This document shows, piece after piece, positions 1 through 34,102 of a stretch of 34,102 nt of DNA. The position numbers were made by a program, and so were the translations under genes. The stretch spans positions 1 through 34,102 of IMG/VR virus record IMGVR_UViG_3300027969_000020. The stretch is one strand, 5' to 3'. Within the stretch, counting starts at the first letter, position 1. Every line of letters starts with the position of its first letter. This DNA is from a virus. The notes under the pieces are model-generated. The model was not told the DNA's origin. It searched no databases and worked only from the letters and a program-made list of their open reading frames with translations.

Positions 1-2130
1 GCGCAGTCTTTGGCTGTTATGCGTATGCCAAGAGATGGCGCTGTAGATATCTCTGCCATCATGGAGAACTTTGGCAATGAGACTGATATCGTCAAGTTCG
101 CCCAGGCTTACCTCGATGTCAAGACGCCAGAGGGTAAAGCCAATCTCATTAGAGAAATGGCGCAAGGCAACCCTTGGGAGAAGATGTTTACAGTTTACGT
201 CAATGGCATCTTGTCTCGCCCAGGTACGCATATCAAGAACGCATTGAGCAACACTGTATTCTTGCCCTACCGTATGGCTGAACGTGCTGGCGCTGCGGTG
301 CTGGGTGATCTACGTGCTGGCATTGGCCTGGGTGGCGATACGTCCTATGAGCTGATGGAAATACCAACTATGCTGGCGTCAACCCCTACGGCCATCAGCA
401 ATGGCTGGCAGCTGATGTCTCATGCGTTTACTAATGGTGTGCCAAAGGGCTGGACAGATCCAGTGAAGGTAGCTAGACAGCAGTCACGCATGGAGCTGTT
501 CAACTACAAGGCAGATGGCTCACTGCTATCTACTGGACTCAAAGCAATCAACTACATCACTACCCTGCCAGGCAGAAGTCTGATGTCTGCAGACGAGTTC
601 TTTAAGGGTATCAACTACACCTTTGAGTTGTCTGCTGAGACTGCCAGGCTAGGCATCACTACCTATGACGATGCGCTAAAGGGTGGCGCCAGCGTGGCCG
701 ATGCCATGAAAGCAAGAGATGCTGCCATAGATAACTTCTTGCTAGATCCACCAGACTATGTATCTAACCTGGCTGAAGTCGGTACGTTTACCCAAAAGCT
801 AGAAGGCATGGCTGGCAAGTTGCAATCTAGCATGACAACTAACACAGCTACTGGGTTTGCATTGCGTACCCAGATGCCATTTATTGGTACACCAGTTAAC
901 GTGCTAGGTGAAGTTATATCACGTACACCATTAGCGCCATTTACAAGTTCTTATTGGGCAGCTATGAAGGCTGGCGGTAAAGAGGCCGACATGGCCAACG
1001 TCAAGCTAGGCCTTGGCTCTGCTGCCATGTATGGCTTTAGCGAGATGGCCACCAACGGTTTGACTACTGGGTCTGGACCAGGTGACAAGGGTACACGCCA
1101 GGCTATGGAGCGCCAAGGGTGGCAGCCATACAGCTTTGTTTTTGATGTGTCTGGGATTGAAGAAGATGTGCGGGATATCTTCACACCATTCCCTGGCACA
1201 CGGTTTGGATCTGGTGAGTATGCAGGCAAGGTCTATGTGTCTTATCAAGGCATGGAGCCAGTAGGCGCTTTGTTGGCCATGGGTGCAGACTATGTTGACT
1301 ATGCACGATATGAGCAAGATGACAGTCGCATCAATGCATACGCTGGTGGCCTAGTCTTTGGCGTTGCCAACTATATGCTTGAGCATCCATTTCTGACTGG
1401 TGTATCCAATATTGCATCTTTGATGGGTGGCAATGTGCCAAACACCAGAGAGCATCTGGTCAACATCTTGAATGGCATAGCAAAGATGGGATCGTATACA
1501 GCCATCAAAGCGATAGAGCCTTTGACTGGTGCGGTAACTAGTGTTAAGGAGAAGGTTGATCCATTGCGTAGGGATTACCAGGCAGATCCTAATCTACCAG
1601 CTGGCCTCAAAGGCTTAATGGATGGCGTCAACAAGTGGCGGTCTGAGACGCCTGGCCTGTCTGAAGATCTGCCACCAATGCTTAACATCTATGGTGAAAC
1701 TGTAGAGCATGAGTTTTCTTGGTCACCTATCCGCATGAAGGAAGGCAAGCAGCGCCCAATTGACCAGGCTCTGATCCAGCTCAATGCCAATGTCTCAATG
1801 CCATCTAGAACGGTTAGCAAGAAGGATGGGGAAACTGGCATATCTACACCTACCAAGCTAACTACAGAAGAGTACAACGAGATGTTGCGTATAGCTAACA
1901 AGGAGATGGATCTAGAGTCTGAGGTCATGGCTGCAATAGATGTTGTCAAAGAAGACAAGAACCCAGACAATCTAATCTTTCACCAAAACGTGGTTAAGAA
2001 AGTATTCAGTGATGTCTTTGAAGGGGCTAAAAGAAAGCTCATGGAAGACAGTATTTATTCTGATGCTATCAACAAACGCATTGCTGATAAAGCACAACGA
2101 TTAAAGCAATTTGGACAAGGAGCTAAATAA
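1..2130 (+). CDS. Large internal virion protein, C-terminal 709 codons (gene cut by contig ends)
   Basis: This is the 3' part of a gene that begins at 33154 and crosses the contig ends; the frame is open from base 1, so the TTG at 10 is not a real start. Joined across the 127-bp overlap, the protein is 983 aa. It is last in the series of internal virion proteins and directly precedes the tail fibre, the position of T7 gp16, so I infer an ejected inner-core or DNA-ejection protein. The protein is rich in Gly, Ala and Met, with hydrophobic or amphipathic stretches. A segment near window codons 180-200 (LPGRSLMSADEFFK) resembles a motif I recall from large internal proteins of environmental phages. 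No lytic transglycosylase motif was recognised. Its TAA overlaps the fibre ATG (TAATG). The role is inferred from position. Confidence 0.8.
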   Translation, partial: AQSLAVMRMPRDGAVDISAIMENFGNETDIVKFAQAYLDVKTPEGKANLIREMAQGNPWEKMFTVYVNGILSRPGTHIKNALSNTVFLPYRMAERAGAAVLGDLRAGIGLGGDTSYELMEIPTMLASTPTAISNGWQLMSHAFTNGVPKGWTDPVKVARQQSRMELFNYKADGSLLSTGLKAINYITTLPGRSLMSADEFFKGINYTFELSAETARLGITTYDDALKGGASVADAMKARDAAIDNFLLDPPDYVSNLAEVGTFTQKLEGMAGKLQSSMTTNTATGFALRTQMPFIGTPVNVLGEVISRTPLAPFTSSYWAAMKAGGKEADMANVKLGLGSAAMYGFSEMATNGLTTGSGPGDKGTRQAMERQGWQPYSFVFDVSGIEEDVRDIFTPFPGTRFGSGEYAGKVYVSYQGMEPVGALLAMGADYVDYARYEQDDSRINAYAGGLVFGVANYMLEHPFLTGVSNIASLMGGNVPNTREHLVNILNGIAKMGSYTAIKAIEPLTGAVTSVKEKVDPLRRDYQADPNLPAGLKGLMDGVNKWRSETPGLSEDLPPMLNIYGETVEHEFSWSPIRMKEGKQRPIDQALIQLNANVSMPSRTVSKKDGETGISTPTKLTTEEYNEMLRIANKEMDLESEVMAAIDVVKEDKNPDNLIFHQNVVKKVFSDVFEGAKRKLMEDSIYSDAINKRIADKAQRLKQFGQGAK

Positions 2131-3671
2131 TGGCATACCCAATATCAGACGTAACCAGAAGGGTTGTCTACACAGGCAGCGCTGGTGTCGGACCGTACTC
2201 ATTCACATTTGAAGTACTGGCTAACACTGACATCCAGGTCTACAAGAACACTACCCTGCTGACGTTGACTACCAACTACACAGTGACAATCAATGCCAAT
2301 GGCACTGGCTCGGTTACCTTGGTTGTTGCAGCCACTGGCACAGACACCATCACCATTGTGGGTGACCGTGCTATTCAGAGGGCTACAGACTTTGTGACTG
2401 GCGGTGATCTGTTTGCCAATACTCTCAATGATGAGTTTGATAGCCTGGTTATCTTTGCCCAGCAAGTGGATGAGAAAGCAGACCGTGGCTTAAAAGCGCC
2501 AGTGACTGATCCGACAGACGTCAACATGGTGCTGCCAGTTAAGGCGTCACGCAAAGGCAAGGTGCTTGCGTTTGATGGAACTACTGGTGATCCAGTAGCT
2601 GGGCCAGCATTAGACTCTGTGACTACGGTGATTGCTCAGTCTGCCAACATCAATACGGTGGCCACCAACATTGCTAGTGTTAACACGGTTGCTGGCAACA
2701 ATACAAATATCAATACGGTTGCAGGCATATCTGGCAATGTCACAACTGTTGCTGGTATATCTGCGGCAGTTACAACAAATGCTACAAATATTGTTGCAAT
2801 TCAGAATGCATCTACCAATGCTACCAATGCGGCAACATCTGCTAGTAATGCATCAACTGCACAGACAGCGGCTGAGGCGGCTAGAGATGCAACATTGGCG
2901 GCATACGACAGCTTTGATGATCGCTACCTTGGTGCTAAAGCAAGTAACCCAACTGTAGACAATGACGGCAATGCACTGCTTGCTGGCGCTTTGTACTACA
3001 ACACTACCGTGCCAGAGATGCGTCTGTATACAGGCTCTGCATGGGTGGCTGCTTATGTGTCTGGTGCTGCATATCTGCTTATTGCAAACAACTTGTCTGA
3101 GTTAACTGCATCTGCAAGTACGGCAAGGACAAACTTAGGTCTTGGTACAGCATCAACAATGACTGGCCCATCTGGGACTATTGTTGGCACAACCGATACT
3201 CAGACGCTAACAAACAAGACGTTGACAACTCCTGTCATATCTAGCATTAGTAACACTGGAACGGTAACCCTACCGACTAGCACAGACACTTTGGTAGGCC
3301 GTGCAACAACTGATACGCTGACCAACAAAACCCTGACAAACCCAACAGTAACAAACTATGTTGAGTCTGTGGTGGCTATCGGCAACTCAAGTACAAGCCA
3401 AACTTTGGCTCTTACCAATGGAACTGTGCAGACAGTTACCATGACTGGTAATTGCACATTCACCATGCCAACTAATACGGCTGGTAAATCTTTTGTTTTA
3501 ATAGCGGTGCAAGATGGTACAGGTTCACGCACAGCAACATTTACATCAGTTAAATGGCCTGCTGGTACAGCACCAACGTTAACTACAACGGCAACTACAG
3601 GTCGAGATATATTTACTTTCTTTGCTGACGGTACTAACTGGTATGGCACTTACGCACAGGCGTTTGCATAA
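2130..3671 (+). CDS. Tail fibre protein, T7 gp17-like N-terminus
   Basis: This 513-aa protein starts with the N-terminal domain typical of podovirus tail fibres that attach to the nozzle (MAYPISDVTRRVVYTG, later GDLFANTLNDEFD, residues 1-140). Next come degenerate repeats rich in NINTVA, NVTTVAG and NAT (about residues 165-260), as in trimeric coiled or beta-helical shafts. A short module FDDRYLGAK, DNDGNAL, GALYYNTT follows (about 265-300), then repeated TQTLTNKTLT segments (about 355-405). The C-terminal 100 residues are Thr- and Ser-rich and likely form a tip. Start and stop codons overlap the neighbours (TAATG at both ends), so it is translationally coupled to the internal virion protein and the next adhesin. 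It should sit at the virion tail and bind the host surface; the receptor is unknown. Confidence 0.9.
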   Translation: MAYPISDVTRRVVYTGSAGVGPYSFTFEVLANTDIQVYKNTTLLTLTTNYTVTINANGTGSVTLVVAATGTDTITIVGDRAIQRATDFVTGGDLFANTLNDEFDSLVIFAQQVDEKADRGLKAPVTDPTDVNMVLPVKASRKGKVLAFDGTTGDPVAGPALDSVTTVIAQSANINTVATNIASVNTVAGNNTNINTVAGISGNVTTVAGISAAVTTNATNIVAIQNASTNATNAATSASNASTAQTAAEAARDATLAAYDSFDDRYLGAKASNPTVDNDGNALLAGALYYNTTVPEMRLYTGSAWVAAYVSGAAYLLIANNLSELTASASTARTNLGLGTASTMTGPSGTIVGTTDTQTLTNKTLTTPVISSISNTGTVTLPTSTDTLVGRATTDTLTNKTLTNPTVTNYVESVVAIGNSSTSQTLALTNGTVQTVTMTGNCTFTMPTNTAGKSFVLIAVQDGTGSRTATFTSVKWPAGTAPTLTTTATTGRDIFTFFADGTNWYGTYAQAFA

Positions 3672-6148
3672 TGTTTGCATCTAAAGATTCTCTGCTGACT
3701 AGACCTAGCGGTGGCTACACCATAGCCCGTAGTGTGCGTTTGCGTCAATCTGCATCTGCATATTTAAATAGAACACCAGCATCATCGGGAAGTCAAACAA
3801 CATTTACGCATAGTATTTGGCTAAAGCGTGGACTTTTATCTTCTGGCAACTATGTCACTATTTATGGTTCAGAATCGTCTGGTTCTAATTATGTAAATTG
3901 TGCGTTTTATCAAGATTGTTTATATTGGACAACATATAACGGAACAACAAATATTACGATGCAGACAACACAAGTCTTTCGTGATGTTTCTGCTTGGTAT
4001 CACTTTGTAATTGCTGTTGATACCACCCAAGCAACTGCGGCAAACAGAGTAAAGTTATATGTAAATGGAACTCAAATTACTGCTGGAACATTTAATTATC
4101 CATCACAAAACCAAGCCTTACAAATTAACACATCCTCTTATGTTCATAAACTAGGATTTAGTTCTGGTTTTGGTCAATACTACGATGGTTACTTTGCTGA
4201 AATCAACTTCATTGACGGACAAGCCCTAACCCCATCTTCATTTGGTTCAACCAACACAATTACAGGCGTATGGCAACCAGCCAAATACACGGGTACATAT
4301 GGCACAAACGGCTTCTATCTGAACTTCAGTAGCAACGGCACATCTGCCGCATTGGGTACTGATTTCTCTGGTAACAGCAATACATGGACAGTAAACAACA
4401 TTAGCGTGACTGCTGGGGCTACATACGACAGCATGACCGATGTGCCTACGCTGACAAGTGCGACTGTGGCTAACTATGCAACGATGAATCCTTTGGCTAT
4501 TGGGTCAACAGGAACATCTACCATTAATAATGGTAACTTGTCGTTTGCTAACGGGGCCGCTCATGCTTCTACAACAAGCACAATAGGCGTTACATCTGGT
4601 AAGTATTACCTTGAATGCACAGTAACTACATCCAGCGCTCTTGGTCTTGGCATAACAACATCAACTGCTCCATACAGCGCCTACCCTGGTTCTGTTGCTG
4701 GTTTATGGTGGGTTTATGACAATACGGGTGGTTGGAGTATTCTTAGCCAAACTTCTACTCTTTATTCTGGCGCTTCAAAAGTAGCATTAAATCAAATCTG
4801 GCAAATTGCTTTGGACATGGACAACGGCAAAGCTTGGATTGGTATAAACAATACTTGGTACGACTCTGCTGGCGGTACTACTGGAAATCCATCGACAGGT
4901 GCAAACCCAACATGGTCAAGCCTTCCAACAACCAGTCCAATGTTTTTCTTTATAGAGGTCGCTGGTGCGGCATGGGCGGCAACATTTGGTCAACGCCCAT
5001 ATAACTATACTGCTCCAACAGGGTTTGTTGCTCTAAACACATATAACCTACCCACTAGCACGATAACTAATGGTGCGGCTTATATGGCGGCTACTCTATA
5101 TACGGGTAATGGAACAACTACTGGAAACACGCAATCAATTAGCAATGCTGTTAATAGTGTGTCATTTCAACCTGATTTGGTTTGGATTAAATCTAGAAGT
5201 GCCGCCACATGGAATGTGCTGACTGATAGTGTTCGTGGCGCAAATAAAACACTATATTCAAACAGTACATATGTCGAAGAATCTCTTTCTAATGTAATGA
5301 ATTCTTTTAATTCTGGTGGCTTTACTGCGGCTTACAACTCAGCGTATACCAATGTAATTACAAATGCCAATGCCGCCACCTATGTCGGTTGGCAATGGAA
5401 AGCGGGTGCTGGAACAACCTCAAACATAACAGTAGGTCAATACAGCACAAGTCCTAATGTTCCAGCAATAGCATCAACTGTAAGTGCAAACACTACTGCT
5501 GGCTTTAGCGTGGTGACTTACACAACAGCGGCAAGCGGGGCATTTACTGTTGGGCATGGATTGGGTGTTGCACCAAGTTTCATTATTAACAGAGTTTTAA
5601 CTCCTGCAAATAATTGGTATTGCTACCATGTTTCTTTGGGAAACAATACAGAAATTGTGCTAAATACTACAACTGCGGCTGTTTCTGCGGCTGGTGATTG
5701 GAATAGTACATCGCCAACATCTACCGTTTTTTCAATGGGTAGTGGTTGGCAGGGTTCTTATTCAATGGTTTCATACTGCTTTGCCCCAGTAACAGGGTAT
5801 TCAGCCTTTGGTTCGTACACGGGTAACAACAGTACTGACGGTCCATTTGTATACCTTGGATTTAGACCTCGTTGGGTGATGATTAAACGGTATGACACAG
5901 GAAATACTGGCAGTTGGTACATCATGGATACTTCAAGAGATACTTATAACTTAGTTGTTTATAAATTGATGGCTGAATCTGCTGTTGTAGAAAATGGTGG
6001 CGGTGAATCAACTAGCACTAATACCATAGATATATTGTCAAACGGATTCAAACTTAGAAGCACAAATACTGGTTCTAATGCTTCTGGTGGAACATACATT
6101 TACGCCTGTTTTGCCGAAAACCCATTTAAAAATTCTCTTGCAAGGTGA
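3671..6148 (+). CDS. Tail-tip adhesin with LamG-like, SPRY-like and repeated C-terminal domains
   Basis: This 825-aa protein follows the fibre gene with a TAATG overlap. Residues about 20-190 look like a LamG/concanavalin jelly roll (SVRLRQSASAYLNRT, YHFVIAVDTTQ, RVKLYVNGTQI). Residues about 295-455 look SPRY-like (GKYYLECTV, GLGITTS, IALDMDNGKAWIG). The remainder appears to hold two copies of a module starting YTGNG/YTGNN followed by FQPDLVWIKSR and FRPRWVMIKRY, which I recall as a DUF7483-type domain in marine phage tail proteins. These folds usually bind carbohydrate, so a receptor-binding role is likely. The region looks AT-rich compared with the head genes (bases 3841-3900 are 33% GC by count), as expected for an exchangeable adhesin. 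Domain names are from memory. Confidence 0.8.
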   Translation: MFASKDSLLTRPSGGYTIARSVRLRQSASAYLNRTPASSGSQTTFTHSIWLKRGLLSSGNYVTIYGSESSGSNYVNCAFYQDCLYWTTYNGTTNITMQTTQVFRDVSAWYHFVIAVDTTQATAANRVKLYVNGTQITAGTFNYPSQNQALQINTSSYVHKLGFSSGFGQYYDGYFAEINFIDGQALTPSSFGSTNTITGVWQPAKYTGTYGTNGFYLNFSSNGTSAALGTDFSGNSNTWTVNNISVTAGATYDSMTDVPTLTSATVANYATMNPLAIGSTGTSTINNGNLSFANGAAHASTTSTIGVTSGKYYLECTVTTSSALGLGITTSTAPYSAYPGSVAGLWWVYDNTGGWSILSQTSTLYSGASKVALNQIWQIALDMDNGKAWIGINNTWYDSAGGTTGNPSTGANPTWSSLPTTSPMFFFIEVAGAAWAATFGQRPYNYTAPTGFVALNTYNLPTSTITNGAAYMAATLYTGNGTTTGNTQSISNAVNSVSFQPDLVWIKSRSAATWNVLTDSVRGANKTLYSNSTYVEESLSNVMNSFNSGGFTAAYNSAYTNVITNANAATYVGWQWKAGAGTTSNITVGQYSTSPNVPAIASTVSANTTAGFSVVTYTTAASGAFTVGHGLGVAPSFIINRVLTPANNWYCYHVSLGNNTEIVLNTTTAAVSAAGDWNSTSPTSTVFSMGSGWQGSYSMVSYCFAPVTGYSAFGSYTGNNSTDGPFVYLGFRPRWVMIKRYDTGNTGSWYIMDTSRDTYNLVVYKLMAESAVVENGGGESTSTNTIDILSNGFKLRSTNTGSNASGGTYIYACFAENPFKNSLAR

Positions 6149-6151
6149 TAT

Positions 6152-6628
6152 ATGTTTAAACACAACGACACAACAATCCCACTCGATACCCCATTCACCA
6201 TTGATGGAACTTCATACCCTGCCAACTGGCTACGCCTAACAAGCCTTGCTGAGAAGCAAGCAGTCGGCATCACAGAGGTAGAAGATCAAACTACTTCCTA
6301 TGATGATCGTTTCTATTGGGGTGTAGACAATCCAAAGCAATTGAATGATGAAACAATCACTCCTGAAACTGGTGATCCTTATGTCCAAAAAGGCATGAAG
6401 TCGCAATGGACTGCAACAGTCAAGGACACGGCAAACAAGTTACTGGCCCAGACCGATTGGATGGTCATTCGTAAAGCAGAGCGTGATGTGAATATTCCTA
6501 CGGCTACGGCTACTTACAGAACTGCTGTGATTACTGAGTGTTCACGCTTGGTGGCGGCTATTGCAGGCTGTGCCGATGTGCCTGCTTTGATTGCTGTGGT
6601 TGGCGCACAGGGTTGGCCAGATGCTTGA
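6152..6628 (+). CDS. Tail fibre assembly-like / DUF4376-like protein
   Basis: This 158-aa protein lies 3 bases after the adhesin gene, with AAGGTGA just upstream of ATG as ribosome binding site. The C-terminal part (LLAQTDWMVIRKAERD, then IPTATATYRTAVITEC) matches the pattern found at the ends of phage tail-fibre-linked proteins, where a conserved Leu-x-x-x-Asp-Trp segment precedes a short helical tail. Such proteins are often encoded next to the adhesin and may act as assembly chaperones or minor tail parts. The N-terminal half (TIPLDTPFTIDGTSYPANWLR) is conserved-looking but has no fold I can name. Function is inferred from position and the C-terminal pattern. Confidence 0.7.
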   Translation: MFKHNDTTIPLDTPFTIDGTSYPANWLRLTSLAEKQAVGITEVEDQTTSYDDRFYWGVDNPKQLNDETITPETGDPYVQKGMKSQWTATVKDTANKLLAQTDWMVIRKAERDVNIPTATATYRTAVITECSRLVAAIAGCADVPALIAVVGAQGWPDA

Positions 6629-6818
6629 GGATACTGAGACACGCCTGGCCGTGCATGAGGCGATATGCACAGAGCGCTACAACAACATTGATCGCACATT
6701 GCGTGATGGAGAAAAGCGCATGACCAAGATTGAGTACTTGTTGTATGCGGTGATTGCTTGCGTCTTGCTTGGCCCTGGCACTGCAGCCACGTTCATCCAT
6801 AAGTTCTTTGGCATATAA
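6621..6818 (+). CDS. Small single-pass membrane protein, XhlA-like holin candidate
   Basis: I choose ATG 6621, which overlaps the stop of the upstream gene by 8 bases, giving 65 aa starting MLEDTETRLAVHEAICTERY. Upstream in-frame TTG codons exist but extend into the previous gene. Residues 1-37 form a charged amphipathic helix likely to be a coiled coil, and residues 38-56 form one membrane span (IEYLLYAVIACVLLGPG). This architecture, a soluble helical N-terminus plus one C-terminal span, is that of XhlA/haemolysin-type phage proteins that assist lysis. It sits at the start of the lysis region. It could alternatively be a general inner-membrane anchor. Confidence 0.65.
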   Translation: MLEDTETRLAVHEAICTERYNNIDRTLRDGEKRMTKIEYLLYAVIACVLLGPGTAATFIHKFFGI

Positions 6819-6821
6819 GAT

Positions 6822-7550
6822 GTGGATCCATTCTCTCTTCTCATGCTGGCGCAGGGAGCTTTCTCAGCAATCAAGCAGGGCTGCGAGTTTCTACACCAAG
6901 GCCGTATCCAGCTGGAAGGCGCTAAGAAAACAATTGATGGAGCGATGGCAGATGTCAAAGCCATCAAGGGAATCTTTGATTGGTTCATTGGCCTGTTCAT
7001 ATCAAAGCCTAAAGTTGATATTGCAAAGCCTTTTGCTAAATCAGCAGCCAAGTCAAAGCCAGCAGCTGCAGCCAAACAACAGCAATCCTATGAGCAACTC
7101 GAACTTGAACTCATTAAATCAGTCGGAGAAAACATTGGAATCCTCTTTGACACCCAGCAGCAAATCAACACCTACTACCAAGAGCTTGAAGAAGACTCCA
7201 AAACAAACTACAACCCAGACCAAAACACCAGCAAGAAGGCGATCGAGCGAGCATTGATTGAGCTGCAGCTGGAGAAGTTAATGGAGCAGACCAGAGAGGC
7301 AATGGTCTATGCGCCAGCAGAATTAAAAGATCTGTATACCAGATTCTTAAAGATGTATGGGCAGATTGAGAGAGAGCAGGCGTGGGCTAGAGCAGAGATG
7401 ATCAGGAGAGCCAGGCTTGCAAGATGGCGTAAAGAACAACAAGAGATCAGGCAGATTGAGATGACAACTGGAGCAATTGCAGTCATGTTCATATCATTAT
7501 TTTTTGGGTGGTTTATGTGGGCAATACAAAACTTGTCTGGTGGATTTTGA
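6822..7550 (+). CDS. Membrane-anchored helical protein of the lysis region, unknown function
   Basis: This 242-aa protein starts at GTG 6822 (MDPFSLLMLAQGAFSAIKQG). An ATG two bases upstream (6820) is in another frame. The N-terminus is hydrophobic or amphipathic, residues 65-95 are Lys/Ala-rich (KPFAKSAAKSKPAAAAK), and a long charged helical middle follows. A clear membrane span lies near the C-terminus (residues about 215-235, AIAVMFISLFFGWFMWAI). I do not recognise the family with certainty. The protein is probably tail-anchored in the membrane. It sits between the XhlA-like gene and the lipoprotein gene, and its TGA overlaps the next ATG (TGATG at 7548-7552), so it belongs to the lysis operon. 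Confidence 0.65.
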   Translation: MDPFSLLMLAQGAFSAIKQGCEFLHQGRIQLEGAKKTIDGAMADVKAIKGIFDWFIGLFISKPKVDIAKPFAKSAAKSKPAAAAKQQQSYEQLELELIKSVGENIGILFDTQQQINTYYQELEEDSKTNYNPDQNTSKKAIERALIELQLEKLMEQTREAMVYAPAELKDLYTRFLKMYGQIEREQAWARAEMIRRARLARWRKEQQEIRQIEMTTGAIAVMFISLFFGWFMWAIQNLSGGF

Positions 7551-7684
7551 TGAGCGTCACGCTGTGCATTGTCGTGGGCGCTACGTCAATTGCATACGTT
7601 GAAACTCTCTACATGAAAGCCCAACTAAAAAAAGAGATCAAAGAATTGCGTAAGTTAAAACAGGAATTGAAAGAATCTAAATGA
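7550..7684 (+). CDS. 44-aa membrane micro-protein
   Basis: This short gene is tightly fitted between two others: its ATG overlaps the previous TGA, and its TGA overlaps the next ATG (ATGA at 7681-7684). It encodes MSVTLCIVVGATSIAYVETL and then a Lys/Glu-rich tail (LKKEIKELRKLKQELKESK). Residues 2-18 are hydrophobic enough for one span or signal anchor, and the rest is a charged helix with heptad-like Leu spacing. The chained overlaps are the main support for it being real. Function is unknown; a lysis accessory or anti-holin role would fit the location but is a guess. Confidence 0.55.
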   Translation: MSVTLCIVVGATSIAYVETLYMKAQLKKEIKELRKLKQELKESK

Positions 7685-7905
7685 GATATCTACTGTTATT
7701 ACTGCTGCTGCTCACGGCCTGCGATGACCGATATCGGTACTTCTGCCAAGACCCAAAGAACTTTGTGGCCAAGCGCTGCCAGCGTCCTGATTGCCAATTC
7801 ACCCAAGACTGTCCAGATTATTTAGTAGCACCTATATTGGAGAAACAAGTTGTCCAACCATCCCAAGTTCCAAGTCAATCGTCTTCTGACCCAGGAAGAA
7901 ATTGA
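7681..7905 (+). CDS. Small Cys-rich lipoprotein
   Basis: This 74-aa protein has a textbook lipoprotein signal: MRY, eight Leu, then lipobox LTAC with the acylated Cys at residue 14. The mature part begins CDDRYRYFCQDP and contains five more Cys (22, 33, 38, 44 and nearby), suggesting disulfides outside the cytoplasm. I recall proteins beginning CDDRYRYPCQDP in many uncultured aquatic phages, always small and near lysis genes. It is probably anchored to the outer membrane. Its tail overlaps the start of the next gene by 56 bases in another frame. Possible roles are an extra o-spanin-like factor or a superinfection-exclusion lipoprotein; neither is shown by sequence. Confidence 0.75.
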   Translation: MRYLLLLLLLLTACDDRYRYFCQDPKNFVAKRCQRPDCQFTQDCPDYLVAPILEKQVVQPSQVPSQSSSDPGRN

Positions 7906-8344
7906 GATAAGGGTCTGGGCCTTTGTGGTCCTGATCGTTACCTTTATTCTTGCTGGCATCGTCATGTTCATGTTGTACAGCCTGGCCTTTGTAGTGCAGC
8001 CAATCAAGTCTATGGCGCCCATTGACCAGGCGTTTGCCAAGATGCTCAACGACATAGTGTTATTGATAGTCGGTGGCATCGGTGGCGTGATGTCTCGCAA
8101 GGGTGTGCAGACCGTGGCTGAAAAGATGTCAGCTGCTACACCATCATCTACCCCGCCTGCTCCAGCTGCAGCGCCAGCAACGTCTACCTGGACAGCACCA
8201 GCTGGTGGCCTGCCTGCCTGGGTGAACCCAGCGCTTGATGAGGAATGGAGAGCGCCACCTCCACCGACTACACCACCTGACTACGTTGATCCAGCTAAAG
8301 AAGAGATCGCACAGGAACGTGCAGCAGCGAGGTCTGAAACATGA
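7850..8344 (+). CDS. Holin candidate with two membrane spans and Pro/Ala-rich tail
   Basis: This 164-aa frame starts at TTG 7850. No in-frame ATG occurs before the first span, and GGAGA lies about 8 bases upstream, which supports the TTG. Residues about 23-50 (VWAFVVLIVTFILAGIVMFM) form a first span and about 68-85 (LNDIVLLIVGGIGGVMSRK) a second. The C-terminal half is Pro/Ala/Thr-rich and probably disordered. Two spans directly before Rz/Rz1 and the endolysin make this the best candidate for the pore-forming holin. The gene overlaps the lipoprotein gene by 56 bases and the Rz gene by 4 (ATGA). Confidence 0.7.
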   Translation: MSNHPKFQVNRLLTQEEIEIRVWAFVVLIVTFILAGIVMFMLYSLAFVVQPIKSMAPIDQAFAKMLNDIVLLIVGGIGGVMSRKGVQTVAEKMSAATPSSTPPAPAAAPATSTWTAPAGGLPAWVNPALDEEWRAPPPPTTPPDYVDPAKEEIAQERAAARSET

Positions 8345-8805
8345 TCCCAAACCCATGGCTAATTATTGGAGCCATTGTCATGGCCATCAGTGTGTACTTC
8401 TACGGCCACCACAAAGGTTGGGCAGAGCGTGACCAGGAGATGCAAACAGAGATCGCTGCCAAGAATGAAGAGGCTCGAACTAAAGAGCAAGAGCTAACCA
8501 AACAACTCAACGACAACTCAACCAAGTTACAGGAGGCCAACAATGCCATCACTGAAAAACAGTCTTCTCTTAATAAGCTCATTCGCTCTAGTAGCCTGCG
8601 CCTCCAAACCACAGGTTGCGTACAAGCCAGTGCAAGTACCACCGCTGCCAGCGGAAATAGCAACCAAGCGGGAAGTGAATCTGACCGAGAGACTCTCGCA
8701 GCTATTGCAGAGATCATTGCCCAAGGAGACAGGAACACAGCCCAGCTCAACGCCTGCATCGACAGTTACAACAAAGTAATGGAGGCCGTGAATGTTAAAC
8801 GCTGA
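8341..8805 (+). CDS. Rz: Inner-membrane spanin subunit Rz
   Basis: This 154-aa protein has one N-terminal membrane anchor (residues 5-22, PWLIIGAIVMAISVYFY) followed by a long charged, coiled-coil periplasmic domain (residues 25-85). This is the architecture of i-spanins, which pair with an outer-membrane lipoprotein to fuse the envelope membranes at the end of lysis. The identification is strengthened because an Rz1-like lipoprotein gene is embedded in the next frame at 8543. The start overlaps the previous stop (ATGA), and the end overlaps the endolysin gene by 14 bases. Two Cys in the C-terminal half (about residues 93 and 142) might form disulfides. Confidence 0.9.
   Translation: MIPNPWLIIGAIVMAISVYFYGHHKGWAERDQEMQTEIAAKNEEARTKEQELTKQLNDNSTKLQEANNAITEKQSSLNKLIRSSSLRLQTTGCVQASASTTAASGNSNQAGSESDRETLAAIAEIIAQGDRNTAQLNACIDSYNKVMEAVNVKR
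8543..8779 (+). CDS. Rz1: Outer-membrane spanin lipoprotein Rz1, embedded in Rz
   Basis: This 78-aa frame lies wholly within Rz, shifted by one base. It starts at ATG 8543 behind a strong GGAGG. Its lipoprotein signal is MPSLKNSLLLISSFALVACA with lipobox LVAC, Cys 19 being the lipid-modified residue. The mature part is Pro-rich (PVQVPPLPAE), a hallmark of o-spanins, and ends in a polar Ser/Thr tail. It should sit in the outer membrane and contact the periplasmic coiled coil of Rz. Full embedding of Rz1 in Rz is known from lambda-like phages. Confidence 0.9.
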   Translation: MPSLKNSLLLISSFALVACASKPQVAYKPVQVPPLPAEIATKREVNLTERLSQLLQRSLPKETGTQPSSTPASTVTTK

Positions 8806-9388
8806 GAAACTAGCCAAGCTGCACATCAGTGCTGAGTGGGTTGACCCACTTAATGAAACCTTTGAGCGCTTTGGAATTTTTAGCCAGAATCAGCAGGCTA
8901 CATTCATTGGCCAGTGTGGCCATGAGTGTGGGAACTTCAGAATCCTGGAAGAGAATCTAAATTACAAAGCTGTAACGCTAATGAAGTTGTGGCCCAAGAG
9001 ATTTCCCACATTGGAGGTGGCCAATGGCTACGCTGGAAACCCTAAGAAAATTGCAAATCAAGTCTATTCTTCTCGCATGGGTAACCGTGACGAAAATAGT
9101 GGTGACGGTTATCGCTTTAGGGGTAGGGGTTGTATTCAGCTTACTGGTCACTCTAATTATTTCCACGCTGGTAAAGCGCTGGGCGTGGATTTTGTTATGG
9201 ACCCTGATCTTGTTGGCACTCCTAAATATGCTGCCCTTACAGCTGGATGGTTTTGGTCTACCCACAAGCTCAATGCTCCAGCGGATGCCCTTGACCATGC
9301 CAAGGTAACTAAGATTATTAATGGCGGGACAATAGGCCTGGAGGATCGCATCAAGCACACCCAGCAGGCCTTGTTAGTCCTGGCCTAA
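8792..9388 (+). CDS. GH19-type endolysin (peptidoglycan muramidase / chitinase-like)
   Basis: This 198-aa protein has glycoside hydrolase family 19 features: catalytic Glu 45 in QCGHECGNF, a second acidic candidate at Glu 101 in NRDENSGDGY, then YRFRGRGCIQLTGHSNY (about 107-123) and a C-terminal INGG motif. The family cleaves beta-1,4 links, and phage members degrade peptidoglycan. There is no signal peptide, so it should depend on the holin for export. ATG 8792 follows GGAGG (8781-8785) with good spacing and overlaps the end of Rz. Its TAA overlaps the stop of the convergent recT-like gene (CTAA, 9385-9388). Confidence 0.93.
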   Translation: MLNAEKLAKLHISAEWVDPLNETFERFGIFSQNQQATFIGQCGHECGNFRILEENLNYKAVTLMKLWPKRFPTLEVANGYAGNPKKIANQVYSSRMGNRDENSGDGYRFRGRGCIQLTGHSNYFHAGKALGVDFVMDPDLVGTPKYAALTAGWFWSTHKLNAPADALDHAKVTKIINGGTIGLEDRIKHTQQALLVLA

Positions 9389-10353
9389 GTGGCAGCACCA
9401 AGCGCAGCAATGCGCTGTTGATGACCAGCAATGTGGCGCACACGTTTGGCTGTATCTACCTTGTTTAAGGTGTCAGCATTGGCCTCACGTAACTCACGTA
9501 ACTTAGTCATGCGCTCACGTGGCTTGATCTTCTGACTGGATGCTATCTTCTCGCAGAAGATCTCATACGCATCTTGCCACTCCTCTAGTGTGGCGTGAGT
9601 GCTATGCGGTGAATCTTTGCCAGGCAAGACAATAGCAAACTCACTAGCTGGTGCTGGCGCTGGTGGCTCGATGGCCAGCTCTTCAAACGGTGGGTGATCA
9701 ACGATCTCTACTTCACCAGTCTCTACATCTGGCGCAGTGAACTCTAAAGCTGGTGCTGGTGCTGGCGCCTGCAATGCATCGAGTGGGTTGCGTGGCGTGA
9801 TGTCTTTAGGTGGGCGCTTAGTCTCCTCTGGATAGTCTTGCGCCTCTTCTGTGCTGATCAATCCCTTTAACACGTCTGGATAGGCATCACGCAGAGCAAA
9901 GCCCCTGGCTCTCATCTGCAGCATTCGCTTGGGGTAGGCCTGCCATGGACCCTGCTTGCCCCACAGGCCAGCACGTTTAGCATCTTCTACAGAGAAACGC
10001 ACGGTGACTGGCGCCCTGCCCTTGCGCCTGGCCACACACACAGCCACTGGGTTTGGCGTACCCTCATCTTCAATGCTTTCCTCTACGCCCTCACACACTG
10101 GGCTGGCCTGCACCAGTGCCATCATGGCGTCACCGTACACACTAGGCTTGCCATTGATCACAGCAATGTTCTGCAGCGCTTGCATAGGGGCTAGACCCAT
10201 CTCCATGCCCCACTGGATACAGACCATGATGTCCTGGGGCTTTCCCATGTACTGCTTGGGAACCATGTTGCTGTTGGCCAGCATCTCGCTGAACTGTATG
10301 GCCTCGGTGACCGTAACTGGCGCAAAGCCCTGGCGATTAGTAAGACTACTCAT
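9385..10353 (-). CDS. recT: RecT-family single-strand annealing recombinase
   Basis: This 322-aa protein matches the RecT family (PF03837). The core runs from about residue 10 to 175, with motifs GMEMGLAPMQALQNIAVING, KPSVYGDAMMALV, and the signature WQAYPKRMLQMRARGFALRD followed by PDVLKGLI. Such proteins anneal complementary single strands and work with a 5'-3' exonuclease; here a YqaJ-type nuclease is immediately upstream with a 4-base ATGA overlap. The C-terminal 140 residues are Pro/Ala/Glu-rich linker plus a short basic helical end. Part of the minus-strand recombination operon. Its stop overlaps that of the endolysin gene on the other strand, with no visible terminator between them. 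Confidence 0.93.
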   Translation of the reverse strand: MSSLTNRQGFAPVTVTEAIQFSEMLANSNMVPKQYMGKPQDIMVCIQWGMEMGLAPMQALQNIAVINGKPSVYGDAMMALVQASPVCEGVEESIEDEGTPNPVAVCVARRKGRAPVTVRFSVEDAKRAGLWGKQGPWQAYPKRMLQMRARGFALRDAYPDVLKGLISTEEAQDYPEETKRPPKDITPRNPLDALQAPAPAPALEFTAPDVETGEVEIVDHPPFEELAIEPPAPAPASEFAIVLPGKDSPHSTHATLEEWQDAYEIFCEKIASSQKIKPRERMTKLRELREANADTLNKVDTAKRVRHIAGHQQRIAALGAAT

Positions 10354-11309
10354 TTAGATTCCTTGATTGTTAAAGTTGACTGGCGTATGGAGTAAGCCTC
10401 TTTGGCTGGCACGATCTTCTCTGGCTGCGCTTTGTAGCTGCGAGTTGGCCAGCTAATGGTGTAGCCACCAGCAATGCCCTTGGTTGACTTGCCCATCAAC
10501 TCTTTGATGCCATCTTCATCTGCAGCAATTGACTGCTCTAGAATTTTTAGCTGCAGTTTGTTATCCATGATGCGTTGCGCCAGTTCGGTGGCCTCGGCAT
10601 CTAGCAAGACGGTGTCCTCTACCACTGGATAGGCGCCACGTGCATCTGGCCACTTCTCGCCTGCCTGCGGTGGGTAGTAGTCTATTGAGCCAGTTGCTTT
10701 AAAGTTATCCAGACGAGCTTGGAAGTTTATAGATACTTTGACAATAGTATCCAGCGTGGCCTGGTGCGGTGCAAAGATAAATAAGCGCAGCTGAGTGCCT
10801 TTGTAGAGTGTGGCCAGCACACCCCACTTGGCCTGCATGATATCCATCTGAGCCTGCAGCTGGATGGGACCACGCCACAGAGGTGGCGTATCTTCTGGCT
10901 CCATGGCGGTGAGCTTGGCCTCTAACACACCAACTCCATCGAGGGTGATCGAGTCCTGGCCGACAACATAGATGCCATTGTCTGGATCGCTGACGATAAC
11001 CTGGCCACGGCCTTGGGCGCTGCCATCGAGGCTGCAGCACAGTGGCAGCATGATGTGAAAGAACGGTTTGTCGTGATCAATAACCACGTCTGTTAGCAGC
11101 AGGCGCTTGGCTGCCTCACGCAAGATCAAAGGCTCCAGTTGGTTGCCCCAGTCCATGGATTCATTGCCGATGTCTGGGCGCTCTTTGCCCTGGATGGCAT
11201 TGATTGACATTTCCAATTCGTCATTGGGCGTGTTGTACTTAGACATACCCATGACTGAAGATAGGCGGGATGCTGACAGCATGGTGTCAGGCGTGACTTT
11301 GTTGACCAT
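10350..11309 (-). CDS. YqaJ-like / lambda-exonuclease-fold recombination nuclease
   Basis: This 319-aa protein shows the ordered motifs of the YqaJ/lambda-exonuclease superfamily: LSASRLSSVMG near residue 12, WGNQLEPLI near 55 (Glu), CCSLDG near 92 (Asp), VLEAKLT near 128 (Glu-x-Lys), and IQLQAQMDIM near 148 (Gln). These form the PD-(D/E)xK metal site. The enzyme would resect double-stranded ends 5' to 3' to feed RecT, encoded next. On the minus strand AAGGAG precedes the ATG at 11309. The start lies inside the end of the upstream 103-aa gene (23-base overlap). The C-terminal third is helical with a Trp-rich end. Family assignment is firm; polarity and partner are inferred. Confidence 0.88.
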   Translation of the reverse strand: MVNKVTPDTMLSASRLSSVMGMSKYNTPNDELEMSINAIQGKERPDIGNESMDWGNQLEPLILREAAKRLLLTDVVIDHDKPFFHIMLPLCCSLDGSAQGRGQVIVSDPDNGIYVVGQDSITLDGVGVLEAKLTAMEPEDTPPLWRGPIQLQAQMDIMQAKWGVLATLYKGTQLRLFIFAPHQATLDTIVKVSINFQARLDNFKATGSIDYYPPQAGEKWPDARGAYPVVEDTVLLDAEATELAQRIMDNKLQLKILEQSIAADEDGIKELMGKSTKGIAGGYTISWPTRSYKAQPEKIVPAKEAYSIRQSTLTIKESK

Positions 11310-11598
11310 TGAAGGACTCCTTGAGTTGATAGATGCGGATGATGCGAGCGTGAGCCTGCGGGTGGGTGGCCTCGGTAAAACCTACGGCCTTAAACTGCTT
11401 GCCTTTGAAGACAGCGCCCAGTACTGATGGGTGCATCTCTGCAGGCAGAGCAAGATTTTGTCGGATGTCATTGATGCTGACGCTGCCTTGTGCCTGGCAG
11501 ATCTGTACGGCCAGCGCTCTCGCACGTGCCAGGAAGGTTGCATCACGCTGCTCAAATAGATTAAGCTGGGCGTCACGTATGGTTTGTCCTACGGTCAT
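11287..11598 (-). CDS. Conserved small winged-helix-like protein
   Basis: This 103-aa protein sits in the recombination operon between a membrane micro-protein and the YqaJ nuclease, with AAGGGG upstream of its ATG. The sequence ARARALAVQICQAQGSVSIN, then NLALPAEMHPSVLGAVFKGK and HARIIRIYQL, resembles small phage proteins I recall that look like winged-helix folds: two helices, a recognition segment around HPSVLGAVF and a beta wing. It could be a DNA-binding accessory in replication or recombination. No catalytic motif is visible. The function is not established. Confidence 0.7.
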   Translation of the reverse strand: MTVGQTIRDAQLNLFEQRDATFLARARALAVQICQAQGSVSINDIRQNLALPAEMHPSVLGAVFKGKQFKAVGFTEATHPQAHARIIRIYQLKESFNGQQSHA

Positions 11599-11607
11599 GC
11601 TTGCCCC

Positions 11608-11814
11608 TTACTGAGTGAGCCAGACAACAAGCAAGGCCACGACACCAAGCACATAGATAGCTTTGTCGTAAGGCATTACAAGCAATTTAACTGGGGAATT
11701 TATCAATGAATCCTGAATGCGTAATTCATCGAGCGACATAGTGTGGCGTTTGGCAGGCTCATACCGTGAGCCTATGGCCACTTTGCCAGTGTTGTACGGT
11801 GTGGTCTTACGCAT
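11608..11814 (-). CDS. 68-aa protein with C-terminal membrane span
   Basis: The start is ATG at 11814, overlapping the serine recombinase stop by 8 bases, with AAGGAG correctly spaced upstream on the minus strand. A longer frame exists upstream, but it only overlaps the recombinase gene. The protein is MRKTTPYNTGKVAIGSRYEP, then KRHTMSLDELRIQDSLI and a hydrophobic end AIYVLGVVALLVVWLTQ (residues about 51-67). It is therefore a small tail-anchored inner-membrane protein. The motif RYEP...MSLDELRIQDSLI looks conserved in other phages from memory. Function is unknown. A membrane protein inside a recombination operon is unusual. Confidence 0.7.
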   Translation of the reverse strand: MRKTTPYNTGKVAIGSRYEPAKRHTMSLDELRIQDSLINSPVKLLVMPYDKAIYVLGVVALLVVWLTQ

Positions 11815-12481
11815 GGCTAAACTCCTTGAGGTTGATGTTGAGACGTTTGATAAGGGCGTTGACCTGGCTGGCTGCCCACTCGGTGTTACCACGTGGGGTT
11901 TGAACGCCACGAGTAGACAACTCTGCAGCCAGGTTACGCAAGGTGCTGGCGCCTGAGATAGCAATCACATCACGCAGGGTTGGGGCGATGCGGTCTGCAT
12001 AGCTGTTAGCACGTGCCTGGATGGCAGCATTGCCTGCTGCAGAGCCGATCTCTGGTGTTGGGCAACCCAGTACTATCCCACGTGCTTTGGCTGCTTGCAA
12101 GGCCTGTTTAGTGCGCTTGCTGATCTCTTCACGCTCATGCTGTGCAACTACTGCACGTACACCGAACTCAAGAGTGCCAGCATTGGGCATATCAGCTGCG
12201 ATGATGTCCACGCCAGCCTTGCGTAAGGTCAACAGGAATGCTGCATCACGTGAGAGGCGGTCAATCTTGGCGATCAGGATCGCAGCGTTGTTGCGTCTGC
12301 AGAGATCGAGTGCAAGCTCCAGTTGTGGGCGGTTGTCGATCTTGCCAGACTCAATCTCGGTGAACTCACCGATAATGTCTGCTTGGTATTGGCTAACCAG
12401 CTGGCGCTGTGACTCAAGGCCAAGGCCAGAGTGACCCTGCTTGGCGGTAGATACACGGTAGTAAGCAACGTATTTAGTCAT
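11807..12481 (-). CDS. Serine recombinase (resolvase/invertase family)
   Basis: Catalytic domain motifs are clear: YYRVSTAKQG with Arg 9 and nucleophile Ser 11, GLESQ, and IAKIDRLSRD near residues 70-79. A long helix and a C-terminal DNA-binding part (about 165-220, STRGVQTPRGNTEWAASQV) resemble the start of the Recombinase domain. I choose ATG 12481 (AAGGTGAT upstream), giving 224 aa; ATG 12487 is also possible, and upstream extension is unlikely. The size fits resolvases and invertases rather than large serine integrases. It could resolve genome multimers, invert DNA or integrate the phage. No paired crossover sites were found by eye. Confidence 0.9.
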   Translation of the reverse strand: MTKYVAYYRVSTAKQGHSGLGLESQRQLVSQYQADIIGEFTEIESGKIDNRPQLELALDLCRRNNAAILIAKIDRLSRDAAFLLTLRKAGVDIIAADMPNAGTLEFGVRAVVAQHEREEISKRTKQALQAAKARGIVLGCPTPEIGSAAGNAAIQARANSYADRIAPTLRDVIAISGASTLRNLAAELSTRGVQTPRGNTEWAASQVNALIKRLNINLKEFSHA

Positions 12482-12491
12482 GGTCATCACC

Positions 12492-12746
12492 TTAATATGT
12501 AATGCCACGTGTTGTAAAAAATGCAACAACCTGGTGGTTGTATTCGCCAGTGCTGAGTAATTCGCCAATGCTGCCTGTGAAGATTGAATCCCACTGGGAC
12601 TCTGTCACACCCTTTTCGATGTACACAGTGGCATTTGCATTGTCATAGGCGCTGCCGATGATGTCTTGAACAATGTAGCGGTTGCTATTGCTCTTAATCT
12701 TTTTGGCCATCACTTGGAAGGCATCATATCTAAGGCTATTTGTCAT
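12492..12746 (-). CDS. 84-aa hypothetical protein, first gene of the minus-strand operon
   Basis: This small protein (MTNSLRYDAFQVMAKKIKSN, C-terminus FFTTRGITY) follows a good ribosome binding site (AGGAG, 8 bases before ATG 12746 on the minus strand). It is the promoter-proximal gene of the recombination operon, 10 bases upstream of the recombinase start. No known domain is recognised. The mix of basic N-terminus and acidic centre (ATVYIEKGVTESQWDSIF) suggests a small soluble protein. Its place next to the palindromic operator would suit a regulator, but nothing in the sequence proves it. Confidence 0.7.
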   Translation of the reverse strand: MTNSLRYDAFQVMAKKIKSNSNRYIVQDIIGSAYDNANATVYIEKGVTESQWDSIFTGSIGELLSTGEYNHQVVAFFTTRGITY

Positions 12747-12774
12747 GTTCGAACTCCTGTTTCTCGGTGGTTCA

Positions 12775-12793
12775 CGATATCACTGTGATATCG
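12775..12793. promoter_or_regulatory. Perfect 19-bp palindrome, candidate operator
   Basis: The sequence CGATATCAC-T-GTGATATCG is a perfect 9+1+9 inverted repeat. It lies 29 bases upstream of the first minus-strand gene, in the divergent region facing the ribbon-helix-helix gene. A minus-strand -10-like TAGAAT (12808-12803) would place the palindrome just downstream of its start point, a position where a bound repressor would block transcription. It has no T-run, so a terminator is unlikely. Confidence 0.6.
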
Positions 12794-12854
12794 CTTGGAT
12801 GTATTCTAAACCCAAATAAACAAACTATTTTCTAGGTGTTTACCCTAATGCCAG

Positions 12855-12883
12855 TTTAGGCTGGTAGAACTAGCGTATATGAT
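12855..12883 (+). promoter_or_regulatory. Possible rightward early promoter
   Basis: TATGAT (12878-12883) matches five of six -10 bases and lies 34 bases before the ATG at 12917. The matching -35 (TTTAGG, 17-bp spacing) is poor, so an activator may be needed if this is a promoter. It would drive the early operon starting with the ribbon-helix-helix gene. Confidence 0.35.
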
Positions 12884-12886
12884 CGC

Positions 12887-12899
12887 TTGCATTGTGCAA
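12887..12899. promoter_or_regulatory. 13-bp inverted repeat near early promoter start point
   Basis: TTGCA-TTG-TGCAA is a perfect 5+3+5 inverted repeat. It sits a few bases downstream of the possible -10 at 12878 and 18 bases before the ATG of the ribbon-helix-helix gene. This would suit an autoregulatory operator. Short palindromes occur by chance, so the call is tentative. Confidence 0.35.
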
Positions 12900-12916
12900 T
12901 CATCCTACATCAGACT

Positions 12917-13108
12917 ATGAATAAGACACCCAAGCAGCCAATCTTTGTACGCATACGGCCAGAGACATTGATCATGCTAGATCGTGCCTGCAAGGCGCAA
13001 GCACGTAGCAGATCGCAGATGATTGATATGGTCTTGCAAGAGACGTTGACCAGGCAGTATGCGGATCTGAGTGTTCGTTTGAATAACTTAATAGGAGCGC
13101 AAGCATGA
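12917..13108 (+). CDS. Ribbon-helix-helix (CopG/Arc-type) DNA-binding protein
   Basis: I choose ATG 12917, giving 63 aa; the frame extends upstream only to a TTG inside the inverted repeat. The fold pattern is clear: a short beta strand (PIFVRIRPE), helix A (TLIMLDRACKAQA), a basic turn (RSRSQ) and helix B (MIDMVLQETL). Such proteins bind DNA as dimers on palindromes through the beta ribbon, commonly repressing their own promoter. The location, first in the plus operon and beside two palindromes, fits a repressor or early switch. Its stop overlaps the next ATG by 4 bases. Confidence 0.85.
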   Translation: MNKTPKQPIFVRIRPETLIMLDRACKAQARSRSQMIDMVLQETLTRQYADLSVRLNNLIGAQA

Positions 13109-13293
13109 CACCCAAAGAGGCAACCAAGCTGTTAGACATGGCCAAAGATGGTGATGAGATAGACGGTGAAGAGATCCCAGAAGAGGTAGTCACCGAGGCG
13201 CTAGAGTGGACAGACGATATCGAGGCATACGATCCACCGTGCGAGGCAGTCGAGGCCTGGGTAGAGAAGATGCGTAGGATTGGTGTACTGTGA
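13105..13293 (+). CDS. 62-aa acidic hypothetical protein
   Basis: Coupled to the ribbon-helix-helix gene by an ATGA overlap and to the RuvC-like gene by a GTGA overlap. The protein is strongly acidic (AKDGDEIDGEEIPEEVVTEA) and probably helical, with a short basic end (EKMRRIGVL). No family is recognised. Small acidic phage proteins in early operons are sometimes DNA mimics or host-protein inhibitors; that is only a possibility. Confidence 0.65.
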   Translation: MTPKEATKLLDMAKDGDEIDGEEIPEEVVTEALEWTDDIEAYDPPCEAVEAWVEKMRRIGVL

Positions 13294-13748
13294 TCACCAC
13301 CATGCTGACAATTGATTTAGGCACACGCACTGGCTGGGCAGCACTCACGCAGGGCAAGATTGTGCATGGATGGGTAGATCTCAAGCCTAAGCGCTTTGAA
13401 GGTGGCGGTATGCGCTTTCTCAGGTTTAAGCAGTGGCTCGGAGAAATTAAGAACAGCGTTGGTGATATCCAGGCGGTTTACTTTGAAGAGGTAAGGCGTC
13501 ACCAGGGCGTGGATGCAGCTCACGTGTATGGTGGTTTGATGGCCACGCTAACTGCCTGGTGCGAACACCACCAGATCCCTTACAGCGGTGTGCCAGTTGG
13601 GACCATAAAGCTACACGCTACTGGCAAAGGCAATGCGAACAAAGACGCCATGGTGGCTGCCATGCAGGCCAAAGGTCACCCTGTTACTGATGATAACGAG
13701 GCCGATGCCCTGGCCATATTGCACTGGGCAATGGAGCAAGACAAATGA
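13290..13748 (+). CDS. RuvC-like Holliday-junction resolvase
   Basis: This 152-aa protein has the RNase-H-fold pattern of RuvC-type nucleases: first Asp 9 in TIDLGTRTGWA, Glu 66/67 in AVYFEEVRRHQG, a Lys-rich region (TIKLHATGKGNANKD), and acidic residues in DDNEADALAILHW (about 134-146). The enzyme would cut branched recombination intermediates before packaging, consistent with RecT and the exonuclease in this genome. The start is GTG 13290, overlapping the preceding TGA; ATG 13302 would also keep the first Asp. No Walker motif is present. Confidence 0.87.
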   Translation: MITTMLTIDLGTRTGWAALTQGKIVHGWVDLKPKRFEGGGMRFLRFKQWLGEIKNSVGDIQAVYFEEVRRHQGVDAAHVYGGLMATLTAWCEHHQIPYSGVPVGTIKLHATGKGNANKDAMVAAMQAKGHPVTDDNEADALAILHWAMEQDK

Positions 13749-13960
13749 GAAAACCAATTGGCATCACGTACCCATTGAGCATTCTTACTGAGACACCAGA
13801 AGAGGCAGAAGTTTTCAGCTCTATGGAGCAAAGCTCGGTCAGGAAGATGGCCATACGCAACCCAAGCAAAGAGACAAAGCTGCTGATGGAAGTGGCGCTG
13901 CTGACTGACCTGGTGCGTGATCTCGCAGACCGTGTGCGCCAGCTGGAGGACAAGCAATGA
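13745..13960 (+). CDS. 71-aa hypothetical early protein
   Basis: It begins with an ATGA overlap with the resolvase gene and ends in an ATGA overlap with the next micro-gene. The N-terminus (MRKPIGITYPLSILTETPEE) is followed by a helical segment ending in a likely short coiled coil (VRDLADRVRQLEDKQ). No family is recognised. The chained overlaps make expression likely. Confidence 0.6.
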   Translation: MRKPIGITYPLSILTETPEEAEVFSSMEQSSVRKMAIRNPSKETKLLMEVALLTDLVRDLADRVRQLEDKQ

Positions 13961-14061
13961 CAAACATTATTTTGATTTCCTTACTCGCATTCTTAGCTGG
14001 CCTTGTTGTGGCCATCATTGGCATAGCACTACTAGTATTTTGGAGTTACCAGGATGAATAA
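13957..14061 (+). CDS. 34-aa single-span membrane micro-protein
   Basis: The reading frame runs ATG 13957 to TAA 14061 and encodes MTNIILISLLAFLAGLVVAI, then IGIALLVFWSYQDE. Almost the whole peptide is one or slightly more than one hydrophobic span. It overlaps the previous stop (ATGA) and the next start by 8 bases. The tight packing and pure transmembrane composition support it. Function is unknown; inner-membrane inhibitors or superinfection-exclusion peptides have this form. Confidence 0.55.
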   Translation: MTNIILISLLAFLAGLVVAIIGIALLVFWSYQDE

Positions 14062-14284
14062 GACCAAGGATTACATAGCGCTGTACAGAGATGAGGACGG
14101 TGTTGTTGTCGGCAGCGAGACGGTTAACCATGAAGTCAGACAGTGGCTGGCCACCATCGAGGAACTAAAGCTGGCGCTGTACACCGAGATGCACAAGGTT
14201 GAGGACTACAGACAGCTGCTGGACGAGACACGCAAGATCACGCTAGAGCTGGCCAAGAAGATCAACCAGGGAGCTGGTCAATGA
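14054..14284 (+). CDS. 76-aa helical hypothetical protein
   Basis: Starts at ATG 14054, with CAGGATG context, inside the end of the micro-protein gene, and overlaps the zinc-ribbon gene by 4 bases. Residues 1-25 look like a small beta unit (DYIALYRDEDGVVVGSETV). The remainder is a long charged helix (TIEELKLALYTEMHKVED and onward), probably coiled coil. No known family was recognised. Confidence 0.6.
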   Translation: MNKTKDYIALYRDEDGVVVGSETVNHEVRQWLATIEELKLALYTEMHKVEDYRQLLDETRKITLELAKKINQGAGQ

Positions 14285-14526
14285 AGTGTCCTATCTGTAA
14301 CGCATGGACGCTAATCAAAGACACACGCAAGCGGGAAAACAATATAACTGTCAGGCGGTATGAGTGTGGCAATCTGCACACTTTTAAGACCACCGAGCAG
14401 ATCACCCAGATCCTGGACGCCACGCACATGGAGCAGTTGAAGTTGACCAGGATAGAGAACTTAGCCAAGGCCAGCAAGAGCAGGACAAGAGCGCCCAGGA
14501 AGTCTAAGAAGGCTAGTTATGCATGA
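14281..14526 (+). CDS. Zinc-ribbon protein resembling the N-terminus of NrdR
   Basis: This 81-aa protein begins MKCPICNAWTLIKDTRKREN and continues RRYECGNLHTFKTTE. Cys 3, Cys 6, Cys 29 and His 33 form a likely zinc site. The pattern CPxC, DTRKR, RRYEC, F-T-E is that of the NrdR zinc ribbon, but the ATP-cone domain is absent and the fourth ligand looks like His rather than Cys. The basic C-terminus (SKSRTRAPRKSKK) suggests nucleic acid binding. It may be a small transcription regulator; phages often carry such stand-alone ribbons. Confidence 0.7.
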   Translation: MKCPICNAWTLIKDTRKRENNITVRRYECGNLHTFKTTEQITQILDATHMEQLKLTRIENLAKASKSRTRAPRKSKKASYA

Positions 14527-14750
14527 GACACAAGTACATCTACAGGAAGGCAAGCAATGCGCCCTCACCCAGCCTGGAATGCTTGCTGATGGCGTGTGGC
14601 AGAGAGTTGTTAACGACTTGGGAAGTCTTGCGGGACAAGGCGTTGATAGACAAGCATCTAAGTCAGCTAGACGCTCTATATGGCGCAAACGCAGAGGCCA
14701 AGGTCAGAGCGTATATGCACGAGATCAAAAAAACTGAAAGAGGTATATGA
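14523..14750 (+). CDS. 75-aa hypothetical protein upstream of the methyltransferase
   Basis: ATG 14523 overlaps the zinc-ribbon stop (ATGA), and its own TGA overlaps the methyltransferase ATG (14747). This chain favours this frame over another open frame starting at 14519. The N-terminus MRHKYIYRKASNAPSPSLECL and a helical C-terminus (AKVRAYMHEIKKTERGI) are seen. No family is recognised. Confidence 0.6.
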   Translation: MRHKYIYRKASNAPSPSLECLLMACGRELLTTWEVLRDKALIDKHLSQLDALYGANAEAKVRAYMHEIKKTERGI

Positions 14751-15478
14751 ATGAGCTGGCATTATTTGCGGGGGGGGGGGGCGGAATCCTTGCAGGACAT
14801 TTGTTGGGGTGGAGAACCGTTTGTGCCGTTGAAATCGAGGACTACCCACGCAGAGTTTTACTGCAACGGCAAGCTGATGGACTCTTACCTAGATTCCCTA
14901 TCTGGGATGACGTCTGCACATTTGATGGCAGACCATGGCAAGGCAAGGTCCACGTCATCAGTGGTGGATTTCCATGCACCGATATCAGTGCAGCAGGAAA
15001 AGGCGCAGGCATTGATGGACAAGACTCAGGACTGTGGGCAGAAATGGCACGGATCATTTGTGAAGTACAGCCCCGATACGTGTTCGTGGAAAACTCATCA
15101 ATGCTCACTGCTAGGGGACTTGGAAGAGTACTCGGAGACTTGGCCAGCATGGGGTTTGATGCGAAATGGGGAGTGCTGGGAGCGTCAGAAGTTGGCGCAA
15201 AGCACAGGAGAGATCGAATCTGGATTGTGGGGAACTCCAACAACCAGCCAGGACTTCAAGCCAGTTCGCAAACTAACACCCAGCGAGGCCAATGGGACGC
15301 ATGGAAAGATATTGGTTGGGAGTATTGGAGAAGAACACCCGCACCTGATTGGCAGATATCTGAAACCGTCAGTGACGGAGTACTTGATGGGCTGGCCAAT
15401 CGGGTGGACAGACTTAAAGCCATTGGTAATGGACAAGTCCCATTGTGTGCAGCAACAGCTTGGAGAATCCTCAAGTGA
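14747..15478 (+). CDS. C5-cytosine DNA methyltransferase, phage type
   Basis: This 243-aa enzyme shows the C5 methyltransferase motifs in order: motif I LALFAGGGGGILAG (SAM loop), motif II AVEIEDY, motif IV GGFPCTDIS with catalytic Cys near residue 77, motif VI FVENSS, motif VIII HRRDRIWIVG, and a C-terminal ANRVDRLKAIGNGQVP (motifs IX/X). It would transfer methyl from S-adenosylmethionine to cytosine in the phage genome. The recognition segment is short, so the site cannot be guessed. No restriction enzyme is adjacent, as expected for a protective orphan. The glycine loop is encoded partly by 12 consecutive G. A second open frame covers the entire gene (14751-15494). AGAGG ends 3 bases before this ATG, a short spacing. 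Confidence 0.93.
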   Translation: MNELALFAGGGGGILAGHLLGWRTVCAVEIEDYPRRVLLQRQADGLLPRFPIWDDVCTFDGRPWQGKVHVISGGFPCTDISAAGKGAGIDGQDSGLWAEMARIICEVQPRYVFVENSSMLTARGLGRVLGDLASMGFDAKWGVLGASEVGAKHRRDRIWIVGNSNNQPGLQASSQTNTQRGQWDAWKDIGWEYWRRTPAPDWQISETVSDGVLDGLANRVDRLKAIGNGQVPLCAATAWRILK

Positions 15479-15494
15479 GCGCAATGCCAGATAA
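14751..15494 (+). CDS. Overprinted second frame over the methyltransferase gene
   Basis: A 247-codon open frame starts 4 bases after the methyltransferase ATG, in the +1 frame. The shared AGAGG is 7 bases upstream, better placed for this start. It spans the whole methyltransferase and ends 16 bases after its stop. The product is Trp- and Cys-rich with segments CGQKWHGSFVKYSPDTCSWK, SLLGDLEEYSETWPAWGLMR, ESGLWGTPTTSQDF and EYLMGWPIGWTDLKPL. From memory these match a phage protein family marked by SETWPxWGLMRNGxC and EWLMGWPxGWTDLKPL. The remembered ending (TDKFQQWLQQHG) back-translates in the other frame to the methyltransferase ending GQVPAVAATAW, suggesting ancient overprinting. The function is unknown; it may be a conserved shadow frame rather than a gene. 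Confidence 0.5.
   Translation: MSWHYLRGGGAESLQDICWGGEPFVPLKSRTTHAEFYCNGKLMDSYLDSLSGMTSAHLMADHGKARSTSSVVDFHAPISVQQEKAQALMDKTQDCGQKWHGSFVKYSPDTCSWKTHQCSLLGDLEEYSETWPAWGLMRNGECWERQKLAQSTGEIESGLWGTPTTSQDFKPVRKLTPSEANGTHGKILVGSIGEEHPHLIGRYLKPSVTEYLMGWPIGWTDLKPLVMDKSHCVQQQLGESSSERNAR
14770..14781 (+). repeat. Homopolymer of 12 G within both overlapping frames
   Basis: Twelve consecutive G lie 23 bases after the methyltransferase start and 19 after the second start. The run encodes part of the SAM-binding glycine loop in one frame and Arg-Gly-Gly-Gly in the other. Such tracts slip during replication or transcription. With 12 G both frames are open; with 13 only the 14751 start reads into the methyltransferase frame; with 11 only the 14747 start reads into the second frame. 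The third frame stops at 14830-14832. Confidence 0.9.
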
Positions 15495-16398
15495 CGTGCT
15501 GCCATTCGAGTTGCCTGCTAAACCCAGGATCAAACAACAAGACGCCCTACCCGATCAGAGAAAGATCGTGGTAATGCCATTCAAAGCCATCTTTGATGAG
15601 AGGCTCAACCACGGCACATTAAGAACACTCTCAGCCATTGCAGCATTCAGCAACCGAGCTGGCATTACTTGGGTTAGCCAGGTACGCATAGCCAAGGATC
15701 TCAAGATAAGCCAGCAGGCAGTCAGCAAGCAAGTCACCCAGCTCAAAGCACTTGGCTACATAGAAGTAGTCAAGAAGGGTTTCCATGGCAAGTCAACAGA
15801 CACCATCAGGATCATCTTTGATGCAGAGATTACAGCTGCAGAGGCCATAGCAATGGTCAGCAACAAGGAAGACGCCAGGCCACCAGGTCAGATAGAGGCT
15901 GAAGAAAAAAGGTTACAAAAAGAAGTAGACCAAGAAGGCCTCAAACGTATCCAGGACATGATCAGACAGTCACTAACCACCACAACCAAGCAGGCACAAA
16001 AGGAGTACCAAATGCCACAAGACAATGAAACCATCACAGTCAAGAAGATGAAAGCAGAGATGAAAAAGAAAGCCACAAAGACTGTGGATAAATCTGTTGA
16101 TAACTCACACGTAGACAACCCCCAGGTTGTACATGGAGAGAGCCACATAGACAACCTCCAGGTTGTTAACGTAGACAACCTCCAGGTTGTAGAGAACACC
16201 GTATTTAACACTATATCTATTAATATTAATGTTATGAACAACAAACAATTAAAGCAGTATTCAAAAGCTGAGATCGAGGCCAAGCTCGAACTGCTGCTGC
16301 CTGCCTACCATGCCGAGGGCATCGAGCCTACCGAACAGGCGCTGGTTGATGGGATCATGCACATGATGGCAACCCAGACCAAGATGGATGCTGTTTAA
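15475..16398 (+). CDS. Winged-helix replication initiator (lambda O-like role)
   Basis: I choose GTG 15475 (GGAGA 8 bases upstream, GTGA overlap with the methyltransferase stop), giving 307 aa; ATG 15484 is an alternative, and the frame extends up to 15445. Residues about 50-102 form a helix-turn-helix/winged-helix domain (AAFSNRAGITWVSQ, RIAKDLKISQQAVSKQVTQL, GYIEVVKKG). A Lys/Glu-rich helical linker follows, then a repeat region VDNPQVV, IDNLQVV, VDNLQVV (about 213-239), encoded by DNA iterons, and a C-terminal helical domain. The layout, initiator domain plus internal iterons and AT-rich DNA, mirrors lambda O. It would bind the origin and recruit a host helicase. No helicase or primase motif is present. 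Confidence 0.75.
   Translation: MSAMPDNVLPFELPAKPRIKQQDALPDQRKIVVMPFKAIFDERLNHGTLRTLSAIAAFSNRAGITWVSQVRIAKDLKISQQAVSKQVTQLKALGYIEVVKKGFHGKSTDTIRIIFDAEITAAEAIAMVSNKEDARPPGQIEAEEKRLQKEVDQEGLKRIQDMIRQSLTTTTKQAQKEYQMPQDNETITVKKMKAEMKKKATKTVDKSVDNSHVDNPQVVHGESHIDNLQVVNVDNLQVVENTVFNTISININVMNNKQLKQYSKAEIEAKLELLLPAYHAEGIEPTEQALVDGIMHMMATQTKMDAV
16111..16190 (+). repeat. Three palindromic iterons inside the initiator gene
   Basis: Copies of a 20-base unit, GTAGACAACCTCCAGGTTGT in its third form, lie at 16111-16130, 16147-16166 and 16171-16190. Copy 1 has C for T at the eleventh base, and copy 2 begins with A instead of G. Each contains the inverted repeat ACAACCT-CC-AGGTTGT. The starts are 36 and 24 bases apart, multiples of 12, which keeps the frame and places the sites at near-regular helical spacing. 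They are likely binding sites for the initiator encoded by the same gene. Confidence 0.8.
16111..16260. other. Candidate replication origin
   Basis: Three iterons are followed at once by an AT-rich stretch (16201-16260, including TCTATTAATATTAATGTTAT) suitable for initial strand opening. The same order, iterons then AT-rich DNA within the initiator gene, defines the lambda origin. No DnaA boxes were sought exhaustively. The call depends on the initiator identification. Confidence 0.65.
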
Positions 16399-16734
16399 AC
16401 GCAATCTAAGACACCTAGAAGGCCATGAAACCATCCAGTCAATATCAGGGTAGCCACATGGCACATCAAAGCCTTGTAGAGCCTGCTACAGTATGCTGTA
16501 CTGAACTCAAACGAACGTATGGGAACGGTACAGTGGGGTGGCGTACATATAGAGAGGCATGGCAGGAGGGTGCTTGGGCAGTGCAATCCTGCGTTGTAGC
16601 ACTTTTGATGTATCCTCCCCCCACCCACCCACCTCACCGTAGGGGTACTTAAATGAATTTTTCCCATATTTCTTTCTGTATACCTTTTTCTACATTGGTA
16701 TTTTCTCTATTTTTTCAACCAAAGGACTAAGTTA
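16399..16734 (+). promoter_or_regulatory. 336-base intergenic region between initiator and packaging genes
   Basis: No convincing gene lies here. The first half holds several short inverted repeats, for example TACAG-TATG-CTGTA near 16489-16502, and repeated GTAC. At 16614-16636 there is a C-rich tract with CCCACCCACCCACC. From 16650 to 16734 the strand is very T-rich (TTTTTCCCATATTTCTTTCT and similar), ending in AAAGGA before the ATG at 16735. No canonical promoter hexamers are evident. The region probably carries the promoter and leader of the packaging operon. Confidence 0.5.
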
Positions 16735-17061
16735 ATGACTACTAACTACGAATTAAGACCTGGCCAGGGATCTGCTTTCAAGAACAAGAACAAGACTGAG
16801 GATTGGCATCCTGCGTACAAGGGTGAGGTTATGTTGCCTGATGGGACGCTGCACTGGATTGATATCAAGCCTGGCAAGACTAAGGCTGGAGAGCATTGGT
16901 TTGCTATCAAGATTGGTGCGCCAAAGCAGCCTAAACAGAATGGCCAACAGCAAGGCATGGTGCTTGATCAACCAAAGCCTTTTGCTCCAGCTGCGCCTAT
17001 TGCCAAACCATCCCCTGCTGCCAATGCTGTGGCTGCTATGGATGACGATATTCCATTCTGA
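16735..17061 (+). CDS. SSB-like small protein with acidic C-terminal tip
   Basis: This 108-aa protein has a compact N-terminal domain (NYELRPGQGSAFKNKNKTED, WHPAYKGEVMLPDG, HWIDIKPGKTKAGEHWFAIK) and a Pro/Ala/Gln linker, and it ends in MDDDIPF. The final DDDIPF is the classic acidic tip by which bacterial SSB recruits partner proteins. The N-terminal pattern is shared, from memory, by many short phage proteins and may be a reduced OB-like fold. It could coat single strands in RecT recombination or replication. AAAGGA precedes the ATG; the TGA overlaps the small terminase ATG (TGATG). Confidence 0.7.
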   Translation: MTTNYELRPGQGSAFKNKNKTEDWHPAYKGEVMLPDGTLHWIDIKPGKTKAGEHWFAIKIGAPKQPKQNGQQQGMVLDQPKPFAPAAPIAKPSPAANAVAAMDDDIPF

Positions 17062-17510
17062 TGGCACGTACTAAATATCCGACTCAGATCCCGCCAGTTG
17101 CTGGCTGGGGTGGCACTCGCTCCATTGTCAGACGGTTAGAGCGCTCCACTACGCTGGTCAAGAACAAGGAGGCCACTGCGTATGCTTTGCTGGCCATGGC
17201 TAACACCAAGATCACTGACATCATGAGCTGGGATGAGAATGGCCAGGTGAAGGTCAAGCCTAGTCATCTGATCCCAGAGACTGCGTTGATGGCCATTAAG
17301 AATATCAAGGTGCGTGTGGACAAGGACGGTGCGTCTACGCTGGAGATTGATCTCTATGACAAGGTGGCGGTGCTGCGGATCCTGGCTAAAGCTAGTGGAC
17401 TGCTGGACAACCCAGACAACGAGGACAAGCCTAGCGTGATTGGTATCAATGTACGTGCGCCAGATGTTGTGGATGTGGAAGACAAACCAAGGGATGACCA
17501 TGAAAACTAA
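17061..17510 (+). CDS. terS: Terminase small subunit (probable)
   Basis: This 149-aa protein directly precedes and overlaps the large terminase gene. It has a basic N-terminus (MARTKYPTQIPP, TRSIVRRLERS), a helical middle and a C-terminal segment ISVKV-like followed by LYDKVAVLRILAKASGLLDN. The latter resembles the conserved end of Terminase_2-type small subunits (KLxALExLxRxLGL). It would recognise phage DNA and regulate the large subunit. The assignment rests on this segment and on gene order. Confidence 0.75.
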   Translation: MARTKYPTQIPPVAGWGGTRSIVRRLERSTTLVKNKEATAYALLAMANTKITDIMSWDENGQVKVKPSHLIPETALMAIKNIKVRVDKDGASTLEIDLYDKVAVLRILAKASGLLDNPDNEDKPSVIGINVRAPDVVDVEDKPRDDHEN

Positions 17511-19056
17511 AGAGCATTCGCCACGTGAATTGCCAATGGCTGGCTTGAATCTGGACTTTAGTAAAAGCCCAATTGTCTATGACATGATCCAGTCTAATGC
17601 TTTTGTGCAGGGGCTTATGGGTCCTGTTGGCTCTGGTAAGTCTTACGCCTGTGCAGCCAAGATCATGATCAAAGCTGTCCAACAAAAGCCCTCCCCTGTG
17701 GACGGTATCAAGTATTCACGCTGGGCGGTAGTGCGTAACAGCTACCCCATGCTCAAGACCACCACCATCAAGACCTGGCTGGATCTCTTCCCAGAGGCCA
17801 CCTTTGGCAATCTGCTGTGGACGCCACCGATTACCCACCATATCCGCTTGCCTGCCAGGGGTGACGCTGCTGGCATTGACTGCGAGATTATTTTTCTAGC
17901 CCTTGATCAACCAAAAGACGTGCGTAAGTTGCTCTCACTGGAGCTGACTGGTGCGTGGGTGAATGAGGCACGTGAGTTGCCAAAGGCAGTGATTGATGGC
18001 CTCACCCACCGTGTTGGCCGATACCCTACCAAGCGTGATGGCGGTGCTACCTGGCACGGCATCATCATGGACACCAACCCCATGGACGATGACCACTGGT
18101 GGCATCGAGTCGCTGAGAAAGAGCCAATCACTGGCAAGTACGCATGGAAGTTCTTTAAGCAGCCAGGTGGCGTAATTGAGGTAGCCAAAGAAGATCTGCC
18201 AGAAAACCCAGAGGCCAATGACCATATTTTCGCAAGTGGCAAATGGTGGCGTCTAAATGATAAAGCAGAAAACGTCAACAACCTACCCGCTGGCTACTAT
18301 ATGCAGCAGCTGGCTGGCAAGAATCTAGACTGGATCCGCTGCTATGCCCAGGGCGTTTATACGTTTGTGAAGGACGGTCAAAGCGTTTGGCCTGAGTACG
18401 ATGACAACATCATGGCTGCCGAGCTGGAGGCCGATCCTAATTTGCCCATCCAGGTCGGTCTAGACTTTGGTTTGACGCCTGCAGCAGTCTTTGGCCAGCG
18501 CCATCCAAGTGGCCAGTGGCGTGTATTGCATGAGATCGTCACCTTTGATATGGGTTTGGAGCGCTTTGGCCAGCAATTGCTCACTGAACTGCAGACCAGG
18601 TTTCCGAAATATGAGGTACGCATATGGGGTGATCCAGCGGGTATGCAGCGTGACGCCATTTATGAAACTACTGCGTTTGAATATCTGCGCTCACTAGGGC
18701 TAAAAGCAGAGCCAACAGCGACAAACGACTTCAAAGCCAGGCGTGAGGCTGCAGCTGCGCCAATGAACCGCATGGTGATGGGTAAACCTGGCCTACTGAT
18801 CAACAAAAACTGCAAGTTATTGCGTAAGTCTCTCTCTGGTGGCTATCACTTCAAGCGTATTGCTGTCGGTGCTGGCCATGAAAGGTTCAAAGATACGCCA
18901 AATAAGAACGAACACTCGCACGTGGGTGACGCATTTGGATACTTACTCACTGGTGGCGGTGAATATCGTCAGCTGACCAGGGGATCTAACCGCACAAATG
19001 GAAAAGTCTTCATTGCCCAAACCATAGCATCGGATGACTTTGATGTCTTTGCCTGA
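17500..19056 (+). CDS. terL: Terminase large subunit, packaging ATPase and nuclease
   Basis: I choose ATG 17500 (AAGGG 6 bases upstream), giving 518 aa; ATG 17494 and TTG 17440 are upstream options. The ATPase domain has Walker A GPVGSGKS at residues 41-48 and a Walker B-like LTGAWVNEARE with the catalytic Glu near 156. DTNPMDDDHWWH near 191 fits the coupling motif region. The RNase-H-fold nuclease has Asp 322 in QVGLDFGLTP, Asp 378 in IWGDPAG and Asp 477 in HVGDAFGYLL. The enzyme pumps DNA into the prohead and cuts it. It overlaps the small subunit gene by 11 bases. Confidence 0.95.
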   Translation: MKTKEHSPRELPMAGLNLDFSKSPIVYDMIQSNAFVQGLMGPVGSGKSYACAAKIMIKAVQQKPSPVDGIKYSRWAVVRNSYPMLKTTTIKTWLDLFPEATFGNLLWTPPITHHIRLPARGDAAGIDCEIIFLALDQPKDVRKLLSLELTGAWVNEARELPKAVIDGLTHRVGRYPTKRDGGATWHGIIMDTNPMDDDHWWHRVAEKEPITGKYAWKFFKQPGGVIEVAKEDLPENPEANDHIFASGKWWRLNDKAENVNNLPAGYYMQQLAGKNLDWIRCYAQGVYTFVKDGQSVWPEYDDNIMAAELEADPNLPIQVGLDFGLTPAAVFGQRHPSGQWRVLHEIVTFDMGLERFGQQLLTELQTRFPKYEVRIWGDPAGMQRDAIYETTAFEYLRSLGLKAEPTATNDFKARREAAAAPMNRMVMGKPGLLINKNCKLLRKSLSGGYHFKRIAVGAGHERFKDTPNKNEHSHVGDAFGYLLTGGGEYRQLTRGSNRTNGKVFIAQTIASDDFDVFA

Positions 19057-19513
19057 TTTACCTACCATGCCAGGCCTGACCTGGGTTCCATTCCAGCCTG
19101 GCCACGTAGCAGTGATGAATGTCAAGGCTCAAAACTTTCAAACCATCAGCAGAGCCATGGACGTGATGACCATGCTAGAAAACCAAGCACGGTATGGCCA
19201 CGCTATCACAGCGATATTGCATGGTAGACCAGTTGCCTGCTTTGGTGCGGTGTCTATCTGGAAGGGTGTCGAGGAGATGTGGTGCTTTATAGAGGAACGT
19301 GGGCGAAAATACCCAAAAACTCTGACAAGAGCAGCCATTGTTTACCGTGATTTCAGAGTGATATCGCAGAATTTACATCGACTACAAATAATCGTAAGAT
19401 GCGTTGACTTACGAGCTGTGCGTTGGGGCAATGCTATTGGATTCGAGATAGAAGGCTTGATGAAAAAGTATGGACCAGACGAGGCAGATTTTTTTATGAT
19501 GTCAAGGAGTTGA
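19034..19513 (+). CDS. GNAT-like protein (T7 gp13 / DUF2833-type)
   Basis: This 159-aa protein overlaps the terminase end by 23 bases; ATG 19034 is chosen, and ATG 19043 is equally possible because no strong binding site is seen. HAITAILHGRPVACFGAVSI, then EEMWCFIEERGRKYPKTLTR and LRAVRWGNAIGFEIEGLMKK match an acetyltransferase-like fold; the last segment resembles GNAT motif B. Phage relatives are annotated as T7 gp13-like, a minor protein needed for virion assembly. Whether it retains acetyl-CoA binding cannot be judged here. Confidence 0.75.
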   Translation: MTLMSLPDLPTMPGLTWVPFQPGHVAVMNVKAQNFQTISRAMDVMTMLENQARYGHAITAILHGRPVACFGAVSIWKGVEEMWCFIEERGRKYPKTLTRAAIVYRDFRVISQNLHRLQIIVRCVDLRAVRWGNAIGFEIEGLMKKYGPDEADFFMMSRS

Positions 19514-19514
19514 T

Positions 19515-19823
19515 ATGGGTGCCATAGTTGGCGGTATAAGCAAAGAGCGTAATTTTGATCCAGAAGGAAAAGATTACGACTATGCAAGTGCTAAAAAAGG
19601 TGGCATGGGTCCAGATGGAACTGGTGATAACGCAGGCCATTGGGGATCTGTAACGATGGCAAGCGATGAAGACAAGAAAAAATATAACTTACCAGATGAC
19701 AGTTATATGGTTTTAAAAGGACGCAGCCATGAGACTTGGCAAAAGGCGGTTGCTGCTGAAGCAGAACGTGGTTCTGAAATTAAAAAGTTCGGTAGTAGAT
19801 ATTTCTCGGTTCCCAAAAAGTAA
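19515..19823 (+). CDS. Conserved 102-aa phage protein of unknown function
   Basis: AAGGAG precedes ATG 19515 with ideal spacing. The sequence GGMGPDGTGDNAGHWGSVTM, then YNLPDDSYMVLKGRSHETW and SRYFSVPKK, follows a pattern I recall in many podovirus-like genomes between terminase and portal. No catalytic motif is evident. Gly/Asp-rich loops suggest a small structural or assembly factor. Confidence 0.7.
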   Translation: MGAIVGGISKERNFDPEGKDYDYASAKKGGMGPDGTGDNAGHWGSVTMASDEDKKKYNLPDDSYMVLKGRSHETWQKAVAAEAERGSEIKKFGSRYFSVPKK

Positions 19824-19844
19824 TTTAATTTAAAGGAGTTTGAT

Positions 19845-20090
19845 ATGGGTGGACTATTTGGTGGCGGTGGTGGTGGTGGATCTACTGCAGCAGCAGAAGA
19901 GCAGATCCGAGTACAGAAAGAACAGATCGCAAAGCAAGACCAACAACTTGCTACACAAGAAACTAACCTGGCTAAGAAAACCCAAGCTGGTATGGCTGCC
20001 AGACGTGGCGGTGGCTTGCGCCAGCTGCTCTCACAAGAACGTACAGATAGCGAGTTGGGCGTTCAATCCAAACTTGGTGGAGGAATGTAA
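19845..20090 (+). CDS. 81-aa Gly-rich / coiled-coil protein
   Basis: AAAGGAG precedes ATG 19845. The protein starts MGGLFGGGGGGGSTAAAEEQ and continues as a Gln/Lys-rich helix (VQKEQIAKQDQQLATQETNL), ending with a Gly-rich basic segment (RRGGGLRQLL). The Gly N-terminus plus helical body is common in small virion-associated proteins. No function is known. Confidence 0.65.
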   Translation: MGGLFGGGGGGGSTAAAEEQIRVQKEQIAKQDQQLATQETNLAKKTQAGMAARRGGGLRQLLSQERTDSELGVQSKLGGGM

Positions 20091-20092
20091 CC

Positions 20093-20257
20093 ATGGCTAC
20101 AGACATGAAAATGAAGATGCAAGAAAAAGTGCATAAGGTCATGAAAGAGTACGCCAGTGGCAAGCTCAAATCTTCTAGCGGTCAAAAGGTCAAGTCACGC
20201 CAGCAAGCAATTGCTATTGGCATGAGCGAGGCCGAGGCAGTCAAGAAGAAAAAATAA
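20093..20257 (+). CDS. 54-aa basic protein, DUF6496-like
   Basis: The frame runs ATG 20093 to TAA 20257 and encodes MATDMKMKMQEKVHKVMKEY, then ASGKLKSSSGQKVKSRQQAI and AIGMSEAEAVKKKK. The pattern VMKEYxxGKLKSxxGxKVKxRxQAIAIxxSEA matches the small family I recall as DUF6496, found in phages and bacteria. It is highly basic and probably binds nucleic acid or assists packaging. Spacing from the previous stop is 2 bases, and the next gene starts at once. Confidence 0.7.
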   Translation: MATDMKMKMQEKVHKVMKEYASGKLKSSSGQKVKSRQQAIAIGMSEAEAVKKKK

Positions 20258-20845
20258 ATGGCAATCATTTACGTCACCAGAGAATCTGAGAATCAAAGCG
20301 CACAGTTTGTCGCTTTGACTCAGAAAAACAAAGATGGCTTACAAGTTATCTCTGGCAGTGACTATCCTGCAATCAGTGCAGATGTAAACCATGTGAGGAT
20401 GCATGAAGGCCGTGCATTCTTTGCATGGGGCATGAAACCATCTGCTACACCACTTGCAGCTGGCGCCAGCATAAATATTGTGATGGCGTCCAATGCTGGC
20501 ATTACTCCACATATTACTGCTGGCTATGCGTGTGGTGGTGATTGCGAGTTCTATATTTATCAAGGAACAGCTACCACTGGTGGTACAGCATTTACACCAG
20601 TTAATAGAAATAGAACAAGTTCTACTGTAAGTGAATGTGCGATGGTCATCAATCCAACCATTACATCACTTGGCACATTGATTGATGCCCAGGTTGGTCC
20701 TGGTGGCAGCGGTCCAAAGGCAGGCGGTGGAACAGGCTCTAACCTGGAATATGTATTTAGCTCATTGACTAACTTTCATTTTAGGTTGACCAACGTGTCA
20801 AGCAAAGCAGAGATAGCAGTTTTAACTTTAGAGTGGTACGAATAA
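20258..20845 (+). CDS. 195-aa probable minor virion or decoration protein
   Basis: Starts directly after the previous TAA. The protein (MAIIYVTRESENQSAQFVAL, HVRMHEGRAFFAWGMK, later FRLTNVSSKAEIAVLTLEWY) is beta-rich with many Gly, Ser and Thr residues and two Cys in GYACGGDCEFY. It looks like a jelly-roll or Ig-like structural protein. Similar proteins appear between terminase and portal in other phages from memory. A decoration or head-completion role is a guess. Confidence 0.65.
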   Translation: MAIIYVTRESENQSAQFVALTQKNKDGLQVISGSDYPAISADVNHVRMHEGRAFFAWGMKPSATPLAAGASINIVMASNAGITPHITAGYACGGDCEFYIYQGTATTGGTAFTPVNRNRTSSTVSECAMVINPTITSLGTLIDAQVGPGGSGPKAGGGTGSNLEYVFSSLTNFHFRLTNVSSKAEIAVLTLEWYE

Positions 20846-21315
20846 TGGCAACCAACATGATCACAGAGGCCGAGGCAGAAGCTGCAGGCAAAGGCGAGTA
20901 CCAATGCCCATTGGCCACCAGAGACGTCTTAACCAATCTGAAAAACAGAAACTGGGCATTTGAGAATGTCGGCTATGGACCAGCTAATCCAGATGACGCA
21001 AAGAACAATGTGATATTTTGGATCCGCAAGACTGTGATCTGGAACACCAATATTGATGAGGCCATGGGTATGCGATGCGGTAACTGCGCTGCGTTTATCC
21101 AGACCACCCAAATGCTCGATTGCATCAAGGCAGGCATTGAGGCTAAGAATCCAGAAGAGGAATCTGGCTATGACGAGGACGTCATTGAGACTGCACAGCT
21201 TGGATTTTGCGAACTGTTCCACTTCAAATGCGCTGGCACTCGCACGTGCGATGCCTGGCTAGTCGGTGGTCCAATCACTGATGCATCTGAGGAGAAGTTA
21301 GATGAATATGAATAA
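20845..21315 (+). CDS. Cys-rich conserved phage protein
   Basis: ATG 20845 overlaps the preceding TAA (TAATG), giving 156 aa. The frame runs upstream to a GTG, but the overlap favours the ATG. Two Cys clusters stand out: MRCGNCAAF near residue 77 and GFCELFHFKCAGTRTCDAW near 125-143. This could be a metal site (zinc or iron-sulfur). The C-terminus is acidic (ASEEKLDEYE). I recall relatives with RCGNCAxF and RTCDAWxxGGPI in marine phages and bacteria, all uncharacterised. Confidence 0.7.
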   Translation: MATNMITEAEAEAAGKGEYQCPLATRDVLTNLKNRNWAFENVGYGPANPDDAKNNVIFWIRKTVIWNTNIDEAMGMRCGNCAAFIQTTQMLDCIKAGIEAKNPEEESGYDEDVIETAQLGFCELFHFKCAGTRTCDAWLVGGPITDASEEKLDEYE

Positions 21316-21466
21316 AAAGATCTGGAATCAAGCTCGGCCAAAAAACTTAGGTGAGCCAAAGAAGCTGTCTCCAGCTGATAAGAAGTCAGCGCAGGCCAGC
21401 GCTAAAGCAGCTGGGCGCCCATACCCAAATTTGATTGACAACATGAATGCAGCCAAAAAGAAATGA
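21302..21466 (+). CDS. 54-aa basic protein with RPYPNLIDNM motif
   Basis: The frame runs ATG 21302 to TGA 21466 and encodes MNMNKKIWNQARPKNLGEPK, KLSPADKKSAQASAKAAGRP and YPNLIDNMNAAKKK. It overlaps the Cys-rich gene by 14 bases and the next gene by 4. The pattern PKxLGxPKxLSPxxKxxAxxxAxAAGRxYPNLxDN is a recurrent one in phage genomes in my memory. It is strongly basic. Its function is unknown. Confidence 0.7.
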   Translation: MNMNKKIWNQARPKNLGEPKKLSPADKKSAQASAKAAGRPYPNLIDNMNAAKKK

Positions 21467-21789
21467 GCAAATACAAAGATCCTAAAGGCGGGTTGACCGA
21501 GGCTGGCAGGCGCAAGTTCGAGCGCTCTGGTGAAAGCAAAAACCTCCAACCTGGTGTCAAAGCATCTAACCCAACAGGGCAAGACGCTAGGCGCAAGGGA
21601 TCTTTTTTAACTCGGTTCTTTACCAACCCCAGCGGTCCACTGGTGGACAAGAAGGGTGAGCCAACCAGGCTGGCGCTGTCTGCCAATGCATGGGGTGAGC
21701 CAGTACCAAAGACAGCTGATGCAGCTGCTCGATTAGCAGCCAAAGGCAGGGCGATTCTAAAAAGATACCAAGCAAGCAAGAAAGATTAA
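21463..21789 (+). CDS. 108-aa conserved protein, DUF6321-like
   Basis: Coupled to the previous gene by ATGA. The sequence DPKGGLTEAGRRKFERS, RRKGSFLTRFFTNPSGPLVD and PTRLALSANAWGEPVP is a highly conserved block I recall from cyanophage and other phage genomes under DUF6321. It is basic and probably compact. It directly precedes the portal gene, so a head-assembly or packaging role is likely but unproven. Confidence 0.75.
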   Translation: MSKYKDPKGGLTEAGRRKFERSGESKNLQPGVKASNPTGQDARRKGSFLTRFFTNPSGPLVDKKGEPTRLALSANAWGEPVPKTADAAARLAAKGRAILKRYQASKKD

Positions 21790-21790
21790 T

Positions 21791-23350
21791 ATGGCAAAAA
21801 TGAGCGTAGAGCAAATTCTGCAGCGACACAAAATAGCGCAGAACAAAAAGGATGACTTTCGCAGTCTCTATGAAGACGCTATGGAGTTTGCCCTGCCCCA
21901 GCGCAATCTCTATGGTGGCGAGTACGAGGGTAAGGTAGGCGGTAAACGCAAGATGACCAGGGTGTTTGACTCTACGGCCATCAACTCTACCCAGCGCTTT
22001 GCTAATCGTCTGCAATCTGGCATCTTCCCGCCACAGCGTAAGTGGTGCAGGCTTGAGCCTGGCACGGACATACCAATGGATCGCAAGAGCCAGGTGCAGA
22101 TGATGCTTGATATGTACAGCGACAAGATGTTTAGCGTCCTAAAGCAGTCTAACTTTGACATTGCTATGGGTGAGTTCTTGCTAGATCTCTCTGTTGGCAC
22201 AGCTGTCATGCTGATCCAAAAGGGTGATGCTGTTAACCCCATCAACTTTATCCCTGTCCCGCAGTACCTGGTCAGCTTTGAAGAGGGCGCCAATGGCCAG
22301 GTGGATAACGTCTATCGCAAGATGCGGATTAAAGGCGAGTCCATCCAGATGCAATGGAAAGATGCAGAGATCCCACCAGATCTGCAGCGCCTAATTGCTG
22401 ACAAACCAACAGAAGAAGTAGATTTGATTGAGGCCACCGTGCTTAACCTAGACCGTGGTGACTACGGTTACTACGTGATCCATGAAAAGTCTAAATCTCA
22501 GCTGGTTTACCGCAAGCTCAAATCTAGCCCATGGGTGGTGTCACGCTACATGAAGGTGGCTGGCGAGATATATGGCCGTGGTCCAGTGCTGACTGCCCTG
22601 CCAGACATCAAGACCCTTAACAAGGTCAAAGAGTTGCTACTCAAGAATGCCAGCCTGGCGATCACTGGTGTCTACACTGCAGCTGATGATGGTGTGCTAA
22701 ACCCAGCCAACGTGAAGATCACGCCTGGGGCGATCATTCCAGTGGCCAGGAACGGTGGACCACAGGGTGAGGCGCTTAAACCGCTGCCACGTGCTGGTGA
22801 CTTCAACGTCTCCCAGCTGGTGATCAATGACTTGGTGCAATCCATCAAGCGCACACTGCTCGATGAGAGCTTGCCTCCAGATAATATGTCGGCCAGATCG
22901 GCCACTGAGGTGGTAGAGCGCATGAAGGAGTTGGCTCAAAACCTTGGCTCTGCCTTTGGCCGTTTGATCAATGAGACGATGATTCCGCTGGTTACCAAGA
23001 TCCTAGAGGTCATGGATGCTGATGGCATGATTGTGTTGCCCATCCAGGTTAACGGTCTAGAGGTCAAGGTTAGCCCTGTCTCTCCGCTGGCCATGGCTCA
23101 GAACATGGACGAGATCAACAACATATTGCAGTTTATGCAGATCACCGCTGGCATGGGTCCAGAAGGCCAGATGGCCATCAAGGCTGGCACTGCCATTGAC
23201 TACATTGCCGACAAGCTCGGTGTGCCTATCCAGGTGCGTACTACTGGCGAGGAGCGTAAAGCGATGATGCAACAGATGGCGCAGGCTGCCATGATGGCAC
23301 AGCAGCAGCAAGGTGCGTTACCAGCGCCAGCAGGCGAGGCTATGGCATGA
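21791..23350 (+). CDS. Portal protein (podovirus head-to-tail connector)
   Basis: This 519-aa protein matches the podovirus head-tail connector family (PF12236). Landmarks are DSTAINSTQRFANRLQSGIF (about residues 57-76), FPPQRKWCRLEPG, YGRGPVLTALPDIKTLNKV (about 257-275) and a Gln/Met-rich C-terminus (MMQQMAQAAMMAQQQQ). Twelve copies should form the ring through which terminase pumps DNA and to which the tail attaches. Length is typical. The start is ATG 21791 right after the previous stop; the end overlaps the next gene by 4 bases. Confidence 0.95.
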   Translation: MAKMSVEQILQRHKIAQNKKDDFRSLYEDAMEFALPQRNLYGGEYEGKVGGKRKMTRVFDSTAINSTQRFANRLQSGIFPPQRKWCRLEPGTDIPMDRKSQVQMMLDMYSDKMFSVLKQSNFDIAMGEFLLDLSVGTAVMLIQKGDAVNPINFIPVPQYLVSFEEGANGQVDNVYRKMRIKGESIQMQWKDAEIPPDLQRLIADKPTEEVDLIEATVLNLDRGDYGYYVIHEKSKSQLVYRKLKSSPWVVSRYMKVAGEIYGRGPVLTALPDIKTLNKVKELLLKNASLAITGVYTAADDGVLNPANVKITPGAIIPVARNGGPQGEALKPLPRAGDFNVSQLVINDLVQSIKRTLLDESLPPDNMSARSATEVVERMKELAQNLGSAFGRLINETMIPLVTKILEVMDADGMIVLPIQVNGLEVKVSPVSPLAMAQNMDEINNILQFMQITAGMGPEGQMAIKAGTAIDYIADKLGVPIQVRTTGEERKAMMQQMAQAAMMAQQQQGALPAPAGEAMA

Positions 23351-23604
23351 GCGGGTGGGATGACCTAGAGGCAGAGCCTGCTGCCTTTGAACCTGATCAA
23401 GACAGGGTAGATCTGAACCTCCAGGTGGCAAAAACCTTTGCCAGTGCTGAAGGTCAAAAAGTGTTGGCGTGGCTGCGAGAGTTCTATCTTGAGCAACCGT
23501 GTTGGCAACCAGGCTCTGACAGTTCGCTGGGAGTGTTCCGAGAGGGGCAAAACAGCGTGGTCAGGGATATTGAAAATAGAATCCGAAAGGCTAAACAAAG
23601 ATGA
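23347..23604 (+). CDS. Bbp19-like small protein
   Basis: This 85-aa protein between portal and scaffold has VAKTFASAEGQKVLAWLREF, then SSLGVFREGQNSVVRDIENR. This matches the pattern of Bordetella phage BPP-1 Bbp19 (FxxxxGxxVLxWL, FREGQNSxVRxIxxRI). The role is not known; its location between portal and scaffold suggests head assembly. It overlaps both neighbours by 4 bases (ATGA). Confidence 0.8.
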   Translation: MSGWDDLEAEPAAFEPDQDRVDLNLQVAKTFASAEGQKVLAWLREFYLEQPCWQPGSDSSLGVFREGQNSVVRDIENRIRKAKQR

Positions 23605-24365
23605 GTGATGCAAATGACAACCCAGGCCTGCTGGCTGGTGCAGACGAAAGCACAGACCAGCCGACAACCGAGGGCCAAGAGCAGACAATCAGTCACGTAC
23701 AAGGTGACCCTACCGAGCAAGACGATACCCCACTGGAGCGCCCTGACTTCTGGCCAGAAAAATTCTGGAACAAGGACGATCAAGCCCCAGACCTAGAGGG
23801 AATCAGCAAGTCTTACGTGGAGCTAGAGAAGAAGTTCCGAGCTGGTGGCCACAAACCCCCAGAGAATGGCGAGTACGACATTGGCGGTCTAGGCCTCAAA
23901 GGTGATGACCCAGTGGTCAAAAGCTATGTGGGCTGGGCGCAGAAGTACGGTATTAGCCAGCAAGCCTTTGAAGACCTGGCACGTGAGGTCACTGGTATTG
24001 GCGCTAACAACATAGCAGAAACCCGCCAGAGCATGGCAGACGAGCTGGAGAAACTTGGACCCAATGCCAAGGCCATCATCAACAACATGGCTGGCTGGGG
24101 CAGAGGTATGGTGCAAAAGGGTATCTGGAGCCAGGAAGAGTTTCAAGAGTTCACCCGCTGGGGTGATACCGCTGCGGGTATTAAGACCCTGCAAAAGCTC
24201 AGAGAAACCTATGAGGGTAGAGTGCCAACAGACACATTGAAACCAGACGCTGCTGGCTCATTGTCAAAAGAAGAGCTGGACGCCATGGTGGCTAATCCAG
24301 AGTACAAGACAAACCCAAGCTACCGAGCCAAGGTAGAGAAGTTGTTCGAGAAGATGTACGGTTAA
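23601..24365 (+). CDS. Scaffolding protein (probable)
   Basis: This 254-aa acidic protein lies between portal and capsid, the normal position for the scaffold that guides prohead assembly. The N-terminus is disordered and acidic (TTEGQEQTISHVQGDPTEQD). A conserved segment RPDFWPEKFWNKDDQ, LEGISKSYVELEKKF near residues 47-77 is typical of T7-type scaffold or capsid-assembly proteins. The C-terminus is helical and basic (YRAKVEKLFEKMYG). A strong terminator follows 24 bases after its stop. Confidence 0.85.
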   Translation: MSDANDNPGLLAGADESTDQPTTEGQEQTISHVQGDPTEQDDTPLERPDFWPEKFWNKDDQAPDLEGISKSYVELEKKFRAGGHKPPENGEYDIGGLGLKGDDPVVKSYVGWAQKYGISQQAFEDLAREVTGIGANNIAETRQSMADELEKLGPNAKAIINNMAGWGRGMVQKGIWSQEEFQEFTRWGDTAAGIKTLQKLRETYEGRVPTDTLKPDAAGSLSKEELDAMVANPEYKTNPSYRAKVEKLFEKMYG

Positions 24366-24388
24366 CGGCAAGCAGTTGCCAACTTTAT

Positions 24389-24416
24389 AGCCAGGTGTAA
24401 CAGCCTGGCTTTTTTT
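24389..24416 (+). terminator. Intrinsic terminator after the scaffold gene
   Basis: AGCCAGG (24389-24395) and CCTGGCT (24404-24410) form a perfect 7-bp stem with an 8-base loop, followed by an unbroken run of seven T. It separates the packaging/portal operon from the capsid unit. Confidence 0.92.
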
Positions 24417-24426
24417 ATTTAAAAAG

Positions 24427-24457
24427 TTGACACAATCATAAAAATATGATTTAGAAT
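24427..24457 (+). promoter_or_regulatory. Sigma70-type promoter for the capsid unit
   Basis: TTGACA (24427-24432) is a perfect -35, and TAGAAT (24452-24457) matches five of six -10 bases, with a long 19-bp spacer. The spacer contains ATCATA-AAAA-TATGAT (24435-24450), a perfect inverted repeat that could be an operator. It lies just after the terminator and 139 bases before the capsid ATG. Confidence 0.75.
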
Positions 24458-24595
24458 GTAAGCACTGACAACCGCAAGGCCAGTGACGATAGTAGTCTAT
24501 CCAGGGGTGCGCTGTAAGGCACAAGTCTTGGCCCAGAGCTTTCTGGACAACCGTTGGCGATAAACATTTCATCAACCGTTTTCTAGGAGAAAACA
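24458..24595 (+). ncRNA. Candidate structured 5' leader of the capsid mRNA
   Basis: The 138-base leader can fold by eye into a three-way junction: closing stem GGCCA (24478-24482) with TGGCC (24529-24533), enclosing hairpin GATAG-TAGT-CTATC (24488-24501) and hairpin GTGC/GCAC (24507-24522). It is followed by hairpin CCAGA-GCTT-TCTGG (24533-24546). GACAACCG occurs twice and CAACCG a third time. AGGAGA precedes the ATG. It does not match a riboswitch class I know. It may stabilise the capsid mRNA or control its translation. Confidence 0.45.
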
Positions 24596-25438
24596 ATGGC
24601 AGTTAGTATCTCTAATGCTTTTGTAACCCTGTTCGACACGGAAGTAAAACAAGCGTATCAAGCTGATGCTGTCTTGCGTAATACTGTTCGTCTACGTACT
24701 GGCGTTACTGCAAGCACACACAAGTTCCCAAAGATCGGCTCTGGCGTTGCACAAGTTCGTGTACCACAGACTGACGTTACTCCACTCAACGTCACCTATT
24801 CACAAGCAACTGTCACTTTGACAGACTACATTGCTGCTGAGTACTCTGACATTTTCAACCAAGCTAAAGTTAACTTTGACGAGCGCCAAGAATTGGTGCA
24901 AGTTGTTGCTAAAGCTATTGGCCGTAGATCAGACCAGATGATCATTGACGCATTGGCAGCATCAAGCACCAGCTTGACCGTTGCTACTAGCATCGGTGGT
25001 GCTGGTACAAACTTGAACATGGCTAAATTGCGTGAAGCTGCACGTTTGCTAAACACTGCAAACGTACCCGCAGAAGATCGCTACATCTTGATCCATGCAT
25101 CACAGTTGTCTAGCTTGTTGTCTGAGACATCAGTCACCAGCTCTGACTTCAACACTGTGAAGGCCTTGGTTCAAGGTGATATCACTACATTTATGGGCTT
25201 TAACTTTGTGACTATCGGTGACCGCTCTGAAGGTGGTTTAACTGGTGGTGGCTCTGGTTCTACCCGCAAAGTGTATGCCTATCACAAAATGGCAGTCGGC
25301 ATGGCTGAGAGCATGGCAATTCGTTCTGAAATCAACTACATCCCTGAGAAAACCTCTTGGTTAGTTAGCTCGATGTTCAGTGCTGGCGCTGTTGCTATCG
25401 ATGCTGGTGGTTGCGTTGACATCACTTGTACAGAATAA
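24596..25438 (+). CDS. Major capsid protein
   Basis: This 280-aa protein follows scaffold and has its own promoter, leader and strong AGGAGA site, as expected for the most abundant virion protein. MAVSISNAFVTLFDTEVKQA, TVRLRTGVTASTHKFPKIGS and YSDIFNQAKVNFDERQELVQ look like the N-arm and E-loop region, and the end (YIPEKTSWLVSSMFSAGAVA) like the A/P domain close of HK97-fold capsids of podoviruses with this portal type. The length is near the small end for the fold. Codon choice seems optimised (frequent GTT, GCT, AAC). Confidence 0.9.
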   Translation: MAVSISNAFVTLFDTEVKQAYQADAVLRNTVRLRTGVTASTHKFPKIGSGVAQVRVPQTDVTPLNVTYSQATVTLTDYIAAEYSDIFNQAKVNFDERQELVQVVAKAIGRRSDQMIIDALAASSTSLTVATSIGGAGTNLNMAKLREAARLLNTANVPAEDRYILIHASQLSSLLSETSVTSSDFNTVKALVQGDITTFMGFNFVTIGDRSEGGLTGGGSGSTRKVYAYHKMAVGMAESMAIRSEINYIPEKTSWLVSSMFSAGAVAIDAGGCVDITCTE

Positions 25439-25450
25439 GGAGTACACATC

Positions 25451-25732
25451 ATGGCATTTTCCGCAACAGGCTTTAACGCTATCGGTGGTCAGTCTAAATC
25501 TGGCAACGCACCAGCTATTTATAGCTATTCATCAGCTGACGCTCAATCAGTAATTCGTGCCTCTGGCTACTTCAACTCTGTCGCATCAGTGTTGAAAGTC
25601 GGTGACATCATTTTCTGCTACAGCGCTACTGGCGGTACACCAGTAATGTCTACCGCTTACGTGAACAGCAACGCCTCTGGCGTGGTTGACATCACTGACG
25701 GTGTGACCGTAACTGCAACTGATACTGATTAA
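25451..25732 (+). CDS. Capsid decoration protein (probable)
   Basis: This 93-aa protein is co-transcribed with the capsid gene, 12 bases downstream, with AAGGAG upstream. FNAIGGQSKSGNAPAIYSYS, then VGDIIFCYSATGGTPVMSTA and DGVTVTATDTD match a small beta-rich protein commonly next to capsid genes of this phage type. It likely trims or decorates the shell. A terminator follows at once, so capsid and decoration form a two-gene unit. Confidence 0.75.
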   Translation: MAFSATGFNAIGGQSKSGNAPAIYSYSSADAQSVIRASGYFNSVASVLKVGDIIFCYSATGGTPVMSTAYVNSNASGVVDITDGVTVTATDTD

Positions 25733-25750
25733 TCGGTAGTCAAGTAAGTA

Positions 25751-25786
25751 GGCCAACTTCTAGTTAGCTGGAGGTTGGCCTTTCTC
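25751..25786 (+). terminator. Terminator after the capsid-decoration unit
   Basis: GGCCAACTTCT (25751-25761) pairs with GGAGGTTGGCC (25770-25780), an 11-bp stem including two G-T pairs and an 8-base loop, followed by TTTCTC. The T-run is weak, so termination may be partial and let some transcripts run into the tail genes. Confidence 0.75.
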
Positions 25787-25803
25787 ACATTTTGGGGTGA
25801 TAT

Positions 25804-26418
25804 ATGGCAAGTGGCGATACCGATCTAAAAGTATGCTCAGACGCCCTGCTAATGCTAGGCGCTAAGTCGATCTCTTCATTCAATGAAGGCACAGACGCAT
25901 CTAACATCTGTGATCGCATCTACCCAGACCTCAAGAAATCTACGCTCCAGTCTTATCCCTGGAGCTTTACGTTTAAGAAGGTGCAGCTGGCGCAGACAAT
26001 CAATACGCCAGTTAACCAGTATCGCTACGAGTACCAGCTGCCATCAGACCGTCTTGGCACTATTCGTAGGGCTTACAACTCCACCGAGGTGGGTGCTAGA
26101 ACATTTACAGATTGGGTTATCCAGGGCGATAAATTGCTGACCAATGAAACAACTGTTGTCATTGATTACCAATATCTTCCCACTGAATCTGAGATGCCTA
26201 GCTATTTCATTCAGCTGCTCAAGTACATGATGACCTGGCACCTGGCAGACCCAATTACAGATCAGATCAGCAAGACCCAGTACTGGCAAGGCATTGCTAC
26301 TGGTGGACCAGTAGAGAATAACCGTGGTGGTTACTTTCGCACAGCTATGGTTATTGATGGCCAAGGCAATACCACTCAGAGTTTTGAAGACTTCAGCCTG
26401 ATTGCTGTGAGGAACTAA
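25804..26418 (+). CDS. Tail tubular protein A-like (adaptor/gatekeeper)
   Basis: This 204-aa protein resembles T7 gp11-type proteins that attach to the portal. Its N-terminal motif is LKVCSDALLMLGAKSISSFN, then ICDRIYPDLKKSTLQSYPWS (residues 36-55), a pattern typical of the family, followed by YEYQLPSDRLGTIRRAY. It should form the dodecameric ring below the portal. Its TAA overlaps the ATG of the nozzle gene (TAATG), as commonly seen for this gene pair. Confidence 0.88.
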   Translation: MASGDTDLKVCSDALLMLGAKSISSFNEGTDASNICDRIYPDLKKSTLQSYPWSFTFKKVQLAQTINTPVNQYRYEYQLPSDRLGTIRRAYNSTEVGARTFTDWVIQGDKLLTNETTVVIDYQYLPTESEMPSYFIQLLKYMMTWHLADPITDQISKTQYWQGIATGGPVENNRGGYFRTAMVIDGQGNTTQSFEDFSLIAVRN

Positions 26419-28400
26419 TGTCTCGATTAGTTTCTTTCCAAACCAACTTCAGTAGCGGTGAATTAGATCCGCTGTTGAGGGCTAGGGTTGACTTAAATCA
26501 ATACCAAAATGGTGCTGAGACACTGACTAACGTCATTGTGCAGCCACAAGGTGGTGTGCGTAGACGTGGTGGCTTGAAGTACTTGTTTGAACTACCAAGC
26601 GCTGCAGCACCAGCCAGTGGCACTCGCTCGGTGGCCTTTGAGTTCTCTGTGGATGACAGTTATATGCTGATCTTCACTAACCAGAGAATGTATATTTTTA
26701 AGGATAAGACTCAGATCACCAACATCAATGGTGGTGGCCTAGACTATTTGGCGGTTACTGCGGTGACTAGTTCTATTCTGTCAACTATGGTCTGGACTCA
26801 GTCTGCAGACACATTGATACTTGTCCATAAAGATATCCAGCCAATCAAGATTGTGCGTGGTGCTACAGATGCCACATGGACGGTGAGCAATATCAGCTTT
26901 ATCAGCATTCCAAAGTATGCGTTCACCATTGCACTGTCTAACCCAGCAGGCACATTGACGCCAAGCGCTAAGTCTGGCGAGATCACTTTGACTGCCAGTT
27001 CTGCAGTGTTTAGCTCTGGCTCTGTCGGCCAATACATCAATGCCACTCCGCAAGGTAGGGCAAGGATCGTGGCTTACACAAGCACTACCGTGGTGAGCGC
27101 TGTGACCGAGATACCGTTCTTTGATACCACTGCGATTGCCAATGGATCGTGGGAGCTGGAGTCTGGCTATGAGGATGTGTGGTCAAGCACTAAGGGCTGG
27201 CCAAGGAGCTGCACATTCCATGAGGGACGTCTGTACTTTGGTGGATCAAAGACTCGGCCAAGCACCATATGGGGCAGCAAGGTGGCGCAGTTCTTTGACT
27301 TCAACCCTGACCAGGCTTATGACGATGATGCGGTGGAGGCCACGCTAGATACCAACAGCTTGAACGTGATCATTGACATCATCAGTGGCCGTGACTTGCA
27401 AGTGTTCACTAGCGGTGGTGAGTTCTATGTCCCACAAAATGGCTTAGATCCAATCACGCCAACTAACTTCTTTGTTAAGGCCGTGTCTCGCAATGGTGCT
27501 AGAGAAGGCATCCGAGTTCAAATTCTGCAGTCTGGTACGTTGTATGTGCAGCGCCAGGGCAAGGCTCTTAATGAGTTCCAGTTCTCTGACACTACCCTGT
27601 CCTACGTGAGCCAGTCAATCAGCTTGCTGTCTAGCCACTTGATCAATACACCAACTGAGTTGGCGTTGCGTAAGAACACTAGCACTGAAGAGACAGATAC
27701 GCTGTTCATGTTGAATGGCGATGGCACGATTGCTAACTACAGCATTCTGCGCCAGCAAAACGTGGTGGCTCCAAGCAAGCTCACTACTGATGGCCTATTC
27801 AAAGATATTGGCGTGGATATCGAGGATATCTACGTAGTAGTCAAGCGCACGTTTAATAGTGTGGACAAATATTTTGTAGAAGTTTTTGATACCACGGTGT
27901 TCACAGATTGTGCGTTTACTGGTGGGGTGGCCACAACGATATCAAGCCTGCCACACATTGGTAAGACTTTGAATGTCAAAGCAGATGGCTCTGTGCTGTC
28001 TGACGAGATAGTTAGCGGTGGTGGTTCTATCACTATGGATAGAGCGAGTACCAGTAGCTATGAGGTAGGCCTGCCATTTAATGTGAGCATTGTGACTTTG
28101 CCGATTGAGCCAAGGCTCCAGGTAGGCGCTAGGACTGGCTTTGTCAAGCGCATTGTTGAAGTCAATGCCATCCTGTATCAGACCCAGCACATTGTGGTTA
28201 ACAACAACCTAGTGCCAATTCGCACGTTGGACACTGCAAGCATCATGGACAATGATGTGCCAGAGTTCACTGGTACTAAGTTGATATCAGGTATCAGTGG
28301 CTATGACCAAGATGCCCAAATAACTATCACTCAGACCTTGCCACTCAAGCTCAATTTGTTGGGCATGGAGTACAAGATTAGCGTGTATGGAGGCACATAA
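26418..28400 (+). CDS. Tail tubular protein B-like (nozzle)
   Basis: This 660-aa protein follows the adaptor gene and starts MSRLVSFQTNFSSGELDPLL, with QPQGGVRRRGGLKYLFEL near residues 42-60. This N-terminal pattern is strongly conserved in podovirus tail nozzle proteins (T7 gp12 role). The segment GWPRSCTFHEGRLYFGGSKT (about 260-280) is another family landmark. It should form the tip ring to which fibres attach and through which DNA passes. The length is shorter than T7 gp12 (about 790 aa). Confidence 0.88.
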   Translation: MSRLVSFQTNFSSGELDPLLRARVDLNQYQNGAETLTNVIVQPQGGVRRRGGLKYLFELPSAAAPASGTRSVAFEFSVDDSYMLIFTNQRMYIFKDKTQITNINGGGLDYLAVTAVTSSILSTMVWTQSADTLILVHKDIQPIKIVRGATDATWTVSNISFISIPKYAFTIALSNPAGTLTPSAKSGEITLTASSAVFSSGSVGQYINATPQGRARIVAYTSTTVVSAVTEIPFFDTTAIANGSWELESGYEDVWSSTKGWPRSCTFHEGRLYFGGSKTRPSTIWGSKVAQFFDFNPDQAYDDDAVEATLDTNSLNVIIDIISGRDLQVFTSGGEFYVPQNGLDPITPTNFFVKAVSRNGAREGIRVQILQSGTLYVQRQGKALNEFQFSDTTLSYVSQSISLLSSHLINTPTELALRKNTSTEETDTLFMLNGDGTIANYSILRQQNVVAPSKLTTDGLFKDIGVDIEDIYVVVKRTFNSVDKYFVEVFDTTVFTDCAFTGGVATTISSLPHIGKTLNVKADGSVLSDEIVSGGGSITMDRASTSSYEVGLPFNVSIVTLPIEPRLQVGARTGFVKRIVEVNAILYQTQHIVVNNNLVPIRTLDTASIMDNDVPEFTGTKLISGISGYDQDAQITITQTLPLKLNLLGMEYKISVYGGT

Positions 28401-28979
28401 ATGGAAGCAGTAGCACTTTACTTTGCCGAGGCTGGCACTGCAGCTGCAGCTGCTGAAACTGTAGGTGTCATTGAGGCGGGATCAATTGCAGCTGGAACTA
28501 TGCCAGTTGCACCATCACTGTTTACTGCATCCAATCTATCAATGGCCAGTAGCGCATTCAGTGCCATATCCAGTGTTTCGCAAGGCTATGCACAGGCCGA
28601 TTACTATCGCCTGCAAGGCTCTCAGGCAGAGCTACAAGGCCGTCAAAACGCATTGAACTATAACCGCCAGGCATACCAGCTTTTAGAGCGCCAGCAACGT
28701 CTGGCAGGCACCGTAAGGGCAAGGGCTGTAGCAGGCGGTGTAGACCCATTGTCTGGCTCACCCATGACTGTTGAGCAGTCAAATGCTTACCGTGCTGGCA
28801 ACGAGATCCAGATCTTGAATGAAAATGCACAGCTGGCGCTTTCTGGTGGCCTGGCTATATCTCAGTCATTCAATGCTGCAGCAAGTTCTGCAGAAGAGTT
28901 TGGCTTGATGTCGGGTGCTGCCAAAGGTTTGCTGGCTGGCGCTACATACCAAACTACAAAAATACCACGTAGGGCATAA
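28401..28979 (+). CDS. Internal virion protein, gp14-like position
   Basis: This 192-aa protein begins right after the nozzle stop. It has an Ala-rich hydrophobic N-terminus (FAEAGTAAAAAETVGVIEAG) and a helical middle with DYYRLQGSQAELQGRQNALN, RQQRLAGTVRARAVAGGVD and PLSGSPMTVEQSNAY. The RARxAxxGVxxxSGSP motif is typical of the small internal virion proteins at the T7 gp14 position, which form a channel in the outer membrane after ejection. Function is inferred from this motif and from gene order. Confidence 0.8.
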   Translation: MEAVALYFAEAGTAAAAAETVGVIEAGSIAAGTMPVAPSLFTASNLSMASSAFSAISSVSQGYAQADYYRLQGSQAELQGRQNALNYNRQAYQLLERQQRLAGTVRARAVAGGVDPLSGSPMTVEQSNAYRAGNEIQILNENAQLALSGGLAISQSFNAAASSAEEFGLMSGAAKGLLAGATYQTTKIPRRA

Positions 28980-28982
28980 GAC

Positions 28983-30650
28983 ATGGCAACGCTACCTACC
29001 TATGAATACGCTGGCGCTCAGTACGCCAACTTACCAAGTGTAAGCACTGCACCACAGCAAGTGGCAGCGCAGGGCATGAGTATGCTCGGCCAGCAGTTGG
29101 ATCGCATGACAGCGTATTTCCAGAACCAGGCAGTAACTGACGCACAAAAAGCTGGCATGAAGTACGCCATTGAGTTGCCACCTACGCTAGAACAATTAGA
29201 CGTTGCTAAGAAGACTGGCCAAATGCCACCAGTAGAAGGTGCTGGCCGAGTATTCCAAGAGTCTTACAATAAGGCGTCTGCCCATATCCTGGGTACAAAC
29301 ATCATTGCTGACTTTCAGAACCGTCAAGCTGACAGATTGCAAAAGATTGAGTCTGGTGCGCCAGTAGATCTATTGGCTCTAAGGCGTGATCTCAGGGATG
29401 ATATTGATGGCAATGCATCAATGTTGACTAACCTAGATGCTGAGACATCTATCCAGGTCAGAGCGCAGATGACAACCCTTGGCCATGCTGTATACAAGCA
29501 GGCGCTGATGTTTGATGAGAAGGCTAGGCAGGCTAGTTACCAGGTAGACCAAGAGGTGGGTTTGAGCAAGATCAAGCCAGTGCTTGAGAATGTCATTAAC
29601 TCATATGCCAAGATCAATTTACCAGCTGGTGAACTAGAGCAAGTGCTAGACAATGTACTTAGCCCCTATACCAACTCCACATCTATCCGCTTGGCTGGCA
29701 GCAACAAGTATGCGCTTGAGGCTTATAAGATCAAAGAGAATGCCAAGATAAGTGCAATAAGTGCAAAGCTGACTGACAGAGACTTTGCTCCTACAGCTGG
29801 TGCAGCGTTCAAAAAGATTCTGGCTGGCGATGCTGGTGAGTTGACTGAGATGTACAAAGGCATGAGTACAGACAGCAAGGATCTGTTGCGTGAGCGCATC
29901 ATCAAGTCTTTCTCGGATCAAGAACAGACCAGAAAGATTGACGAGGCTGTAATTAAAGATGCCAACAAGATTAAGGGCAATGCTTTAACACTAGAGTTCT
30001 TGACTGCTGGTGGACCAAGAAAGCGCCAGATTGTCACTGAACTAGTAGGCCTTGGTGAGATGACATTGCAGTCTGCTGAAGACTTGCTAAAGCCAAAAGA
30101 TCCTAATCCAAACCCAGTATTGGCTGGCTCGCTCTATGACCAGATTAAGCGTGGCACGATCAATAACTTCCAGCAATTAGTACCCTTTGCAAACCAGTTA
30201 AGCAGATCTGAATTTACAACTTTGAGTCACGCTGTAGTGGATGACCAAGGCCGTAAGGCACATGAGCGCATTGACCGTGAAGTTGGAATTGTGAGTGCCT
30301 ATGTGGATCCTGGCAAAGTAAAAGCTCAAGCAAAGATTGATATCAGCAAGTTCTATGTGGAAGAGCTTGGTAAGAAGATAAAGAATGACCAGGGCGTGGA
30401 AGTATTCCAGAGTCCAGAGCAGGCCGTTGAAAGTGCTATCAAGCGCTACAGTGGTGATGCCATTGTTAACAAGAAAATAAAAGCTAGAGAGCAATCAGAA
30501 AAGCAGATCAATGATGTCATGGATAAGAAGAATATTCCAATGCCAAACTTGCCAATAGATCAAATAGATTTTGACAAGGTTAAGGGTTTGAGCAGGGGCG
30601 AGATTGATTTGCTCAAGAAGGCTCAAAAACAATATACAGGCAACATATGA
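28983..30650 (+). CDS. Internal virion protein, gp15-like position
   Basis: This 555-aa, mostly helical protein is the second in the internal series. The N-terminus (MATLPTYEYAGAQYANLPSV, then QGMSMLGQQLDRMTAYFQNQ) and the long charged repeats resemble gp15-type inner-core proteins that pass into the host with the DNA. No enzymatic motif is visible. The TGA overlaps the next gene by 4 bases (ATGA). It is identified by position and the N-terminal pattern. Confidence 0.75.
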   Translation: MATLPTYEYAGAQYANLPSVSTAPQQVAAQGMSMLGQQLDRMTAYFQNQAVTDAQKAGMKYAIELPPTLEQLDVAKKTGQMPPVEGAGRVFQESYNKASAHILGTNIIADFQNRQADRLQKIESGAPVDLLALRRDLRDDIDGNASMLTNLDAETSIQVRAQMTTLGHAVYKQALMFDEKARQASYQVDQEVGLSKIKPVLENVINSYAKINLPAGELEQVLDNVLSPYTNSTSIRLAGSNKYALEAYKIKENAKISAISAKLTDRDFAPTAGAAFKKILAGDAGELTEMYKGMSTDSKDLLRERIIKSFSDQEQTRKIDEAVIKDANKIKGNALTLEFLTAGGPRKRQIVTELVGLGEMTLQSAEDLLKPKDPNPNPVLAGSLYDQIKRGTINNFQQLVPFANQLSRSEFTTLSHAVVDDQGRKAHERIDREVGIVSAYVDPGKVKAQAKIDISKFYVEELGKKIKNDQGVEVFQSPEQAVESAIKRYSGDAIVNKKIKAREQSEKQINDVMDKKNIPMPNLPIDQIDFDKVKGLSRGEIDLLKKAQKQYTGNI

Positions 30651-33154
30651 GTATTGAAAGAGAACTCCGAGGTAACTGGGATACTGTTAACTATCCAGAG
30701 CCAGAGCCTGTTATTGAACAGCAGATGGCGCCTGGTCAACAGCCAGGTGATGTGCTGGTGGCCGAGGCTGGCGGTGGTGGTGCTGCGTTTGGTGTTTATC
30801 CTGGCATGGGCAAGCGCAGCCAAAAAAGCAATATTGGCGAGAAGATGATTACTGGCGCACCTGACTTTGCAGCTGGTGGATTAAGAGGCATAGCAACCAG
30901 TGCTGGTGGCTTTGGTGGTGATGTACAAAAGATTGGTAGGTTTATTGGCGCTTTGGCTACCGACAATCAAGGTGGCAGTTTTCAAGATAAATTGCAACGT
31001 GCCAGTATGACCATGGAAGATCCCACTTTTCTACCGTCTAGTGAAGACTTGAGCAAAAATGGATATACCATCCCAGGAACTAATTTCACAATCCCAGCAT
31101 TTGCACCAGCTGTTCCACCTGGTACTGCTGCATTTGGCATGACTCCAGAAGAGCGCCAGCAAGCTGCAGAACTTGGTCAAAATGTTGGTGAGTTGGTAGG
31201 TGATCCAGTCATGCTGGCCAAGGGTGGGCAGATGGCTATTAAGGGTGCGGTTAAAGCAGCAGAGACGCTGGCGCCTAAAGCTGGTGAAATGATTATTAAA
31301 GGTATGGAAAACCTTGGTAGTCCAGTCCAGATGGGCATTACTCCAACAGTAGCTAAGTTTCCAAAAGTAGAAGGTGGAATTAAATTCCAAGAAGAAGAGT
31401 CTGCTAATTTATTGCGTTTGAAATTAAAACGTGAGCAAGAAACTTTACAAGGCAAAGCAATGCCTGGTATGCCAAAGAATGAGCGTGAAGTAATACCAGC
31501 TCCAGAAGGTAGTGGCTTACCTGATTTTGTTGTTGGAAAAATTACTCCAGATGATTGGATTAAAAGAACTGAACAAGTACTTACACCTCAAGAAATCAAA
31601 CAATATTCAAAGTGGTATGACGAGGTTCGTGGTACTTTCCTAAAGTACACAGATAATGATGAAGCTAAAACAGATAAGTACATGAGAGCTTGGTTAGTTG
31701 CTAATCAAAACATTGGTGTAGATGGCGCATTTAATAATGTCTTGTTACAAGCTGAACAATTTGCACGTAATGTTCCAAAGGGTGAGATGAGGGCTGGTGG
31801 TTTACCAATGGCCACACAAGCTGCTAGAAATACTTTATTAGACCAACCAATTACCGAGGGTGTTGGCTTTAAGATTTCTGACTTTGTTGACAGTGCAGAA
31901 GGTAAAACCGTAAGATCAATTTATGGTAATGATGTACAAGCTGGACAACCATTTGTGGTTGATATCCATACTGCACGTGATACTGGTTTGGTTGACAACA
32001 TATTGCTAAACCATTTAGAGAAACAAGGATACGCAGTTGATCGAGACAAAATCAAAGTTGATCTAGCCACTGGTCCTACAGATACACAATATGAAAATAG
32101 AGCAGATTTTGGTAGACAACTTACAGATGAGTTAAACAGCATGAATTGGCAAGGAAGATCTGATTGGCAGCCAAAAGAAGTACAGGCTGTTGGATGGATG
32201 GCCATGACACGTTTGACTGCTGATGCAGCTACTGACACTGTTACAGCTTTAGAGCGCAATCTAAGACGCATCTCTATGGAGGCTGCACCAGGTGAAGGAT
32301 CTCCATGGGCTAAGAAATATGGAAAAGCATTTGCTGCTTTAGCACCAGATCGCCAAGTACAGTTAACTCAAGTGGTGACTGATCGTGCTATGCAGATGGC
32401 CAAGGAAATAGCTGGCATTGATTTGCGTACCATGGTGCATGGCACTGGTGGCTGGCAAACCTATCAAAACCCAGCAGCTGTTGGCCAAGCATTGGCAACA
32501 AGAGAAGGTGGCGAGATTGCAGCCAATGTTTTAGGTTATTTATTACAGCAAACAGAAGTATGGGTTAATTCAATAAAAGCCACAACAAAGAATCCTAAAG
32601 CATTAGCAGTTGATTTTATTGAATCAGGATCTGACAACCTATCCACTAACGATGGATTGCGATCATTCTGGGAAAAAGTAATGGCTGCAGATCCCACTAA
32701 GTTATTTGTTGGCTATCAACCAATTAGAACTGCAGACGGTGATGTTGGCATACGAGTATTGATTGATAAAGGCGGTGCTGCACGTATGCAGTCTGTGCAA
32801 GATGCATTGTCATCTGGCGGTGCAATTGAGAAAATGTTTGCTAATTTAGGATATGATGTAAAGGCAAGAGGTTATGAAGCCGATCTTGTAAAAGCACGTA
32901 ATGATTGGACAGGGAAAGGATCTAAAAATGGGGAAACTTACTTGGGAAGGTTGGCAGACCTCGGTGTCAGACGCACCGCAGCCGACCTCGATCCTTTACG
33001 GGGCGAACTTGAGAAACTCTTTGAAAGAGAACTCTCAGGAGCAGGAACAATCACCACAACCCCAGCGCCAGCAACCCCAGCAGTTGCAGCAAAAACAGTT
33101 AAACAAAAAATAACTAAAGGCCAACCTGGTCAATCAAGCGGGGGTACTGAATAA
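30647..33154 (+). CDS. Large virion protein with AT-rich central insert
   Basis: This 835-aa protein lies in the internal virion series. Residues 1-235 are Gly/Ala/Pro-rich (VLVAEAGGGGAAFGVYPGMG, AGGLRGIATSAGGFGGDVQK). The centre, about 240-770, is a globular part with AWLVANQNIGVDGAFNNVLL, AGQPFVVDIHTARDTGLVDN and WQPKEVQAVGWMAMTRLTAD, and it may be a separate enzymatic domain. The C-terminus is Pro/Ala-rich. The central DNA is visibly AT-rich: 31381-31440 is 32% GC and 31561-31620 is 30%, against 48% at 29101-29160. This suggests a transferred module. I recall similar centres in structural proteins of marine phages but no defined activity. Confidence 0.7.
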   Translation: MSIERELRGNWDTVNYPEPEPVIEQQMAPGQQPGDVLVAEAGGGGAAFGVYPGMGKRSQKSNIGEKMITGAPDFAAGGLRGIATSAGGFGGDVQKIGRFIGALATDNQGGSFQDKLQRASMTMEDPTFLPSSEDLSKNGYTIPGTNFTIPAFAPAVPPGTAAFGMTPEERQQAAELGQNVGELVGDPVMLAKGGQMAIKGAVKAAETLAPKAGEMIIKGMENLGSPVQMGITPTVAKFPKVEGGIKFQEEESANLLRLKLKREQETLQGKAMPGMPKNEREVIPAPEGSGLPDFVVGKITPDDWIKRTEQVLTPQEIKQYSKWYDEVRGTFLKYTDNDEAKTDKYMRAWLVANQNIGVDGAFNNVLLQAEQFARNVPKGEMRAGGLPMATQAARNTLLDQPITEGVGFKISDFVDSAEGKTVRSIYGNDVQAGQPFVVDIHTARDTGLVDNILLNHLEKQGYAVDRDKIKVDLATGPTDTQYENRADFGRQLTDELNSMNWQGRSDWQPKEVQAVGWMAMTRLTADAATDTVTALERNLRRISMEAAPGEGSPWAKKYGKAFAALAPDRQVQLTQVVTDRAMQMAKEIAGIDLRTMVHGTGGWQTYQNPAAVGQALATREGGEIAANVLGYLLQQTEVWVNSIKATTKNPKALAVDFIESGSDNLSTNDGLRSFWEKVMAADPTKLFVGYQPIRTADGDVGIRVLIDKGGAARMQSVQDALSSGGAIEKMFANLGYDVKARGYEADLVKARNDWTGKGSKNGETYLGRLADLGVRRTAADLDPLRGELEKLFERELSGAGTITTTPAPATPAVAAKTVKQKITKGQPGQSSGGTE

Positions 33155-34102
33155 TGTCATTACAACCACTTGACATCAGACTAGACAAACTCATTCAGCA
33201 AGAAGCTGATACTGAGTCACGCATTGATACTGCTAGTCAATTACGAGTAGACCCTGATATTGACGCTACTGTGGCGCCAGTAATGCCTGATGCTGTAGAT
33301 CCTGGCGATGGCGTACAAGTTGCTCAACTTGGTCCTATTGCTGACATCATTAAAAAACTTGGCAAGGTAGACATACGCAAGCCACCAGTAGCGCCAGTTA
33401 CTCCAGAGGCTATAGCTGCAGCAGCTGTAGAAGACACCACAAAAGCAGCCCTTGCTACAGGCACTACAACAAGCAAGACCGAGGCAAAGATTGCAGCCAA
33501 GGTGCAAGTATCCAAGCAGCCTGGATTGACGCCTGACGCCTTTGTAAGCCAGCGCAAAGACATCCAAGATCTGAGACAGACCACAGATCCTGCCATGGAA
33601 AAGCCACCAGAGCTGGCATTCAATCTGCCACTGATGGCCACCACCGAGGATGTCAAGTCTACGATTGAGACTATCAACCAGGCTGTCGGCATCAAGACTA
33701 GGAACATCACATTTGAAGATGTGAAGGCTTTAGCTGAAGGCGCAGGCATTGGTCCTAAGTTCATAGACGATATCTTCTCTGGCAAGCTAGAGGTTAGCCC
33801 ACAGAACACATACAAAGCGCTCAATGCCATGGTGGCCAGCGCTAAGAATCTAGATGCATTGGCTGCCAAAGTGGCCAACGGCTCGGCTACCCCTACAGAA
33901 CTGGCTGAGATGGCTCAGACGGTGCATTTCCACAGCGTACTGCAGCAAAGTGTCAAAGGCTACCAAACCAATGTGGCGCAGTCTTTGGCTGTTATGCGTA
34001 TGCCAAGAGATGGCGCTGTAGATATCTCTGCCATCATGGAGAACTTTGGCAATGAGACTGATATCGTCAAGTTCGCCCAGGCTTACCTCGATGTCAAGAC
34101 GC
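33154..34102 (+). CDS. Large internal virion protein, N-terminal part (continues at base 1)
   Basis: ATG 33154 overlaps the previous TAA (TAATG) and the frame stays open to the end of the contig. It is in the same frame as 1-2130 once the 127-base overlap is removed (codon 278 equals the TTG at base 10), giving 983 aa in total. The N-terminus is MSLQPLDIRLDKLIQQEADT. Residues about 80-125 are Ala/Thr-rich and helical (TPEAIAAAAVEDTTKAALAT), followed by segments such as QPGLTPDAFVSQRKDIQDL. It is the last and largest internal protein, the T7 gp16 position. No lytic motif was seen in this part. Confidence 0.85.
   Translation, partial: MSLQPLDIRLDKLIQQEADTESRIDTASQLRVDPDIDATVAPVMPDAVDPGDGVQVAQLGPIADIIKKLGKVDIRKPPVAPVTPEAIAAAAVEDTTKAALATGTTTSKTEAKIAAKVQVSKQPGLTPDAFVSQRKDIQDLRQTTDPAMEKPPELAFNLPLMATTEDVKSTIETINQAVGIKTRNITFEDVKALAEGAGIGPKFIDDIFSGKLEVSPQNTYKALNAMVASAKNLDALAAKVANGSATPTELAEMAQTVHFHSVLQQSVKGYQTNVAQSLAVMRMPRDGAVDISAIMENFGNETDIVKFAQAYLDVKT
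33976..34102 (+). repeat. 127-bp direct terminal overlap with bases 1-127
   Basis: Bases 33976-34102 are identical to 1-127. The repeat lies in the middle of a coding region, keeps the frame and has a length typical of an assembler k-mer, so it marks a circular assembly rather than a biological terminal repeat. The unique genome length is 33,975 bp. Confidence 0.95.

Follow-up and report, generated by a model that had tools for sequence, protein, structure and literature searches.

The stretch of DNA that we analysed, hereafter the window, is the whole of a 34,102-nt viral record (IMG/VR IMGVR_UViG_3300027969_000020). It carries head-tail adaptor, tail tubular and internal virion protein families of the podovirus type, and a 127-bp direct repeat at its two ends (1-127 and 33976-34102) suggests that the genome is complete, circular or terminally repeated. 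Among cultured phages, the nearest relative that we found is MEP301, a Methylophilales phage (connector 74% and TerL 73% identical); a megablast of 9300-19100 against phages gave no match. Two operons diverge from the region studied here. The minus-strand one had been named a recombination operon, and PHROGs and Pfam matches bear this out: it contains genes for a small serine recombinase (11807-12481), a YqaJ/RecE-like exonuclease (10350-11309) and a RecT-like annealing protein (9385-10353). Upstream of the recombinase, an 84-aa ORF (12492-12746, minus strand) occupies a variable slot. The first gene on the plus strand (12917-13108) encodes a 63-aa regulator of the ribbon-helix-helix (RHH), Arc/CopG type. 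Further along the plus strand, pairs of ORFs overlap in different frames at 14519-14750 and 14747-15494, and 14747-15478 matches C5 cytosine methyltransferases. An O-like replication gene (15445-16398) holds three similar 23-nt copies at 16109-16191, perhaps origin iterons.

Between the two operons lies a perfect 9+1+9 palindrome, CGATATCAC-T-GTGATATCG, at 12775-12793 (centre 12784), exactly as described in the first-pass annotation. The window has no other palindrome with arms of at least 9 and a spacer of up to 8. Markov shuffles expect 1.8 such palindromes (0.47 with a spacer of at most 1), so that uniqueness within 34 kb is weak support. Conservation in relatives had been suggested as a check, and the check is informative: the palindrome is identical in 17 of 20 aligned regions, while L017 and L018 read CGATAGCACCGTGCTATCG and L019 is imperfect. 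Other lineages among the recombinase relatives (the best 80 of 286 were taken) have CGATATCGCAGCGATATCG, CGGTATCACTGTGATATCG and others at this place, at a distance of 48-580 nt from the recombinase (48 nt being counted from the start of the palindrome); in a number of relatives no similar site was seen within the 700 bp searched upstream of the recombinase. The odd-centred 9+1+9 dyad is kept in relatives and changes symmetrically between lineages, with half-sites GATATC, GATAGC and GATGTC. This conservation, the symmetric changes and the recurrence of the motif in the promoter of the RHH gene itself make the palindrome a likely operator, in line with the earlier proposal that a regulator binds it.

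The operator would belong to the recombination promoter. A -10 hexamer, TAGAAT, does lie on the minus strand at 12808-12803, where it had been noted, and ends 9 nt before the palindrome, placing this predicted minus-side operator just past the expected start of the recombination transcript. When offsets of 0-14 from the operator were allowed, the best -10 ended 8-10 nt before it in 14 of the 18 clusters listed, and at 9 nt in 9 of these 14. The -35 is exactly TTGACA in six of these 18 clusters; it is weak in the window lineage and a poor match in the window. Overall, the minus promoters average 8.6 of 12 promoter matches versus 6.6 in shuffled sequences.

The region also holds three elements that the earlier description did not include: a second operator, an inverted repeat and a leader. 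The second, plus-side operator, CGCTTGCATTGTGCAATCA (12884-12902, centre 12893), is predicted at a distance of 109 bp from the first one. It would cover the point at which the RHH/early transcript is expected to start, and is abutted by the -10 of the early promoter, TATGAT (12878-12883, plus strand). Thus, both early operators would lie over expected starts, in a repressing position. Their motif has a 6-N5-6 layout, common to all three sites discussed in this work. The inverted repeat, TAGG-N6-CCCTA (also readable as TAGGG-N4/5-CCCTA; 12833-12847), sits between the two early promoters. It is present as a single copy in the window, has 9 or 10 of 10 matches in 15 of 35 RHH clusters, and is a possible site for a second factor or another regulator. 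The conserved 17-nt leader, CCACCGAGAAACAGGAG (12754-12770, minus strand), ends in the ribosome-binding site of the minus operon. It is found exactly in 99 of 342 loci, once per matching locus (the loci overlap and include 80 bacterial ones), and within 3 mismatches in 18 of the 35 RHH clusters, also where an operator is not recognised (e.g. L066). Within 12700-12960 of the window, a consensus promoter scan returned none, the promoters being visible by comparison, and no intrinsic terminator (a G+C-rich stem followed by a T run) was found; Rfam gave no match.

The evidence for the plus-side operator comes from a collection of 256 sequences with an RHH gene (the window included), of which 148 are distinct; they form 39 clusters at 85% identity, and the 35 clusters with proteins of at least 50 residues were kept. 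We built a palindromic matrix from the minus-side sites, leaving out one cluster at a time, and applied it to a plus zone 9-40 nt upstream of the RHH start. Its seeds were minus-zone dyads with at least 7 of 9 pairs, filtered by hand against GGCC, GGTGGC and A runs. An operator-like site was recovered in the plus zone of 24 of the 35 clusters relative to shuffles, a test in which the seed L175 was still part of the matrix, and of 26 of the 35 relative to other zones of the same locus, the test from which onward L175 was removed. At a score cut of 5, both early sites are recognised in 14 of the 35 clusters, the minus site only in 6, the plus site only in 6 and neither in 9. In addition, minus and plus half-sites match each other within a lineage (6.83 versus 6.20 permuted, p 0.023; 12 clusters, L035 and L091 dropped). 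Of 18 clusters, 5 have TATGAT immediately next to the plus operator, and plus promoters as a whole score barely above shuffles (7.2 versus 6.7 of 12). In the window, the plus operator ranks only sixth in a scan of the whole sequence, with a score within reach of shuffles, so that the case for it is made by the comparison across phages. In sum, sequence comparison favours a divergent control region, as originally suggested.

The first plus gene had been assigned to the RHH class, and we find its product RHH-like, at weak fold matches and, for the window protein, below the Pfam cut-off (RHH_5, 15.2 bits versus 26). Because A1 was too diverse for a scan of the collection, single proteins served as queries. 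Of 11 RHH members, six match RHH_5, six RHH_1 and two Arc at E<=0.1, and eight of the 11 match the Arc-like repressor family phrog_3431 at E<=0.01. An AlphaFold model of the 63-aa protein (pLDDT 78) has helices at 15-28 and 32-61. Its top Foldseek/VIA matches are mostly RHH proteins (probability 0.99; Z up to 6.7, below 8; best E 0.12), and DSSP marks no strand in the monomer. At these weak scores, the model is consistent with a beta-alpha-alpha RHH fold. Of the 76 recombinase relatives tested, 69 have the RHH gene as their divergent neighbour (within 2 kb, E<=0.1). The promoter of the RHH gene itself contains a predicted palindromic operator, as would be expected of an Arc/Mnt-type autorepressor. 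Comparing RHH residues with operators by eye gave no simple rule.

The 84-aa protein had been put forward as another candidate binder. In many relatives, also close ones, that keep the palindrome, its slot, which directly follows the operator and leader, is empty or holds different small ORFs. Since the genes just downstream of the palindrome differ in this way, the 84-aa protein is not a conserved partner, and we set it aside as a poor candidate.

Do other operators exist in the genome? For this and later scans (bacterial loci, whole window, late sites), the matrix of all remaining seeds was used, the window lineage included. The palindrome came first in the window (12784, score 27.9), followed by matches centred at 19210 (19.9) and 19357 (17.8); when the window was shuffled ten times, the top scores ranged from 7.8 to 16.3. 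Both additional sites fall in the gene at 19034-19513 (plus strand), directly after TerL. This gene matches phrog_4177 (unknown) and, more weakly, phrog_308 (internal virion protein), and its MEP301 homolog, gp44, is annotated as a putative acetyltransferase. The match at 19357 is the predicted late operator, TGATTTCAGAGTGATATCG (19348-19366), about 6.5 kb from the early control region and about 50 bp upstream of the expected late start. A putative late promoter, TTTACA-17-TAAGAT (19372-19400, plus strand), follows 5 nt past it. The other match, an auxiliary operator-like site, CGCTATCACAGCGATATTG (19201-19219), precedes the late operator by 147 bp (about 14 turns) and is strong in the window clade only.

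The late site is the first or second match at the same place in the gene in 24 of 24 loci (one record being counted twice), down to 22-28% amino acid identity; in L358, for example, the late promoter reads TTGACA-16-TAGAAT. How could an operator persist in a coding sequence that diverges this far? When the genes were recoded synonymously with local codon usage, the observed operator score was rarely reached in any of the 22 genes (p 0.0002-0.014; the genes are related and not independent), which indicates that the predicted late operator is under selection at the DNA level. Recoding of the late promoter part gave p<=0.05 in 14 of the 22 genes only. As a control, we recoded 60-nt windows in 21 genes (L359 omitted): the operator window had p<0.02 in 18 of the 21, versus 0 to 2 for other windows and five for the window with the auxiliary site.

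The acetyltransferase-like gene is present in 18 of the 38 contigs searched, and 10 of the 20 contigs without it were examined. The resulting comparison covers 20 late genomes, 16 chosen by matrix or gene position and 4 by position alone; half of the late sites (10 of 20) share one homologous gene and are not independent of one another. In six genomes without the gene, late sites were taken from the top matrix matches lying near late genes. In four of them the operator centre is 7-11 nt past the TerL stop; in the other two it is about 420 and 980 nt downstream of TerL, and a late gene starts 42 nt further on. In all six, TAGAAT or TAAAAT starts 27-28 nt after the operator. The four remaining genomes of the ten had no matrix match; there, TAGAAT or TAAAAT follows the TerL match at 49-51 nt and is preceded, at 28 nt, by a dyad-like 19-mer with 4 to 7 of 9 pairs (chance 2.25).

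A common geometry emerges from these sites. Across the 20 genomes, with offsets of 26-29 searched only, a -10-like hexamer starts 27-29 nt after the operator, matching at least 4 of 6 positions in 19 and 3 of 6 in one; the operator centre would therefore sit near -50. When offsets were profiled over 16 late sites, the four position-chosen ones being omitted, matching to TATAAT peaked at offset 28 (mean 4.25, compared with 1.48 averaged over offsets; 13 of the 16 reached at least 4). Matching to TTGACA at the -35 position averaged 3.0-3.25 of 6 in the same sites. However, a poor -35 is not the mark of every late promoter, because 5 of the 20 late -35s match at 5 or 6 of 6 positions, including the TTTACA of the window (5 of 6).

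Do early and late operators answer to the same factor? In fact, they change together. A late 19-mer matches its own early region at 13.30 of 19 positions versus 11.81 when phages are permuted, a value that none of 20,000 permutations reached, and the match holds with four near relatives removed (16 genomes). In a shift control, the own-minus-others difference is 1.57 at zero and at most 0.61 at 21 other shifts (20 to 100 nt). Early and late sites are not homologous by position, and one protein changing with the phage would be the simplest reason for their co-variation; a host factor that differs from host to host may also produce it. The obvious candidate for this binder, we infer, is the product of the linked RHH gene.

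MEP301 has operator-like sites of its own. Its RHH gene is gp52 (record 32729-32890). An operator-like site centred at 29254 lies in gp44 and is followed by TTTACA-17-TAGACT, and two further sites are weaker: 33374 falls in the promoter that precedes the RHH operon, and 34710 in the region from which gp55 and gp01 diverge. Once late sites of other phages are added to the matrix, the three rank first (34710), second (29254) and fifth (33374) in the genome; the minus-trained matrix places just one of them, 34710, among its best eight. As a background for the matrix, 80 bacterial loci gave six matches above 14, the best (19.8) in L308.

Across phages, the comparison thus yields three predicted operators with one motif, a near-fixed geometry and co-variation in each phage, and DNA-level selection at the late site. 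To explain these results we propose an early-to-late switch, to which we assign a probability of roughly 60%, in which the RHH protein would bind all three sites, repress both early promoters and probably activate the late one. The palindrome would be the operator for the 63-aa protein that the first early gene encodes. At an early stage of infection, the RNA polymerase of the host would use the two divergent promoters, expressing the RHH/replication operon and the recombination operon. As the RHH protein builds up, it would occupy the two 6-N5-6 operators over the predicted starts and turn both operons off, its own included. At the third operator, whose position near -50 suggests recruitment of polymerase, it would turn the structural genes on. 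Indeed, a protein that represses early and activates late transcription would have its operators arranged in this way, two over starts and one at about -50. By a slight margin over even odds, we would extend this to the whole temporal programme, a protein of about 60 residues closing the early operons from start-site operators and opening the late one from near -50. We lean just as slightly towards a wide scope: a large, mostly uncultured group of small podoviruses, in which the late operator often lies inside a gene by way of synonymous codons.

The first-pass annotation had envisioned the region as the central decision switch of the phage. A central switch fits, but as a switch between early and late genes with a third operator 6.5 kb away; a choice between lysis and lysogeny is unsupported. 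PHROGs scans of 30 ORFs and Pfam scans of ten revealed neither a recognisable lysogeny repressor nor an integrase. RHH copies are few in genome contigs: a recombinase-alignment scan found 217 relatives, of which 80 loci were kept, and the RHH gene is in 2 of the 80, L263 and L315, both on short contigs (34,477 and 3,654 bp). The available text on MEP301 describes its resolvase-domain protein as devoid of the PF07508 domain of serine integrases (PMC8024684).

The main rival is an RHH protein that acts as a global repressor, silencing the late promoter too from the same three operators, for immunity or delay, until some event relieves it. The motif and the three sites would be the same, some late -35s are good, and in the window clade looping could be helped by the additional site 147 bp further upstream; moreover, Arc and Mnt of P22 are described as repressors, as are most characterised RHH proteins. 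However, a direct block of polymerase is not expected from the place of the late operator, which precedes the -35 and is 27-29 nt away from the -10, and neither a relieving antirepressor nor a lysogeny module was recognised among the ORFs scanned. We consider this rival unlikely, at somewhat more than one chance in five. A different protein of phage or host could instead bind the three operators, the RHH gene being merely a linked target, since all phage proteins, and the host, can co-vary with the lineage. That is less probable still: the RHH gene recurs as the divergent neighbour of the recombinase relatives, its product is of a DNA-binding class, and in MEP301 the RHH gene has moved, yet an operator-like site is in the promoter upstream of its operon. 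We give little credence to the palindrome being a 5' stem-loop of the recombination mRNA that controls stability or translation. It does lie at the 5' end of the predicted transcript and folds well as RNA (-14.2 kcal/mol, z -3.3), and the asymmetries in 35 distinct minus sites are 23 G-T, 11 A-C and 27 other (recombinase-sense strand). However, a hairpin does not account for the other two copies of the motif, one near the opposite promoter and one ahead of the late promoter, outside the 5' end of that transcript; it is possible as an added role beside the operator at the minus site. Finally, the palindrome was found in the 700 bp searched ahead of the recombinase gene, but a role as crossover or accessory site for this enzyme is highly improbable, because serine recombinases require a dyad centred between two bases, with a 2-bp stagger, whereas this dyad is centred on a base, and the motif sits at promoters, 48-580 nt from the recombinase.

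The proposed early-to-late switch has partial counterparts. Arc and Mnt of P22 also pair a small RHH protein with a palindromic operator, odd-centred in the case of Mnt, and act on immunity and antirepressor genes. Here, the sites are at early and late promoters, the late role is likely activation, and the half-sites differ. Mnt is described as binding as a tetramer, with a half-site GTGGACC (PMC2726951); this starts with GTG, as does the half read outward here, GTGATATCG. In its layout, the system resembles phi29, where p4, itself made early, both represses promoters of the early class and activates a late one with a poor -35 (PMC3100819). Shared, co-varying operator-like sites at both early and late promoters are what a p4-type protein would use, with the RHH protein as the presumed binder. 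Unlike it, according to the available text, p4 has a new DNA-binding motif of another kind, works with p6, and has its sites together between A2c and A3 (PMC3100819). In the present phage, the late site is 6.5 kb off, inside a gene, and the late -35 of the window is good. P2 Ogr, with a site near -55, shares the use of a dyad motif at late promoters. This motif is TGT-N12-ACA, Ogr is a zinc-finger protein, and early repression is not described in the available text of PMC3931495. AmrZ and NikR are RHH proteins reported to be both activator and repressor (PMC3325190); they are bacterial, larger and not phage temporal switches. RHH phage repressors and dual early/late switches are thus already known; the limited literature that we searched yielded no RHH early/late switch with a coding-embedded late promoter, which says nothing of absence in print.

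What would such a switch mean for these phages? For a group that we encountered almost exclusively in metagenomes, it offers a transcription programme that can be tested, and MEP301, the one cultured relative, has operator-like sites at corresponding places. If the proposal is true, an RHH protein would join the few single-protein early/late switches known. The predicted late promoter and operator are overlaid on a gene and appear to be kept at the DNA level even as the encoded proteins drift apart to about 25% identity. Finally, one or both early operators are recognised in 26 RHH clusters, and these may serve as natural sets of proteins and operators to follow how RHH specificity evolves.
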